Below are positions 1 through 64,000 of a DNA stretch of 64,000 nt, one piece after another. Origin of the DNA: Aromatoleum toluolicum (GTDB taxonomy: Bacteria; Pseudomonadota; Gammaproteobacteria; Burkholderiales; Rhodocyclaceae); NCBI RefSeq assembly GCF_012911005.2, contig NZ_WTVS01000001.1:1-64000 (forward strand), written 5' to 3'. The notes beneath the pieces are model-generated. The model saw only the letters and a program-made list of their open reading frames with translations, was not told the origin of the DNA and did not search any database. A program made the translations under genes and the position numbers. Position 1 is the first letter of the stretch, and the number at the start of each line of letters is the position of its first letter.

Positions 1-113
1 CTTAAACCCATCCCCACCCCAACCCGGGAGTCTCCGCTTCGCTCCGCCGCTGAGGCGGCGCAGAGCGGTGCTCCGCGAAACCCCGCCTCAGCCCCCTTGA
101 AGGGGAGGGAGAA
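1..113. terminator. Inverted repeats downstream of padJ
   Basis: Non-coding stretch after the padJ stop. It holds a ten-base inverted repeat (GCTGAGGCGG at 49-58 and CCGCCTCAGC at 83-92) and, closer to padJ, a short palindrome CCCCTTGAAGGGG near 95-108. Read on the minus strand these follow the last gene of the pad operon, so transcription termination is the simplest role. There is no long T tract, and the low-complexity C/G-rich flank resembles dispersed intergenic repeats of GC-rich betaproteobacteria; that resemblance is from memory only. Confidence 0.45.
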
Positions 114-1472
114 TCAGCTCTTCGGCCGCTTGTCGATCACGCGCTTGGCCTTGCCGACCTGGGTGCGCTCGATGCGGCCGGTCTCGACGACATGGACGTC
201 GGCGCTCACCCCGACGCGGCTCTTGATCTCGTGCCGGACTTCGGCCGCGATCTTCGAACGCTGGGCGTCGTTGAGCCCGTCGGAGAGGTCGTGGCGCACT
301 TCGGCGAGCACGGTGAGTTCGTCCATGTGGCTCGGCCGCGTGATCTGCAGCTGGTAGTGGCCGCACAGGCTGTCATGGCGCAGGAGGATTTCCTCGATCT
401 GCGTCGGGAAGACGTTCACGCCGCGGATGATCAGCATGTCGTCGCTGCGGCCGGTGATCTTGCCGATGCGGCGCATCGTGCGCGCGGTACCGGGCAGCAG
501 CACGGTGAGGTCGCGCGTGCGGTAGCGGACGATGGGCAGCGCTTCCTTCGACAGCGAGGTGAAGACGAGTTCGCCCGGGGTGCCGTCGGGCAGCACTTCG
601 CCGGTGACCGGGTCGATGATCTCCGGATAGAAGTGGTCTTCCCAGATGTGCGGGCCGTCCTTGGTCTCGATGCACTCGCAGGCGACGCCCGGGCCGATCA
701 CTTCGGACAGGCCGTAGATGTCGATCGCGTCGATGCCGAGACGCGTCTCGATCTCGCGGCGCATTTCGTTGGTCCAGGGTTCGGCGCCGAAGACGCCGAC
801 ACGTAGCGTCGTCGAGGCGGGGTCGATGCCCATCTCCTGCAGGCCGTCTGCGACCGTGAGCATGTAGGACGGCGTGGCCATCATCATGGTCGGCTTGAAC
901 TCGCGGATCAGCTGGATCTGCTTCTCGGTGTTGCCGCCACCCATCGGGATCACGGTCGCGCCCAGTGCTTCGCCGCCGTAGTGCGCGCCGAGGCCGCCGG
1001 TGAAGAGGCCGTAGCCGTAGGAGTTCAGGATGATGTCGTCGGGCGTGCCGCCGGCCGCGCGCAGCGAGCGCGCCATCACCGAGCCCCACATCGCGATGTC
1101 CTTCTTCGTGTACCCGACGACGGTGGGCTGGCCGGTCGTGCCGGACGACGCATGCACGCGCACGATGTCGCGCATCGGCACCGCGAACAGGCCGTAGGGA
1201 TAGTTGTCGCGCAGTTCCTTCTTGGTCGTGAAGGGGAAGCGCGAGAGGTCGGAGAGCTGCTTCAGGTCCGACGGATGCACACCGGCCGCGTCGAAGGCCT
1301 GTTTGTAATGCGCGATGTTGTCGTAGGCGTGCTGCAGGCTCCACTTGAGCCGTTCGAGCTGCAGCGCGGCGAGTTCGTCTCGGCTCGCGGTCTCGATCGG
1401 GTCGAGCGTTTCCCGTGCCGCGCCCTTCCCCGTTACCCCCTGCGGTGCTGCAAAACCATCCCTAGCCGACAT
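114..1472 (-). CDS. padJ: Phenylacetate--CoA ligase, anaerobic type (PadJ)
   Basis: Member of the phenylacetate-CoA ligase branch of the adenylate-forming enzymes, making phenylacetyl-CoA from phenylacetate, CoA and ATP in the cytoplasm. The 452-residue length fits the family. The phosphate-binding loop reads HASSGTTGQPTVVG (about residues 108-121), the adenylation core IYGLSEVIGPG follows, and the C-terminal part has RGVNVFPTQIEE, as in PaaK-like ligases. I chose the ATG at 1472 rather than 1478 because GGAG lies seven bases before it. The start lies inside the end of padI (11-base overlap), so the genes are co-translated. It is last in the operon whose other products oxidise its product to benzoyl-CoA, which separates it from the aerobic paaK context. 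Confidence 0.92.
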   Translation of the reverse strand: MSARDGFAAPQGVTGKGAARETLDPIETASRDELAALQLERLKWSLQHAYDNIAHYKQAFDAAGVHPSDLKQLSDLSRFPFTTKKELRDNYPYGLFAVPMRDIVRVHASSGTTGQPTVVGYTKKDIAMWGSVMARSLRAAGGTPDDIILNSYGYGLFTGGLGAHYGGEALGATVIPMGGGNTEKQIQLIREFKPTMMMATPSYMLTVADGLQEMGIDPASTTLRVGVFGAEPWTNEMRREIETRLGIDAIDIYGLSEVIGPGVACECIETKDGPHIWEDHFYPEIIDPVTGEVLPDGTPGELVFTSLSKEALPIVRYRTRDLTVLLPGTARTMRRIGKITGRSDDMLIIRGVNVFPTQIEEILLRHDSLCGHYQLQITRPSHMDELTVLAEVRHDLSDGLNDAQRSKIAAEVRHEIKSRVGVSADVHVVETGRIERTQVGKAKRVIDKRPKS

Positions 1473-2790
1473 GTGCATGCTCCGTCATACGTTCCACAAA
1501 TTTCTGGTTTTCCACGACCTTCTTCTGGATGTGCTCGACCTGCTCCGGCGCGAGATGGCGGAAACGTCCCATCGCCTTGAGGTACTCGGTGACCGGCAGC
1601 GGGTTGTCGACCGACTTGGTGAAGTGCAGCCCCTCCTGCGGCGTGTATTCCCACAGCATCACGAAGTTGGTCTCGACCGCCTTGCGCGCGACTTCCATGT
1701 TCAGGTTCGACGGGAAGCGCCAGCCGGTCGTGCAGGGCGAATACACGTGCAGGTAGGCGAAGCCGGTCTTCGAGGCCAGGATGGCCTTGTCGAGCTTCTC
1801 GTACAGGTCCTCCATGTACGCGGTGGAGGCCGTCGCGACGTAGGCGCAGCGGTGGTTCACCATGATCAGAGGGAGGTTCTTCGCGTCCTGCGTCTTGCCG
1901 CGCGAGGTCTCCCCGACCGGCGTCGTCGAGGTCCAGGCGCCGTAAGGCGTGCAGCTCGAACGCTGCATGCCGGTGTTCATGTAGCCCTCGTTATCGACGA
2001 CCATGAAGAGCATCTGCTCGCCGCGCTCGGCCGCACCGGACAGCGACTGGAAGCCCACGTCGGAGGCGCCGCCATCTCCGGCGATCGCCAGCGCCTGCAC
2101 CTCGCGGCCGACGCGCTTGTACTGGCGCTTGATGCCGGCGAGCATCGCCGCGGTGTTGGTCAGCAGCGGATGGAAGACCGGGATCTTGGTGCCGGTGGTG
2201 CCGTTGAAGCCCACCGAGCCCATGCCCGGCACGCAGCCCGGAGGCGTCGCGAGCACGGTGTCGGGACCCACCCGGCGCAGCGTGTGGCGCATCAGCAGTT
2301 CCGTGTTGCAGCCCTGGCAGCCGGCGAGGCCCGGCGCGAAGAGGTCTTCCCAGTCGCCGACCTCGTTGTAGATGTTGGCGGTGGTGATGTACTTCAGCGC
2401 GCCGTGCGGACAGGCCGGAACGCAGGCGGGGTTGCCGTCGCAGGTGTCGCACTTGGAGACGTGACCGGCGGTTTCATCGAGCGCGATGCCGGCGTAGGCA
2501 CAGCCCACCGTGCACAACAGGCAATCGACGCATTTCGATGCGTCCCAGCCGATCACGCCGGTGGTGCCGTCCTTGTTCAGGGCGCCCGCCGGGCACACCG
2601 TGACGCACTTCGGATCGGCGCACTGGCGGCACAGCGCGAGTTCGAAATCTTTCTCCCGGCCGTAGATCTGGATGCGCGAACGCGCGACATCGTCCGTACC
2701 GGTCTTGGCCTGCGCGCAGGCCGTCATGCAATCGCCGCAACCGTCGCACTTGGCGGGGTCGAAGGCGATCGTGCTGTAAGCTCGTCCCAT
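1462..2790 (-). CDS. padI: Phenylglyoxylate dehydrogenase, beta subunit (ferredoxin-TPP fusion)
   Basis: Thiamine diphosphate subunit of the NAD-dependent phenylglyoxylate:acceptor oxidoreductase, which decarboxylates phenylglyoxylate to benzoyl-CoA. The first ~155 residues of this 442-residue protein carry several ferredoxin-type cysteine motifs (CDGCGDCMTAC, CRQCADPKCVTVC, CVDCLLCTVGC, CDTCDGNPACVPAC), enough for about four [4Fe-4S] clusters. The rest is a 2-oxoacid oxidoreductase beta domain with the TPP/magnesium motif GDGGASDVG near residue 240 and NEGYMNTGMQ after it. padH ends 10 bases upstream (2801). The ferredoxin-beta fusion and the neighbours PadE, F, G and H match the phenylglyoxylate enzyme known from Aromatoleum evansii; assignment is by family and context. 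Confidence 0.9.
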   Translation of the reverse strand: MGRAYSTIAFDPAKCDGCGDCMTACAQAKTGTDDVARSRIQIYGREKDFELALCRQCADPKCVTVCPAGALNKDGTTGVIGWDASKCVDCLLCTVGCAYAGIALDETAGHVSKCDTCDGNPACVPACPHGALKYITTANIYNEVGDWEDLFAPGLAGCQGCNTELLMRHTLRRVGPDTVLATPPGCVPGMGSVGFNGTTGTKIPVFHPLLTNTAAMLAGIKRQYKRVGREVQALAIAGDGGASDVGFQSLSGAAERGEQMLFMVVDNEGYMNTGMQRSSCTPYGAWTSTTPVGETSRGKTQDAKNLPLIMVNHRCAYVATASTAYMEDLYEKLDKAILASKTGFAYLHVYSPCTTGWRFPSNLNMEVARKAVETNFVMLWEYTPQEGLHFTKSVDNPLPVTEYLKAMGRFRHLAPEQVEHIQKKVVENQKFVERMTEHAHVG

Positions 2791-2800
2791 TGATTGCTCC

Positions 2801-4069
2801 TTAGCGCCAGGTCTGCGACATGATTTCGCGGCCCACGGCGAGCGGGTTCGCGACGAAGCGCTCGCGCAGCGGCGTGAGGTCGATGCGGCGCAGGATCAGC
2901 TGCGCCATCACGCCGCCGTCGAAGAATTCATTCACGCCAAAGATGCCGCTGAGGCAGCCGTCGGCGGTGAAGATCGCCTTGAGGTAGCGCCCGGTCTGCT
3001 CGTCGAAGCGCGTGACGACCTCGCCGCCTTCGGGCACCTTGCTCGAGCCGACCGAGATCGCGTGGCGGCCGAAGAAGTGATAGGTGTTGAGCGGCACGCC
3101 GCCCGCGTAGTCCTGCATGCCGGGATCGCCCGCCATCGCCATGCCGGCGACGCGCCCCTGGATCGTCGCGTCGGGCAGGATCGCGTTCATGACAGGAGTC
3201 CCGGTGAAGAAACCCCGTGCCTGTGCACAGTCGCCCGCCGCCCACACGTTTGCGGCGGTGGTCTGCATGCGGTCGTCTACGAGGATTCCCTGCTGGTGCT
3301 CGACGCCGCTGCCATTGAGGTAGGCCATCTCGGGCTTCACGCCGGTGGCGACCAGCAGCAGGTCGGCTTCCAGCGTCGTGCCATTCTCCAGCGTCAGCTT
3401 CGCGCCGGCCGCGGAAGGCTCCAGGCGCACGACGCGGCTGCCAGTCATGATCTTCGCGCCGGCGTCGCGGAAGGCCTGCTCGATCATGTCGGCGGCGACC
3501 TTGTCGAAGTAGCCCGAGGTGAGCTGGTCGCTCATCTCGACGATGGTGACGCTGGCACCCGCCTTCACGAGGTTCTCGGCGGCGTGCATGCCGACGAGAC
3601 CCGCGCCGAGCACGACGGCCTGCTTCGACGCGCCGATCGCGCCGCGCAGTTTCAATGCGTCGTCGAGCGTGCGCAGCACGTGGTAGGAGACGGTGTCGAT
3701 GCCCGGAATCGGCGGAATCGCGGGCGAGGCGCCGGTCGCGAGCAGGAGCTTTTCGTAGACGATGCTGGAGCCGTCCGCGAGCTCGGCAGTGTTCTCCTCG
3801 GCGTGCAGTGCCTTCAGCGCCGACTCCGGACGGTAGCTCACCTTGTTGCGGGCGAAGAAGTCTTCGTCGCGCAGGAAGATGCGCGCGGGCGCCGACTTCC
3901 CGGACACGACGTAGGGCAGCACGGTGGGCGAGTACGGCAGGTGCGAATCGCGCGTGACGACGGTGATCGGGCCTTCCGCGTCGTGCATGCGGATCGCGTT
4001 GATCGCCTCCAGCGCGGCATGGCTGCTGCCGGCGATGAGGTACTTGGTGTGTTCGATGGCTCGGTCCAT
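2801..4069 (-). CDS. padH: Phenylglyoxylate dehydrogenase, FAD/NAD subunit
   Basis: Flavoprotein of 422 residues with two dinucleotide-binding regions: the N-terminal AGSSHAALEAINAIR and a second Rossmann motif GAGLVGMHAAENLVKAG near residue 170. ATGVKPE and a WAAGDCAQ segment are typical of NADH-dependent pyridine nucleotide-disulphide oxidoreductase-like reductases. In the complex it should hand electrons from the Fe-S subunits to NAD. The ATG at 4069 starts seven bases before the padG stop at 4077. A longer reading frame upstream would begin with a proline-rich stretch overlapping padG and was not used. The first glycine motif is not the usual GxGxxG (GSSHAA), a detail worth checking in other PadH sequences. 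Confidence 0.88.
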   Translation of the reverse strand: MDRAIEHTKYLIAGSSHAALEAINAIRMHDAEGPITVVTRDSHLPYSPTVLPYVVSGKSAPARIFLRDEDFFARNKVSYRPESALKALHAEENTAELADGSSIVYEKLLLATGASPAIPPIPGIDTVSYHVLRTLDDALKLRGAIGASKQAVVLGAGLVGMHAAENLVKAGASVTIVEMSDQLTSGYFDKVAADMIEQAFRDAGAKIMTGSRVVRLEPSAAGAKLTLENGTTLEADLLLVATGVKPEMAYLNGSGVEHQQGILVDDRMQTTAANVWAAGDCAQARGFFTGTPVMNAILPDATIQGRVAGMAMAGDPGMQDYAGGVPLNTYHFFGRHAISVGSSKVPEGGEVVTRFDEQTGRYLKAIFTADGCLSGIFGVNEFFDGGVMAQLILRRIDLTPLRERFVANPLAVGREIMSQTWR

Positions 4070-4076
4070 GCTGGCC

Positions 4077-5330
4077 TCAATCCTTTTCGTTGAGCCACAC
4101 CGGCTCGGTGGGGGCGGTGGCGCCATTGAGCAGCGCTTCGGTGTCGGCGATCACGCGATGCACGTGGGGAATGGTGATGTCGGCACCGGCCAGACCGCCG
4201 ATGAAGCTCATCGACGGGATATGGCGGCCGAGGCGGTACAGCACGCCCAGCGTCTCCTGGTACATCGGGCCGCAATTCCAGCGGAACGCCACGGAGCGGT
4301 CGATCACACCCAGCGCCCGCACCTTGGCGAGCGACTTCTTTAGCGCCTCGACCGGGAAGGGGCTGAAGGTCTTGATCTTGATGAGGCCGACCTTCTTGCC
4401 GGCGTCGCGCGCCTCGTCGATGGCGTCCTTGGCGGCGCCGGTCATGCTGCCGAGCGTCATGATCGCGAACTCGGCGTCGTCGAGGCGATACTCCTCGACC
4501 AGCGGCGCGAAGCTGCGGCCGATGCGCTTCGCCCAGTCCGCATGCACTTCCTCGATCACGGAGAGCGCGTTCTGCATGCCGCGGCACTGGCCCTTGCGGT
4601 AGCGCACGAAGGTCTGCGGGCCCTTGCCGGTGGTGCCGCCGGTGAGGGGGTCCACCGCCATCGGCCGCAGCGGGTCGAGCGCGACGTGCCAGTTCACGTC
4701 CTTCTCGCCCATGAAGGCATCGACGTCGGCCTGATCGGGCAGCTCGACGCGCGAGGCGCCGTACGAGAGGTAGTTGCCGTCGAGGCACACGTTCACCGGC
4801 AGCATCACGTCGTGGTGCTCGGCGATCTTGAAGGCCATCACGGTGGTGTCGAGCACTTCCTGGACGTTCTCGCAGTACACCTGGATCCACCCTGCCTCAC
4901 GCACGGTCATTGCGTCCTGATGGCCGCCCCACACCGACTGCGGCGTGATGCCGTCGCGCGTGACGATGGTCAGCACGATCGGCAGGCGCATGCCGGGGGT
5001 GCGGAAATAGGGTTCGAACATGAAGGCGAGACCGGGACCGCAGGTCGCGGTGTAGGTGCGCGCACCGGCGAGCGCGCCGCCCTGCAGCACGGACAGCACG
5101 GAATGTTCGCCTTCGGCATCGACGATGTCGGCGTCCATGCGGCCATCGGCGATCAGCTTCGCGAGGTGCTCGACGAGCGAGGACTGCGGCGTGATCGGGT
5201 ACACCGACACCATGTCGGGACGCGCGAGTGCGACGCCCAGCGCGGCGGCCTCGTTGCCTTCGGCGAGGATCACCTTCTGCTTGCGCGGCACCTCGGTGGC
5301 CACGGCCTTTTCCAGCGTTTCGGTCGTCAT
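4077..5330 (-). CDS. padG: Phenylglyoxylate dehydrogenase, alpha subunit
   Basis: Alpha chain of the 2-oxoacid oxidoreductase family, 417 residues. It has the family pattern VSVYPITPQSSLVEHL near residue 42 (pyrimidine-binding and inter-subunit region), an EGEHSVLSVLQGGALAGAR segment, and TATCGPGLAFM. It pairs with the TPP-binding PadI to bind phenylglyoxylate and CoA. Its ATG at 5330 overlaps the padF stop as ATGA, so translation is coupled. The substrate is inferred from operon membership: the domain alone would also suit pyruvate, 2-oxoglutarate or indolepyruvate enzymes. Confidence 0.9.
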   Translation of the reverse strand: MTTETLEKAVATEVPRKQKVILAEGNEAAALGVALARPDMVSVYPITPQSSLVEHLAKLIADGRMDADIVDAEGEHSVLSVLQGGALAGARTYTATCGPGLAFMFEPYFRTPGMRLPIVLTIVTRDGITPQSVWGGHQDAMTVREAGWIQVYCENVQEVLDTTVMAFKIAEHHDVMLPVNVCLDGNYLSYGASRVELPDQADVDAFMGEKDVNWHVALDPLRPMAVDPLTGGTTGKGPQTFVRYRKGQCRGMQNALSVIEEVHADWAKRIGRSFAPLVEEYRLDDAEFAIMTLGSMTGAAKDAIDEARDAGKKVGLIKIKTFSPFPVEALKKSLAKVRALGVIDRSVAFRWNCGPMYQETLGVLYRLGRHIPSMSFIGGLAGADITIPHVHRVIADTEALLNGATAPTEPVWLNEKD

Positions 5331-5626
5331 TGGACTTCCCCGATCATCGTGATCGCCCGCTGCGGGCACTCGTTCGCGCAGATGCCGCAGCCCTTGCAGG
5401 TGTTGAGGTTGAAGTCGAACCACGCGGCGTGCTCCTCGACGCACTGCACCGGGCAGTAGAGCCAGCACACCGCGCATTTCACGCATTTGTCGCGGTTCAC
5501 CACCGGGCGCATGCTGCGCCAGTCGCCCGGCAGCATCGGGCTGACGACGGTGGCGACCGGACAGAGGTCGTCGGGGACGCCTGCCTGCTCGAGGTTGAAG
5601 AGCGGATAACTGTGGTGCCGGCTCAT
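5327..5626 (-). CDS. padF: Phenylglyoxylate dehydrogenase, delta (ferredoxin) subunit
   Basis: Small iron-sulphur subunit of 99 residues. The C-terminal half holds two ferredoxin motifs, CVKCAVCWLYCP (followed by VQC) and CKGCGICANECP, predicting two [4Fe-4S] clusters of the PorD type. The N-terminal ~45 residues have no cysteine motif and probably pack against the other subunits. Both ends overlap the neighbours by ATGA (padE before, padG after), a compact arrangement usual for genes encoding subunits of one complex. Confidence 0.9.
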   Translation of the reverse strand: MSRHHSYPLFNLEQAGVPDDLCPVATVVSPMLPGDWRSMRPVVNRDKCVKCAVCWLYCPVQCVEEHAAWFDFNLNTCKGCGICANECPQRAITMIGEVQ

Positions 5627-6195
5627 GCCGCGGCCCTCCTTTCGATCTGATGCACGACGGTCTCGGCGTAGCCGCGTTCCAGCGCCGTCATGTTCTGCGC
5701 GAGGCCGGCGTCGCGGAAATCCGAGTCTTCCAGCGCGCGCTTGAGCGAATCGAGCGACACGACACCGGTCGTCCTGGCGAAGGCGCCGAGCATCAGCGTG
5801 TTGGTGATCGGGCGCTTGAAGATCTCGAGCGCGATCTTCACGGCGTCGAGCAGGCCGACCGTGCTGACGCAGTCCGGCAGCGTGAGCTCCGCGAGTGGCC
5901 GGTGTGTCGCCTGTACCAGGGTGCCGCCCGCCTTCATGCCGGCGAAGATATCGACGGATTTGGTGAGCGTCGGATCGACGCACACGATGCAGTCGGGCTG
6001 GTAGATGTTGGTGAGCTGGCGGATCTCGCGTTCGCTCATGCGCAGGAAGGACACCACGGGTGCGCCGCGGCGCTCGAACCCGAAGGACGGGATCGATACC
6101 GCGTACTTGCCTTCCTCGACCATCGCCGCGGCAAGGATGCCCGACGCCATCACCGAACCCTGGCCGCCACGGCCATGGAATCGCACTTCGTACAT
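5623..6195 (-). CDS. padE: Phenylglyoxylate dehydrogenase, gamma subunit
   Basis: Gamma chain of the 2-oxoacid:acceptor oxidoreductase family, 190 residues, with the N-terminal hallmark RFHGRGGQGSVMASGILA and the later SFGFERRGAPVVSFLR. This chain structures the CoA-binding side of such enzymes. The start at 6195 has a clear ribosome site, AGGAGGAG about five bases before the ATG. It is separated from padD by 173 bases that include a REP-like repeat, so translation of padEFGHIJ can be initiated independently of padBCD; no promoter for a second transcript was identified. Confidence 0.9.
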   Translation of the reverse strand: MYEVRFHGRGGQGSVMASGILAAAMVEEGKYAVSIPSFGFERRGAPVVSFLRMSEREIRQLTNIYQPDCIVCVDPTLTKSVDIFAGMKAGGTLVQATHRPLAELTLPDCVSTVGLLDAVKIALEIFKRPITNTLMLGAFARTTGVVSLDSLKRALEDSDFRDAGLAQNMTALERGYAETVVHQIERRAAA

Positions 6196-6266
6196 CTCGT
6201 CTCCTCCTGCGTTGCAGGGTGCGGGGCTCGTCGACCCCGCGTTGTCATTTGTGCCGCGAACTTCAC

Positions 6267-6360
6267 GTAGGGCGGGAGAAGCGAAGCGCATCCCGCCAAT
6301 CGACCGTTCCCGACTCGACCACCATTCGGCGGGATCCGCCTTCGGCTCCTCCCGCCCTAC
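6267..6360. repeat. REP-like paired hairpin between padD and padE
   Basis: The element begins GTAGGGCGGGAG and ends CTCCCGCCCTAC, so the ends are inverted copies. Each half can also fold alone: GGCGGG...CCCGCC at about 6271-6296 and again at about 6328-6356, with AAGCGAAGCGCAT or a similar loop between. This GTAGGGCGG-AAGCG-CGCC pattern is the form of REP/BIME-type elements common between genes of Rhodocyclales and pseudomonads. Inside an operon such structures can cause RNA processing, pausing or protection of the upstream padBCD message. Confidence 0.75.
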
Positions 6361-6368
6361 CTTCGTGC

Positions 6369-7277
6369 CTACGCTCCCCCCCAACCGGGTTTCACTGCCG
6401 GACCGGCCGGGCCGCGACCGCGCACCGGCAGGTGCGGAATCGCGAAGCCCTGCGTGTAGGCCGCGCGCCGTACCAGCGTGTACTTGAACCACCAGCCGCT
6501 CGCGACCGCGATCAGACCGGCAAGGATCAAGGCCGGACTCGCCAGCGGCGCGCCGATCACGCCGACCAGCAGCAGGATCGCGGGCAACAGGTTGCCGTAC
6601 TTCAGGAACTGCCCGTCGATCGCTGACAGCGCGCGCAGGCTGCCTTCCGGGGCGCCGTCGCTGCGCAGGCTGCGCAGGTAGTTGCGCCACAGCAGCACAC
6701 GGAGCAGGAGCAACACCAGCGCGGCCGTCGCCACCGCGATCTGCCCGGCGACCTGCGGAATCACGAAGGGCGCCGCGACCGCCAGCAGGCTCGCGCCCTC
6801 GGCAAACCCGGTCGCCGCTACGAGCGGCATGCAGCGCGGGTGGCGCCAGGCCGGGATGCCCTTGTCCGCCGCGAGGATGCGCGCCTGCGCATAGACGAAA
6901 CAGGCACCGAAGATCCCGGTGAGCAGGACAAACAGGCTTTGCCCCGTCGCCAGTGCCAGCACGCCGGAGCCGAACACGAAGGGCGCCACGGCGGCCTCAC
7001 GCGTCATCCACGAGGTCGCGAGATGGCGATACACGTTGAGCGCGCGCCACGGCTTGCCGATCTCGAACCACACGCAGGTGAGGCCGATGCCGATCAGCGC
7101 CATGCCGGCGACGAGCAGTGCGCGCACGTCCGTGCCCCACAGGCTGGCAAAGGCCGCAAAGGCGAGGAGCCCGCCACCCGTGCCGCCAGCGATGAAGTTC
7201 GACGCCGCGCGCCAGTCCCAGTTGTGCTGCTGGTGGGGCGAGAAGCGGTCGCCGGATCGGATTTTCGCGGCTTTCAT
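6369..7277 (-). CDS. padD: Phenylacetyl-CoA:acceptor oxidoreductase, membrane anchor (PadD)
   Basis: Hydrophobic protein of 302 residues with about eight predicted membrane segments, of the DmsC/NrfD class of quinone-reducing anchors. After a cytoplasmic N-terminus (to about residue 25) come blocks such as GGLLAFAAFASLWG, ALLVAGMALIGIGLTCVWF and ATAALVLLLLRVLLW. It holds PadB and PadC at the inner membrane and passes electrons to quinone. The ATG at 7277 overlaps the padC stop as ATGA. It contains no haem-ligand pattern I can recognise, as usual for NrfD-type anchors. Confidence 0.88.
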   Translation of the reverse strand: MKAAKIRSGDRFSPHQQHNWDWRAASNFIAGGTGGGLLAFAAFASLWGTDVRALLVAGMALIGIGLTCVWFEIGKPWRALNVYRHLATSWMTREAAVAPFVFGSGVLALATGQSLFVLLTGIFGACFVYAQARILAADKGIPAWRHPRCMPLVAATGFAEGASLLAVAAPFVIPQVAGQIAVATAALVLLLLRVLLWRNYLRSLRSDGAPEGSLRALSAIDGQFLKYGNLLPAILLLVGVIGAPLASPALILAGLIAVASGWWFKYTLVRRAAYTQGFAIPHLPVRGRGPAGPAVKPGWGGA

Positions 7278-7921
7278 TTTTTGTCCCAGATGTAATACAC
7301 GCCCGGCCCGGTGCCGAGTTCCTCGTGCATGCGGAAGTGCTGCGTCTCGGCGAGCAGGCGGCTGACCTTGCTGTCCGGGTCGTCGAGGTCGCCGAAGGCC
7401 ATCGCGCCGGAGATGCAGGAATTGACGCAGGCCGGCGTGACGTCCGGGTCGCGCCCGGGCACCTGCCCGGTCTTCGCCGCGAGGTCGATGCGGTCGATGC
7501 AGAAGGTGCATTTCATCGACACCGCGATGCGCGCCGGGTCGAAGCGCACTTCCTCGGACTTGATCGGCTTGTCGCCGTAAGCGAACTTCACGTCATGCAC
7601 GATCGAGCGCGCTTCGTACGGACAGGCCATCACGCAGTTCGCACAGCCGATGCAGGTGTCGTAGTCGATGGCGACGAGGCCGTCGGGGCGCTTGGTCGTG
7701 GCCTTGGTCGGGCACACCTCCTCGCACGGCGGCTCGTCGCAGTGCATGCACGCGACCGGCACGAAGCTGCGGCGCACGTCCGGGAATTCGCCCGTCTCGA
7801 GGTCCAGCACGCGGCGCCACTGCACGCCCGGCGGGGTCGCGTTGGCGTTCTTGCACGCGGCGGTACAGGTCTGGCAGCCCACGCAGCGGCGCAGGTCGAT
7901 GGCCATCACGTAGCGGGTCAT
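7274..7921 (-). CDS. padC: Phenylacetyl-CoA:acceptor oxidoreductase, iron-sulphur subunit (PadC)
   Basis: Electron-transfer subunit of 215 residues in the DmsB/NarH-like family. Four ferredoxin motifs are visible: CVGCQTCTAACK near the N-terminus, CMHCDEPPCEEVCP, CIGCANCVMACPY and, split by an insert, CTFCIDR with PACVNSCISG. This predicts four [4Fe-4S] clusters carrying electrons from the molybdenum subunit to the anchor. Start at 7921 overlaps the padB stop as ATGA and has AGGAGG four bases upstream. No export signal is present, so the complex should face the cytoplasm. Confidence 0.92.
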   Translation of the reverse strand: MTRYVMAIDLRRCVGCQTCTAACKNANATPPGVQWRRVLDLETGEFPDVRRSFVPVACMHCDEPPCEEVCPTKATTKRPDGLVAIDYDTCIGCANCVMACPYEARSIVHDVKFAYGDKPIKSEEVRFDPARIAVSMKCTFCIDRIDLAAKTGQVPGRDPDVTPACVNSCISGAMAFGDLDDPDSKVSRLLAETQHFRMHEELGTGPGVYYIWDKK

Positions 7922-10674
7922 ACAGCCTCCTTGCGTTCGACCTTGCGCACCGCGACGCGCACGATGTCCGAGCCCGAGCCGGTGGCATCCGTCAGTTCCA
8001 TCGACATCGGCGCGATGGTGTTCAGGCTGGGCATGCCGAAATCCTTGGCGACGGGCGTCGCCCAGTGGTCGAACTGGCCGAGGATCACCAGCGTGTCGGG
8101 ACGCACGCCCTGGGCGAGCACCGCGTCGCCGTAGGTCGCGCCGATGTGCGAGCGCACCTCGATGCGATCGCCGTCGCTGATGCCCAGGCTCTTTGCGGTC
8201 TTGGCGTTGATGATCACGCCGGTGTGACCACGCACGTTCTGTGCGACCTCGCGCATCAGCGCGATGCTGGCGTTGCCGCCGGTGTGGTACTGCATGCTCT
8301 TGGTCGCCAGCAGCCACAGCGGGAAATCCTCGGGCTTGCCGCCGGCGTTGGCGATCTGCTGCGTCCAGCGCCCCGGCACGTCGTGCCACTCGGGGAGCGC
8401 CGCGTATTCGGACAGCTGCTCGTCCCACCAGTGCATCTTGTGCTCGTGCAGGCGGTTGCCGAGCTCGCGGCCGATTCGCAGCAGGCGCTCCTGGTAGGGC
8501 ATCTCGTAGCGCAGGCCCTGCTTTTCCAGCGTGGGGCTCAGGTACCACTCGGTCTTGGACATCGGCACGGTGTAGAAACCGTGCTCCTTGAACCACTCCA
8601 GGTCATGCACCTCGCGCCCTTCGCTCAGGCTCGCACTCGACGCACGGCACACGGCGTCCCAGATCTCCTCGACACCGTGCTCCTTGCTCGCGTCGAGGCT
8701 GTAGTCGTAGCCGTCCGCCTTCAGCGGCGCGCCGCCGCCCGCGCCGCGGTTGAGCGCGTTGTTGTAGGCCTCCAGCAGGCCGGTGCGCTTGGCGAGCTGC
8801 GTGCTGATCCAGGTGAAGTCGCGCGTATCGCCCTGCGCCTCGACCGCCGGCTGGCGCAGCACCACGCCGCGATGCTCCCAGAACTGCTCGACGAACTTGG
8901 TGCCGCCGACCTTGATCATCTGCAGCGATTCGAGGTCGGTCGCCTCGGGCAGCAGCAGGTCCGCCATCCAGTTGGTCTCGTCCAGCGTGTAGGCGAAGGA
9001 CACCGTGAAGGGGAACTTCGCGATCTCCTCGACCAGCGTGCGCGTGTCCCAGAACGAGATCGCCGGATTGGTGCGGTAGATGAACCACACGTCGGGCAGC
9101 GTCGGCAGGGGCATGTTCCAGTCCGACGGCACTTCGCGCTGGAACATCCACGCGAGTTGCGTCGGCCCCAGCGCCTGGCTCCACGCCGTGTTGCCGACGA
9201 TGGGCACCAGCGTGCGGTGGATGTTGCGCCCCGTGGGCTTCGCGACCCAGTGTTCCTTGTCGGTCGGGTTGAAGTACTGCGCCATGAAGCCGTCTTCACC
9301 GGCTTTCACGCTCAGCAGGCGGTTGTCGTGCGGGCGGTTCAGGCGCACCGTCGTGCCCAGCGTGCCGCCGGGGTTTTCCAGTGCACCGACCAGCGTCGCG
9401 AGCAGCGTGCGCGCCCAGCAGCATTCGAACGCACCCCAGCCGTTATTCACCGACTTGCCCAGCGTGACCGCGACGGGGCGCAGCGGCAGCGTCTGGCCGT
9501 CGATCTCGATGGTCTCGCCGATAGAGGCGTTCTCCAGATACTCGTTGGCGATGCGGCGGATCGTCGCGGCGGGCACGTCGCAGATCGACTCGGCCCATTC
9601 GGGCGTGTACTTCGCCATGTGCTCGACGAGCTTCGTGTAGGCGGTGATGCCTTCGGCGACGTCGAACTGCTGCCGCGCGTCGTCGGCGTCGATGCTGATT
9701 GCACCTTCGACACGGAAATGTCCCGCCACTGCCGGTACTGCGCCTTCTGTGTCGAAGGGCACGGCGCGGCCACTACGTTCATCCCACAACAGCGGCTTGC
9801 CCGATTCCGCGTCGCGCAGGTACAGGCCGTCGGGTCCAACGAGATAGGGCGACGAGCTGCGATCGCGCAGGAAGGCCACATCGAGCTTGTCCAGCCCCTG
9901 CTCGCACACCAGCACGTGGATCAACGCGAACATGAAGGCCGGATCGGTCTTCGGGCGGATCGGCACCCATTCCGCCGAACAGGCACCCGTCACCGACAGG
10001 TGCGGCTCGACCTGCACGCGCTTGTAGCCGCGCACCCGCGCGTCGGCATGGCGCGTCACCGCGCAGGGGCCACCCGAGGCTTCGACGTTGGAGCCGATCG
10101 AGATCACGTAGCGCGCGAGCGGCGTGTCCGCAGCGACGGTGAAGCCGCGGTGCCAGAACTCGCCGTACAGGTGCTCCGAATGCACGCACTTCACGCCCTG
10201 GCCGGAGCCGAAGCTGTAGTCGATCGGGCCCCACGCGGCGAGGAAGGCCGGCAGCGAGCCCATGTACATGCCGGGCGTGCCGCCATGCCCGAAGGTCGCG
10301 GCGACGCGCGGCAGACCGGAGTCATCGACCAGCCCCTTCGCGCGCACCGACGTCAGCTTTGCGCTGACCAGGTCCAGCGCCTCGTCCCACGAGATCGGCA
10401 CGAAGCCCGGATCCTCTTTGCGCCCCTTCTTCGGGTTGGTGCGCTTCATCGGCTGCAGCACGCGGTGCGGGTTGTAGGTCTTCTGCACTAGGCCGTAGGC
10501 CTTCACGCACACGCGACCGCGCGCCGGATGGATGTCTTCCGCGGCGAAGTTGGGCTCGATCTCGGTCGCGACGCCGTCGACGACCTTCACGTTCATGAAG
10601 TCCGGTCCGGCCACGCAGTTGTAGCAATAGGTCGGGACCTTCCGCACCGATTGCGGATTGGTAGTTGAGGACAT
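7918..10674 (-). CDS. padB: Phenylacetyl-CoA:acceptor oxidoreductase, molybdopterin subunit (PadB)
   Basis: Large subunit of 918 residues in the DMSO reductase superfamily; with PadC and PadD it oxidises phenylacetyl-CoA to phenylglyoxylate using quinone. The catalytic region includes SIGSNVEASGGP and long molybdopterin-binding blocks, and the C-terminal MopB-type domain contains GISDGDRIEVRSHIG. There is no twin-arginine signal, so the enzyme is cytoplasmic. The N-terminal Fe-S motif is reduced: C17-x2-C20 then C56, with proline/aspartate (24-25) where a third cysteine usually sits. The ATG at 10674 follows GGGGGAGAC; a much longer reading frame runs into fdhD and is not the gene. fdhD ends 20 bases upstream. 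Confidence 0.9.
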   Translation of the reverse strand: MSSTTNPQSVRKVPTYCYNCVAGPDFMNVKVVDGVATEIEPNFAAEDIHPARGRVCVKAYGLVQKTYNPHRVLQPMKRTNPKKGRKEDPGFVPISWDEALDLVSAKLTSVRAKGLVDDSGLPRVAATFGHGGTPGMYMGSLPAFLAAWGPIDYSFGSGQGVKCVHSEHLYGEFWHRGFTVAADTPLARYVISIGSNVEASGGPCAVTRHADARVRGYKRVQVEPHLSVTGACSAEWVPIRPKTDPAFMFALIHVLVCEQGLDKLDVAFLRDRSSSPYLVGPDGLYLRDAESGKPLLWDERSGRAVPFDTEGAVPAVAGHFRVEGAISIDADDARQQFDVAEGITAYTKLVEHMAKYTPEWAESICDVPAATIRRIANEYLENASIGETIEIDGQTLPLRPVAVTLGKSVNNGWGAFECCWARTLLATLVGALENPGGTLGTTVRLNRPHDNRLLSVKAGEDGFMAQYFNPTDKEHWVAKPTGRNIHRTLVPIVGNTAWSQALGPTQLAWMFQREVPSDWNMPLPTLPDVWFIYRTNPAISFWDTRTLVEEIAKFPFTVSFAYTLDETNWMADLLLPEATDLESLQMIKVGGTKFVEQFWEHRGVVLRQPAVEAQGDTRDFTWISTQLAKRTGLLEAYNNALNRGAGGGAPLKADGYDYSLDASKEHGVEEIWDAVCRASSASLSEGREVHDLEWFKEHGFYTVPMSKTEWYLSPTLEKQGLRYEMPYQERLLRIGRELGNRLHEHKMHWWDEQLSEYAALPEWHDVPGRWTQQIANAGGKPEDFPLWLLATKSMQYHTGGNASIALMREVAQNVRGHTGVIINAKTAKSLGISDGDRIEVRSHIGATYGDAVLAQGVRPDTLVILGQFDHWATPVAKDFGMPSLNTIAPMSMELTDATGSGSDIVRVAVRKVERKEAV

Positions 10675-10694
10675 GTCTCCCCCGTTTTGCTTTT

Positions 10695-11513
10695 TTAGTG
10701 AACCCGCTCGGGGTGGGAATAGATGCTGTGGCGCTCGCCACGCGCAAAGCCGATCAGGGTCAGGCCGGCGGCCTGCGCGACGCGCACCGCCATGCCGGTC
10801 GGCGCCGAAACCGCCGCCACCACCGCGATGCCGACCGCCGCCGACTTCTGCACGATCTCGTAGCTCGCGCGGCTGGTCATGAACAGGAAACCGTCGTTGA
10901 AGGAACGCTGCTGCGCGGCGATGGCGCCGATGAGCTTGTCGAGCGCGTTGTGCCGGCCGACGTCCTCGCGCACGAACTCGACACGGCCGTCGAAGCCGCA
11001 CCACGCGGCGGCATGCACGGCGCCGGTGAGGTCGAACAGATGCTGGCGCGACTGGAGCTCGGCCTGGGCGCGCTGCAGGGCGCCCGCGTCGAGCATTCCC
11101 GTCGCGCCGACTTTCGCGATCGGACGACAGGCGAGCTGATCGAGGCTTTCGACGCCGCAGATGCCGCAGCCAGTGCGCCCCGTCATCGCGCGACGGCGCG
11201 CCCGCAGCTGGGCGAAGCGCTCGCCCGCCAGCTGCATCTGCACCTCGGTGCCGTGAGCGTGCTCGACGACCTCGATGTCGAGGATCTCGCGGACGTTGCT
11301 GGCGATGCCCTCGCTCAGGCTGAAACCGACGGCGAAGTCCTCGAGGTCCTGCGGCGTGGCCATCATCACTGCGTGCGAGAACCCGTTGTACACCAGCGCG
11401 ACCGGCACTTCCTCGGCCACGGAATCCGCGGCGCGGACCGCAGCACCATCGGTCCACCGGTCCACGTCGTACATCCCGTGAGCATCCGCCATCGAAACCG
11501 CATCGTGCCGCAT
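10695..11513 (-). CDS. fdhD: Molybdenum cofactor sulphurtransferase FdhD
   Basis: FdhD passes sulphur to the bis-MGD cofactor of formate dehydrogenase-like enzymes. The 272-residue product has the conserved redox pair in RTGCGICGVESL and the later FVREDVGRHNALDKLIG and TSRASYEIVQK blocks. I took the ATG at 11513, which has GAGG six bases before it; an in-frame start at 11591 would add residues unlike the family and lies in the predicted promoter. It is the first gene of the pad operon, 20 bases before padB, so its job here is probably maturation of the PadB cofactor rather than formate dehydrogenase, which is not in the window. Confidence 0.9.
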   Translation of the reverse strand: MRHDAVSMADAHGMYDVDRWTDGAAVRAADSVAEEVPVALVYNGFSHAVMMATPQDLEDFAVGFSLSEGIASNVREILDIEVVEHAHGTEVQMQLAGERFAQLRARRRAMTGRTGCGICGVESLDQLACRPIAKVGATGMLDAGALQRAQAELQSRQHLFDLTGAVHAAAWCGFDGRVEFVREDVGRHNALDKLIGAIAAQQRSFNDGFLFMTSRASYEIVQKSAAVGIAVVAAVSAPTGMAVRVAQAAGLTLIGFARGERHSIYSHPERVH

Positions 11514-11582
11514 CGTCCACCTCGCAAACCGGATTTGTGTCGCCTGCCGATACCGACGCCCAAGATCCGACGTCTTGCGTTC

Positions 11583-11611
11583 ACGATACAAACTGATCGA
11601 TTATTGGTCAA
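11583..11611 (-). promoter_or_regulatory. Sigma-70-like promoter of the fdhD-pad operon
   Basis: On the minus strand TTGACC (11611-11606) and TATCGT (11588-11583) are 17 bases apart, a good -35 and a fair -10 element. Transcription would begin near 11576, about 60 bases before the fdhD ATG. The promoter lies inside a seven-base inverted repeat and downstream of an FNR-type box, which makes it more credible than the hexamers alone. Confidence 0.55.
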
Positions 11612-11624
11612 GTTTTCTGTATCG
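11584..11624. promoter_or_regulatory. Inverted repeat embracing the pad promoter, candidate repressor operator
   Basis: CGATACA at 11584-11590 and its exact complement TGTATCG at 11618-11624 enclose the predicted -35/-10 region. The left arm overlaps the -10 hexamer. The divergent PaaX-type regulator is the obvious candidate to bind here. The link between site and protein is inference. Confidence 0.5.
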
Positions 11625-11640
11625 CTTTTTTCCTCATTGT

Positions 11641-11654
11641 TTGATTTGCATCAA
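11641..11654. promoter_or_regulatory. FNR/Anr-type box
   Basis: TTGATTTGCATCAA matches the FNR consensus TTGAT-N4-ATCAA at all ten defined positions. Its centre (11647.5) is about 71.5 bases upstream of the predicted pad transcription start, a spacing used by class I FNR sites. It predicts anoxic activation of the pad operon. Confidence 0.75.
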
Positions 11655-11792
11655 TAACGCAGAATACCCCCGCGCGCCTTTGCGACGGACTCCGCCGCGC
11701 GTTCATTTCCCGCGCCTCGGACATGGCGTTAGAATCGACCGACCCCATCACGCTCGCGCCCCGCGGACATACGAAATAACGGTGCAAAAACA

Positions 11793-12749
11793 ATGAAAAG
11801 CCGTTTCCTCGAACAGTGGATCAGCGACTACCTGGCCGAGCGCCGGGTGCGCGCGAACTCCCTGATCATCACCGTGTACGGTGACTTCATCGCCCCGCAC
11901 GGCGGCACCGTCTGGCTCGGCAGCTTCATCCGGCTGGTCGAGCCACTGGGGCTGAATGAGCGCATGGTGCGCACCAGCGTGTATCGCCTGTCGCAGGACA
12001 GCTGGCTGGAATCGGAACAGATCGGGCGCAAGAGCTACTACAGCCTGACGGCATCCGGCCGCCGGCGCTTCGAGCACGCCTACCGCCGCATCTACGACAC
12101 GCCGCAGGAGAGCTGGAACGGCGAATGGCAACTGGTCGTGCTGCCTTCCACGCTGGGCTCGCCGGAGCGCGACACGCTGCGCAAGGAGCTGTCGTGGGCA
12201 GGCTACGGCAACGTCGCGCCGGGGGTGATGGGACACCCGTCGGCCGACACCGCGACGCTGACGGAGATCCTCCAGGACACCGGCACGCAGGACAAGGTCG
12301 TGCCGCTGCAGGCGGCGACGCTGGGCGCGCTATCGACCCGGCCCTTGCAGGATCTCGCGCGCGAATGCTGGAACCTCGACGAGATCGAGGCGACCTACCG
12401 CGAGTTCTCGGACCGCATGCGCCCGGTGTTGCGCTCGCTGCGCAGCACGCGCAATCTCGATCCGGAACAGTGCTTCCTCATCCAGACGCTGACGATGCAC
12501 GAGTTCCGCCGCGCGCTGCTGCACGACCCGCAGCTGCCCGCGCAGCTCATGCCGCGCGACTGGAGCGGCACCGCCGCGCGCACGCTGTGCCGCGACCTCT
12601 ACCACATCACGTGGCGGTACTCGCAGCAGCACCTGATGGCGGTGTGCGAAACGCCGGCCGGTGCACTGCCACCGGCAGCGTCATATTTCTACGAACGTTT
12701 CGGCGGACTCGATCGCGAGCCGGTGGCGGCGGAAACGACGCCAGGGTGA
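11793..12749 (+). CDS. PaaX-family transcriptional repressor
   Basis: A 318-residue regulator of the PaaX family, whose members sense phenylacetyl-CoA in phenylacetate catabolism. The N-terminal winged helix is visible in ANSLIITVYGDFIAPHGG and NERMVRTSVYRLSQDSWLES; the C-terminal part keeps the family pattern LIQTLTMHEFRRALLHDPQLP and YHITWRYSQQH. It is transcribed away from the fdhD-pad operon with 279 bases between starts, so it most likely represses that operon and perhaps itself, relieved by phenylacetyl-CoA or phenylacetate. Which ligand is used cannot be read from sequence. Some strains may call the equivalent gene padR. Confidence 0.85.
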   Translation: MKSRFLEQWISDYLAERRVRANSLIITVYGDFIAPHGGTVWLGSFIRLVEPLGLNERMVRTSVYRLSQDSWLESEQIGRKSYYSLTASGRRRFEHAYRRIYDTPQESWNGEWQLVVLPSTLGSPERDTLRKELSWAGYGNVAPGVMGHPSADTATLTEILQDTGTQDKVVPLQAATLGALSTRPLQDLARECWNLDEIEATYREFSDRMRPVLRSLRSTRNLDPEQCFLIQTLTMHEFRRALLHDPQLPAQLMPRDWSGTAARTLCRDLYHITWRYSQQHLMAVCETPAGALPPAASYFYERFGGLDREPVAAETTPG

Positions 12750-12763
12750 CCGTGGGTGCCTGA

Positions 12764-12784
12764 GCGCCGCACCGCGTGCGGCGC
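12764..12784. terminator. Hairpin between the convergent paaX-like and ferredoxin genes
   Basis: GCGCCGCAC, a three-base loop CGC, and GTGCGGCGC form a perfect nine-pair stem in the 79-base gap where two convergent genes end. No T tract follows on either strand, so it is a weak or factor-assisted terminator at best. Confidence 0.5.
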
Positions 12785-12828
12785 ATCAGCCGAAGGTATC
12801 GTCCGCGGGATGATCGTTTCGAGGCCGC

Positions 12829-13110
<282 letters not shown>

Positions 13111-13950
13111 TCACAGCGCGAAATCGGCTTCCAGATCGGCCACCGCCGCCGCGCCCTTCGGCTCGGGCTGGTAGGCGGGGCGGTCGCCCTTGTACAGCAC
13201 CTTGCCGACGTTGAAGCCGTCGTCGGTCATCAGCCGGCGCGCAGCGCGCGCGGCGTCGTCGGTGACATCCACTGCCGCGGTGCGCACCATGTGCTTCCAT
13301 TCGAGCTGCTCGGGGCGGAAGGTCACGCACGGACTCAGCACCTGCACCATCGAGAAGCCCGGGTGGCGGATCGCCTGCGTGATGATGTCGGCGACGTTGT
13401 TGGGGTCCGAGCTCGAGCAGCGTGCGATGAAGTTCGCGCCCGCGGCGAGCGCGACGACCAGCGGGTGGAAGGATTCGATGCCGGCGCCGTCGGGGGTGAG
13501 CTTGCTGCCTTCCCAGTCCGGGTCGGTGGTGGGCGAAGCCTGGCCCTTGGTCATGCCGTAGACCTGGTTGTCCATGACGATGTAGGTGAGGTCGACGTTC
13601 CTGCGGCAGGCGTGCAGGAAGTGGTTGCCGCCGATCGAGAAGCCGTCGCCGTCGCCGCCCGTGACGAGCACGGTGAGGTCGGGGCGCGCGATCTTGAGGC
13701 CCGTGGCGACCGGCAGCGCCCGTCCATGCACGCCGTGGAAGCCGTACACGCTGGTGTAGGCCGGGATGCGCGAGGAGCAGCCGATGCCCGACACGACGGC
13801 GACGTTCTCGGGGGCGAGCTGCAGCGTGGCGAGCGCGCGCGTGATCGCAGCGAGCACCGAGTAGTCGCCGCAACCGGGGCACCAGATGGGTTTGACGTCC
13901 GACTTGTAGTTCTTGGCGGTGTAGTCCCGCTGCTGTACACAGGCGTCCAT
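13111..13950 (-). CDS. korB: 2-oxoglutarate:ferredoxin oxidoreductase, beta subunit (KorB)
   Basis: Thiamine diphosphate subunit of 279 residues. Motifs include IWCPGCGDYSVLAAI at the N-terminus, VSGIGCSSR, and the TPP/magnesium motif GGDGDGFSIGGNH near residue 100 with NQVYGMTKGQASPT after it, matching KorB/PorB proteins. The ATG at 13950 has GGAG about eight bases upstream; it begins two bases after the korA stop. With KorA it oxidises 2-oxoglutarate to succinyl-CoA and reduces ferredoxin. The pathway role (supplying benzoyl-CoA reductase) is inferred from the fused KorA and the adjacent ferredoxin. Confidence 0.9.
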   Translation of the reverse strand: MDACVQQRDYTAKNYKSDVKPIWCPGCGDYSVLAAITRALATLQLAPENVAVVSGIGCSSRIPAYTSVYGFHGVHGRALPVATGLKIARPDLTVLVTGGDGDGFSIGGNHFLHACRRNVDLTYIVMDNQVYGMTKGQASPTTDPDWEGSKLTPDGAGIESFHPLVVALAAGANFIARCSSSDPNNVADIITQAIRHPGFSMVQVLSPCVTFRPEQLEWKHMVRTAAVDVTDDAARAARRLMTDDGFNVGKVLYKGDRPAYQPEPKGAAAVADLEADFAL

Positions 13951-13952
13951 GC

Positions 13953-15680
13953 TCAGCTCCACTGGGTGATGTGTTCGACGATGGCGCCGGGGCGAACCGC
14001 CAGCGGACCGGGGTGGTGCAGTGCCTTGACCTGACGCGGCAGGTCGTACTGCGCGCGCAGGTAGCGGTGGAACTGCCCGCTGTGCGATTGCTCGACGACG
14101 AGCACGCGTTCGACGCCTTGCAGGGCCTGGGCGAACTTCTCCGGCTGCACAGGGGAGATGAGGCGCACGGCGATGAGTTTCACGGCGTGGCCGGCGGCGC
14201 GCAGGCGTTCGAGCGCTTCGCGCGCGGGGCCGGCGCTGGAGCCCCAGGTGAGGATGGCGGTGTCGGCGTCTTGGTCGCCGGTGATGTCGGCCCAGTGCTC
14301 GCCGTAGTGGTAGCCGGTGAGCTTCCTCAGGCGCTTGTCGAGCTGCGCCTGATGGTCGGAGGCTTGCGACGAGGGGGTGCCGGTTTCGTTGTGTTCGAGG
14401 CCGTCGGCGGTGTAGGTGTAGCCGGCCATGCCGGGGATGGCCATCGGCGACACGCCCGAGGCGGTATTGGCGTAGCGCTTGTACTGCACGCCTTCGGCAA
14501 GGGCGGCGGGCTTTTCGCGCTGGCCGATGAAGCTGACCGCGGCCGAACGCGGCATCACCGCGCGCGCCTGACCCATCGCCTGGTCGGTGAGGACGATCGC
14601 GGCGGTCTGCAGGCTTTCAGCCAGATGCACCGCCCACTGCGTCGTGAACAGGCAGTCGGCGACCGAGGTGGGGGCGAGCACGAGGTGCGGGGCGTCGCCG
14701 TGCAGGCCATACACGGCGATGTTGAGGTCGGCCTGTTCGGATTTCGTGGCGATGCCGGTCGAGGGGCCGACGCGCATGACGTCGATGACGACGATGGGCA
14801 CTTCGGCGGCCACCGCGAGACCGAGCGATTCGGTCATCAGCGCGAGGCCCGGGCCGGAGGTGGCCGTCAGGGACGGGACGCCGCCGTAGGAGCCGCCGAT
14901 GATCTGGTTGATGGATGCCAACTCGTCCTCGGCCTGCACGAGCACGCCGCCGACTTTCGGCAGCGCCGGGGCAAGCCACTCGAGCACTTCCGTGGCCGGG
15001 GTGATCGGGTAGGCGGCGACGAAGCGCACGCCGCCGCGCAGCGCGCCCATGCCGGTGGCTTCGTTGCCGGTGATGCTCCAGCGCTCGCGGGTGGCCGGTG
15101 TGCCGGCGGGGAGCCTGGGTACCGCGGGGAAGTCTTTGGCGGCTGCGACGCCGGCGCGGAAGGCGGCGATGCTCGCGGCGATCGCCTCCTCGCCCTTGCG
15201 CTTCAGGGTGTCGCGCAGCACGCCGAGGACGACGTCCTCGCCGAGGCCGATCATGCCGGCGATGGCGCCGAAGGCGACCATGTTGGGGCGCCCGTCGGGG
15301 ACTGTCTTGGCGAGCGCCTTCATCGGCAACGCGATCTGCTGCGCGCCGCTGCGGGTGAATACTTCGGGGGTCGCGCCTTCGCCGGGGTCGCCGATGATCA
15401 GGCTCTCCGGACCGAGCGGGATCTCGGCGGCGAAACGGCCGACGTTCTGCCAGTCGACGCCGACCAGCAGGTGGAAGCGGTCGTCGTGCGAGGCGATCGG
15501 CTCGGTGCCCAGCCGGATCATCACCGCCGCCTCGCCGCCGCGGATCTGCGGACCCGACGAGCGCGTCATGTACGCGTACCAGCCGGCGCGCGCCGCCGCC
15601 TCCAGCAGCAGGCTGCCCGCGGTCACCACCCCCGCCCCGCCGCTGCCCGCCATCACCAGTGAAACCGTCTGTCCGCCCAT
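13953..15680 (-). CDS. korA: 2-oxoglutarate:ferredoxin oxidoreductase, fused gamma-alpha subunit (KorA)
   Basis: A 575-residue fusion: residues 1 to ~190 are a gamma domain (VMAGSGGAGVVTAGSLL, SSGPQIRGGEAAVMIRLG) and the rest an alpha domain (FVAAYPITPATEVLEWLA, TATSGPGLALMTESLGLAVAAEVP, and near the end VLVVEQSHSGQFHRYLR). This two-subunit layout with a ~60-68 kDa fused chain is that of Thauera aromatica KorAB. The ATG at 15680 has GGAGGG five bases upstream; an extra 25-residue upstream extension lacks homology. It is transcribed divergently from a MarR regulator across 172 bases. Confidence 0.9.
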   Translation of the reverse strand: MGGQTVSLVMAGSGGAGVVTAGSLLLEAAARAGWYAYMTRSSGPQIRGGEAAVMIRLGTEPIASHDDRFHLLVGVDWQNVGRFAAEIPLGPESLIIGDPGEGATPEVFTRSGAQQIALPMKALAKTVPDGRPNMVAFGAIAGMIGLGEDVVLGVLRDTLKRKGEEAIAASIAAFRAGVAAAKDFPAVPRLPAGTPATRERWSITGNEATGMGALRGGVRFVAAYPITPATEVLEWLAPALPKVGGVLVQAEDELASINQIIGGSYGGVPSLTATSGPGLALMTESLGLAVAAEVPIVVIDVMRVGPSTGIATKSEQADLNIAVYGLHGDAPHLVLAPTSVADCLFTTQWAVHLAESLQTAAIVLTDQAMGQARAVMPRSAAVSFIGQREKPAALAEGVQYKRYANTASGVSPMAIPGMAGYTYTADGLEHNETGTPSSQASDHQAQLDKRLRKLTGYHYGEHWADITGDQDADTAILTWGSSAGPAREALERLRAAGHAVKLIAVRLISPVQPEKFAQALQGVERVLVVEQSHSGQFHRYLRAQYDLPRQVKALHHPGPLAVRPGAIVEHITQWS

Positions 15681-15769
15681 CCGACCCTCCGTCTGCGACG
15701 ACTGGAACTGGCGCGTAGGCCACGCACCCCGATGAGCAGACTCTACCGATCGCATTGCTCTCTGTCAAA

Positions 15770-15829
15770 TTGTTTGTCTTCCACTATTTTTATCAACGTT
15801 TGGACGGCATACTTGGGAGACCCAACGTT
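15770..15829. promoter_or_regulatory. Candidate regulatory sites between korA and marR
   Basis: The 172-base divergent region contains the block TTGTTTGTCTTC (15770-15781), nearly the same as blocks before pchC and the aldehyde oxidoreductase, and two AACGTT palindromes in similar surroundings (CAACGTTT at 15794-15801 and 15823-15830) spaced 29 bases apart, about three helical turns. The adjacent MarR protein is the natural candidate binder. Functional assignment is inference. Confidence 0.35.
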
Positions 15830-15852
15830 TTGTTTTTCCCCATATTCATTCC

Positions 15853-16314
15853 ATGACACAAAAAAAACCGACAGACAAGAAAGGGCTCGACTTCGGCATG
15901 CTGCCCGGCCTGGCGGGCTACCAGCTGCGTCTCGCGCAGATCGCGATCTTCCGTGACTTTGCCGAAGGACTCGGCGAATTCGACGTCACCCCCGGCCTGT
16001 TCGGCATCCTAGTGATCATCGAGGCCAACTCCGGACTGAAGCAGACCGAGCTCGCCCGCGCCGCCCACCTCGACCGCTCGACGGTCGTCTCCGTCATCGA
16101 CAACCTCGAACGCCGCGGCCTCGTGGAGCGCCGCCCCGCCGAGAACGACCGCCGCTCGAACTCCTTGGTGCTCACAACCGACGGCGTGGCGCTGCTGAAG
16201 AAGCTCAAGCGGCGCGTGCAGGAACATGAAAAGCGGCTCGTCGAGCACCTCAGCGAAGACGAGCGCACCAACCTCGTGAGCCTGCTGCAGAAGATCTTTC
16301 CGGAACACCGGTGA
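15853..16314 (+). CDS. MarR-family transcriptional regulator
   Basis: Winged-helix regulator of 153 residues with the MarR core: [33 protein letters not shown] (helix-turn-helix) and the wing [15 protein letters not shown]. It is divergent from korA-korB-ferredoxin, so it probably controls those genes and itself. The first ten residues are unusually lysine-rich ([10 protein letters not shown]) and coded by an A-rich stretch with no strong ribosome site. It overlaps the next gene by GTGA. The ligand is unknown; an aromatic acid or its CoA thioester is plausible from context. Confidence 0.85.
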
Positions 16315-16550
16315 GCAGCACACAACCCGGAAACCCGCTTCACGGCGTCACGCTGGAAGCCATGCTGACCCGCCTGGTGGAGCACTATGGCTGGGACTCG
16401 CTGGGCGAGCAGATTGCCATCCGGTGCTTCACGCACGAACCCAGCATCCCCTCCAGCCTCAAATTCCTGCGGCGCACCCCTTGGGCGCGCGAGAAGGTCG
16501 AGTCCCTATACCTTTACATGCTCCGTTCGCAGGCAAGGAATACGAAATGA
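16311..16550 (+). CDS. VF530-like small DNA-binding-fold protein
   Basis: A 79-residue protein of the VF530 (DUF2132) family, recognised by [21 protein letters not shown] and [29 protein letters not shown]. The structure known for the family is a helical fold thought to bind DNA; no cellular role is settled. It starts with GTG overlapping the MarR stop and ends overlapping the next start as ATGA, so three genes are translated as a unit. Confidence 0.8.
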
Positions 16551-16744
16551 CCTACGAAGAACATCTGGATGAAGTCACGACGCTGATCACCGAGAAATAC
16601 AACGTCGAAGACCAGGCCGCCATCGACATGGTGATGCGCGCCCAAGCGGACGACTTCTTCACGCTTCACGACGACGATCCGTCGATCTGCACCCTCGACC
16701 GCGCCCACGCCGACGCGCGCGCCGTCTACCAGAAATATCGCTGA
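16547..16744 (+). CDS. Small acidic protein, unknown function
   Basis: A 65-residue acidic product ([22 protein letters not shown], then [22 protein letters not shown]) without a family I can name. It has one cysteine, no signal peptide and no membrane segment. Coupling to the VF530 gene by ATGA and codon use like the surroundings argue that it is real. Its downstream neighbour, an OsmC-like gene, begins 14 bases later behind GAGGAG. Confidence 0.6.
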
Positions 16745-16757
16745 GGAGAAGCACACG

Positions 16758-17201
16758 ATGTCGCAGCACTCCGCCGCAATCGAATGGTCGCGCGCTCCGC
16801 ACGCGACCGACCCCAAGACCTACTCGCGCAACCACGTCAGCACGCTGGCAGGTGGCCAGAAGGTCAACATGTCCTCGTCGCCCGCCTTCCTCGGCGACCC
16901 CGACGGCGCCGACCCCGAGCAGATGGTGATCAGTGCGCTCGCGAGCTGCCACATGCTGTTCTTCCTCGCGATTGCCGACCTGAAGGGATTCCCGGTGGCC
17001 CGCTACACCGACACCCCCGTCGGCGAACTCGGCAAGACCGAGAAAGGGCAGGCCCTCACGCGCATCACGCTGTCGCCGCGCATCACCTTCGTCGACAAGA
17101 CACCCGACACCGCCGCCCTCGCCGCGATACACGACAGCGCCCACAAGCGCTGCTTCATCGCCAACTCGCTCACCGCCGAGATCATCCTCGACCTCGGCTG
17201 A
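16758..17201 (+). CDS. OsmC-family peroxide-reducing protein
   Basis: A 147-residue OsmC/Ohr superfamily member. The two redox cysteines lie in ALASCHMLFFL (about residue 61) and HKRCFIANSL (about residue 131), the usual spacing in the family. Such proteins reduce organic or hydrogen peroxides with thiols. It follows a good ribosome site (GAGGAG) and probably belongs to the same transcript as the three small genes before it. The sequence resembles the YhfA/OsmC side more than Ohr, but this is not decided here. Confidence 0.85.
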   Translation: MSQHSAAIEWSRAPHATDPKTYSRNHVSTLAGGQKVNMSSSPAFLGDPDGADPEQMVISALASCHMLFFLAIADLKGFPVARYTDTPVGELGKTEKGQALTRITLSPRITFVDKTPDTAALAAIHDSAHKRCFIANSLTAEIILDLG

Positions 17202-17274
17202 CCCCGCCGCGGCCGCGGCGGGCAAGGCGCGCGATCTGTGCTATAGCGGAACATCGACCAGCCGGGAGCCGAAG

Positions 17275-17895
17275 ATGTCACCGCTGCGCTGTCTTGTCGC
17301 GGCCCTTGTCCTCTTGTCGCAGCCCCTGCCATCGACCGCGCACGCGGCCGACGCGGCGCTGGTCGAGGCGCTGCGCACGGGCGGCTACGTGCTCTACTTC
17401 CGCCATGCCCAGACGGACTGGACGCAATCGGACCGATCGAAGGATGCGGGCTGGGCTAGCTGTGCGCCGGCACGCATGCGGCAGCTTTCGGAGGCCGGGC
17501 GCGAAACGGCCCGCCAGGTCGGCGACGCGCTGCGGCGACTGAAGATTCCGGTCGGGCAAGTCCTCGCGAGCGAGTTCTGCCGCACACAGGAAACCGCCCA
17601 TTTGCTCGGACTGGGCGAGGTCGCCGTCACGCGCGCATTGATCAACGAGACGCATGCCGAGCATGCCGGCGGAACCGCCGCGCTGCGCGACGCAGCAAAG
17701 CGGCTGATGGCCACCCCGCCGCCGAAGGGAACGAACACCGTGCTGGTCGCGCATGGAAACGTGTTCATGCTGGTTTCCGACCGGCGGCCGGTGGAGGCCG
17801 GCGCAGCCGTGCTGCGCCCGGACGGCCGCGGCGGATTCGAGGTCGTCGCGCACGTGGGGCCGGACGAGTGGATCCGGCTCGCGCAAGAGCGATGA
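17275..17895 (+). CDS. Secreted histidine phosphatase-like protein
   Basis: A 206-residue histidine phosphatase (phosphoglycerate mutase-like) protein with an N-terminal signal peptide (VAALVLLSQPLPSTAHA, cleavage near residue 24), so probably periplasmic. The nucleophile motif is RHAQTD near residue 42, an alanine in place of the usual glycine of RHG; the second histidine is in VLVAHGN. SEFCRTQETA is also typical. The substrate cannot be told from sequence. It is followed by a periplasmic beta-propeller gene 21 bases on. Confidence 0.8.
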   Translation: MSPLRCLVAALVLLSQPLPSTAHAADAALVEALRTGGYVLYFRHAQTDWTQSDRSKDAGWASCAPARMRQLSEAGRETARQVGDALRRLKIPVGQVLASEFCRTQETAHLLGLGEVAVTRALINETHAEHAGGTAALRDAAKRLMATPPPKGTNTVLVAHGNVFMLVSDRRPVEAGAAVLRPDGRGGFEVVAHVGPDEWIRLAQER

Positions 17896-17916
17896 GCCAT
17901 TGAAGGAGGACGGGCG

Positions 17917-18879
17917 ATGCGTTGGACGAATTCGATCGGGGCCCTGCTCTTCATCGCGGCGACCGTCGCGGCGGCAAGTGAAGTACGGATCGAGCGCTTT
18001 GCAGTCCCGGCGGGCGCGCACCCGCACGACATCGCGCCCGCCCCCGAAGCGGGCGGACCGGTGTGGTACACCGCCCAGCGTCAGGGCGCGCTCGGCGTCC
18101 TCGATCCCGCCACCGGCAAAACGCGCCACATCCCGCTCGGGCGCGGCTCCGCACCGCATGGCGTGATCGTCGGCCCCGACGGCGCGCCGTGGATCACCGA
18201 CAGCGGACTCAACGCAATCGTCCGCGTCGATCCCAAGACCTTCGAAGTCACGCGCTATCCGCTGCCCGAGGGCGCTTACGCGAACCTCAACACCGCCGCC
18301 TTCGACGGCAGAGGCGTCCTGTGGTTCACCGGCCAGTCGGGCATCTACGGCAGGCTCGACCCGAAGGCGGGCGCGGTGCAGGTGTTCGATGCCCCGCGCG
18401 GGCGCGGCCCCTACGGCATCGCCAGCACGCCGGGCGGCGAGATCTACTACGCCTCGCTCGCCGGCAGCCACATCGCACACATCGACAGCGCGAGCGGCAA
18501 GGCCGAAGTCATCGAGCCGCCGACGCCCAACCAGGGCGCACGCCGGGTTTGGTCCGATTCCAAGGGCAGGATCTGGGTCAGCGAATGGCAGTCGGGGCAG
18601 CTCTCGCGCTTCGACCCGAAGACCAAGGAATGGCGCGCGTGGCGCGTTCCGGGCGAGAGCCCCAAGCCCTACGCCGTGTATGTCGACGAGCGCGACCATG
18701 TGTGGGTCAGCGACTTCGGCGCGAACGCGATGCACCGCTTCGACCCGGCAAGCGAGCGCTTCGAATCCTTCCCCTCCCCCGAATCGAACGCCGCGATCCG
18801 CCAGATCCTCGGTCGGAAGGGTGAGGTGTGGGCGCCGGAGTCCGGCACCGACCACCTCACCGTCTATCGCACGGAATGA
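17917..18879 (+). CDS. Periplasmic Vgb-like beta-propeller protein
   Basis: A 320-residue protein with a signal peptide (first ~20 residues, ending ATVAAAS) and repeating blades such as GVIVGPDGAPWITDSGLNAIVRVDP and VYVDERDHVWVSDFGANAMHRFDP, each about 42 residues. This is the seven-bladed virginiamycin B lyase-like fold (NHL-type). Genes of this kind in soil bacteria usually are not antibiotic lyases, so I do not assign that activity. It converges on the outer-membrane gene of the p-cresol operon with a 12-base gap. Confidence 0.75.
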   Translation: MRWTNSIGALLFIAATVAAASEVRIERFAVPAGAHPHDIAPAPEAGGPVWYTAQRQGALGVLDPATGKTRHIPLGRGSAPHGVIVGPDGAPWITDSGLNAIVRVDPKTFEVTRYPLPEGAYANLNTAAFDGRGVLWFTGQSGIYGRLDPKAGAVQVFDAPRGRGPYGIASTPGGEIYYASLAGSHIAHIDSASGKAEVIEPPTPNQGARRVWSDSKGRIWVSEWQSGQLSRFDPKTKEWRAWRVPGESPKPYAVYVDERDHVWVSDFGANAMHRFDPASERFESFPSPESNAAIRQILGRKGEVWAPESGTDHLTVYRTE

Positions 18880-18891
18880 ACGCCGCAGGCC

Positions 18892-19821
18892 TCAGAAAGG
18901 CAACACCAGCTTGAACAACGCCTTGTCGCCGCGGAAGCGGTTCTCGGCCTCGGTCTCGTGCTGCCACTGCGCGATGAACATCGTGCCGTTCTTGTTCGTG
19001 TAGCTCACGCTCGGGCCGATCGCGAACACTTCGCCCTTGCGTCCGCGCGACCACACCCCCGGCACTTCCGGCAGCGTCTCGCCTTCCAACTTGTCGTTCT
19101 CGGTCTGCTTCAGGTAGTAACCGGACAGGCCCACCGCCCACGGCCCGAAGTGCTTGCCGACGACGTAGTCCATGTGGAAGTCGTCGCCCGACTCGTAATC
19201 CATCTTCGGCATGCCCGGCGCGAGGCGGAAGTCCTTGTTCTTGCGCTTGATGTTGTACATGAACTTGCCCGACACCTCCCAGCCGTCGTCGGACAGCCAG
19301 GTCGCGGCGAAGATCGGCTCGAGGCTCCAGTAGTTCGTACCGATGCTCTTCCTCGGGTCGCCGGACTTGTACTTCCCCGTCGGCATGTTGATGTCCAGCG
19401 CGACCGTCCAGTGCAGGTTCTTGGTGTGCCACGCGATGATGACGGGGTTGAAGGTGATGTCGCCCAGCCCCGTCACGGTCTTGCTGTCGCCGCCGAGCTT
19501 CACCCGCTGCTGCACCACCGGCACGATGAGGTGCATGCCCCAGTCGCCGCCGAGGATCTTCGTATCGGTCATCTTGATGAAACGCATCGCATCGAACCAC
19601 GCGTCGACCTCGGCACCCGGTACCTTGTCGCCGTCGCCATCGCGCAACTTGCCGCTGTAGTGGCCGAAGTAGTTCAGGAAATAGTTGCCCGGCGGCGGCA
19701 CCGCGCCCGCGAGCCAGCTTTCGACGCCGTTCGGGTACTGGTCGCCGCCCTCCTTCGCGACGGCACTGCCGGTGGCGAGCACTGCGAGTGCGACGGCTGC
19801 GGTGATGTGCTTCATATTCAT
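18892..19821 (-). CDS. Outer-membrane protein of the phenol-degradation MetA family
   Basis: A 309-residue protein with signal peptide (HITAAVALAVLATGSAVA) and a beta-barrel pattern: alternating strands with aromatic girdle residues such as WTVALDINMPTGKYK, WEVSGKFMYNIKRKN and MFIAQWQHETEAENRF, ending with a C-terminal phenylalanine typical of barrels. Proteins of this group (Phenol_MetA_deg) accompany aromatic-hydrocarbon operons and are thought to help uptake across the outer membrane. It closes the p-cresol operon, 28 bases after the aldehyde dehydrogenase. Confidence 0.75.
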   Translation of the reverse strand: MNMKHITAAVALAVLATGSAVAKEGGDQYPNGVESWLAGAVPPPGNYFLNYFGHYSGKLRDGDGDKVPGAEVDAWFDAMRFIKMTDTKILGGDWGMHLIVPVVQQRVKLGGDSKTVTGLGDITFNPVIIAWHTKNLHWTVALDINMPTGKYKSGDPRKSIGTNYWSLEPIFAATWLSDDGWEVSGKFMYNIKRKNKDFRLAPGMPKMDYESGDDFHMDYVVGKHFGPWAVGLSGYYLKQTENDKLEGETLPEVPGVWSRGRKGEVFAIGPSVSYTNKNGTMFIAQWQHETEAENRFRGDKALFKLVLPF

Positions 19822-19849
19822 TGTGTCTCCTCCCTGATTTTCTTCACGC

Positions 19850-21292
19850 TCAGAACGGGAACTGCCGCCGCCCCATCTGCACGGTGATCCACTTGAGTTC
19901 GGTCATCTCGTCCATCGAGTGATGGCCGCCCTCGCGCCCCATGCCACTGTCCTTGACGCCGCCAAAAGGCACGTGCGGCTCATCCATGATCGAGGCGTCG
20001 TTGATGTGCACCATCCCCGCCTCCAGCCGCAGCGACAGGTCGAACGCCTTCTGCAGGTCGTTGGTGATGAGCCCGGACGACAGCCCGTAGCACGAATCGT
20101 TGGCGAGCCGCAGCGCCTCCTCGCTGTCCGCGGCGCGGATCACCGACACCGCCGGGCCGAAGCTCTCCTCGCGGAACACCACCATGTCGGGCGTGACGCC
20201 GGCGAGGATCGTCGGCTGGTAGAACGCCCCCTCGCTCTTGCCGCCGGAGAGCAGCTTCGCCCCCTTCGCGACCGCATCGGCGACGTGGCGATCGAGCACC
20301 GCGCACTGCTTGCGGTCGATCAGCGGCCCGATCACTGTCTGCGGGTCGTGCGGATCGCCGACCTTGAAGCCGCCGATCTTGGTCGCGAGCTTGTCGCAGA
20401 AGGCGTCGAAGATCGGCGCCTCGACGATCAGGCGCGAGTTCGCCATGCACACCTGCCCCTGGTGCAGGAAGATGCCGAAAGCCGCCGCATTCACCGCGTA
20501 ATCGATGTCCGCGTCCTTCAGCACGATCAGCGGGCTCTTGCCGCCGAGCTCCAGCGTGATGCGTTTGAAGTGCCGGCCGGCTTCCGCCGACAGCTCGCGG
20601 CCGACCTCGGTCGAGCCGGTGAAGGTGATCATGCGCACGCGCGGATCGGCGACGAACTTGTTGCCCAGCACCGCGCCCTGCACCGGCACGACGTTCAGCA
20701 CCCCCTTCGGCAACCCCGCCGCCTCGAAGATCTCGGCGATCTTCAGGCCCGTAACCGGCGTATAGGTCGCCGGCTTCAGGATGAAGGTGTTGCCGGCCGC
20801 AAGCGCCAGCGCGACCTTCTTCGTCGCGAGCAGGAAGGGGAAGTTGAACGGCGCGATGCCGGCGATCACGCCCAGCGGACGGCGCACGCTCATCGAGAAC
20901 ACGCCGGGGCTGTCGGACGGCATCGTCTCGCCGGTGATGCGACGACACTCGCCCGCGGCGCTGCGCAGCAGATTGACGACGAAGGACGCCTCGAACATCG
21001 CCTTGCCGAAGGTCGAACCGGCCTCGTCCATCAGCACGTCGGCGACCTCCGGGATGCGCTTCTGCAACTCGTCGGCCGCGCGCAGCAGGATCGCCTCGCG
21101 CTCGTTGGCGAGCGTGTTGCCCCAGCTTTCGCGCGCACGGTAGGCCGCAGCGATCGCCCGCTCCAGGTCCGCGGCGGACGCCTGATGCACCCGCCCCCAC
21201 ACTTCACCGGTCGCCGGGTTGATGTCGTCGAGGATCGTCTCGGTCGACGACGCCACCCATTCCCCGTCGATGAACAGCTTGTATTCCTTCAT
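19850..21292 (-). CDS. Aldehyde dehydrogenase, probable 4-hydroxybenzaldehyde dehydrogenase
   Basis: NAD(P)-dependent aldehyde dehydrogenase of 480 residues. The active site is complete: GSTEVGRELS cofactor loop, ELGGKSP with the general-base glutamate, and GQVCMANSR with the catalytic cysteine near residue 282. The branch is that of benzaldehyde/vanillin dehydrogenases. Lying nine bases after pchF, it should oxidise the 4-hydroxybenzaldehyde released by the methylhydroxylase to 4-hydroxybenzoate in the cytoplasm. Equivalent genes are called pchA in Pseudomonas. A second candidate for this step is the aldehyde oxidoreductase at 32.2 kb. Confidence 0.85.
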   Translation of the reverse strand: MKEYKLFIDGEWVASSTETILDDINPATGEVWGRVHQASAADLERAIAAAYRARESWGNTLANEREAILLRAADELQKRIPEVADVLMDEAGSTFGKAMFEASFVVNLLRSAAGECRRITGETMPSDSPGVFSMSVRRPLGVIAGIAPFNFPFLLATKKVALALAAGNTFILKPATYTPVTGLKIAEIFEAAGLPKGVLNVVPVQGAVLGNKFVADPRVRMITFTGSTEVGRELSAEAGRHFKRITLELGGKSPLIVLKDADIDYAVNAAAFGIFLHQGQVCMANSRLIVEAPIFDAFCDKLATKIGGFKVGDPHDPQTVIGPLIDRKQCAVLDRHVADAVAKGAKLLSGGKSEGAFYQPTILAGVTPDMVVFREESFGPAVSVIRAADSEEALRLANDSCYGLSSGLITNDLQKAFDLSLRLEAGMVHINDASIMDEPHVPFGGVKDSGMGREGGHHSMDEMTELKWITVQMGRRQFPF

Positions 21293-21301
21293 GCTTCCCC
21301 C

Positions 21302-22849
21302 TTAAAGGCTGATGCCGCACCGTCCCGGCGCGATGATGTTGTTGGGATCGAGCGCCTTTTTCAGGCGCTTCTCGACGTCGCGCTTCACCGGCCCGTAGGT
21401 CGCGGCGACCTTCTCGGCGAAGGCGGTGTTCGCGCGGTACATGCCGTAGCCTTCCTTGGCGAAGGTATGCAGCAGCTCGTCGTAGCACGCATACGCCTTC
21501 TGCATCTGTTCCGGATTCGAGCGGTCGTAGAGCAGGTCGATGACGTGGTGCATGTCGCGCCAGCCGACGATGAATTCGCCGACGTAGTCGAAGCCGTACT
21601 TGGCGAGGATGGTCTTCGCCATCTGCATCTGCTTGAGCGTCTCGGCGCCCTTCGCCTGCGACACCGGCGCGAACCAGATCGAGCCGCCGCCGCCGCGCCA
21701 GTTGTAGAGCCCGAATTCGCCGAGGTTGGGCTTGCCCTTCATCAGGTCGAAGCGGTACTGCAGCGCCTGGCTGCCCTTCGAAGCTTCCTGCGTGATGATC
21801 TTGCCGCCGGTACCCGCCGCGACCGCCTCGATGATCTTCCAGTTGGCGTCGTTGGTTTCCTTCGTGCCGTAGAGGCCCGCATACACGTTCCACGCGCCGA
21901 TGTTGTGGTCGGCCTGGATCTTCTTCACCGCCTCGTCGGGAATCGCACCCGGCCCGGTGTAATAGTCCGCGCGCTTCACCGGCGTGCACGGCGCCTCCCA
22001 CAGCGTGTGCGCGATCACCACCGCATTGGGGATCACCATCGCGATGCGCAGCGGCCGCAGCGCCTCGACGATCTTGGTGATGTCGGCCTCGTTCGGGTAC
22101 TGGATGCAGAACGGGCGGAAGTCCGGCGGCGCCGGCATCAGCCACATGCCCATCTTGGTGACGACGCCGTAGTTCGACTGCGTGAACATGCCGTCCAGCG
22201 TCGGCCCGTAGCCCCACTTGAAGACCTGCCAGGTGTTCGAGTTCTCCATCGCGCCCATGCCGGTGCGCAGCACCTGCCCGTCCGCCAGCACCACCTCCAT
22301 GCCGCACGAGAACATGAAGTGCTCGCCATACGGGGTGTAGCCGACACCGCGGTCCACCATGTTGCCCACCGGCCCCGCGATCGCCGACGGCGCCGGGCAC
22401 GAGAACCACAGCGGCAGCTTGTGCTCCTGCAGGTAGTCATAGAGCTGCTGGTAGGTCACGCCCGGCTCGACCAGCGCCGTGCACAGCTCGGGATCGACCT
22501 CGATGATGCGGTTCATGCGCCGCAGGTCCATCACGATCTGCCCGCGCTGTACCGGCGCTGCGGAACCGTAGCCGAGGTTCTTGCCGGTCGAAATCGGATA
22601 GACCGGGACACGGTACTTGTTCGCCACCTTCATGATGCGCTGGATCTGCTCGACGCCATCCGGCGTGACCGAGGCCGACAGCTCGTGCTGCTCGTCCGGC
22701 ACCGGCATCATGATCTTGCGATACGGTGCGAGCTTGTCCTCATCGACCACCACGTGCTCGTCGCCCACGATGGCCCTGATCTCGCGCACCACCTTGTCGA
22801 AATCGGCCGCACTCACGCCTTTCGGCAGCGCCTTGCTCTTCGAAACCAT
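21302..22849 (-). CDS. pchF: 4-cresol methylhydroxylase flavoprotein subunit (PchF)
   Basis: FAD subunit of the p-cresol methylhydroxylase family (with vanillyl-alcohol oxidase), 515 residues. The FAD-binding domain is seen in VYPISTGKNLGYGSAAP and LVEPGVTYQQLYDYLQEH; the cap domain and the C-terminal KKALDPNNIIAPGRCGI complete the fold. The enzyme hydroxylates the methyl group of p-cresol with water and passes electrons to the cytochrome subunit PchC. No export signal is present although the family works in the periplasm. 4-ethylphenol is an alternative substrate for near relatives and cannot be excluded. Confidence 0.88.
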   Translation of the reverse strand: MVSKSKALPKGVSAADFDKVVREIRAIVGDEHVVVDEDKLAPYRKIMMPVPDEQHELSASVTPDGVEQIQRIMKVANKYRVPVYPISTGKNLGYGSAAPVQRGQIVMDLRRMNRIIEVDPELCTALVEPGVTYQQLYDYLQEHKLPLWFSCPAPSAIAGPVGNMVDRGVGYTPYGEHFMFSCGMEVVLADGQVLRTGMGAMENSNTWQVFKWGYGPTLDGMFTQSNYGVVTKMGMWLMPAPPDFRPFCIQYPNEADITKIVEALRPLRIAMVIPNAVVIAHTLWEAPCTPVKRADYYTGPGAIPDEAVKKIQADHNIGAWNVYAGLYGTKETNDANWKIIEAVAAGTGGKIITQEASKGSQALQYRFDLMKGKPNLGEFGLYNWRGGGGSIWFAPVSQAKGAETLKQMQMAKTILAKYGFDYVGEFIVGWRDMHHVIDLLYDRSNPEQMQKAYACYDELLHTFAKEGYGMYRANTAFAEKVAATYGPVKRDVEKRLKKALDPNNIIAPGRCGISL

Positions 22850-22889
22850 TCGATTGTCTCCGTTGTATTTGTATCTGCCGCGCAGGGCG

Positions 22890-23291
22890 TCAAGTGTTGA
22901 TTGCGAACGAAACCAGGCTCGCCCTGCCCACGCGGCGGTGGGTATCCATCACGAGCCCCGCGCCGCGCGCCGCGGCGATCTGCTGGAAGATTAGCGCCGA
23001 TGCGTCGTCCATCACCCCGATCACCCGAGCCCCCGCCGCGCGGTCGAGGATCTCCGTGATGCCTGCATAGGAGCCGAGCTGCCGCGCATCCACCGCAACG
23101 GGGCATGCCCCCACCCCCGCGGCAATCCCGCGCGCAATCGCCATCGCCTGCGGCAGGTCGCCCTGCGCGAGCAGCATCACGCCCCGCCGCTCGCCCGCCG
23201 GAAACGCCGAGACGTCCGCCAGGGCCGCCACCGGCGCCAGACCCAGCGCTCCGCCGCCCGCCATACCTTTCAGGAAGTTCCGCCTGTCCAT
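22890..23291 (-). CDS. Twin-arginine signal protein between pchC and pchF (PchX-like)
   Basis: A 133-residue protein beginning MDRRNFLKGMAGGGALGL, a clear twin-arginine (Tat) signal motif RRNFLK with hydrophobic stretch and AALA cleavage site near residue 25. The mature ~108 residues have a Rossmann-like alternation (GVMLLAQGDLPQAMAIARG, ARVIGVMDDASALIFQQI) but no motif I recognise. Its place between the cytochrome and flavoprotein genes is that of pchX in pseudomonad p-cresol clusters, whose function is not established. I took the ATG at 23291; a longer frame upstream overlaps pchC. Confidence 0.7.
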   Translation of the reverse strand: MDRRNFLKGMAGGGALGLAPVAALADVSAFPAGERRGVMLLAQGDLPQAMAIARGIAAGVGACPVAVDARQLGSYAGITEILDRAAGARVIGVMDDASALIFQQIAAARGAGLVMDTHRRVGRASLVSFAINT

Positions 23292-23298
23292 GATCGGG

Positions 23299-23601
23299 TC
23301 ACTCCCGCGCCAGCACAGCGCCGGTGCTGATCCGGCGCGCGACATCCGCCAGCGTCGCATCGTCGATCTCGGTCGGGCGAAACGCCGGCATCGCCCGGTT
23401 GCCCATGCGCACGACACGCTGGATGTACTCGGGCGGCAAGCCGCGCCCCTTCAGCACCGGCCCGACGTTCGCCTCGTGGCAGTGTCCGCACACCTTCTGG
23501 TAAAGCTCCGCCCCGTCACGCCACTGTCCCGCGCCCGCACTTCCCGCCGCGGTCGCCAACGCCAACACCCCCAGCCACCCGCCCCACGCTCTCGTTCGCA
23601 T
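23299..23601 (-). CDS. pchC: 4-cresol methylhydroxylase cytochrome c subunit (PchC)
   Basis: Small class I c-type cytochrome, 100 residues with a Sec signal peptide (WLGVLALATAAGSAGA). The haem attachment site is CGHCH and a distal methionine lies in NRAMPAF, both with family spacing. It accepts electrons from the PchF flavin in the periplasm. The ATG at 23601 has AAGGGG about nine bases upstream. It is the first gene of the operon, about 41 bases after the predicted sigma-54 start. The next gene begins seven bases after its stop. Confidence 0.88.
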   Translation of the reverse strand: MRTRAWGGWLGVLALATAAGSAGAGQWRDGAELYQKVCGHCHEANVGPVLKGRGLPPEYIQRVVRMGNRAMPAFRPTEIDDATLADVARRISTGAVLARE

Positions 23602-23619
23602 CTTTTGCGCCCCTTCTGA

Positions 23620-23635
23620 TTGTTTGACTTCAAAC
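23620..23635. promoter_or_regulatory. Palindromic block in the pchC leader
   Basis: GTTTGACTTCAAAC (23622-23635) is a perfect inverted repeat (GTTTGA-CT-TCAAAC) between the predicted transcription start and the pchC ATG. The overlapping 12-base block TTGTTTGACTTC (23620-23631) recurs exactly before the aldehyde oxidoreductase gene at 32168. A repressor site is a reasonable guess. Confidence 0.4.
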
Positions 23636-23652
23636 GTCTCCGACCAGAGCAC

Positions 23653-23668
23653 AGCAAGAGCAATGCCT
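23653..23668 (-). promoter_or_regulatory. Sigma-54 type promoter of the p-cresol operon
   Basis: On the minus strand AGGCATTGCTCTTGCT has the invariant GG and GC exactly ten bases apart, with TTGCT matching the -12 consensus. The start point would be near 23642, 41 bases before pchC. A sigma-54 activator gene lies 1.6 kb away in the same region, which supports the call. Confidence 0.7.
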
Positions 23669-23750
23669 GCTTTCGCGTTACGAGCATTTCTTCCTTATTT
23701 ACAGGCACTTGCAGCACGCAATGGAGAAAAACGCCCGGCTGAAATGAAAC

Positions 23751-23781
23751 GGGGCGGTGTCTGAAATACAGACACCGCCCC
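23751..23781. promoter_or_regulatory. 31-base inverted repeat upstream of the p-cresol promoter
   Basis: GGGGCGGTGTCTG and CAGACACCGCCCC (13-base arms) flank AAATA. The centre is about 124 bases upstream of the predicted transcription start, in the range of sigma-54 enhancer sites. A related palindrome lies 90 bases further out. It could alternatively be the end of a mobile element or a terminator for the integrase remnant. Confidence 0.45.
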
Positions 23782-23847
23782 ACCGCAAACAGCCCCGCGC
23801 GCCGCGCCCCACCATGCGCGACGCGAAACTACCCTGCGATTCGCAAA

Positions 23848-23864
23848 TTCAGACACTGTCTGAA
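23848..23864. promoter_or_regulatory. 17-base palindrome related to the preceding repeat
   Basis: TTCAGACACTGTCTGAA is perfectly symmetrical about one base. It shares TGTCTGAAAT and a following CACC with the repeat at 23751-23781. It may be a second upstream activating site for the two-component regulator or part of the boundary of the inserted integrase fragment. Confidence 0.4.
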
Positions 23865-23883
23865 ATTGCGACACCCGCAGCGC

Positions 23884-24260
23884 TCACCCCGTCAAGTCGA
23901 GCGGACTCCGCACACCGCGCCCTCCCCGGTTCAGGACATGGGTGTAGATCATCGTCGTCGACACATCCGCATGTCCGAGCAACTCCTGCACCGTGCGGAT
24001 GTCGTAGCCGGCCTCGAGCACGTGAGTGGCAAAGGAGTGCCGCAGCGTGTGCGGACTCACCGGCTTCACGATCCCGGCGCGCGCGGCGGCCGCCTTCACC
24101 GCCCGTTGCACCCGCTTCTCATCGACGTGATGACGCCACACCGCCCCCGAACGCGGATCCACCGACAGCCCCGCCGCCGGAAACACGTATTGCCAGCCCA
24201 ACGAAGTCGCAGCCGCGGGATATTTCGTCGCCAAGGCATGCGGCAACCAGACATCCCCCA
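23884..24260 (-). pseudogene. Integron integrase (IntI) C-terminal remnant
   Basis: Only the last ~125 residues of a tyrosine recombinase survive. They include the IntI-type segment WQYVFPAAG...RHHVDE, the catalytic [12 protein letters not shown] in [11 protein letters not shown], and the nucleophile tyrosine in [11 protein letters not shown], ending RSPLDLTG as integron integrases do. The first catalytic arginine and the whole N-terminal core-binding domain (about 200 residues) are missing; coding resemblance stops near 24255, where an oppositely oriented gene begins. The frame itself remains open upstream but reads the antisense of that gene. Likely inactive. Confidence 0.75.
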
Positions 24261-24279
24261 CACCATTGTGCCCCCTCCT

Positions 24280-24672
24280 ATGAACACCACATCCACACCC
24301 ATCGCCTCCATTGAGCAGTTCAAGCGCGCCCTTCTCGCCCTGCGCGACAAGGGTCTGCCGGACACCCATCTCGCAATGCTCAAGGCGCAGGCGAAGGAAG
24401 AAGGCGCAATGATCACGTCAACAAAGCTTGCAGTCGCCGCTGGCTACGGGAACTACAACGCTGCCAATCTTCAGTACGGAACATTGGCCTTCAATCTTGG
24501 CGCTTACCTCGACTACACCCCGCCAAAGAGAAGAGACGGGACGTTTATGTGGTGGACCGTTCTATCCTACTCGGTCGACGACACCCCCGACCCAGAGACA
24601 GGTCACTTCCAGTTCGTCATGCGACCCGAGCTGCTTGCGGCGCTCAGGGAGATGCGGTGGGTTCGACCGTAG
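24280..24672 (+). CDS. Hypothetical protein beside the integrase remnant
   Basis: A 130-residue product I cannot assign. The middle reads [22 protein letters not shown], a short motif I associate with cassette-borne hypothetical proteins, though that is memory and not a match. A tryptophan-containing segment ([14 protein letters not shown]) follows. Codons end in A or T more often than in neighbouring genes, which suggests a separate origin. The ATG at 24280 has no clear ribosome site. It is oriented away from the integrase remnant, the layout of a first cassette in an integron, but no attC or attI site was recognised. Confidence 0.5.
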
Positions 24673-24766
24673 CGCCGCGGTTTCGATGATCTGGTCGGCG
24701 TAGCTTTAGCCGGGCCCGGCCAACGACGTTATAATCAGCACATCTTATTATCACTACGAGCATTCC

Positions 24767-25195
24767 GTGACACGCGCCGAACTGGACTTCAGCCTCCTGC
24801 TTGCTGGCGCCGCGCGCCTGATGCGGCACTCGTTCATGGCTAACCTGCGAGACAGCCCCCTCACGCTCGCGCGGGCGCGGATGTTGATTCATCTGGAGCG
24901 CAACGAAGGCATCCGGCAGGTGGATCTGGCGGAGCTGCTGGAGATCCAGCCGATGACGCTGGTACGCATGGTCGACCAGCTGGCATCGGAAGGGCTGGTG
25001 GAGCGGCGTACCGACCCGGCCGACCGAAGGGCACACCGCCTTTATCTGACCGACGCCGCCCGGCCGCAACTCGACATCATCGCGGAGACCGCCGCGGCGG
25101 TGCGGGAAAAGGCGCTCGTGGGGCTGGATGAAGCCGAGCGCGCGCAGCTGACCGCTGCGCTGCAGCGGGTGTGCAGGAACCTGTCCGACGGTTGA
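24767..25195 (+). CDS. MarR-family transcriptional regulator
   Basis: A 142-residue MarR regulator with IRQVDLAELLEIQPMTLVRMVDQLASEGLVERR and the wing DPADRRAHRLYLTDAA. I used the GTG at 24767; no good ribosome site is visible, though TATAAT occurs at 24730-24735. It converges on the response-regulator gene with a 15-base gap. Its target is unknown; the cresol and hydroxybenzoate genes nearby are possible. It differs clearly from the MarR at 15.9 kb. Confidence 0.8.
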   Translation: MTRAELDFSLLLAGAARLMRHSFMANLRDSPLTLARARMLIHLERNEGIRQVDLAELLEIQPMTLVRMVDQLASEGLVERRTDPADRRAHRLYLTDAARPQLDIIAETAAAVREKALVGLDEAERAQLTAALQRVCRNLSDG

Positions 25196-25210
25196 AGCCG
25201 CTGCGACGTC

Positions 25211-26574
<1,364 letters not shown>

Positions 26575-26578
<4 letters not shown>

Positions 26579-28728
26579 TGCATGCTTGCCTCGGCGCCGC
26601 CGTCGGAGCCCACCTCATCGGCGGACAGATGGATGCGGAACCACGCACCGCCCTCGGGGCGGTTGCCGCATTCGATGCGCCCGCCCAGTTCGGACATGAT
26701 CCCGTAGCAGATCGACAGGCCCAGCCCGGTGCCACGCCCGGGCGCCTTGGTGGTGAAGAAGGGATCGAAGACGTGGTCGATGACGCCCGACGCCAGTCCG
26801 GGGCCCTCGTCGAGCACGTCGAGTTCCACCGCGCCGCCAGCCGGACGCAGCACGACGACGACGCGGCCCCGGCCGTCCATCGCGTCGCGGGCATTCTTCA
26901 CGAGGTTGCGCAGCACCTGGTCGAGCAGCGTCGGGTTCGTTGCGACCGCGGGCAGCGGCCCTTCCGTGCGCAGCTCGACGTCGAGGCCGCGGGTCAGGCC
27001 AAGCTCGCGGTACGAATCGAGGCGCTCGCGCACGAGCATCGCCACATCGACGACCTCCAGCGGGACGGCCTGCTTGCGCGAGAACAGCAGCAGGTTGTCG
27101 GTGATCGCCTTGCAGCGCTGCGCCTGTTCCTGGATGGTGGTGAGCCCCTGGCGCAGGACGTCGAAGTCGGGATTCGACTGCGCGCCGGGGATCGACTCCA
27201 TCAGCGCCTGAAGTTCCTCGGCGAAGCCGGAGACGAGGCCGAGCGGGTTGTTGATCTCGTGCGCGATGCCCGACGCAAACTGCCCGAGCGCGCTGAGCCG
27301 GTTGGCCTGCGCGAGCTGGCGCTCCATCTCGCGCCGGGCCGTGATGTCGCGCGCGACGCCGATCACGCCTTCGGGATGCCCGTCGGTGGACAGCACTGCG
27401 GAGCTGACCTCCAGCAGGCGGTTCGGCGCACCGCCCGGCGCGAGCATGATCTCGAACGGCGGGCCGCCCTCCCCCGCCAAGCGCCGGCGGAAGTCGCGGT
27501 CGACGCGCAAGGCCGATGAATGCAGCATCAGATCACTGCAACTGCGACCGATCGCGCGATCGGCAGGCACGCCCAGCAGCTCGGCCATGCGCGCATTGAC
27601 GAAGCTGAAGCGCCCGTCGAGATCGAGGACATACACGGCGTCGTTGATGATGTCCTGGATCTGCTGCTCGCGGTTCTCCAGGCGCGCGGCGTACTCGGTG
27701 AGCTTGCGCTCGCGCTCCTGCTGCGCGGTGATATCGATCGCGAGGCCGCTGTAGCCGACGATCTTGTCGTCCTTGAACACCGGCTCGACCTGCAGGCGCA
27801 TCGGCACCGGCAGCCCCGCGGCATCGCGCATCACGACGTCGAGCCGCGTGGCCGCCCGCACGCTGGCGATGCTCTTGAGGAAGCTCGACGCCTGCGCGCG
27901 GTATTCCGGCAGGACGAGGTCGCGTAGGCGCATGCCCGGCAGCTGTTCGGGCGTGATACCGAGACGCGTGCGCCCGGCCTTGTTGAGCTGCAGCATGCGG
28001 CCCGAGACGTGCAGCGCGAACACCATCTCGGGCAGATCCTCGATGAGGTTGCGGTAGCGCTGTTCCGACGCTTCGAGTTCGCGCGTGCGCTCGTACACCT
28101 TGCCTTCGAGGACGTTGATGCGGTCCTTGATGTTGAGGGGCTGGAAGTACTTGCGCAGGCCTTCGAACTCCGGCGCGCAGTCCGCCGCGTTCATCAGCGT
28201 CCACGAGCAGTGCTCGTCGCCGCGGCCCTCGCATTCGTGCTCGACGCAGATCATGTCGGTCTGGAACACGTAGGACGCGAAGCCCGACGCATAGCCCGCG
28301 AGCGTCCAGCACACCGCTTCGTCGGAGCGCCCGAACAGGCGCAGGTGCTGCTCGGCCTCGTAGGAACGGCGCCAGTTGCCGCTCATGCGGTAATGCCCGC
28401 GCGCGCGGTCGACCTCGACGGTGCGCGTCTCGACCTCCGCGATGCCCGAGAACATGTGCACCCGCGGCCCGCCGCGAACGAACTCTTCCAGCGTGTCGGG
28501 GTGCATGAAGCCGGGCAGTAGGCCGGCGTCCTCGAAGCCGCAGCTGAACCCGTAGCGGGTCAGGATCACCTTCGCGATGTCGGCGCCGAGCGTCTCGACC
28601 AGCTCCTTGCGCAGCGCGCCCATCGCGTCGGTGTGCAGCAGGATGGCGCGCCGGCCGCTGAACTGTATCGCCCCGCTGTCGGGCGAAAACTCCACCAGGG
28701 AGTAGAAATCCAGCTGATCGGCGCGCAT
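26575..28728 (-). CDS. pcrS: Sensor histidine kinase with aromatic-effector domain (PcrS-like)
   Basis: A 717-residue soluble kinase without membrane segments. Residues ~5-115 look like XylR_N (DFYSLVEFSPDSGAIQFSGRRAILLHTDAMG), followed by a V4R domain with the cysteine set CVEHECEGRGDEHC near 170-185, as in DmpR and XylR. Then a coiled linker, two PAS domains (from ~225 and ~350), a HisKA box SGIAHEINNPL with the phospho-histidine near 490, and an HATPase domain (NLVKNARDAM, GTGLGLSICYGI). It probably binds p-cresol or a related phenol in the cytoplasm and phosphorylates the adjacent regulator. Confidence 0.82.
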
Positions 28729-28753
28729 CTTGTCCCGGTCCTCACGACTCAGG

Positions 28754-28770
28754 TCGGGATCATATCCCGA
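28754..28770. promoter_or_regulatory. Palindrome upstream of the sensor kinase gene
   Basis: TCGGGAT-CAT-ATCCCGA is a perfect inverted repeat 26 bases before the kinase ATG, in the 113-base gap after the transporter gene. It may be an operator; no binding protein is suggested by the sequence itself. Confidence 0.3.
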
Positions 28771-28841
28771 TTATCCGGTCCGGCACCCGCCGCATCGCGC
28801 CGTAGCCGGGCCGGAATCATTCGGGATACCGCACAGCGCGC

Positions 28842-30233
28842 TCAATGCGCGCCCTGCACTTGCTCCTTGAGATACGGCGCTCCTTCGACCGGTGCCTCGC
28901 CTTGCTCGGGAGCCGTTTCCGGATGGAAGAACTGCTTGAGGATCAGTGCCGTCGTGGCCAGCAGGCCGGGGATCGCGACCACCATGAAGACCTCGCTGAA
29001 GCCGAGTTTGCGACGTGCGAGCTCGGCCACCAGGAAGGAGCCGGCAATGCCGCCGAAACGGCCGATGCCGAGCATCCACGCCACCCCCGTGGCGCGTCCC
29101 TGCGTGGGATAGAACGTGGCCGCGAGCGCCGGCATCGACACCTGGGCGGCGTTCATCATCGTCCCGGCGAGGAATACCACGACCACCAGCGCGCCGACGT
29201 TGCCGACCACCTGCCCGATTGAATACACCGAGACCGCGGTGAGTGCGTACGCGATGGCGACGATGCGGTTGCCGTTGAAGCGGTCCATCAGCCAGCCGAC
29301 GAACACCGCCGCGCAACCGCCGAGCGGGAACAGCGCGGAGATCAGCGTGGCCGTCTTGGGATCGAGGCCGGCCTCCTTGAACAGGATGGGCATCCAGTTG
29401 ATCAGCGCATAGAAGATCACCAGCCCCATGAAATAGGCGAGCCACAGCATCACCGAGCCGACCACGCGGGAGCGCGACAGCACCACGCCCAGCCCGCTCT
29501 TGCCGTCGGCAACGGCGACCGTCTCGGTGAGGCAGAACGAGCGTGCGCCCGCAGCCGCGGCGGAGATGCGGCCGAGCACGGCGCGGATCCGATCGGTCGA
29601 GACGCCCTTCGCCACCATGTAGCGCACCGACTCCGGCAGCCAGATCAGCATCACCGCAACCAGTGCGATGGGAGCGATCCCGCCGAGCACCAGCACGCTG
29701 CGCCAGCCGAACTGCGGAATCATCCACGCCGCCAGGAAACCGCCCAGCGCCGCCCCGAGGGGAAAGCCGGAGAACATCGCCGTAGTGATCAGCGCACGAC
29801 GCTTCGTCGGCGAGTATTCACTGATCAGCGTGACCGCGTTGGGCATCGCCGCCCCCAGGCCGAGCCCGGTGAGGAAACGCAGAACCGTGAGGCTCTGCAG
29901 ATCCGCGGCGAATGCCGACACCAGGCTCGCGACCGCGAACACCAGCACCGCCACGTTCAGCACCAGCCTGCGCCCCACACGGTCCGCCAGCGGGCCCGAC
30001 ACCAGCGCCCCGCCCGCAAGCCCGAACAGCGCCGCGCTCAGCACCGGGGCCAGGTCCGGTTTGGTGACGCCCCATTCCTGGATCAGCGAGGGCGCGATGT
30101 ATCCGATCGCCGCAGTGTCGAAACCGTCCAGCAGCACGATCAGGAAGCACAGGACGAAGATGAGCCACTGGAAGCCGGAAAAGGCCTGGTGGTCTATGAA
30201 GGACTGAACGTCGACGGCGTCTTTACTGGACAC
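28842..30233 (-). CDS. MFS aromatic-acid transporter (PcaK/AAHS family)
   Basis: A 463-residue major facilitator protein with twelve predicted membrane segments. The aromatic acid:proton symporter signature is present: LLDGFDTAAIGYIAPSL in helix 1, GPLADRVGRRLVL in loop 2-3, and GLGLGAAMPNAVTLISEY. Start chosen is the GTG at 30233, which has GAGGAG six bases upstream; an ATG far upstream would add residues without family resemblance. It lies 111 bases after the CoA ligase gene on the same strand, so 4-hydroxybenzoate import is the likely role. Confidence 0.83.
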   Translation of the reverse strand: MSSKDAVDVQSFIDHQAFSGFQWLIFVLCFLIVLLDGFDTAAIGYIAPSLIQEWGVTKPDLAPVLSAALFGLAGGALVSGPLADRVGRRLVLNVAVLVFAVASLVSAFAADLQSLTVLRFLTGLGLGAAMPNAVTLISEYSPTKRRALITTAMFSGFPLGAALGGFLAAWMIPQFGWRSVLVLGGIAPIALVAVMLIWLPESVRYMVAKGVSTDRIRAVLGRISAAAAGARSFCLTETVAVADGKSGLGVVLSRSRVVGSVMLWLAYFMGLVIFYALINWMPILFKEAGLDPKTATLISALFPLGGCAAVFVGWLMDRFNGNRIVAIAYALTAVSVYSIGQVVGNVGALVVVVFLAGTMMNAAQVSMPALAATFYPTQGRATGVAWMLGIGRFGGIAGSFLVAELARRKLGFSEVFMVVAIPGLLATTALILKQFFHPETAPEQGEAPVEGAPYLKEQVQGAH

Positions 30234-30344
30234 GATTGTCTCCTCGGTAGCCGGATGGTTTAGCGGCTGCGGGGTGGCCTTCCCGCGACAGCCTCTTTGC
30301 TGCAGAAAGCGAGCCCCGCATGGGGGCACGCCCGAGGCAGTTCG

Positions 30345-31835
30345 TCAGGCAGCGGCCGCGGCGTGGCGCTCGTGCAGCGCGCGCAGCCGTCCCCGCTGCA
30401 GCTTGCCGGTCGGCGTCAGCGGCAGCGCATCGAGCCAATGCACCCAGCGCGGGCGCCGGTGGCCCGGCAATGCGGCGATGCCCTCCTCCAGCCGCTGGCG
30501 TGCCTCGGTCCAGCGGGCAGGCGCCGCGACAACGAGCACCGCCAGCGCCGTCAGGCCGTCTGCCGAATCGACGCCGACCGCCGCGATCTGGTGCAGGGCT
30601 TCGCCGCAGTGTGCCGCCAGCGCCTGTTCAACCCACAGGGTGCTGACCCACTGGCCGGCAATCTTGAGCATATCGTCGTTGCGGCCCGCGTATTCCAGAC
30701 AGCCGTCCGGGTGGCGCAGGAACATGTCGCCGGGCGAGAACCAGCCGTTGTCGAAATCGACCTGGGCGTCGGGCCGCTTCCAGTAACCGACCGCGACCGT
30801 GGTGTGGCGCACCCAGATCCGCTGCGGCAGCTCCGCATCCACGTCCGGATTGAAGCGCACCTCGGTCAGCGGTGTCGGGCGCATCAGGCCCGAGTCGTCG
30901 TTGCTGTAGAGCATCAGGCACAGCGTCTCGGAGGTGCCGTAGCCGCTGATCAGCGCGCATCCGGTCTGTTCGCGCCAGCCCTGGCGTATCGCGAGCGGCA
31001 GCGCCTCGCCGGCCGACACGAAATGGCGGATGCCGCGATCGGCCAGCCGCGCCGCGACGCCGGTCTGCAGCATCTTGTTGTACAGCGTCGGCACGCTGAA
31101 GAGCAGCGTCGGGCGGTGCTTCGCGACCATCTCCTCGACGCGCTCGGCCGTCGGCCATTCGCGGTCCAGGATCACCGTCGCCCCTGCGCGCAGCCCGGCG
31201 AACAGGCTGTTGCCGAGCGCATAGGCGAAGAACAGCTTGGACGTTGCATACAGCCGGTCCGCGGACGTCAGACCGGCGAGATTACAGGCGAAGGAATGGG
31301 CGTTGACGACGACGCGCTGCACATGGATCACGCCCTTGGGCGTGCCCGTCGTGCCGGAGGTACCGATCCACAGGGCCGGCGCCTCGGCATCGAGTTGCAT
31401 GGGCTCGATCCCTTCCGCACGTGCAAACGTCTGCGTCCAATCATGGTCCGCGACGCCGCCGCCGACCACCGCGGGAGCCCCGGGAAGCGTCGCGACCAGC
31501 CCCAGCAGATCCGCTGCCTGCGGCGGCTCGCACCATACGAAACGCGCCTCGCATTCCTTCAGGATCGGCGTCAGCTCAGCCATCGACAGCCGCGGATTGA
31601 CGCCGATGGCCACGCCGCCTGCCCAGATCGCGCCGAGATAGGCCTCGACCCAGTCGTCGCTGTCGGGCGCGAACACCACCACGCGCTCGCCCGGTGCCAG
31701 TCCCAGTGCCTGCCACGCCCCCGCCGCACGCCGCACGCGCTCCCGCAGTTCGGCATAGCTCACCCGCCGCTCGTCGCATTCGATGGCTATCGCGGCATCC
31801 GCGCCTGCCGACAGCAGGATTTCAGCAGCATTCAT
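30345..31835 (-). CDS. hcl: 4-hydroxybenzoate/benzoate--CoA ligase type enzyme
   Basis: Adenylate-forming ligase of 496 residues in the benzoate-CoA ligase subgroup. ATP-binding loop TSGTTGTPKGVIH near residue 160, core motif ISGYGTSETLC, WFSPGDMF and GRNDDMLKIAGQWVS, and the C-terminal lysine in LTPTGKLQRG are all present. Start at 31835 has GGAG upstream; a 49-residue extension further up is unlike the family. Context with the p-cresol genes favours 4-hydroxybenzoate as substrate, giving 4-hydroxybenzoyl-CoA. Benzoate or 3-hydroxybenzoate remain possible. Confidence 0.8.
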   Translation of the reverse strand: MNAAEILLSAGADAAIAIECDERRVSYAELRERVRRAAGAWQALGLAPGERVVVFAPDSDDWVEAYLGAIWAGGVAIGVNPRLSMAELTPILKECEARFVWCEPPQAADLLGLVATLPGAPAVVGGGVADHDWTQTFARAEGIEPMQLDAEAPALWIGTSGTTGTPKGVIHVQRVVVNAHSFACNLAGLTSADRLYATSKLFFAYALGNSLFAGLRAGATVILDREWPTAERVEEMVAKHRPTLLFSVPTLYNKMLQTGVAARLADRGIRHFVSAGEALPLAIRQGWREQTGCALISGYGTSETLCLMLYSNDDSGLMRPTPLTEVRFNPDVDAELPQRIWVRHTTVAVGYWKRPDAQVDFDNGWFSPGDMFLRHPDGCLEYAGRNDDMLKIAGQWVSTLWVEQALAAHCGEALHQIAAVGVDSADGLTALAVLVVAAPARWTEARQRLEEGIAALPGHRRPRWVHWLDALPLTPTGKLQRGRLRALHERHAAAAA

Positions 31836-31987
31836 TCGCACTTCTCCACATTGAGGCGGGTTTCTCAAGAGAAGCCCGTGTAGCCGTCCGGTGAATCGGG
31901 GTGCGCCGAAGGGCGACCGAATTTTTGCGCACGATAGGCTCGGGCGATGACCGGAACAATACGCGGCAACCACTTTCTGCATCGCTT

Positions 31988-32001
31988 TTGATGGATGTCA
32001 A
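31988..32001. promoter_or_regulatory. FNR-like box before the ligase and oxidoreductase genes
   Basis: TTGATGGATGTCAA matches TTGAT-N4-ATCAA except one base (G for A). The centre is about 160 bases from the ligase start and 238 from the oxidoreductase start, so it could serve either promoter. Confidence 0.45.
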
Positions 32002-32167
32002 ATTATCTTGCAGTGCACTAAAACTCCGCAGGCGACGATTTTCTCGGGTCGCCGGCGCCGCATCCCCCGCCGTTCCTGACAGTGGCGGCAAATCCGGTCG
32101 CGCAGCCGCAGATCCTGCCTCGGCTATCGCGCGCATCCCGCGCCCCTGCAAAAAGTCACCCGCTTTT

Positions 32168-32179
32168 TTGTTTGACTTC
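32168..32179. promoter_or_regulatory. Shared T-rich block before the aldehyde oxidoreductase
   Basis: TTGTTTGACTTC is identical to 23620-23631 in the pchC leader and differs by one base from 15770-15781 before korA/marR. It ends about 53 bases before the oxidoreductase ATG. Confidence 0.4.
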
Positions 32180-32232
32180 CAACTGTTTTATTGCAACACT
32201 ACACCCAACCATCAGGACAACAGGAGACGACA

Positions 32233-34557
32233 ATGGGGATCAGGGACAAGGTCGAACAACTGTGCGCACGCATGCACGACACGCCGCAATACGACACGCA
32301 GGGTGCCGTGCTGTTCGTCGACCTCGAGAAGCGCGAAACGCAGCGCAAGTACCTGCCGCTCGAGGTGCTGCGCACCTACCTCGGCGGACGCGGCGCCAAT
32401 ATGTACCTGCTCTACAACCTGCTGCAGGACGGGCGCGAAGCCCTCGACCCCGAAGTCCCCCTGATCTTCGGCGCCGGCACCCTCACCGGCGACATGCCGG
32501 CCGCCACCCGCGGCAACTTCACCAGCCGCTCGCCCGAGAGCGACGCGATCCTCGACACCAACGGCGGTGACTACTTCCCGTCCTTCGTCAAGCGCCACGG
32601 CTACGATCACATCGTGCTATACGGCCTGGCGCCGCAATGGACGCTGCTGCGCATCGCACATGAAGAAGTGCAGTTCATCGACGCGACGCCCTACCTCGGT
32701 CTCGACAACCTCGACCTGCCCGGCGCGATCGAACGCGACTTCGCATGCACCGAACGCAAGGACATGGCGCTCGCCCGCATCACCACCGCCGGCGAGAACC
32801 TGGCGCTGTGCAGCGGCATCATGGGCGGCATCAAGGCGATCTGGGCACGCGGCGGCGGCGGCGCGAAGATGGGTTCGCTGCACCTGAAGGCCATCATGGT
32901 GCACGGCAAGCCGGACGAAGCGCCCAAGGTGGCCGAACTCAAGGCGCACAACAAGGTGATCGGCAAGAAGATCACCTCGACCTCGGTGATCAAGAACGCC
33001 CTCAAGCAGGTCGGCACGCCCTTCCTGTACAAGCCGTCGCGCGTGCTCGGCGCACTCGGCACGCTGAACAATCAGAAGACGGACTGGCACCCGACGCTCG
33101 ACGCCGACAACTTCGACCCCTACCGCCCGGGCATGGACGGTTGCTTCAAGTGCCCGGTGCATTGCCGCAACCTCAACGACATGACCCCCGAGGGCAAGGG
33201 CGGCTGGGGCTCGGCCGCGCTCAAGGGCCTGAAGGGCAACGCCAGCTATGACAAGGCGCAGGCCGACGTCGAGCACGGCAAGCAGCGCACCTACAACGGC
33301 ATCCACAACGACGGCAAGTTCGACCAGTACGACAAGGGCGACGGCCCCGAGTACGTCACCGTCGGCAAGTTCGGCCCGATGATCGGCCTGAAGGAGCCCG
33401 AGCACATCCTGCGCCTCAACAACATCCTCAACGACCTCGGCCTCGACTCGGCCTCGACCGGCAGCGCGATCTCGTGGGCGATGGAGCTGTGGCAGCGCGG
33501 CATCATCGACGCGAGCCACACCGGCGGACTGGACCTGTCGTGGGGCAACTACGAGACGGTCGAGAAGCTGCTGTTCATGACCGCCAAGCGCGAAGGCTTC
33601 GGCGACACCATCGCCGACTCCGCACGCGCCGTCGAGCGCGGCAAGTATCCGGCCGAAGCCCTGGACTACCGCATGGCGGTGAAGGGCCTGTTCCAGTCCG
33701 ACCCGCACGACGCGCGCATCCTCAAGGCCTTCGCGCTGGGCCTGTCGGTCGCCACGCGCGGCATGGACCACCTGCGCAACCGCGTCACGCTCGAGATCAA
33801 CGCCCGCATCAACGACGACGCCGCGTTCAAGACCGAGCTTTACGGCGGCACCGTCGCGGCCGAGCCGAACCGCTACGAGGGCAAGGAATTCGCCGTGCGC
33901 CGCTGCGAGAACACCTTCGCCGTCGGCGACTCGGTGGGCATGTGCCGCTTCAACACCAAGCTGTTCAACTCACCGACGACCCCGGACTGCGGCGACTTCG
34001 CGACCCAGCTGACCACCGCGACCGCGCACGAATTCACCGGCGAGCAGCTGAACGAGATCGGCCGCAACATCACCGGCCTGGAGCGCCTGATCAACTTCCG
34101 CCTCGGCCTGCGCGGCAAGGACGACACCCTGCCGAAGCGCTGGTTCGAGGAACAGATCGAGGTCGGCCCGTTCAAGGGCGAGAAGGTCGACCGCAAGGAG
34201 TTCGAGGCGATGAAGGCGCGCTTCTACGAAGTCACCGGTCTCAACGCCGAGGGCGTGCCCAAGGCCGACTGGCACGAACAGCTCGCCGGCGCCACCACCG
34301 GCTTCGCCGTGCGCATCGAACTGCCGCACCCGCTGCCCGGCGCGCCGGAAAAGGCGATCGTCATCGACGAACCGGTCGCGAACGTCGTCGCACTGCGCGA
34401 CGCCCTGGCCCGCCGCCTGCCCGAAGCCCGCGAGGCGCTCAACGACCATTCGTGGAACATCGCGGTCAACGGCCACATGGTCCTGGCGGGCGAGCGCGAG
34501 ACCGCCCTGCACCATGGCGACCGCGTGGCCTTCGTACCGATCATCGCCGGCGGCTGA
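32233..34557 (+). CDS. Aldehyde:ferredoxin oxidoreductase-family enzyme fused to a MoaD-like domain
   Basis: A 774-residue protein. Residues 1 to ~685 are a tungsten-type aldehyde oxidoreductase: the Fe-S ligands are C304, C307 and C311 (CFKCPVHC) and C571 in FAVGDSVGMCRF. Residues ~690-774 look like MoaD: VVALRDALARRLPEA, then the tail DRVAFVPIIAGG ending in the di-glycine that carries sulphur in MoaD. The ATG at 32233 has AGGAG seven bases upstream. No partner Fe-S or FAD subunit genes follow. In context it may oxidise 4-hydroxybenzaldehyde or another aromatic aldehyde; residues do not show substrate. The AOR relative BamB (benzoyl-CoA reductase) is unlikely given context. Confidence 0.82.
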   Translation: MGIRDKVEQLCARMHDTPQYDTQGAVLFVDLEKRETQRKYLPLEVLRTYLGGRGANMYLLYNLLQDGREALDPEVPLIFGAGTLTGDMPAATRGNFTSRSPESDAILDTNGGDYFPSFVKRHGYDHIVLYGLAPQWTLLRIAHEEVQFIDATPYLGLDNLDLPGAIERDFACTERKDMALARITTAGENLALCSGIMGGIKAIWARGGGGAKMGSLHLKAIMVHGKPDEAPKVAELKAHNKVIGKKITSTSVIKNALKQVGTPFLYKPSRVLGALGTLNNQKTDWHPTLDADNFDPYRPGMDGCFKCPVHCRNLNDMTPEGKGGWGSAALKGLKGNASYDKAQADVEHGKQRTYNGIHNDGKFDQYDKGDGPEYVTVGKFGPMIGLKEPEHILRLNNILNDLGLDSASTGSAISWAMELWQRGIIDASHTGGLDLSWGNYETVEKLLFMTAKREGFGDTIADSARAVERGKYPAEALDYRMAVKGLFQSDPHDARILKAFALGLSVATRGMDHLRNRVTLEINARINDDAAFKTELYGGTVAAEPNRYEGKEFAVRRCENTFAVGDSVGMCRFNTKLFNSPTTPDCGDFATQLTTATAHEFTGEQLNEIGRNITGLERLINFRLGLRGKDDTLPKRWFEEQIEVGPFKGEKVDRKEFEAMKARFYEVTGLNAEGVPKADWHEQLAGATTGFAVRIELPHPLPGAPEKAIVIDEPVANVVALRDALARRLPEAREALNDHSWNIAVNGHMVLAGERETALHHGDRVAFVPIIAGG

Positions 34558-34606
34558 ATAGCAAAATGGGCGGGGAGCCCGCTCCCCATCCGCGCAGCAC
34601 GAAATG

Positions 34607-34639
34607 CAAACGGCGGACGATACCCTCGTCCGCCGTTTG
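34607..34639. terminator. Bidirectional terminator between the oxidoreductase and efflux genes
   Basis: CAAACGGCGGACGA, loop TACCC, and TCGTCCGCCGTTTG form a perfect 14-pair stem followed by a short T-rich stretch (TATTT) on the plus strand. It sits between two convergent genes, so it can stop both. Confidence 0.8.
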
Positions 34640-34669
34640 TATTTACGGGACGACTTGCGCGCTGCTTGC

Positions 34670-36058
34670 CTAGTTCCAGCCCCCGCCCAGCGCCTTGTAC
34701 AGCGCGATGCGGTTCGCGGCATCGGACTGGCGCACGGCGATCAGGTCCAGCTCGGCAGCGTACAGGCTGCGCTGCGCATCCAGCAGGCCGAAGTAGCTGT
34801 CGATGCCCGCCTTGTAACGCGCCTCCGATAGCTTGAAGCTCGCCTCGGTCGCCTCCACCAGCTTGCGCCGCGCGTCGAGCTGCTCGGTCAGCGTCGCGCG
34901 TTCGGCCAGCGCATCGGCCACTTCGCGGAACGCCAACTGGATCGCCTTCTCGTATTGCGCCACCGCGATCTCCCGCTGCACCTTCGTCGCCTCGAGATTC
35001 GCCGAGAGCCGCCCGGCCTCGAAGATCGGCAGCGAAATCTGCGGCGCGAAGCTCCACGTCCCCGATCCCGCCTCGAACAGGCCGTCCAGCGTGCTGCTCG
35101 CGGTGCCCGCCGCGGCGGTCAGCGTGATGCGCGGGAAGAAGGCCGCGCGCGCCGCGCCGATGCTGGCGTTCGCCGCACGCAGCTGGCGCTCCGTCTGCAG
35201 GATGTCCGGGCGACGCGTGAGCACCTCGGACGGCACGCCCGCCGGCAGCTCCGCCACCGACGTGATCGACTCAGTCAGGCCTTGCGGCAGCAACCCGACC
35301 GGAACCTCCGCACCGACCACCAGCGCCAGTGCATTCCGGTCCTGCGCGACGAGCGACGTGTAGCGCGCCGCATCGGCGCGTGCCCCTTCGAGCAGCGTCT
35401 GCGCCTGGCGCAGATCCACCGCCGAGGTCGCCCCCACATCGAAACTGCGCTTCGTCAGATCAAAGGACTTCTGCCGCGTCGCCAGCGTGTTGTTCGCCAG
35501 CGTCTGCCGCTCGCGATCCGCCGCGAGACGCAGCCACGCATCGGCGACTTCCGCGACGAGGCTGATCTGCGCGCTGCGCCGCGCTTCCTCGGTGCCGAGA
35601 TACTGCTCCAGCGCCTGTTCGTTCAGGCTGCGGATGCGGCCGAAGAAATCCAACTCATAGGCCGAGAAACCCACCGTCGCGCTATAGCGCCGCGTGGTCG
35701 TCGCCGCGCCGTTGCTGCCGAGGTCGGCAGGCAGGCGCTGCGCCGTCTCGCCGGCGCTGGCTGAAATCGACGGGAACAGGTCCGCGCGCTGGATGCCGTA
35801 CTGCGCCCGCGCTCGCTCGATGTTGAGTGCGGCGATGCGCAGGTCGCGATTGTTCGCGAGCGCCAGTTCGACGAGTTCGCGCAGGCGCGCGTCGGCGAAA
35901 TAGTCGCGCCAGACCGGGGCCGCGCTCGCGGCGGTCGCGGGCGCATCCGGGAACGCGACCGGCACCGGCGCGGCCGGACGGTCATAGGCGGGAATCAGCG
36001 AGCAGGCTCCCGCCAGCGTGGCGGCGACCGCGACGACCAGGGTACGCATTTTGGTCAT
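34670..36058 (-). CDS. RND efflux outer-membrane lipoprotein (OprM/NodT family)
   Basis: Outer-membrane channel of 462 residues for a tripartite efflux pump. The N-terminus is a lipoprotein signal with the lipobox LAGAC (cysteine near residue 19). Two repeated OEP domains with coiled-coil regions are seen, for example RDLRIAALNIERARAQYGIQRADLFP and the second-repeat counterpart RQLRAANASIGAARAAFFP. The ATG at 36058 overlaps the pump stop by one base (TGATG). It completes a mexAB-oprM/ttgABC-type operon. Confidence 0.9.
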   Translation of the reverse strand: MTKMRTLVVAVAATLAGACSLIPAYDRPAAPVPVAFPDAPATAASAAPVWRDYFADARLRELVELALANNRDLRIAALNIERARAQYGIQRADLFPSISASAGETAQRLPADLGSNGAATTTRRYSATVGFSAYELDFFGRIRSLNEQALEQYLGTEEARRSAQISLVAEVADAWLRLAADRERQTLANNTLATRQKSFDLTKRSFDVGATSAVDLRQAQTLLEGARADAARYTSLVAQDRNALALVVGAEVPVGLLPQGLTESITSVAELPAGVPSEVLTRRPDILQTERQLRAANASIGAARAAFFPRITLTAAAGTASSTLDGLFEAGSGTWSFAPQISLPIFEAGRLSANLEATKVQREIAVAQYEKAIQLAFREVADALAERATLTEQLDARRKLVEATEASFKLSEARYKAGIDSYFGLLDAQRSLYAAELDLIAVRQSDAANRIALYKALGGGWN

Positions 36059-39000
36059 CACTTTGCCTCCTGTACGGCCGCCGCATCCGATACGGACACC
36101 TTGTCCTGCAGCTTGCTCTTGAAGATCCGCTTGATCACGACGTAGAACAGCGGAATGAAGAAGATGCCCAGCACGGTCGCCGCGATCGTGCCGCCGAGCA
36201 CGCCGGTGCCGATGGCATTCTGGCTGCCCGCGCCCGCGCCCTTGGCGATCGCCAGCGGCAGCACGCCGAGGCCGAACGCCAGCGAGGTCATCAGGATCGG
36301 CCGCAGCCGCATGCGCACGGCCTCCAGCGTCGCCTCGATCAGATCCTTGCCCTCCTTCTCCATCTGCGCCTTCGCGAACTCCACGATCAGGATCGCGTTC
36401 TTCGCCGACAGCCCGATCGTGGCCAGCAGGCCGACCTGGAAATACACGTCGTTCGACAGCCCGCGCCCGGTCGCCGCCAGGATCGCGCCCAGCACCCCGA
36501 GCGGCACCACCAGCATCACCGCGAAGGGCACCGACCAGCTCTCGTACAGCGCCGCCAGACACAGGAACACCACCAGCAGCGACAGCGCGTACAAAGCAGG
36601 CGCCTGCGCCCCGGAACGGCGCTCCTCGTACGAGGTGCCGGTCCATTCGTAGCCGATCCCCGTCGGCAGCTTGGCCATGATCTCTTCGACCGCAGCCATC
36701 GCGTCACCCGAGGACAGCCCGGGCGCCGCCTGGCCGAGGATCTCGATCGACGGCTGGCCGTTGTACCGCTCGAGACGCGGCGACCCATACACCCAGCGCG
36801 CCGTCGTGAAGGCCGCGAGCGGCACCATCTCGCCCTGCTTGTTGCGCACGTACCACTTGCCGAGATCCTCCGGCGTCATCCGCGCGGGCGCATCGGCCTG
36901 CAGATACACCCGCTTGATGCGGCCACGATCGATGAAGTCATTCACATAGACACCGCCCCATGCCGTGTTCAGCGTGTCGTTGACGTCCGCGACCGAAACA
37001 CCCAGTGCGCCCGCCTTCGCATGGTCGATGTCGAGCTGGTACTCCGCGACGTCGTCCTGGCCGTTCGGGCGCACGGCGACCAGCCGCTTGTCCTGCGCCG
37101 CCAGCCCCAGGAACTGGTTGCGCGCCCCGACCATCACGTCGTGACCGAGGCCCGCACGGTCCTGCAGCATCACGTTGAAGCCGTTCGACGTGCCCAGTTC
37201 CAGCACTGCCGGCGGAACGAAGGCGAAGACCATCGCCTCGCGGATCTGCGAGAACGCGCCCATCGCCCGCCCCGCCACCGACTTCACGTCGCGCCCGGGC
37301 GCGCGCCGCTCATCCCAGTCACGCATGCCGACGAAGCCCAGGCCCATGTTCTGGCCGCTGCCGCCGAAGCTGAAACCCGCCGCCGTGAAGATCGAGCGCA
37401 CGTTATCCTTCTCGGTCTCGAGGAAGTGCTGCTCGACCTTCTTCAGCACCTCGACCGTGCGCTCCTGCGTCGCGCCTGCGGGCAGCGTGACCTGCGTGAA
37501 CATCACGCCCTGGTCTTCCTCCGGCAGAAAGGACGTCGGCATGCGAGCGAACAGCAGGCCCAGCACGACGATGATCGCGACGTAGATCGCGAGGTAGCGG
37601 AAGCTGCGATGCAGGATGCGGGCAACCGCCGACTCGTAGCGATGCGTATTGCGCGCGAACATCACATTGAACCAGCGGAAGAAGCGCCCGAAGATGCTGC
37701 CTTCCCCGTGCCCATGGCCCTTTTCCACCGGCTTGAGCATCGTCGCGCACAGCGCCGGCGTGAACACGATCGCCACCAGCACCGACAAACCCATCGCCGC
37801 CGCGATCGTGATCGAGAACTGGCGATAGATCACTCCCGTCGAGCCGCCGAAGAACGCCATCGGGATGAACACAGCGGACAGCACGAGGCCGATACCGACC
37901 AGCGCCCCGGTGATCTGCCCCATCGACTTTTTCGTCGCCTCCTTGGGCGAGAGTCCCTCTTCGGTCATCACCCGCTCGACGTTCTCGACGACCACGATCG
38001 CATCGTCCACCAGCAGGCCGATCGCCAGCACCAGGCCGAACATCGTCAGCGTGTTGATCGAGAAGCCCGCCGCCGCCATCACGCCGAAGGTTCCGAGCAG
38101 CACCACCGGCACCGCGATCGTCGGAATGATCGTCGCGCGGAAGTTCTGCAGGAACAGGTACATCACGAGGAACACCAGCGCGATCGCCTCGATCAGCGTC
38201 TGCACCACGCCCTGGATCGAGATCTTCACGAACGGCGTCGTGTCGTACGGCACCACGACCTCGATGCCGGCTGGGAAGTAGGGCTTCATCTGCTCCATCT
38301 TCGCGCGCACCGCGGCCGCGGTTTCCAGCGCGTTCGCCCCCGCCGCCAGCTTCACGCCGATACCCGCCGCCGGCTTGCCGTTGAAGCGCCCGACGATGCC
38401 GTAGTTCTCCGCCCCGATCTCGATGCGCGCGACATCCTTGAGGCGCACCTCGCCGCCCTGCGCGGAGCTGCGCAGCAGGATCTTCTCGAACTGCGCAACC
38501 GACTCCAGGCGGTTCTGGGCCGTGATCGTCGCCGTGAAACCCTGCCCCGAAACCGCCGGCACGCCGCCGAGCTGACCAGCCGAAACCTGTGCATTCTGCG
38601 TCCGGATCGCCGTCTGCACGTCACCCGGCGTCAGGTGGAAATTGTTGAGCTTGGCCGGATCGAGCCAAATGCGCATCGCGTACTGCGCGCCAAACACCTG
38701 CACTTCGCCGACGCCGGTCACGCGCGACAGCGGATCCTGCACGCTCGACACCAGGAAGTCCGAGAGGTCGGCCCGGTCCATGCTGTTGTCGCCGGAGACG
38801 AAGCCCAGCACCATCAGGAAGTTGCGCGTCGACTTGGCGACCTGCACCCCCTGCTGCTGCACCGCCTGCGGCATCAGCGGCAGCGCGAGCTGCAGCTTGT
38901 TCTGCACCTGCACCTGCGCGATGTCGGGGTTCGTGCCCGCGTCGAAGGTCAGCGTGATCGTCGCGCGGCCGAAGGAGTCCGACGACGAACTCATGTACAG

Positions 39001-39225
39001 CAGCCCGTCGAGGCCGGTCATCTTCTGCTCGATGACCTGGGTGACGGAGTCCTGCACCGTTTTTGCCGAAGCGCCGGGATAGGTCGCGTTGATGACCACG
39101 GTCGGCGGTGCGATCGACGGATACTGCGCCACCGGCAGGCGCATGATCGACAGCGCGCCGAACAGCATGATGACGATCGCGATGACCCACGCGAAGATGG
39201 GCCGGTCGATGAAGAAACGTGCCAT
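36058..39225 (-). CDS. RND multidrug efflux transporter (AcrB/MexB family)
   Basis: Inner-membrane proton antiporter of 1055 residues in the HAE1 family. The N-terminus [18 protein letters not shown] and the proton-relay pair in helix 4, [18 protein letters not shown], are typical, as are [18 protein letters not shown] and [15 protein letters not shown]. Twelve membrane segments and two large periplasmic loops are expected. It probably exports hydrophobic or aromatic compounds, solvents or antibiotics. Located directly beside aromatic catabolic genes, which suggests protection from toxic substrates. Confidence 0.92.
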
Positions 39226-39236
39226 CGTCCGCTACC

Positions 39237-40448
39237 TCACTTGGCCGCCGCCGCGGCAGGCGCCGCCGCAGCCGCGGTTGCGGGCGAACCCGCCGCACCG
39301 GCTTCCTCGGCCTGCACCGCCGCACCCGGACGCACTTTCTGCAAGCCCTCGACGATCACGCGATCACCCGCAGACAAGCCTTGCGTCACCACCCAGGCAT
39401 CTCCCTGCGACTGGCCCGTCGTGACGATGCGCGACTCGACCTTGCTCTCCCCATTGACCACCATCACCGTCGCGTTGCCACGTGCATCGCGGCTCAAAGC
39501 CGCATGCGGAACGAGGATCGCGTCACTGTTCACCCCTTGGGAGAGGCGCGCACGCACATACATGCCCGGCAGGAGGTCGCCCTTCGGATTCGGGAATACC
39601 GCACGCAGCGTCACGCTGCCGGTACCCTGATCGACGGTGATTTCCGAGAACTCCAGCTTGCCCTCGCTGCCATATAGCGAGCCATCCTCCAGCACCAGGC
39701 TGACCGGAACCGCGTCGCCGCCGACACGCTTCAGCCGGCCGTCGGCAAGATCGCGCCGCAACTTCAGCAGTTCCGCACTCGACTGAGTGACATCCACATA
39801 GATCGGATCGAGCTTCTGCACCGTCGCCAGGGCCGCAGCCTGATTGGCCGTCACCAGCGCGCCCGGCGTCACGGTCGAACGCCCGATGCGTCCGCTGATC
39901 GGCGAATTCACGCGGGTGAACTCGAGATCGATCTTCGCCTTGTCGACCGCCGCCTTCGCGCTCGCGACCTCGGCCTGCACCTGCTTGAGCTCGGCCGCCG
40001 CATCGTCGTTGGCCTGCCTGCTCACCGCCTCGATGCCGACCAGCTGCGCATAGCGCTCCGCCTTCAGCCGCGCCGCATGCACGTTCGCCTCGGCGCGCGC
40101 GAGATTCGCCTTCGCGCTGTCGTACGCGGCCTGATAGGTCGCCGGGTCGATCTGGTACAGGACCTGCCCGGCCTTCACCTCGCTGCCTTCCGTGAACAGG
40201 CGCTGCTTGACGATCCCGCCCACCTGCGGCCGCAGCTCCGCGATCAGATAAGGAGCGGTCCGTCCCGGCAGCTCCGACGTCAGCGGCACCGCTTCCGTGC
40301 GTACCGAAACCACCGTCACGGCGGGCGCTCCCTGCCCCGCGCCGGGCCCGGCCGGTTGCGACTTGTCGCCGCTGCACGCGCTCGATAGAAATGCGCCAAC
40401 GACGACCATTGTCAGGACGTTGTAACGCAGGCTGGGGGTTCTATGCAT
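39237..40448 (-). CDS. RND efflux membrane-fusion lipoprotein (AcrA/MexA family)
   Basis: Periplasmic adaptor of 403 residues. Signal peptide with lipobox LSSAC (cysteine near residue 24), lipoyl/hairpin region PQVGGIVKQRLFTEGSEVKAGQVLYQID, and the downstream SPISGRIGRS half of the lipoyl domain. The C-terminus is a low-complexity alanine-rich tail. I used the ATG at 40448 (GAGG seven bases upstream) instead of one six codons earlier. The pump gene follows 11 bases later. Confidence 0.9.
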   Translation of the reverse strand: MHRTPSLRYNVLTMVVVGAFLSSACSGDKSQPAGPGAGQGAPAVTVVSVRTEAVPLTSELPGRTAPYLIAELRPQVGGIVKQRLFTEGSEVKAGQVLYQIDPATYQAAYDSAKANLARAEANVHAARLKAERYAQLVGIEAVSRQANDDAAAELKQVQAEVASAKAAVDKAKIDLEFTRVNSPISGRIGRSTVTPGALVTANQAAALATVQKLDPIYVDVTQSSAELLKLRRDLADGRLKRVGGDAVPVSLVLEDGSLYGSEGKLEFSEITVDQGTGSVTLRAVFPNPKGDLLPGMYVRARLSQGVNSDAILVPHAALSRDARGNATVMVVNGESKVESRIVTTGQSQGDAWVVTQGLSAGDRVIVEGLQKVRPGAAVQAEEAGAAGSPATAAAAAPAAAAAK

Positions 40449-40514
40449 GTTTCGCCTCGAAATCATCGCGGACCGCCGGTCGCGGTCCGCTGAACGAATT
40501 TGATTGTGCCTGAA

Positions 40515-40549
40515 CTAGAATGAACATTCTAGATCGAACGCTCATTCTA
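40515..40549. promoter_or_regulatory. Tandem TetR-type operator
   Basis: CTAGAATGAACATTCTAG (40515-40532) is a perfect palindrome with a two-base centre, and the next segment GAACGCTCATTCTA (40536-40549) repeats one variant half site in the same form. On the minus strand the two read as direct copies of TAGAATG-N-N-C-N-TTC. They lie between the divergent efflux operon and the TetR gene, where an AcrR/TtgR-like repressor would bind. Confidence 0.7.
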
Positions 40550-40571
40550 TGTTAGCCTTGATCACAGATCA

Positions 40572-41219
40572 ATGTTGCTGCAAACCGATTACGACCACGA
40601 GAACCGCCAGATGTGCCCCGGACCCGCCGAACGATCACGCGCTGACGCGCGCCGCGCCCAGATTCTTGCCGCTGCAGTCGACTGCTTCCGCCAGCATGGA
40701 TTTCATGGCGCCAGCATTGCACAGATCTCGAAGGCGGCCGGCATGAGCCCGGGGCACATCTATCACTACTTCGAGAACAAGGAAGCGATCATCTCGGCGA
40801 TCGTCGCGGGCGACCTCGAACGTTTCCTGATCCTCACATCGGAAATCCGGTCCGCGTGCAACGTGCGCGAAGCGATGCTCGACCGCGTGGCCGAAGGCAT
40901 CGACCAGTGCCTGGACCACCAGACCGCAGGCCTGAAGCTGGAAATCGTCGCCGAAGCCTCGCGCAACCCGCATGTCGCCGAAATCGTGCGCTCGGCGGAC
41001 AAGGTCTGCCGTGAAAGCCTCATGCTGACGATGCGCGACATGCGCCGTGCGGCCGGTCACGAGGACGACGACGCCACGCTTGCCGCGATGGTCGAGGTCT
41101 TCGTGTCGATGTTCGAAGGCCTGCAGATCCGGACCATCCGCAACCCGGGCATCGACCGCAGCGTCGTAATTCCCCTGTTCCAGCACTCCCTGCGCGCCCT
41201 GCTCGACCAGACACCCTGA
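40572..41219 (+). CDS. TetR-family repressor of the efflux operon
   Basis: A 215-residue TetR regulator: helix-turn-helix ASIAQISKAAGMSPGHIYHYFENKEAIISAIV near residues 38-70, followed by a helical ligand domain. It is divergent from the efflux operon with a tandem palindrome between, the pattern of acrR/ttgR. Start is uncertain: the ATG at 40572 has no ribosome site and overlaps a palindrome (40558-40572); an in-frame ATG at 40611 would leave 15 residues before the DNA-binding domain and may be the true start. Confidence 0.85.
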   Translation: MLLQTDYDHENRQMCPGPAERSRADARRAQILAAAVDCFRQHGFHGASIAQISKAAGMSPGHIYHYFENKEAIISAIVAGDLERFLILTSEIRSACNVREAMLDRVAEGIDQCLDHQTAGLKLEIVAEASRNPHVAEIVRSADKVCRESLMLTMRDMRRAAGHEDDDATLAAMVEVFVSMFEGLQIRTIRNPGIDRSVVIPLFQHSLRALLDQTP

Positions 41220-41235
41220 ATGCGCGGATCGCCCC

Positions 41236-41775
41236 TCACTCGGCGCCCGGATCGTCCGCGGAATCCGGGAACAGCACCTCGGTAAAGCCGAACCGGCTCA
41301 GGTCGCGCATTCGCATCGGGTACAACACGCCGGCCAGATGATCGCACTCGTGCTGCACCACTCGTGCATGGAAGCCCTCCACGCTGCGGTCGATGCGGCT
41401 GCCGTCCGGCGCATGGCCCTGGTAGCGGATACGGCGGTAACGCGGCACCACACCGCGTAGCCCCGGCACCGACAGGCAACCTTCCCAGCCCTCCTCCTCG
41501 TCCGCGCCCAGCGGCGTGATCACCGGATTCACCAGGATCGTGCGCGGCACCGGCGGAGCATCCGGATAGCGCTCGCTGTGCTCGAAGCCGAAGATCACCA
41601 CCTGCAGGCTCACCCCGATCTGCGGAGCAGCCAGCCCGACGCCGCCGGCCGCGGCCATCGTATCGAACATGTCCCCGACCAGTGCGTCGAGTTCACGCGT
41701 GCCGAACGTGCGCACCGGCTCGGCCGCGTGCAACAGGCGCGGATCGCCCATGCGGAGGATGGTTCTGACTGCCAT
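41236..41775 (-). CDS. def: Peptide deformylase
   Basis: A 179-residue metalloprotease that removes the formyl group from new proteins. The three family motifs are intact: [18 protein letters not shown] with the metal-binding cysteine, and HECDHLAG with both histidines and the catalytic glutamate. The start at 41775 gives the usual length; the longer upstream frame is rich in arginine and proline without family resemblance. It is a stand-alone copy without fmt, so it may be a second deformylase of the genome (def2). Confidence 0.88.
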
Positions 41776-42044
41776 GGATTGCACGCTCCCGAACGGATTC
41801 GATGTAACAGGCCCCGGCCGGACAGCCGGCGCCCCGCGCGCAATGGTACGACGCAGCCTCGTCACGTCAAGGCAGACGCACCAACGCCCGGAATCGGGTC
41901 CCCCAAGCTGCCTGCGGCCCCACTACCCGATCGCGGCGAATTGACCCGTTTTCCCTGCGCTTATCGACGCAGCACCGGTCGCAGCCGCGCGATAACCTGC
42001 ATCCATGTCCGAACCGGTTGGTGCGAACGGACGAGGAGCAACAA

Positions 42045-42215
42045 ATGGAAATCGAATATCTCGAGTACGAGTGCGAAGTGATCGACCTCGACGACACTGC
42101 GGCGCGCGGCTACGATTCACAGGCCGAAGAAGCCGCCGTCGAGGCGGTGTTCGCAAGCTGGTTCACCGATTTGCGCAGCCGCGGCGCACCCGTGGTGAAC
42201 GCCGACGTGAACTGA
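42045..42215 (+). CDS. Small acidic hypothetical protein
   Basis: A 56-residue acidic protein (MEIEYLEYECEVIDLDD at the start) with no known domain. GAGGAG eight bases before the ATG at 42045 supports translation; an in-frame codon nine residues upstream lacks this. No signal peptide or membrane segment. It precedes alkB by about 80 bases on the same strand. Confidence 0.55.
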   Translation: MEIEYLEYECEVIDLDDTAARGYDSQAEEAAVEAVFASWFTDLRSRGAPVVNADVN

Positions 42216-42292
42216 AAGCCCGGCGCAGCGGCTGTCGACGAAACCCGTCGCGGACGCCCGCAATACCCATGGCTTCAGGACGAATCAGCAGG

Positions 42293-42946
42293 ATGACGCC
42301 GGCTCTCTTCGAAAACTGCGACGAGCGCTCGACCGGCCGCGAAGAACTCGCACCGGGCGCCGCAGTGCTGCGTGGCTTCGCGCGTCCGCACGCCGAACAT
42401 CTCGCTGCCGCGATCGCGGAGATCACCGCCCGCGCGCCGTTCCGCCACATGCTGACGCCAGGCGGCCAGCACATGTCCGCAGCGATGACCAACTGCGGCC
42501 CGCTCGGCTGGATCTCCGACCGCAACGGCTATCGCTACGAAGCTTGCGATCCGCTCAGCGGCACCCCGTGGCCGCCGATGCCCGGATCCTTCGCCCACCT
42601 TGCGGCCGACGCGGCAGCTGCAGCCGGCTATCCCGGATTCCTTCCCGACGCCTGCCTCATCAACCGCTACGACCCCGGCACACGCATGTCCCTCCATCAG
42701 GACCGCGACGAGCGTGATCTCACCGCCCCCATCGTCTCGGTATCGCTCGGCCTGCCCGCAGTTTTTCTATTCGGTGGGCTGAGCCGCAGCGATCGCAGCG
42801 ACCGCATCGCGCTCATGCACGGCGACGTGGTCGTGTGGGGCGGTCCGTCACGGCTGCGCTTTCACGGCATCCTGCCCGTGAAGGAAGGCACTCACCCCCT
42901 GCTCGGCCGTCAGCGCATCAACCTGACCTTCCGCAAAGCGGCCTGA
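42293..42946 (+). CDS. alkB: DNA oxidative demethylase AlkB
   Basis: An Fe(II)/2-oxoglutarate dioxygenase of 217 residues that reverses 1-methyladenine and 3-methylcytosine damage. The ligand motif is present: HxD in MSLHQDRDE, the distal histidine in RLRFHGILP, and the 2-oxoglutarate-binding arginines in GRQRINLTFR. The substrate-side MTNCGPLGWISDRNGYRY also matches E. coli AlkB. Start is uncertain between ATG 42293 and ATG 42269; the former gives a length equal to the E. coli protein. Confidence 0.88.
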   Translation: MTPALFENCDERSTGREELAPGAAVLRGFARPHAEHLAAAIAEITARAPFRHMLTPGGQHMSAAMTNCGPLGWISDRNGYRYEACDPLSGTPWPPMPGSFAHLAADAAAAAGYPGFLPDACLINRYDPGTRMSLHQDRDERDLTAPIVSVSLGLPAVFLFGGLSRSDRSDRIALMHGDVVVWGGPSRLRFHGILPVKEGTHPLLGRQRINLTFRKAA

Positions 42947-43054
42947 ACATCCGCACGACATCGCACACGCCCATCCGGGGCCGAGCAGGCGAATCTCCGG
43001 CTGGAACATGCTCTCCGGTGGGCGGAAAGATCACTCCGAAGCAGGCAGAAACAC

Positions 43055-43078
43055 GAAAGCCGGCTTGCGCCGGCTTTC
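43055..43078 (-). terminator. Terminator downstream of tRNA-Val
   Basis: GAAAGCCGGC, a four-base loop and GCCGGCTTTC make a ten-pair stem followed on the minus strand by GTGTTTCT. It lies 25 bases after the tRNA 3' end and also after alkB on the other strand. Confidence 0.75.
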
Positions 43079-43103
43079 ATGCTGCTGATTTAACAGCGGA
43101 TTC

Positions 43104-43179
43104 TGGTGGGTGCTGACGGGGTCGAACCGCCGACATTCGCCTTGTAAGGGCGACGCTCTACCAACTGAGCTAAGCACCC
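43104..43179 (-). tRNA. tRNA-Val (anticodon TAC)
   Basis: Full cloverleaf on the minus strand: acceptor GGGTGCT paired with AGCACCC, D-arm GCTCAGTTGGTAGAGC, anticodon stem TCGCC/GGCGA around loop CTTACAA (anticodon TAC, valine), T-arm GGCGGTTCGACCCCGTC in which GGTTCGA lies in the loop, discriminator A and an encoded CCA. Length 76. Confidence 0.95.
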
Positions 43180-43217
43180 GTACTGGACGGGGGCTAGGCC
43201 CGTTCCAGCAAAGTCGA

Positions 43218-43490
43218 TCAGTTTACAGCATCTTTCAGAGCCTTGCCAGCCCTGAACTTCGGAACCTTTGCAGCCTTGATCTTGATGTTCTTGCCGGTAC
43301 GCGGATTGCGGCCGGTGCGCGCGGCACGCGCCCCAACATGGAAGGTGCCGAATCCGACAAGGGTCACGGAGTCGCCCGCCTGAAGCGCGCCCTTGACCGC
43401 CGCAATCGCTGCATCGAGCGCCTTGCCCGCGGCCGCCTTCGACAACTCTGCTTCGGAGGCGATTTGGTCGATCAGTTCGGATTTGTTCAC
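43218..43490 (-). CDS. hupB: DNA-binding protein HU
   Basis: A 90-residue nucleoid protein of the HU/IHF family. Helical half [28 protein letters not shown], the conserved GFGTF turn, and the beta-arm region [25 protein letters not shown] are all present. Order lon-hupB is conserved in proteobacteria. It precedes tRNA-Val on the same strand; the peptidyl-prolyl isomerase gene often found next in related genomes is not seen here. Confidence 0.95.
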
Positions 43491-43691
43491 TTAAGTCCCC
43501 TTTTGGATATGAGAGCGATAACCCGAAATGCGCAAACCCTCGGCTGGTGCCGCATTCAGGGCGATTCCAAATGCGTTGCGAGAAGCACGGACTTTATATC
43601 GCGCTGTATTCCGGGGTGTCAATACGCGCTGCAGCGTTTTACATCACTGCAACGCGTATCGACGCGGGACTTGGTGAACGCCCCCTCGTGC

Positions 43692-46112
<2,421 letters not shown>

Positions 46113-46199
46113 GATTGTTATTACCTCGAAAGGACTGGTCAGGCCCACATGGGGGCCCGACCATGAAATATCAAGCGGCGCCTAGAACCGATTTCGGGT

Positions 46200-47468
46200 T
46201 TAGTTGGAACCCGACACCTTTTGTTGATCCGCATAGATCAACAGCGGCTGGGCGCCTTCTTCGATGGTGCCTTCGTCGACGACCACCTTCTCCACCCCTT
46301 TCATGGTGGGCAAGTCGTACATGATGTCCAGCAGCGCGCCCTCGAGAATCGAGCGCAGGCCGCGAGCGCCGGTCTTGCGGCGGATCGCCTTGCGCGCCAC
46401 GGCGTGCAGTGCCGCCGGACGAATCTCGAGCTCCACGCCTTCCATCGAGAACAGCTTCTGGTATTGCTTGATCAGCGCGTTCTTCGGCTCCACGAGAATC
46501 TGGATCAGCGCAGCCTCATCGAGTTCCTGCAAGGTCGCGACGACCGGCAAGCGGCCGACGAATTCGGGGATCAGACCGAACTTCACGAGGTCTTCCGGCT
46601 CCACGTGGCGGAAGGATTCGGTCTGATTGCGCCCTGCGCGGCTCTTGATCTCCGCACCGAAGCCGATGCCGATCTTCTCGGTGCGGTTGCGGATGACCTT
46701 CTCCAGACCGTCGAAAGCGCCACCGCAGATGAAGAGGATGTTGGTGGTGTCGACCTGGATGAAGTCCTGGTTCGGGTGCTTGCGTCCGCCCTGCGGCGGA
46801 ATCGACGCCACAGTGCCTTCGATGAGCTTGAGCAGCGCCTGCTGCACGCCCTCGCCAGACACGTCGCGCGTGATCGACGGGTTGTCGGACTTGCGCGAAA
46901 TCTTGTCGATCTCGTCGATATAGACGATGCCGTGCTGCGCCTTGTCGACGTCGTAGTCGCACTTCTGCAGCAGCTTCTGGATGATGTTTTCGACGTCCTC
47001 GCCGACATAGCCGGCTTCGGTGAGCGTCGTTGCATCCGCCATCACGAACGGGACGTTGAGGAGGCGCGCGAGGGTCTGCGCGAGCAGCGTCTTGCCGGAG
47101 CCGGTGGGCCCGATCAGCAGGATGTTGCTCTTCGACAGCTCGACGTCGTCCTTGCGCCCCGAAATGTGGCGCAGGCGCTTGTAGTGGTTGTACACGGCGA
47201 CGGCCAGGTTGCGCTTGGCCTGCTGCTGGCCGATCACATACTGGTTGAGGATCTCGCAGATCTCGGCCGGGGTGGGCAGGCTGTTGCTGCCGCCTTCGGT
47301 CTCCGCCGACTGCGCGATCTCGTCACGGATGATGTCGTTGCACAGCTCGATGCACTCGTCGCAGATAAAGACCGACGGCCCCGCAATGAGTTTGCGAACC
47401 TCATGCTGGCTCTTTCCGCAAAACGAGCAGTACAGCAGCTTTTCGCCGCCCGCCTTTTTTTCCGTCAT
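46200..47468 (-). CDS. clpX: ClpX, ATPase subunit of ClpXP
   Basis: A 422-residue unfoldase that feeds substrates to ClpP. The N-terminal zinc-binding domain has [11 protein letters not shown] and CDECIELC; the AAA+ core has Walker [16 protein letters not shown], Walker [11 protein letters not shown] and the ClpP-contact loop segment IGFGAEI. Its start follows clpP by 17 bases, consistent with one operon. Length equals the E. coli protein within a few residues. Confidence 0.96.
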
Positions 47469-47485
47469 GGTCTTCCTCTCGTATT

Positions 47486-48124
47486 TCAGGCTTCGGCGCG
47501 GGTCGTCAGCACCTTGTCGACGATGCCGTATTCCACTGCATCCTTCGCCGACATGAAGTTGTCGCGATCCGTGTCCTTCTCGATCCGCTCGATTGCCTGC
47601 CCGGTGTGCTTGGCGAGCATTTCGTTGAGGCGTGCCCGGATGTTGAGGATCTCGCGGGCATGGATTTCGATGTCGGACGCCTGCCCCTGGAAACCGCCCA
47701 GCGGCTGATGAATCATGACGCGCGAGTTGGGCAGGCAGAAGCGCTTGCCCTTCGCGCCGGCGGCGAGCAGGAAGGAGCCCATGCTCGCGGCCTGCCCGAT
47801 GCACAGCGTGCTGACGTCGGGCTTGATGAACTGCATCGTGTCGTAGATCGCCATCCCCGCCGACACCGATCCCCCGGGGGAATTGATGTAGAAGAAGATG
47901 TCCTTGTCCGGGTTCTCGGACTCGAGGAAAAGCAACTGCGCCACGATCAGGTTGGCGGTGACGTCATTCACCGGACCGACCAGAAACACCACGCGCTCCT
48001 TCAGGAGGCGCGAATAGATGTCGTAGGCGCGCTCGCCGCGACCGCTCTGTTCAACCACCATCGGGACCAGGCCGAGGCCGACCGGATCCCAGCTGCTGCC
48101 TGAATGTGGCGCCATGTTGCTCAT
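47486..48124 (-). CDS. clpP: ClpP, protease subunit of ClpXP
   Basis: A 212-residue serine peptidase. Catalytic serine in [11 protein letters not shown], histidine in [11 protein letters not shown], and the aspartate in DTDRDNFM form the triad. [20 protein letters not shown] is the handle region. It follows the trigger-factor gene by 19 bases on the same strand. Confidence 0.96.
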
Positions 48125-48143
48125 TCCTTGGACCTTTGCGGCA

Positions 48144-49451
48144 TCAGGCCGCGTTATTACCCATCAGTTCATCAAACGACACTGCGCTCTCGGTGGTCTG
48201 GGCCTGCGCGCTGACCCATTCGACCACGTTGTCCTCGATCACGACGGCCTCAGCCTGCCCGAGACGTTCCGGTTGCGCGTAATACCAGCGTACCAGTTCC
48301 GACGGATCTTCGTAGCTCTGGGCCATCTCCTCGACCAGCGCACGAACCTGCTCCGGTTTGGCGTAGAGTTCCTTCGCCTTCACGAGTTCGGACATGATCA
48401 GGCCCAGTTTGACACGACGCACGGCCTGCTCGGTAAACCAGGCGGCCTCGACGGGGATGTCCTTGGTCTTCATGCCACGCATCTCGAGGTCGCGCTTGGC
48501 GTTCTCGGCCAGCTGGCGGCTCTCCGCTTCGATCAGCGCCTTCGGCACTTCGATCGGGTTGGCGGTCAGCAGCGCATCCATGACCTGTTCCTTGATCTTG
48601 GCCTGGATGCGGCGCTTCACCTCACGCTCGAGGTTAGCGCGCACTTCGTCGCGCAGCTTGGAAACGTCGCCGTCGGCGACGCCCAGCGCACGAGCGAGAT
48701 CGGCATCGACCGCCGGCAGGACCGCCGCTTCGACGCGCTTCACGGTAACTTCGAACTGGACCGTCTGGCCGGCGAGGTTACGGGCATGGTAGTCCTCGGG
48801 GAAGGTCATGTCGAAAGTCTTGCTTTCGCCCGCGGCGAGGCCGGTCACGGCCGTCTCGAAGTCCTTGAGCATCGAGCCGGCGCCGATCACGAAGGGGAAG
48901 TCCTGCGCCTGGCCGCCTTCGAACAGCTCGCCGTCCTTGCGGCCGGCGAAATCGATCACGACGCGGTCGCCATCGGCGGCGGCGCGCTCGGCGGTCTCGA
49001 AGCGGGTGCGCTGCTTGCGCAGCACTTCAATGGTCTTGTCGACTTCGGCATCGCCGACGACCAGCACCGGGCGCTCGACCTTGCATTGCGACAGATCACC
49101 CAACTCCACCTGCGGGTAGACTTCGAACACGGCGCTGAACGACAGCGTGCCCTCAGCGGCGGCTTCCTTCGGTTCGATGCGGGGATAGCCGGCGACGCGC
49201 AGGTTCTGTTCGCGCACGGATTCGCCGAACGCCTTTTCGACCGCAGCACCGATCGCTTCGGAGCGTGCCTGCGATTCGTAGGTCTGGGCGACAATCTTGA
49301 GCGGCACCTTGCCAGGCCGGAAACCCGGCATCTTCACGGTACGCGCCATGCGCTTCAGGCGTGAATCGACCTCCTTGTCGATATCTGCCATGGACACGGA
49401 CATGTCGATGCGGCGCTCCAGCGCGCCCAGCGTTTCCTGGTTGGTCTGCAT
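48144..49451 (-). CDS. tig: Trigger factor
   Basis: Ribosome-bound chaperone and peptidyl-prolyl isomerase of 435 residues. The ribosome-docking signature is [17 protein letters not shown] (G-F-R-x-G-K-x-P), followed by the FKBP-like domain ([23 protein letters not shown]) and the C-terminal helical arms. It heads the tig-clpP-clpX-lon gene order. Confidence 0.95.
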
Positions 49452-49722
49452 TAAATAACGATCCCTGACAAGTCAAAGTTTGCTCACAAGGCACCCGCCG
49501 GGTTTCGGGGACGCCAGCCCGACCATGGCGGACGAACGGAGCGCGTAAAAAGTAGGTTTTCGATTCTAGCACAGCAGACGCCCCTTCCTTCCAGAGTCCT
49601 TCCGGCCGCAAAATGAGCCTTGAGACCTTGCGCATGGAATGACAAGAACCACGGAACTTGGGCCGGCACACGCCCTCTGACGGGTGTCGGTGAACGGCTC
49701 GCCCCAGACAGGAGGAATCCAG

Positions 49723-51645
49723 ATGACGATCTTCAATGCCTATCAGGCCCGATTCGAGGCGGCTCGCGAAGAGGAGATGTCCATCCAGGAGTACCTGGAG
49801 TTGTGCCGGTCGGATCGTTCGGCGTACGCAACGGCTGCGGAGCGGATGCTGATGGCGATCGGCGAACCCGAACTGGTCGACACTCGCGTTGACCCTCGCC
49901 TGTCGCGCATCTTCTCGAACAAGATGCTCAAGATCTACCCCGCCTTCCGCGATTTCTACGGCATGGAGGAGGTGATCGAGCATATCGTCTCCTACTTCCG
50001 CCATGCGGCGCAGGGACTGGAGGAGAAGAAGCAGATCCTCTACCTGCTTGGGCCGGTCGGCGGGGGCAAGTCGTCCCTCGCGGAGAAGCTGAAGTCACTG
50101 ATCGAAAACGTCCCGTTCTTCGCGATCAAGGGGTCGCCGGTGCATGAGTCGCCGTTGGGGCTGTTCGACGTGAATGAGGACGGCCGCCTGCTCGAGGACG
50201 ATTTCGGCATCCCGCGGCGCTACCTCAACACGATCATGAGCCCGTGGGCGGTAAAGCGCCTGCACGAATTCAACGGCGACATCACGCGCTTCCGCGTCGT
50301 CAAGCTGCGGCCGTCGGTGCTCAAGCAGACCGCCGTCGCCAAGACCGAGCCGGGCGACGAGAACAACCAGGACATTTCCTCGCTGGTCGGCAAGATCGAC
50401 ATCCGCAAGCTCGAACAGTATTCCCAGGACGACCCGGATGCGTACAGCTACTCGGGTGGCCTGTGCTTGGCGAACCGCGGTCTGCTGGAATTCGTCGAGA
50501 TGTTCAAGGCGCCGATCAAGGTGCTGCACCCCTTGCTGACGGCGACGCAGGAAGGCAACTACAAGGGCACCGAGGGCTTCGGTGCGATCCCGTTCGACGG
50601 CATCGTGATGGCGCACTCGAACGAGTCGGAGTGGGTCGCGTTCAAGAACAACCGCAACAACGAGGCCTTCCTCGACCGGATCTACACCGTGAAGGTGCCG
50701 TACTGCCTGCGCGTGTCCGACGAGATCCACATCTACGAGAAGCTGCTCGTCGAGAGCTCTTTGGCGGACGCCCCGTGCGCGCCGGACACGCTGCGCATGA
50801 TGGCGCAGTTCGCCGTGCTGTCGCGCCTGAAGGAGCCCGAGAACTCGAGCATCTATTCGAAGATGCGCATCTATGACGGCGAGAACCTCAAGGACACCGA
50901 TCCGAAGGCGAAGAGCTTCCAGGAGTATCGCGATTACGCCGGCGTCGACGAGGGCATGACCGGCCTGTCGACGCGGTTCGCGTTCAAGGCGCTGTCCAAG
51001 GTGTTCAACTTCGACCACCGCGAGGTGGCGGCGAACCCGGTACACCTGATGTATGTGCTCGAACAGCAGATCGAACAGGAACAGTACTCGCCTGAGGTCG
51101 AGGCGCGCTACATGGGCTACATCAAGGAGTTCCTGGCGCCGCGTTACGCCGAATTCATCGGCAAGGAAATCCAGACTGCATACTTGGAAAGCTACTCGGA
51201 GTATGGTCAGAACATCTTCGACCGCTACGTGACCTACGCCGACTTCTGGATCCAGGACCAGGAGTTCCGCGATCCGAATACGGGCGAGATCCTCGACCGC
51301 TCGGCCCTCAACGACGAACTGGAGAAGATCGAGAAGCCCGCCGGCATCAGCAACCCGAAGGACTTCCGCAACGAGGTGGTGAACTTCGTGCTGCGCGCAA
51401 GGGCCAAACACGACGGCAAGAACCCGAGCTGGACGAGCTACGAGAAGCTGCGCGGCGTGATCGAGAAGAAGATGTTCTCGAACACCGAGGAGCTGCTGCC
51501 GGTGATCAGCTTCAACGCGAAGGCGAGCGCCGACGACCAGAAGAAGCACCAGGACTTCGTCGATCGCATGATCGACAAGGGCTACACCGAGAAGCAGGTG
51601 CGGCTGCTGTGCGAATGGTATCTGCGGGTCCGCAAGTCGTCGTGA
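49723..51645 (+). CDS. yeaG: PrkA/YeaG serine protein kinase
   Basis: A 640-residue PrkA-type protein: AAA-like region with Walker A LLGPVGGGKSSLAEKL near residue 110 and a C-terminal kinase-like domain (PrkA C). Such proteins respond to nitrogen starvation and stationary phase. GGAGGAATCCAG precedes the ATG at 49723. It heads a three-gene cluster with yeaH and spoVR, conserved in many proteobacteria. The 271 bases before it hold the divergent trigger-factor start and no obvious additional gene. Confidence 0.92.
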   Translation: MTIFNAYQARFEAAREEEMSIQEYLELCRSDRSAYATAAERMLMAIGEPELVDTRVDPRLSRIFSNKMLKIYPAFRDFYGMEEVIEHIVSYFRHAAQGLEEKKQILYLLGPVGGGKSSLAEKLKSLIENVPFFAIKGSPVHESPLGLFDVNEDGRLLEDDFGIPRRYLNTIMSPWAVKRLHEFNGDITRFRVVKLRPSVLKQTAVAKTEPGDENNQDISSLVGKIDIRKLEQYSQDDPDAYSYSGGLCLANRGLLEFVEMFKAPIKVLHPLLTATQEGNYKGTEGFGAIPFDGIVMAHSNESEWVAFKNNRNNEAFLDRIYTVKVPYCLRVSDEIHIYEKLLVESSLADAPCAPDTLRMMAQFAVLSRLKEPENSSIYSKMRIYDGENLKDTDPKAKSFQEYRDYAGVDEGMTGLSTRFAFKALSKVFNFDHREVAANPVHLMYVLEQQIEQEQYSPEVEARYMGYIKEFLAPRYAEFIGKEIQTAYLESYSEYGQNIFDRYVTYADFWIQDQEFRDPNTGEILDRSALNDELEKIEKPAGISNPKDFRNEVVNFVLRARAKHDGKNPSWTSYEKLRGVIEKKMFSNTEELLPVISFNAKASADDQKKHQDFVDRMIDKGYTEKQVRLLCEWYLRVRKSS

Positions 51646-51705
51646 CCGACGCGCCGTCCGGACGAAGCGTCCGGACGGCGTTCCGCATCCCTGCCGGAGA
51701 CACAC

Positions 51706-52974
51706 ATGACCCGCATCATCGATCGGCGGTTCGACAGCAAGAAGAAGAGCGCGGTCAATCGCCAGCGCTTCATGCGCCGCTTCAAGCAGCAGATTCGCCG
51801 CGCGGTGAACGACGCGATCCAGGATCGCTCCATTCGCGACCTCGACAACGGCGAGCAGATCACGATCCCGTCCAAGGATCTGAGCGAGCCGCAATTCCAG
51901 CACGGCCGCGGGGGCATCTGGGAACAGGTGTTCTCGGGCAACGATCAGTTCGCCAGCGGCGATCTGATCAACCGCCCCCCTTCCGGCGGGGGCGGAGGAC
52001 GAGGCCAGGGCAAGGCGAGCAACGAGGGTGAAGGCGAAGACGATTTCGTGTTCCACCTGTCGCGCGAGGAATTTCTCGACATTTTCTTCGACGACCTTGC
52101 CCTGCCCAACCTGGTTCGCACCCAGCTCGCGCGCATCAGTGACTACAAGACCCAGCGCGCCGGCTTCAAGTCGGACGGCTCGCCGGCGAACATCAACATC
52201 GTGCGCTCGATGCGCGGCGCGCTGGGGCGCCGGCTCGCGCTCGGCTCACCATTTTCCGCACGGTTGCGCGAACTGCAGAAGGAACTGGAGCAGGTCATCG
52301 AGGAGTCGGGCGAGGACTGCGAGGACGCGCTGAAGCTCAAGGACGAAATCGGACGCCTGCGCGCGAAGATCGAGGCGATCCCCTTCATCGACAGCTTCGA
52401 TCTGCGCTACAACAACCGCATCCGCGTGCCGAAACCGACGACGCAGGCGGTGATGTTCTGCGTGATGGACGTTTCGGGCTCGATGGACGAGGAGAAGAAG
52501 GCGACGGCGAAGCGCTTCTTCATGCTGCTGTACCTGTTTCTCACGCGCACCTACGAGCACATCGAGGTCGTCTTCATCCGCCACCACACGGTGGCGAAGG
52601 AAGTGGACGAGGAAGAATTCTTCCATTCGCGCGAGTCCGGCGGCACGGTGGTATCGAGCGCCTTGAAACTGATGCATGAGGTGATCGCCGAACGCTACGC
52701 ACACGGCACCTGGAACATCTACGGTGCCCAGGCCTCGGACGGCGACAACTGGGACAACGACTCGCCGATCTGTCGCGAGCTGCTGGGCTCGCAAATCCTG
52801 CCGTGGTGCCAGTACTTCGCGTACATCGAGATCACCCCCGGCGAGCCGCAGAACCTGTGGCGGGAGTACGAGAAGCTGTCGGGCGAGCACAAGAACTTCG
52901 CCCTGCAGCGTATCGAGGAACCGGCCGACATCTATCCGGTGTTTCGCGAACTCTTCAAGAAGAATTTCGTATGA
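51706..52974 (+). CDS. yeaH: YeaH/YhbH family protein (DUF444, von Willebrand A-like)
   Basis: A 422-residue protein of the DUF444 family. The N-terminal part is charged (RRFDSKKKSAVNRQRFMRRFK), followed by a glycine-rich spacer PPSGGGGGRGQGKA; the C-terminal half has a von Willebrand A-like domain with a MIDAS-type sequence MDVSGSMDEEKKATAKRF. It works with YeaG in stress adaptation; the molecular role is not settled. The stop overlaps the spoVR start as ATGA. Confidence 0.9.
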   Translation: MTRIIDRRFDSKKKSAVNRQRFMRRFKQQIRRAVNDAIQDRSIRDLDNGEQITIPSKDLSEPQFQHGRGGIWEQVFSGNDQFASGDLINRPPSGGGGGRGQGKASNEGEGEDDFVFHLSREEFLDIFFDDLALPNLVRTQLARISDYKTQRAGFKSDGSPANINIVRSMRGALGRRLALGSPFSARLRELQKELEQVIEESGEDCEDALKLKDEIGRLRAKIEAIPFIDSFDLRYNNRIRVPKPTTQAVMFCVMDVSGSMDEEKKATAKRFFMLLYLFLTRTYEHIEVVFIRHHTVAKEVDEEEFFHSRESGGTVVSSALKLMHEVIAERYAHGTWNIYGAQASDGDNWDNDSPICRELLGSQILPWCQYFAYIEITPGEPQNLWREYEKLSGEHKNFALQRIEEPADIYPVFRELFKKNFV

Positions 52975-54509
52975 AGCGCGCCACCTCAAAGAAGGTCAAG
53001 CAGCTGCCGGCGACGTCCGAGTGGACTTTCGAGGCCATCGACGCCTACCACACCGAGATCGCGCGCGTGGCGGCGAATTTCAGCCTCGACACCTATCCGG
53101 CGCAGATCGAGCTGATCACGTCCGAACAGATGATGGACGCTTACGCGTCGGTCGGCATGCCGGTGAACTACCACCACTGGTCCTTCGGCAAGCACTTCCT
53201 CTCGACGGAGAAGAGCTACCGGCGCGGCCAGATGGGCCTGGCCTACGAGATCGTCATCAATTCGAACCCCTGCATCGCCTACCTGATGGAGGAGAACACG
53301 CTGACGATGCAGGCGCTGGTGATCGCGCATGCGGCCTACGGACACAACAGCTTCTTCAAGGGCAACTATCTCTTCCGCACCTGGACGAACGCGGATGCCA
53401 TCATCGACTACCTGATCTTCGCGCGAAACTACATTGCGCATTGCGAGGAGCGCTACGGCGAGGAGGAGGTGGAGTTGCTGCTCGACTCCTGCCATGCGCT
53501 GATGAACCTGGGCGTGGACCGCTACAAGCGTCCGCCCAAGCTGTCGCTTGCGAAGGAGAAGCTGCGCCAGGCGGAGCGCACGGAGTACCTGCAGAGCCAG
53601 GTCAATGAGCTGTGGCGGACGCTGCCGGTCCACGACGCCAGGCCGGGCAAGGTCGCGGCCGTGCGCTTTCCGCCCGAGCCCGAGGAGAACCTGCTGTACT
53701 TCGTCGAAAAGCATGCGCCGCTACTGGAGCCTTGGCAGCGCGAAGTCGTGCGTATCGTGCGCAAGGTCGCGCAGTACTTCTTCCCGCAGCGCCAGACGCA
53801 GGTCATGAACGAGGGCTGGGCGTGCTTCTGGCACTACACGCTGATCAACAAGCTGTACGACGAGGGCCTGCTTGCGGACAGCTTCATGCTCGAGTTCCTG
53901 CAGTCGCACACCAACGTGGTGTACCAACCCTCTTACAACGATCGCTGGTACAGCGGCATAAACCCGTACGCGCTGGGCTTCGCGATGTGGCAGGACATCA
54001 AGCGCATCTGCGAAGATCCGACCGCGGAGGACCGGGCGTGGTTTCCCGATATCGCCGGCAGCGACTGGCGCGAGACCTTCGACTTCGCGATGAAGAACTT
54101 CAAGGACGAGAGCTTCGTCGCGCAATACCTGTCGCCAAAGATCATGCGCGACTTCCGCATGTTCGCGATCCTTGACGACGAACACGAGGCGAAGCTCAAG
54201 GTCTCGGCGATCCATGACGAGACGGGCTACCGGCGCGTGCGCGAGATCCTGTCCGACCAATACAACCTCGGTAGCCGCGAACCGAACATCCAGGTGTGGA
54301 ACGTGGACCTGCGCGGCGACCGCTCACTGACGCTGCGCCACCAGCAGTATCGCAAGCGGCCGCTGGGCGGCAGCATCGACGAGGTGATGAAGCACATGGC
54401 ACGGCTGTGGGGCTTCACAGTGCGGCTCGAGACCCAGCACGAGGACGGGAGCGTCGAGCTGGTCCAGGAGACGCGCCTCGAAAAGCGCCGCGGACAGGCC
54501 GAGAATTAG
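52971..54509 (+). CDS. SpoVR-family protein (YcgB-like)
   Basis: A 512-residue member of the SpoVR/YcgB family, named after a Bacillus cortex protein but widespread in non-sporulating bacteria. Recognisable segments are MPVNYHHWSFGKHF, YEIVINSNPCIAYLMEEN and MNEGWACFWHYTLINKLY; conserved histidines and cysteines suggest metal binding, not shown. Translational overlap with yeaH places it in the same stress cluster. Confidence 0.9.
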   Translation: MKRATSKKVKQLPATSEWTFEAIDAYHTEIARVAANFSLDTYPAQIELITSEQMMDAYASVGMPVNYHHWSFGKHFLSTEKSYRRGQMGLAYEIVINSNPCIAYLMEENTLTMQALVIAHAAYGHNSFFKGNYLFRTWTNADAIIDYLIFARNYIAHCEERYGEEEVELLLDSCHALMNLGVDRYKRPPKLSLAKEKLRQAERTEYLQSQVNELWRTLPVHDARPGKVAAVRFPPEPEENLLYFVEKHAPLLEPWQREVVRIVRKVAQYFFPQRQTQVMNEGWACFWHYTLINKLYDEGLLADSFMLEFLQSHTNVVYQPSYNDRWYSGINPYALGFAMWQDIKRICEDPTAEDRAWFPDIAGSDWRETFDFAMKNFKDESFVAQYLSPKIMRDFRMFAILDDEHEAKLKVSAIHDETGYRRVREILSDQYNLGSREPNIQVWNVDLRGDRSLTLRHQQYRKRPLGGSIDEVMKHMARLWGFTVRLETQHEDGSVELVQETRLEKRRGQAEN

Positions 54510-54549
54510 GGAATCTTCGCAGCGAGTCAGTGCAAGCACAATGCCACTG

Positions 54550-54582
54550 AACGCCGGCCCGTCGGATCGACGCGCCGGCGTT
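54550..54582 (+). terminator. Terminator after the spoVR gene
   Basis: AACGCCGGC and GCCGGCGTT form a nine-pair stem with a 15-base loop that can pair further, followed by CGCTTTTC. It lies 41 bases after the stop and before the next promoter. Confidence 0.6.
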
Positions 54583-54730
54583 CGCTTTTCAGGGCAGCGG
54601 AAGACCCGCTCGGCGCAGTCATGCTGGCGCCTCGCATGACGCTCTTTTATCCGGGACATTCAATCGCACATTGACGTCATAAATCGGACTGGGGCTAGAA
54701 TCGGGCATTTCCCTTCCCGCCGGAGGCTTC

Positions 54731-56236
54731 ATGTTCCTGCCGCCCAAACCGATCTACCCGGTAGACGGCATCCGTACAATCGAAGCATTGGTCGCCCCGC
54801 ATGCGCAGCCCAGCCTGATGGAGCGTGCCGGCCGCGTCGCTGCGGAGGAAGCCGTGCGCCTCACGCAGGATCGCGCGGGACATGTCCTGATCGCCTGCGG
54901 CCCTGGAAACAACGGCGGGGACGGCTTCGTGATGGCACGCCGCCTGCTGCAGGCCGGACGCAACGTCACCGTCGCCTTTGCCGACGACGCGGCGAAGCTG
55001 CCGCGTGACGCCGCGGCTGCCTTTGCAGCATGGCGCGCGGCCGGCGGCGAGACGGTCTCGGACTTTCCGGCTGCGCCGGCAAACGGCTGGGCGCTGGTGG
55101 TCGACGCACTGTTCGGCATCGGACTGCGCAGCCCTGTCACCGGACGGCATGCGCAGTGGATCGAGGCGCTCAACGCGCAACACGCCCCGCGGCTGGCGAT
55201 CGACATTCCCAGCGGACTCGACGCCGACACCGGGCAGGTGTTGGGCACGGTCTTCCATGCGACCACGACGCTGACCTTTCTGGCGCTCAAGCCGGGACTT
55301 CTCACGCACGACGGACCGGACATCGCCGGAGTCGTCAATGTGCACCGGCTCGACATCGACCCGCCGAATTACCTGCCACCCAAGGGCCTGCAGATCCAGT
55401 CGGGCATCCTCAAACCCTTCCTCAAGCAGCGTCTGCAGAACACCCACAAGGGGTGCTACGGTGACGTCGGCATCATCGGCGGAGCGCGAGGCATGACCGG
55501 GGCGGCGCTGCTCGCGGGGCGCGCCGCATTGAAACTGGGCTGCGGCCGGGTGCTCACCGGCCTGGTCGACGACGCGGCGCCGGCGGTCGACTTCACGCAA
55601 CCCGAGCTGATGCTGCAGCGCCCGGACGACGTCATCGAACTCGCGACCGTTCTCGCGCTAGGGCCGGGGCTGGGCGACGGCGAGGCAGCCGCGGGGCTGC
55701 TCGAACGGGCGATCCGGCGGCCGCGCCCCATCGTGCTCGATGCCGATGCGCTGAACATCGTCGCAGCCTCGGAAAACCTGCGAACGCTCGTCGCCGCGCG
55801 CGAGGCGCCAACGGTGATGACGCCCCACCCCGGCGAAGCAGGACGCTTGCTGCGCTCGAACACAGCCGGCGTCCAGAGCGATCGTGTCGCAAGCGCCCTC
55901 GAACTCGCACGCACCTTCAATGCGGTAGTGGTCCTCAAGGGGAGCGGCAGTGTGATCGCGACGCCGGACGGCCGCTGGCTGATCAACAGCACCGGTCACC
56001 CCGGTATGGCGAGCGCGGGCATGGGCGACGTGCTCACGGGATTGATCGCGAGCCTGATCGCGCAAGGGTGGCCGGCCGAATCGGGTCTCATCGCGGCGGT
56101 ACATCTGCATGGCGCGGCGGCCGACCGGCTCGCCCGCGAAGGCATCGGTCCGGTGGGTCTGACCGCGAGCGAAGTCGCGGAGGCTTCACGCGGCATCTTC
56201 AATGCATGGACGATGCAGGCAACCAAGGGGCACTGA
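54731..56236 (+). CDS. nnr: Bifunctional NAD(P)HX epimerase/dehydratase
   Basis: A 501-residue fusion that repairs hydrated NADH and NADPH. Residues 1-210 are the YjeF N-terminal epimerase domain (ACGPGNNGGDGFVMARRL), residues ~225-495 the ADP-dependent dehydratase domain with TPHPGEAGRLL, VLKGSGSVIATPDG and the ribokinase-like GHPGMASAGMGDVLTG. Fusion in this order is standard in bacteria. Confidence 0.93.
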   Translation: MFLPPKPIYPVDGIRTIEALVAPHAQPSLMERAGRVAAEEAVRLTQDRAGHVLIACGPGNNGGDGFVMARRLLQAGRNVTVAFADDAAKLPRDAAAAFAAWRAAGGETVSDFPAAPANGWALVVDALFGIGLRSPVTGRHAQWIEALNAQHAPRLAIDIPSGLDADTGQVLGTVFHATTTLTFLALKPGLLTHDGPDIAGVVNVHRLDIDPPNYLPPKGLQIQSGILKPFLKQRLQNTHKGCYGDVGIIGGARGMTGAALLAGRAALKLGCGRVLTGLVDDAAPAVDFTQPELMLQRPDDVIELATVLALGPGLGDGEAAAGLLERAIRRPRPIVLDADALNIVAASENLRTLVAAREAPTVMTPHPGEAGRLLRSNTAGVQSDRVASALELARTFNAVVVLKGSGSVIATPDGRWLINSTGHPGMASAGMGDVLTGLIASLIAQGWPAESGLIAAVHLHGAAADRLAREGIGPVGLTASEVAEASRGIFNAWTMQATKGH

Positions 56237-56345
56237 ATGCTGCAGACGGCGCGGGCGGTGATTTTCCACGAATAACGCAGGTTGTTCGCCCATCATCGCC
56301 CGGCGGGACTGCTAGAATCGCCGTGTCCGATTTTGTAACAGACCA

Positions 56346-57599
56346 ATGCCGCAGATCAGCGTCGACCGACTCAGGCCAGGCGTATTCATTTCACTGGCCT
56401 CGCTAGGCTGGATGGATCACCCATTTCTGCTGAGCCGCTTCTGCCTCTCGAATGAGAAGCAGATCCAGGCGCTGCGCGAAATGGGCATCACCGAGGTCGA
56501 ATGGGACCCGGCGCGCAGTACCGCGGAGCCTTTCCCGCCGCGCACCGCGGATGCGCAGGCGCCGGAACCGGAGCAGGATTTCGGCACGGCTGCCCTGGCG
56601 GGCATGCAGGACGAGAAACGGGTGCGCATCGAACGGGTGCGCGAACAGCGTGAAGGCCTCGCGCGGCGCGAGCGTCTGTTCGAGCAGCAGGCGATTGCCG
56701 CGGGCGATGTGTTCCGGTCGTTGGCGAGCCGGCCGCAGGACGCGCAGCGACAGGCCAATGCGCTGGTCGGCAGCCTGGTGGAAAACCTGCTCGGCAACGA
56801 CAGCATGGTGATCCATCTGGTGAATCAGAAGAGCCGCGAAGGTGGCCTGGCATTCCACGCGCTCAACGTCATGGCGCTGTCGCTGATGCTGGGCAAGACG
56901 CTGGGACTCTCCGAGGAGGAGATGCGCCACCTCGGTCTGGGCGCCCTGCTCCACGACATCGGCAAGCAGGAGATTCCGCCGCGCATCCTGCGCAGCACGA
57001 AGCGCACGGGTCCCGAGGAAGATTTCTACCGCGCCCACGTGGGCTACGGGATCAAGGCGATCAGCTGCATGCGCGACCTGCCCGTGCCGGTGCGCAACGT
57101 CATCGCCTGCCACCACGAATTTTTCGACGGCAGCGGCTTTCCCAACCGGCTCGCGGGCGAGAAGATCCCCCGGCTCGCCCGCATCGCGGCGATCGCGAAC
57201 CGCTACGACAACCTGTGCAACCCCTTCGACCTGCGCGAGGCCAAGGCGCCGGCCGAGGCGCTGCGCCAGATCTTCCGCACCGAGAGCAAGCACTACGACG
57301 AGCAGCTCGTGCAACTGTTCATCAGGACGCTGGGAGTCTATCCGCCCGGCACCTTCGTGGCGCTGTCGAACGGTAGCGTCGGCATGGTCGTCGAAACCAA
57401 CCCGGCAAACCTCCTCCATCCGCTCGTGATGCTGCACGACCCGGACATTCCGCGTTCCGAAGCCATGCTCGTGGACCTGCGCGACGCCGACCTGAAGGTG
57501 GAAGCGGCGCTCAGCCCGGCGACCCTGCCGGTCGAAACCGTCGAATACCTCGCACCGCGCGGGCGTCTCGACTACTTCGTCGACGGCAGCAAGAACTGA
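56346..57599 (+). CDS. HD-GYP domain protein (DUF3391), GYP motif altered
   Basis: A 417-residue protein: an N-terminal DUF3391 region (residues 1-~130) and a C-terminal HD-GYP domain. HD motif is in LGALLHDIGKQEIPP; the following HH is in IACHHEFFDGSGFPNRLAG, where GYP reads GFP. Canonical HD-GYP proteins hydrolyse cyclic di-GMP; with the tyrosine changed to phenylalanine and other metal ligands present, activity is likely retained but unproven. No membrane segment or receiver domain. Confidence 0.85.
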   Translation: MPQISVDRLRPGVFISLASLGWMDHPFLLSRFCLSNEKQIQALREMGITEVEWDPARSTAEPFPPRTADAQAPEPEQDFGTAALAGMQDEKRVRIERVREQREGLARRERLFEQQAIAAGDVFRSLASRPQDAQRQANALVGSLVENLLGNDSMVIHLVNQKSREGGLAFHALNVMALSLMLGKTLGLSEEEMRHLGLGALLHDIGKQEIPPRILRSTKRTGPEEDFYRAHVGYGIKAISCMRDLPVPVRNVIACHHEFFDGSGFPNRLAGEKIPRLARIAAIANRYDNLCNPFDLREAKAPAEALRQIFRTESKHYDEQLVQLFIRTLGVYPPGTFVALSNGSVGMVVETNPANLLHPLVMLHDPDIPRSEAMLVDLRDADLKVEAALSPATLPVETVEYLAPRGRLDYFVDGSKN

Positions 57600-57628
57600 G
57601 CGTCCGCGCTTGACGGCGCGACGCCGTG

Positions 57629-58540
57629 TCAGCTCCTGCCCTGCGCGACGCCCGTGCGGCCGGGCAGGCGGATTACTCCGGTCGCAAGCCCCGTCCCCGC
57701 CAGGATCACCCCGCATCCCGCGAGCATGTTTAGGGTGATCGCCTCGTCGAGCAGCATCGCCCCCCACAGCATGCCGAAAATCGGGATCAGGAAGGTGACG
57801 GCGATCGCACGCGCAGGGCCGATGCGTGCGATAAGGCGGAAGTACATGACATACGCGACGCCGGTGCAGGCGAACGCGAGCAGCAGCACGGCGATCCAGG
57901 CCTCTTGCGCAGGCATCGCTTGCGGCCAAAGCCAGACGGCGAAGGGCGCGAGCACCAGCGCCGCGTAGAACTGGCTGCCGGTCGCAATCGCCATGGGATC
58001 CACGCCCGACAGGTAGCGCTTGGTGAAATTCGCCGCGATGCCGTAGTTGAGCGTCGCCGCAAGGCAGGCGGCCACCGCCCAGCCCGAGCCCCCGGTACGG
58101 AACGAAGCCTTGCCCCACACTAGGATCACGACGCCCAGCAGGCCGACCAGCAGGCCGGCGGTCGCAGGCGCGGACAAGCGGTCCTTGAGCCAGACCCACG
58201 CGACCAGGGCGGCAAACAGCGGCGATGTGGCATTCACGATGGATGCGAAACCGGCCGTGACGGACAGCGCAGCCCAAGCGTACAGTACGAAGGGCAAGGC
58301 GGAGTTGGTGACGCCGACGAAGAGCAGCGGTCCCGCCTTGCGCCACAGCGGTGCGAGTTCACCGCGCCATGCGAGCACGGGCAGCAGCAACAGGGCTGCG
58401 AGACCGACCCGAAGCTCGATGAGCGCCGCAGGGCCGAACTGCGGGGCCGCAACGCGCATGAAGAGAAACGACCCGCCCCACAGGGCGGCAAGGATCAGCA
58501 GTTCGGATACGTCACGCGGTCTCACTTCCGCTCCCGACAA
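57629..58540 (-). CDS. EamA/DMT-family exporter
   Basis: A 303-residue membrane protein with ten predicted helices in two EamA repeats (first to about residue 145, second after it). The first-repeat features LAALWGGSFLFMRVAAPQFGP and the second LLLAFACTGVAYVMYFRLIARIGP are typical. Such proteins export metabolites or amino acids; the substrate is unknown. It converges on the HD-GYP gene with 29 bases between. Confidence 0.82.
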   Translation of the reverse strand: MSGAEVRPRDVSELLILAALWGGSFLFMRVAAPQFGPAALIELRVGLAALLLLPVLAWRGELAPLWRKAGPLLFVGVTNSALPFVLYAWAALSVTAGFASIVNATSPLFAALVAWVWLKDRLSAPATAGLLVGLLGVVILVWGKASFRTGGSGWAVAACLAATLNYGIAANFTKRYLSGVDPMAIATGSQFYAALVLAPFAVWLWPQAMPAQEAWIAVLLLAFACTGVAYVMYFRLIARIGPARAIAVTFLIPIFGMLWGAMLLDEAITLNMLAGCGVILAGTGLATGVIRLPGRTGVAQGRS

Positions 58541-58626
58541 GGTCGGCCCGCCAGCGGGGCACGATTGCCCCGGCCTGCGGCGGAACCGCTAGAATTTCTG
58601 TTTAATCATACCGAGCCGCGCCCGCC

Positions 58627-59475
58627 ATGAACCTGTCACAACAACTGCGCATCGAGATCCAGCGCAACGTCGCCGCATCGCTCGCCGAAGACGTCGGCAC
58701 CGGCGACCTGACCGCGCGCCTGATCGCCGCCCAAACTGACGCCCGCGGCCGGGTGATCACGCGCGAAGAGGCCGTCGTGTGCGGCACCGCCTGGTTCGAC
58801 GCCGCATTCGCGGCGCTGAGCTCCGCAGCCACGATCATCTGGCATGTGCGCGACGGCGACCGCGTCGAGGCAGGCCAGGTCCTGTGCGACGTCGTCGCCA
58901 ACGCGCGGGTGCTGCTCACGGCCGAACGCACCGCGCTCAACTTCCTGCAGCTGCTGTCGGGTACCGCCACCGTCACGCGCCGCTTCGTCGACGCGGTCGC
59001 GGGCACCGGCGCGAAGATTGTCGACACGCGCAAGACGCTGCCCGGGCTGCGCCTGGCGCAGAAGTATGCCGTCGCCGTGGGCGGCGGCACCAACCATCGT
59101 GTCGGCCTCTACGACGGCATCCTGATCAAGGAAAACCACATCATCGCGGCGGGGAGCGTCGCCCGCGTGATGGAGGAAGCGAAGAAGATCGCCCCCTCGA
59201 ACGTGTTCATCGAAATCGAGGTCGAGGACCTCGCACAGCTCGACGAGGCGCTCGCCGCCGGCGCGAAGATGATCCTGCTCGACAACATGGATCTCGCGAC
59301 GATGCGCGAAGCGGTGCGCATCACCGCCGGCCGCGCCGAACTCGAAGCCTCCGGCGGCGTGAGCCTGGAGAAGGTGCGCGCCATCGCCGAAACCGGCGTC
59401 GACCGCATCTCCATCGGCAGCCTCACCAAGGACGTCCGCGCCCTCGACTTGTCGCTGCGCCACATCGAGGAGTGA
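58627..59475 (+). CDS. nadC: Nicotinate-nucleotide pyrophosphorylase (quinolinate phosphoribosyltransferase)
   Basis: A 282-residue enzyme of NAD synthesis that makes nicotinate mononucleotide from quinolinate and phosphoribosyl pyrophosphate. Motifs: EDVGTGDLTARL near the start, TRKTLPGLRLAQKYAV with substrate-binding basic residues, GGGTNHRVGLYDGILIKENH, and the C-terminal EASGGVSLEKV. Divergent from the exporter gene by 86 bases. Confidence 0.95.
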   Translation: MNLSQQLRIEIQRNVAASLAEDVGTGDLTARLIAAQTDARGRVITREEAVVCGTAWFDAAFAALSSAATIIWHVRDGDRVEAGQVLCDVVANARVLLTAERTALNFLQLLSGTATVTRRFVDAVAGTGAKIVDTRKTLPGLRLAQKYAVAVGGGTNHRVGLYDGILIKENHIIAAGSVARVMEEAKKIAPSNVFIEIEVEDLAQLDEALAAGAKMILLDNMDLATMREAVRITAGRAELEASGGVSLEKVRAIAETGVDRISIGSLTKDVRALDLSLRHIEE

Positions 59476-59482
59476 GCCGCAG

Positions 59483-59509
59483 GCGCAGGGCCGGGAACCG
59501 GCTCTGCGC
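59483..59509. terminator. Hairpin between convergent nadC and thrC
   Basis: GCGCAG-G-GCCGG, loop GAA, CCGGC-T-CTGCGC: eleven pairs interrupted by one mismatch, in the 37-base gap between two convergent genes. No T tract. Confidence 0.6.
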
Positions 59510-59512
59510 GCT

Positions 59513-60958
59513 TCAGGCCTCGAGGTGCTGGACGATGAAACGCTTGACCGCGTCGACGTCTGGGGCCATCACCTCGACCCGCTGCGGCAGCGCCTCGATC
59601 CCGTCAAGTTCCGCAGGACGCTCGGGCTCGCGGCCGAGGGCTTCGCGGATCGTTTCTGCGAATTTGACCGGCAGCGCGGTTTCGAGCACCAGCAGGGGCA
59701 CGCCGGCAGGCACGGACGCGGCGCAGTCCCAGGCAACCTTGACGCCGTCCGCGGTGTGCGTGTCGATCACCGTTCCGTAGGTCTCGAACACCTGCTTGAT
59801 GGTCGCGAGGCGGTCGGCATGCGTGCTACGGCCGGAGACGAAGGCGTAATTCCGGGAGTCGGCGAACTCGCCGCTGGCAGCGAGATCGAACGTCCCACCT
59901 GCGTCGACGGACTTCCACAATTCGGCAACGCGCTGCGGGTTGCGGCCGACCAGATCGAAGACGAAGCGCTCGAAGTTCGACGCCTTGGAGATGTCCATCG
60001 ACGGGCTCGAGGTGACTTGCGTCTCCGCGGCCTTGCGCGGACGGTACACGCCGGTCTGGAAGAACTCGTCGAGGACGTCGTTCTCGTTCGTCGCGAGGAT
60101 CAGGCGCGAGACTGGCAGGCCCATCTGGCGCGCGATATGACCGGCGCAGATGTTGCCGAAGTTGCCTGAGGGCACGCAGAACGCGACCTGCTCGTCATTG
60201 GACTTCGTCGCGGCGAAATAGCCCTTGAAGTAATACACGATCTGGGCCGCGACGCGCGCCCAGTTGATCGAATTGACTGCGCCGATCTTGTACTTCGCCT
60301 TGAATGCGGCGTCGTTCGAGACGGCCTTAACGATGTCCTGGGCGTCGTCGAACATGCCGGTGACGGCGATGTTGTAGATGTTGGCGTCCTGCAGCGAGTA
60401 CATCTGCGCGCGCTGGAAGGGGCTCATCTTGCCGTGCGGCGACAGCATGAACACGGTCACGCCGTGCTTGCCGCGCATCGCGTACTCGGCCGCGGAGCCG
60501 GTGTCGCCGGAAGTCGCGCCGAGGATGTTGATCGTCTCGCCGCGCTTGTCGAGCACGTACTCGAACAGGTTGCCGAGGAGCTGCATCGCCATGTCCTTGA
60601 ACGCCAGCGTCGGGCCGTTCGACAGCTCGAGCAGGCCGAAACGGCCCGCTTCCAGCCAGTGCACCGGCGTGATGTCGGCGGCGTTGCCGCCGGGACGGAC
60701 GAAACGATAGACGTCGGCGGTATAGGTCTTGTCGCAGATTGCCTTGAGATCGGCTGCGGGGATGTCGGTGATGTACTTGGACAGGATCTCGAAGGCGAGA
60801 TCCGCGTAGGACAGGCCGCGCCATGCGTCGAGTTCGGCACGCGTCACCTGCGGGTAGGTCTCGGGCAGGTACAGGCCACCGTCGGGCGCGAGGCCGCCAA
60901 GCAGGATGTCGCAGAACTCGGGACGGGCGGCGTGGCCGCGGGTGGACAGGTACTTCAC
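59513..60958 (-). CDS. thrC: Threonine synthase
   Basis: A 481-residue pyridoxal phosphate enzyme converting phosphohomoserine to threonine. The cofactor lysine is in GPTLAFKDMAMQLLG near residue 115; LGATSGDTGSAAEYAMRGK binds the phosphate. The N-terminal MKYLSTRGHA and length match the long (E. coli-like, class II) form. Follows hom by 130 bases; homoserine kinase is not adjacent. Confidence 0.95.
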   Translation of the reverse strand: MKYLSTRGHAARPEFCDILLGGLAPDGGLYLPETYPQVTRAELDAWRGLSYADLAFEILSKYITDIPAADLKAICDKTYTADVYRFVRPGGNAADITPVHWLEAGRFGLLELSNGPTLAFKDMAMQLLGNLFEYVLDKRGETINILGATSGDTGSAAEYAMRGKHGVTVFMLSPHGKMSPFQRAQMYSLQDANIYNIAVTGMFDDAQDIVKAVSNDAAFKAKYKIGAVNSINWARVAAQIVYYFKGYFAATKSNDEQVAFCVPSGNFGNICAGHIARQMGLPVSRLILATNENDVLDEFFQTGVYRPRKAAETQVTSSPSMDISKASNFERFVFDLVGRNPQRVAELWKSVDAGGTFDLAASGEFADSRNYAFVSGRSTHADRLATIKQVFETYGTVIDTHTADGVKVAWDCAASVPAGVPLLVLETALPVKFAETIREALGREPERPAELDGIEALPQRVEVMAPDVDAVKRFIVQHLEA

Positions 60959-61088
60959 GGGCAGATCCTTGAATGGGTGTGTTCGTCAAAGGACGAAGGC
61001 ACGGCGACGCGGAGGTTTCCGCATGCAACCGTGCCTGCCGTCGCGCCCGCGCACGGGGAAGATCGACGCGCGGGTCCGCACGGGGCGA

Positions 61089-62399
61089 TTACTGCAGGTT
61101 TTCCATGCGCAGGCGCGTGATCCTGCCCTGCACGACGGGGAGCGCCTCGATCTTCGCGATCGCGGCGTTGGCGTTCTTCTCGACCGTTTCGTGCGTCAGC
61201 ATGATGATGTCGGTCTGCGACGAGCCCTCCGGCGCCTCCTTCTGGATCATCGCCTCGATCGAGATGCCGCTGTCGGCGAGAATGCGGGTGATGTCCGCGA
61301 GCACGCCCGGCTTGTCCTCGACGCGCATGCGCAGGTAGTAGGAGGTGATGACCTCCTCGATCGGCAGCACCTTCAGGTCGCGCACCTGGTCCGGCTGGAA
61401 CGCGAGGTGCGGTACGCGGTGCTCGGGGTCGGCGGTGTGCAGGCGGGTCACGTCGACGAGGTCGGCGATCACAGCGCTGGCCGTCGGCTCGGCGCCCGCG
61501 CCCTTGCCGTAGTACAGGGTCGCCCCGACGGCATCGCCGTGCACGACGACCGCGTTCATCGCCCCCTCGACGTTGGCGATCAGGCGCTTGGCGGGGATCA
61601 GGGTCGGATGCACGCGCAGTTCGATGCCTTCCGGGCGCATGCGCGAGATGCCCAGCAGCTTGATGCGGTAACCGAGTTGTTCGGCATAGGTGATATCGAC
61701 GCTGTCGAGCGCGGTGATGCCCTCGACGTGGGCAGCGGAGAACTGCATCGGCACGCCGAACGCGATCGCGCTCATGATCGTGGCCTTGTGCGCGGCGTCG
61801 ATGCCCTCGATGTCGAAGGTCGGATCGGCTTCGGCGTAACCGAGCGCCTGCGCTTCCTTGAGGACTTCGGCGAACGGCAGGCCCTTGTCGCGCATCTCGG
61901 ACAGGATGAAGTTGGTCGTGCCGTTGATGATGCCGGCGAGCCACTGGATGCGATTGGCCGAGAGGCCTTCGCGCAGCGCCTTGATGATGGGGATGCCGCC
62001 GGCGACCGCCGCCTCGAAGGCCACCATCACGCCCTTCTTCTGCGCGGCGGCGAAGATTTCGTTGCCATGCACGGCAAGCAGCGCCTTGTTCGCGGTGACG
62101 ACATGCTTGCCGTTCTCGATCGCCTTGAGCACCAGCTCCTTGGCGACGCCGTAGCCGCCGATCAGCTCGATGACGATGTCGATCTCGGGATCGGTGACGA
62201 CGGAAAACGCGTCGTCGGTGATGCGCGGGCCGGCGCCTGCGACCTTGCGCGCGAGTTCCAGGTTCTTGTCGGCCACTGCGGTAATTCGGATCGGGCGACC
62301 GGCGCGACGGGTAATTTCCTCCTCGTTGCGTTTCAGAACGGTGAAGGTACCGCCACCGACGGTACCGATGCCCAGCAGGCCAACATTGATCGCTTTCAT
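61089..62399 (-). CDS. hom: Homoserine dehydrogenase
   Basis: A 436-residue enzyme of threonine and methionine synthesis. N-terminal NAD(P) motif NVGLLGIGTVGGGTF, catalytic domain with AAVAGGIPIIKALREGL and GIINGTTNFILSEM, and a C-terminal ACT regulatory domain (YYLRMRVEDKPGVLADITRILAD), which implies threonine feedback. Downstream gene is thrC, upstream alaA 45 bases away, all on one strand. Confidence 0.95.
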   Translation of the reverse strand: MKAINVGLLGIGTVGGGTFTVLKRNEEEITRRAGRPIRITAVADKNLELARKVAGAGPRITDDAFSVVTDPEIDIVIELIGGYGVAKELVLKAIENGKHVVTANKALLAVHGNEIFAAAQKKGVMVAFEAAVAGGIPIIKALREGLSANRIQWLAGIINGTTNFILSEMRDKGLPFAEVLKEAQALGYAEADPTFDIEGIDAAHKATIMSAIAFGVPMQFSAAHVEGITALDSVDITYAEQLGYRIKLLGISRMRPEGIELRVHPTLIPAKRLIANVEGAMNAVVVHGDAVGATLYYGKGAGAEPTASAVIADLVDVTRLHTADPEHRVPHLAFQPDQVRDLKVLPIEEVITSYYLRMRVEDKPGVLADITRILADSGISIEAMIQKEAPEGSSQTDIIMLTHETVEKNANAAIAKIEALPVVQGRITRLRMENLQ

Positions 62400-62444
62400 A
62401 AGAACTCGTTGAGTTTTGTCTTCAGATGGGTGAAACGGGTTGCT

Positions 62445-63743
62445 TCAGGTGCCGTGACGCTTGCGATAGCTTTCGAGGAAGCGGGCGACGCGTGCGATCG
62501 CGTCGCGCAGGTCGTCTTCGTGCGGCAGGAACACGAGACGGAAGTGATCCGGGTGCGGCCAGTTGAAGCCGGTACCCTGCACCAGCAGCACGCGCTCCTG
62601 CTCGAGCAGTTCGGCGATGAAGGCCTGGTCGTCCTCGATGGGGTAGATCTTGGGATCGAGCTTCGGGAACATATACAGCGTCGCCTTCGGCTTGACGCAG
62701 CTGACGCCGGGGATTGCAGAGATCAGCTCGTAGGCGAGGTCGCGCTGGCGGCGCATGCGCCCGCCCTCGGCGACGAGATCGTCGATGCTCTGGTAGCCGC
62801 CCAGTGCCGTCTGGATCGCGAATTGCCCCGGCACGTTCGCGCACAGGCGCATCGAGGCGAGCATGTTGAGCCCCTCGATGTAGTCCTGGGCGTGGCGCTT
62901 GTCGCCGCACACGACCATCCAACCGGCGCGGTAGCCGCAGGAGCGGTAGTTCTTCGACAGGCCGTTGAAGATGATGGTCAGGACGTCCTCGGACAATGCG
63001 GCCATCGACGTGTGGGAGACGCCGTCGTACAGGACCTTGTCGTAGACCTCGTCGGCATACAGGATCAGGCCGAATTCGCGCGCCAGATCGATGATGCCGC
63101 GCAGGATTTCGTCCGGATACAGCGCGCCGGTCGGGTTGTTCGGGTTGATGACGACGATGGCGCGCGTGTTCGGGGTGATGCGGGCGCGCATGTCGTCGAG
63201 GTCGGGCAGCCAGCCGTTGGCCTCGTCGCACAGGTAATGCACCGGACGGCCGCCCGACAGGCTCACAGCCGCGGTCCACAGCGGGTAGTCCGGCGCGGGG
63301 ACGAGCACCTCGTCGCCGACGTTGAGCAGCGCGTTCATCGCCATCACGATCAGCTCGGACACGCCGTTGCCGATGTAGATGTCCTCGATCGTCACACCCT
63401 TGATGTGCTTCTGCTGGGTGTAGTGCATCACCGCCTTGCGCGCCGCGAAGATGCCCTTGGAATCCGAGTAGCCCGCCGAATTCGGCAGGTTGCGGATCAT
63501 GTCCATCTGGATCTCTTCGGGGGCGTCGAAGCCGAACGCGGCGAGGTTGCCGATGTTCAGCTTGATGATCTTGTGGCCCTCGTCTTCCATCTGCTTGGCG
63601 CGCGTGAGCACCGGACCGCGGATGTCGTAGCAGACGTTGGCGAGCTTGGCAGACTTGCGGACCTGCGGGAGCCTCGGGGCTTCGGGCTGCCCCTTCGTTT
63701 GTTCGGGCGGGACAGCAACCCGCAGTTTCGGCTCGACGCTCAT
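62445..63743 (-). CDS. alaA: Alanine aminotransferase (AlaA/YfbQ type)
   Basis: A 432-residue class I aminotransferase. The AlaA-type opening KLANVCYDIRGPVLTRAKQMEDEG and the cofactor lysine in NGLSKNYRSCGYRAGW are clear. KLNIGNLAAFGFDAPEE is a slight variant of the usual NPAPFGF. It makes alanine from pyruvate and glutamate. Its ATG at 63743 has GGAG upstream. The N-terminal ~35 residues (rich in proline and charged) extend beyond the E. coli protein. Placement before hom is common in betaproteobacteria. Confidence 0.88.
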   Translation of the reverse strand: MSVEPKLRVAVPPEQTKGQPEAPRLPQVRKSAKLANVCYDIRGPVLTRAKQMEDEGHKIIKLNIGNLAAFGFDAPEEIQMDMIRNLPNSAGYSDSKGIFAARKAVMHYTQQKHIKGVTIEDIYIGNGVSELIVMAMNALLNVGDEVLVPAPDYPLWTAAVSLSGGRPVHYLCDEANGWLPDLDDMRARITPNTRAIVVINPNNPTGALYPDEILRGIIDLAREFGLILYADEVYDKVLYDGVSHTSMAALSEDVLTIIFNGLSKNYRSCGYRAGWMVVCGDKRHAQDYIEGLNMLASMRLCANVPGQFAIQTALGGYQSIDDLVAEGGRMRRQRDLAYELISAIPGVSCVKPKATLYMFPKLDPKIYPIEDDQAFIAELLEQERVLLVQGTGFNWPHPDHFRLVFLPHEDDLRDAIARVARFLESYRKRHGT

Positions 63744-63908
63744 CGCACTCCGTCCTTTCTTTCGCATGTTCCACTCCGCGTCGGACTCCCGGCGCGCCGT
63801 CGGCTCCGGACCTCGCGGGCATGCAGCTGCCGGTGGGCCGGAAAACCAAAAGAATGTATCTTATCCAAGCCTGTATCCCCCGGCAATTTTGCCGACCGAG
63901 CGAATCCG

Positions 63909-64000
63909 ATGAAGCTGAACCTCCAACAGAACGCCGACCTCAACGTCGTAACCGGCTACGGCACGGACCACCTGATGATCAACAAGGAGCGGCATGACGG
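63909..64000 (+). CDS. Mth938-like domain protein, 5' end only
   Basis: The first ~30 codons of a gene run off the window edge. The start MKLNLQQNADLNVVTGYGTD fits Mth938-like (DUF498) proteins, which often begin this way in betaproteobacteria. Only the N-terminus is seen, so this is a tentative call. Divergent from alaA by 165 bases. Confidence 0.6.
   Translation, partial: MKLNLQQNADLNVVTGYGTDHLMINKERHD

Follow-up and report, generated by a model that had tools for sequence, protein, structure and literature searches.

The window analysed here, the whole 64,000-nucleotide stretch of Aromatoleum toluolicum DNA, holds a gene in which an oxidoreductase of the aldehyde oxidoreductase (AOR) family runs into a MoaD-like domain. 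It raises the questions of whether the two parts are really one protein, what kind of enzyme they form, and what the tail does for that enzyme.

Architecture and spread of the fusion

The gene encodes a 774-residue protein composed of AFOR_N, AFOR_C and a ThiS/MoaD domain that ends in GG, with the following features:

32222..32226, + strand: AGGAG ribosome-binding site ahead of the ATG at 32233 (read from the sequence)
32233..34557, + strand: fusion gene, 774 amino acids plus stop; open reading frame with full-length relatives in other genomes
32305..32907, + strand: AFOR_N, residues 25–225 (Pfam, 5.3e-44)
32953..34284, + strand: AFOR_C, residues 241–684 (Pfam, 1.5e-88)
34297..34554, + strand: MoaD/ThiS-like beta-grasp tail, residues 689–774 (Pfam, profile and fold model)
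34549..34554, + strand: C-terminal Gly773–Gly774 (GG in 76 of 76 sequences, the window's and 75 complete ones from the best 80 of 212 candidates)

When the 774-residue protein is searched with hmmscan, all three domains exceed their curated Pfam cut-offs, including the ThiS domain at residues 710–774 (8.9e-9; 36.2 bits, cut-off 22.5), and the NCBIfam MoaD models match the same tail with scores below their cut-offs. The AOR–MoaD fusion proposed in a preliminary description of the window is thus borne out, with the MoaD/ThiS match lying after residue 690 as expected there, and its coordinates (32233–34557) and terminal GG are both correct.

A frameshift or an assembly error joining two genes, which that description had named as a possible flaw, is ruled out, because relatives matching residues 1–774 without an internal stop are present in 20 of 61 genomes (own genome included; 71–100% identity), align without gaps over 774 columns, and belong to a family whose loci have intact stops. 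The holders are the own genome, 15 of the 16 other genus members, three members of the same family and one of another family, and all 20 proteins end in GG. The AOR parts of seven fusions served as queries in a wider locus scan, in which the best 80 of the 212 relative-encoding candidates correspond to 78 distinct loci; because the query was the AOR part only, the tail was not selected for in this set. Among these best 80 of 212, the reading frame reaches a stop in 75 of the 78 loci, the remaining three running off the contig, and GG stands directly before the stop in all 75 complete loci. The candidates beyond the best 80 may include more divergent members, some of them possibly tailless, and the set is therefore compatible with the existence of unfused sisters. 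Below, "76 fusions" denotes the window's protein plus the 75 complete ones (best 80 of 212).

The 78 loci (best 80 of 212) lie in Beta- and Gammaproteobacteria and in Desulfuromonadales, and include Aromatoleum, Sulfuritalea, other Rhodocyclales, metagenome-assembled genomes (MAGs) of Burkholderiaceae/Comamonadaceae, Motiliproteus, Amphritea, MAGs of Geobacteraceae/Desulfuromonadales, and Geothermobacter hydrogeniphilus. The fusion therefore reaches beyond Rhodocyclales, the order within which the preliminary description had placed the question of its distribution. That distribution is patchy: a search of the class finds matches at E ≤ 1e-60 in nine of 369 genomes (own genome included), each with at least 62% identity, of which eight are full or nearly full length and one is cut by the contig, and a draw of 398 genomes from the phylum yields, at 1e-45, the own genome alone. 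In a phylogenetic tree, the 17 fusions included group together as a single, fully supported clade whose stem measures 2.86 changes per column; the deep forks of this tree are poorly supported, and the program flagged long branches. The nearest unfused sister was not found in the tree, in the class search of 369 genomes or in the phylum draw of 398 genomes.

The genus Aromatoleum was split off from Azoarcus. For the preliminary description this was the most novel architecture in the window, but both the architecture and the core idea of that description were published in 2006: Iyer, Burroughs and Aravind stated in their text that MoaD "might be fused" to aldehyde ferredoxin oxidoreductase, listed it in a table as "is fused carboxyl-terminal" to that enzyme in Azoarcus, and suggested a possible role for AOR-linked MoaD in making the tungsten cofactor (Iyer et al., 2006; PMC1779556). 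The Azoarcus fusion, the strain of which is unnamed in the main text, has the same architecture as the present one and likely belongs to the same clade; it is mentioned there in a clause and a table comment, apparently without analysis of its distribution, active site, context or structure (PMC1779556). A later description was not found in the open-access literature searched, which included PMC6365974, PMC1949818, PMC2948915, PMC11323500, PMC12096430 and PMC13328260. The one long-stemmed clade is a distinct variant of the published architecture, and its loss of Glu313, its insertion, its spread and its link to 2-oxoacid oxidoreductase and MarR genes are new within the open-access literature searched.

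The oxidoreductase body and its gene neighbourhood

The body of the protein contains the following features:

33142..33165, + strand: CX2CX3C motif (C304, C307, C311), [4Fe-4S]; invariant in 76 of 76 fusions (best 80 of 212)
33190..33336, + strand: insertion of about 45 residues (about 320–368) just before GPEY (36-protein alignment)
33355..33357, + strand: V375, aligned with Glu313 of Pyrococcus AOR; never Glu in 76 fusions (best 80 of 212)
33769..33771, + strand: H513, aligned with His448 of Pyrococcus AOR; His in 76 of 76 (best 80 of 212)
33943..33945, + strand: C571, fourth [4Fe-4S] cysteine; invariant in 76 of 76 (best 80 of 212)

The four cysteines, whose positions the preliminary description gave correctly, are taken here to be the [4Fe-4S] ligands from homology to solved AORs. 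D405 and D566 are present in 76 of 76 fusions and D401 in 74 (best 80 of 212), and the region of these residues presumably carries the two pterin-binding DxxG motifs. An AlphaFold2 model based on 62 sequences (the window's and 61 of the 75 complete fusions from the best 80 of 212; mean pLDDT 79, pTM 0.88) predicts an AOR fold joined to a MoaD fold, and its body matches 1aor with a TM score of 0.83 (Foldseek). The AFOR domains, the 1aor fold, the four cysteines and the pterin motifs are together those of an AOR/WOR large subunit.

The active site departs from this pattern. The second shell of AOR comprises Thr243, Glu313, Tyr427 and His448 (PMC12096430; PMC13328260), of which Glu313 is universally conserved in known AORs and is proposed to act in acid–base catalysis (PMC12096430). 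When positions are assigned by alignment to Pyrococcus AOR, the 76 fusions (best 80 of 212) have Val (60), Ile (13), Thr (2) or Ser (1) in place of Glu313, so that the second-shell set of an aldehyde-oxidising AOR sensu stricto is incomplete. The insertion is present in all 16 fusions aligned (the window's and 15 others) and is absent or much shorter in 20 unfused AOR-family proteins. Other positions are kept: Tyr312 (Y374) in 74 and Glu311 (E373) in 75 of the 76 fusions, and Thr243 (T262) as Thr in 62 of 62 (window plus 61), all from the best 80 of 212. At the Tyr427 position, the same 62 sequences (best 80 of 212) all have His (H492). The name "aldehyde oxidoreductase" given in the preliminary description is backed by the family domains and the cysteines and serves here as a family name; as a function it is uncertain, since none of the 76 fusions (best 80 of 212) has Glu at the position of the catalytic Glu313. 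The own genome also encodes a second AOR, which retains Glu at this position and is 29–33% identical to the AOR part of the fusion.

Flanking genes bear on the same question. The window contains the following neighbours:

13111..13962, − strand: 2-oxoacid:acceptor oxidoreductase beta subunit; 16 of 78 loci (best 80 of 212) have a relative of it near the fusion, median identity 76%
13953..15755, − strand: 2-oxoacid:acceptor oxidoreductase alpha subunit (TIGR03710, above cut-off)
15853..16314, + strand: MarR regulator; 22 of 78 loci (best 80 of 212) have a relative of it near the fusion, median identity 69%
25211..28728, − strand: XylR_N/V4R/PAS sensor kinase and sigma-54-type (NtrC-type) response regulator (domain search)
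30345..31982, − strand: divergent benzoate/3-hydroxybenzoate-CoA-ligase-like gene (below NCBIfam cut-offs)

Upstream, the fusion gene is flanked by the divergent CoA-ligase-like gene, and a PcaK-like transporter is also among the divergent neighbours. Downstream, a 75-aa ORF that matches no Pfam family is followed by an RND efflux operon, which is encoded on the opposite strand. It is thus true, as the preliminary description stated, that no separate small subunit is adjacent. In this respect the protein differs from AorABC of Aromatoleum aromaticum, which shares the AOR family, MoaD-like proteins in the operon (aorD/aorE) and a phenylalanine/aromatic setting, but has three subunits, is NAD-linked and has its MoaD-like proteins as separate genes (PMC6365974).

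In this window the fusion gene stands alone, and the oxidoreductase and MarR genes are 16 kb away, beside phenylacetate genes. Next to the oxidoreductase are matches to PaaK and to the phenylglyoxylate dehydrogenase models PadG, PadH and PadI, all above cut-off, and the same region contains a molybdopterin oxidoreductase and a PaaX-like regulator; the PaaK/PadG/PadH/PadI group is, we assume, that of the anaerobic phenylacetate route. Elsewhere these genes accompany the fusion itself. Relatives of the window's alpha subunit occur near it in 21 of 78 loci (median 70%), MarR lies directly upstream of the fusion, in the same orientation, in 13 of its 22 loci (both best 80 of 212), and at one locus (L114) the oxidoreductase and MarR genes lie just upstream of the fusion, with 77–85% and 80% identity, respectively, to the window's copies. 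By family, 30 of the 78 loci (best 80 of 212) have a 2-oxoacid:acceptor oxidoreductase alpha subunit near the fusion and 16 its TPP subunit; PaaK-like CoA ligases occur in 27, small ferredoxins in 15 and NDP-forming acyl-CoA synthetases in 13. These counts are approximate, given that neighbour genes were picked by a simple script, families were named from one representative each, flanks are uneven (at least 8 kb upstream in 54 of the 78 loci, best 80 of 212) and many loci are close relatives. Most PaaK-like neighbours are only distantly related to the PaaK of the window, with a median identity of 34% and a maximum of 69%. Nine Desulfuromonadales-type loci (best 80 of 212) instead have indolepyruvate ferredoxin oxidoreductase-like genes, often with TRAP transporter genes, these calls being below NCBIfam cut-offs and one gene being cut by the locus end. 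A "rubrerythrin-like" neighbour cluster received no NCBIfam family name. The context points to aromatic/2-oxoacid catabolism with ferredoxin as the carrier. As for regulation, the NtrC-type regulator gave rise to the idea of a sigma-54 promoter before the fusion gene; the sigma-54 motif with one mismatch has three matches in the whole window against 4.9 expected by chance, and none of the three precedes this gene.

What, then, does the body catalyse? The clade may, as a tentative but serious alternative, not consist of aldehyde oxidoreductases at all and may perform another W-pterin chemistry, for instance reducing an aryl acid or aryl-CoA with electrons from ferredoxin. The uniform absence of Glu313, which argues against ordinary aldehyde oxidation, the adjoining insertion, the long stem of the clade, and the CoA ligases and 2-oxoacid:ferredoxin oxidoreductase nearby are consistent with this, as is the lack of the GPEYE segment in five unfused comparison proteins that form one clade, one of which (L162) matches the benzoyl-CoA reductase BamB at 3e-229. 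Against it, the other second-shell residues (H513, Y374, E373 and T262) are kept, and His at the Tyr427 position is also reported for one characterised, working AOR (PMC12096430); in addition, another acid may take the place of Glu313 unseen, because active-site stretches of the AlphaFold2 model are below pLDDT 50. Such a chemistry would be compatible with a sulphur-carrier role of the tail. The loss of Glu313 amid kept second-shell residues constitutes a test of the proposed AOR mechanism.

The MoaD-like tail and its predicted role

Chance similarity of the tail to MoaD is ruled out by several results besides the Pfam score. PF02597 is matched by 18 of 18 diverse tails taken alone, and the top PDB matches of a tail profile, although weak, are E. 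coli MoaD (1nvi_D, 0.0039; 1fm0_D, 0.004), followed by other MoaD, SAMP and ThiS proteins. In the AlphaFold2 model, the tail is a confident beta-grasp that Foldseek aligns with the MoaD structures 3rpf_C, 1nvi_D and 1fm0_D (TM 0.73–0.78, E 0.02–0.07), the match to 1fm0_D having TM 0.78, E 0.07 and probability 1.00. The predicted structure has a flexible GG end, residues 772–774 being below pLDDT 50. A free C-terminal Gly–Gly, the hallmark of MoaD/ThiS carriers to which the preliminary description drew attention, is present in every complete member found, and this fits a sulphur carrier; both terminal glycines are among the columns that reach 97% conservation or more across the 76 sequences (best 80 of 212). 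Values of dN/dS for the tail (median 0.24, maximum 0.53; 182 of 190 pairs) indicate purifying selection, yet the tail evolves faster than the AOR part, in which dN/dS is 0.12 and the fraction of invariant columns is 0.53–0.61, compared with 0.35 in the tail (20 full-length relatives).

A ThiS-like partner is known from related enzymes. In class I WORs, WorX is ThiS-like, is encoded beside the large pterin subunit WorL and has a predicted role in pterin synthesis (PMC13328260). The fusion likewise combines a large pterin subunit with a ThiS-like partner, but WorX is a separate gene, whereas here the ThiS-like part is joined in frame to the large subunit; a word search of the main text of PMC13328260 finds no mention of a WorL–WorX fusion. 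In Thermococcus, GOR depends on a MoaD-family Ubl for its tungsten cofactor (PMC11323500). Two unfused AOR-family loci (L156 and L175) have the in-frame order AOR–stop–MoaD-like ORF ending in GGG, an arrangement from which the fusion could arise. However, the tail profile does not match these MoaD-like ORFs at E 0.01 and has weak matches only to three ThiS/MoaD proteins of the own genome (E 0.0004–0.004), so that a link of the tail to these ORFs or to an own-genome MoaD is not borne out by the profile search, and descent from such a gene would be conjectural.

The most likely reading, to which we give a probability of roughly 0.55, is that the tail is a sulphur carrier for the pterin, acting privately or preferentially for its own enzyme; the Pfam, profile and fold matches to MoaD, the GG ends, purifying selection, and the WorX and Thermococcus precedents favour it. 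The protein would be an AOR/WOR-family pterin oxidoreductase with a single, WorL-type subunit, its C-terminal domain being a former WorX/MoaD-like partner. An E1-like enzyme (MoeB) would adenylate Gly774, and the tail, then thiocarboxylated, would donate sulphur for the pterin dithiolene, via MoaE where MoaE exists, so that the cofactor is made at, or preferentially for, the fusion enzyme. The oxidoreductase part would have one [4Fe-4S] cluster and a bis-pterin metal, presumably tungsten, would exchange electrons with ferredoxin, and would work alongside aryl-CoA ligases and a 2-oxoacid:ferredoxin oxidoreductase in the breakdown of aromatic compounds and 2-oxoacids; its substrate would most simply be an aldehyde or acid from that route. 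The analysis itself shows the fusion, the identity of its domains, their conservation, the terminal GG, the insertion, the absence of Glu313 and the gene context, whereas we infer the sulphur transfer, the metal, ferredoxin, the substrate and the origin from a WorX gene. As a whole, the likely role is that of an oxidoreductase in 2-oxoacid/aromatic catabolism that is linked to ferredoxin and carries, on its tail, thiocarboxylate sulphur for its W-pterin.

Several observations weigh against the carrier reading. The preliminary description had the tail supply sulphur to its own pterin directly, which is unsupported as stated, since a synthase partner would be required. MoaE is present in 33 of 41 fusion-bearing genomes, including all 18 of stated good quality, and was not found in eight, namely seven MAGs, which may be incomplete, and one isolate, Geothermobacter; MoaC is present in six of these eight and missing in two. 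No Mo-cofactor gene was seen among 20 neighbour-cluster representatives scanned. The own genome contains one MoaE with an adjoining ThiS/MoaD place and another ThiS/MoaD near the second AOR, so that a private carrier is not strictly needed; with five E1-like (ThiF-family) places and ten ThiS-family places including the fusion, the genome offers several possible carriers, the fusion among them. The lower conservation of the tail and, for a WorX-gene origin, the unmatched L156 and L175 ORFs point in the same direction.

Some of these observations suit an alternative in which the tail is a docking or recruiting module that binds MoeB, MoaE or a MoeA-like insertase for the apo-enzyme, other MoaDs carrying the sulphur. 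All 20 fusion genomes examined have other ThiS-family places (3–11 places each, with the fusion and thiamine-type ThiS counted), and the tail evolves faster than the body; mere docking, on the other hand, would not require the exact GG terminus of all 75 complete loci (best 80 of 212), and we consider this alternative unlikely. More doubtful still is a combined proposal that the protein is a Glu313-less W-pterin enzyme with a new chemistry and its own sulphur donor, the tail serving, where MoaE is missing as in Geothermobacter, a non-MoaE acceptor, possibly an enzyme-bound pterin precursor; if true, the cofactor would be sulphurated on the very enzyme that uses it.

Two further uses of the tail are highly improbable. 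Conjugation of the GG tail to proteins in the manner of SAMP or Ubl, or self-conjugation regulating the enzyme, is suggested by SAMP1 among the weak family and fold matches and by the Thermococcus Ubls, which do both jobs (PMC11323500), but a 774-residue enzyme is implausible as a modifier of targets, and the 20 neighbour-cluster representatives scanned include no JAB-type protease. Proteolytic release of free MoaD, which the preliminary description also envisaged, has as its precedent MoaX of Mycobacterium tuberculosis, a fused MoaD–MoaE and thus likewise a MoaD domain joined to a partner of the same pathway (PMC4326299), but nothing seen here favours it: MoaX requires cleavage because its GG is internal, whereas the partner here is AFOR and the GG is already free at the C terminus, so that cleavage is unnecessary and would bring no gain. 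Residues 685–709 say little on processing: their conservation falls short of that of the AOR body, but the tail itself is conserved no better than they are.

The role of the ThiS/MoaD-like gene beside many WORs is called unknown in PMC13328260; the covalent fusion, which three bacterial groups retain together with its invariable free GG, makes a WorX-type role directly testable, as one gene, one tail and one deletion suffice to probe it. The fusion genomes in which MoaE was not found, for their part, bear on the working of molybdopterin synthase in such organisms; for Geobacter metallireducens, a species that lacks moaE and keeps moaD and moeB, the genome paper calls this unknown (PMC2700814). 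Absence of MoaE is not general in the Geobacteraceae group, because two of its fusion-bearing genomes (G816 and G819) carry MoaE. In the Geothermobacter isolate (G813) and in G815, stand-alone MoaD-like ORFs (L182 and L187) are located in what appear, from the position and look of their neighbours, to be AOR clusters.

Unfused MoaD-like genes

At two loci an AOR-family gene is followed directly by a MoaD-like ORF:
L156 (G803:C69), AOR-family gene, then MoaD-like ORF
L175 (G033:C52), AOR-family gene, then MoaD-like ORF
In both, a single stop codon separates the AOR-family gene from the MoaD-like ORF, which is in frame and ends in GGG. Stand-alone MoaD-like ORFs were found in two further genomes:
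L182:3735-3959, MoaD-like ORF ending in GGG (G813, Geothermobacter)
L187:3505-3729, MoaD-like ORF ending in GGG (G815)
The search of fusion-bearing genomes detected no MoaE in G813 or G815, and these ORFs bear on the question of molybdopterin synthase in Geobacteraceae. Judged by position and the appearance of neighboring genes, their surroundings look like AOR clusters.

ThiS-family genes in the same genome

Other ThiS-family genes of the A. toluolicum genome (G000) include:
L012 (C227:13407-14774), ThiS-like and ThiF/E1 domains in a single 632-residue open frame
L019:1354-1623 (C248), 89-aa ThiS-family ORF ending in SGG, with a 372-aa ORF directly 5′
From its sequence, L012 is a predicted further sulphur-carrier fusion.

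Phenylacetate genes and paired paralogues

Family models identified anaerobic phenylacetate genes in the window:
114-15755, PaaK, PadI, PadH and PadG (matches exceeding NCBIfam cut-offs), a 1200-aa molybdopterin oxidoreductase, a PaaX-like regulator and a 2-oxoacid:acceptor oxidoreductase
We take this set to be the anaerobic phenylacetate route.

L048 (G800), L053 (G801) and L061 (G802) each carry two paralogues of the fusion, which share 76% and 81-83% identity with the window's copy and lie on the same strand, separated by 2-5 kb. At some of these loci the interval contains a gene for a PaaK-like ligase or a MarR regulator.
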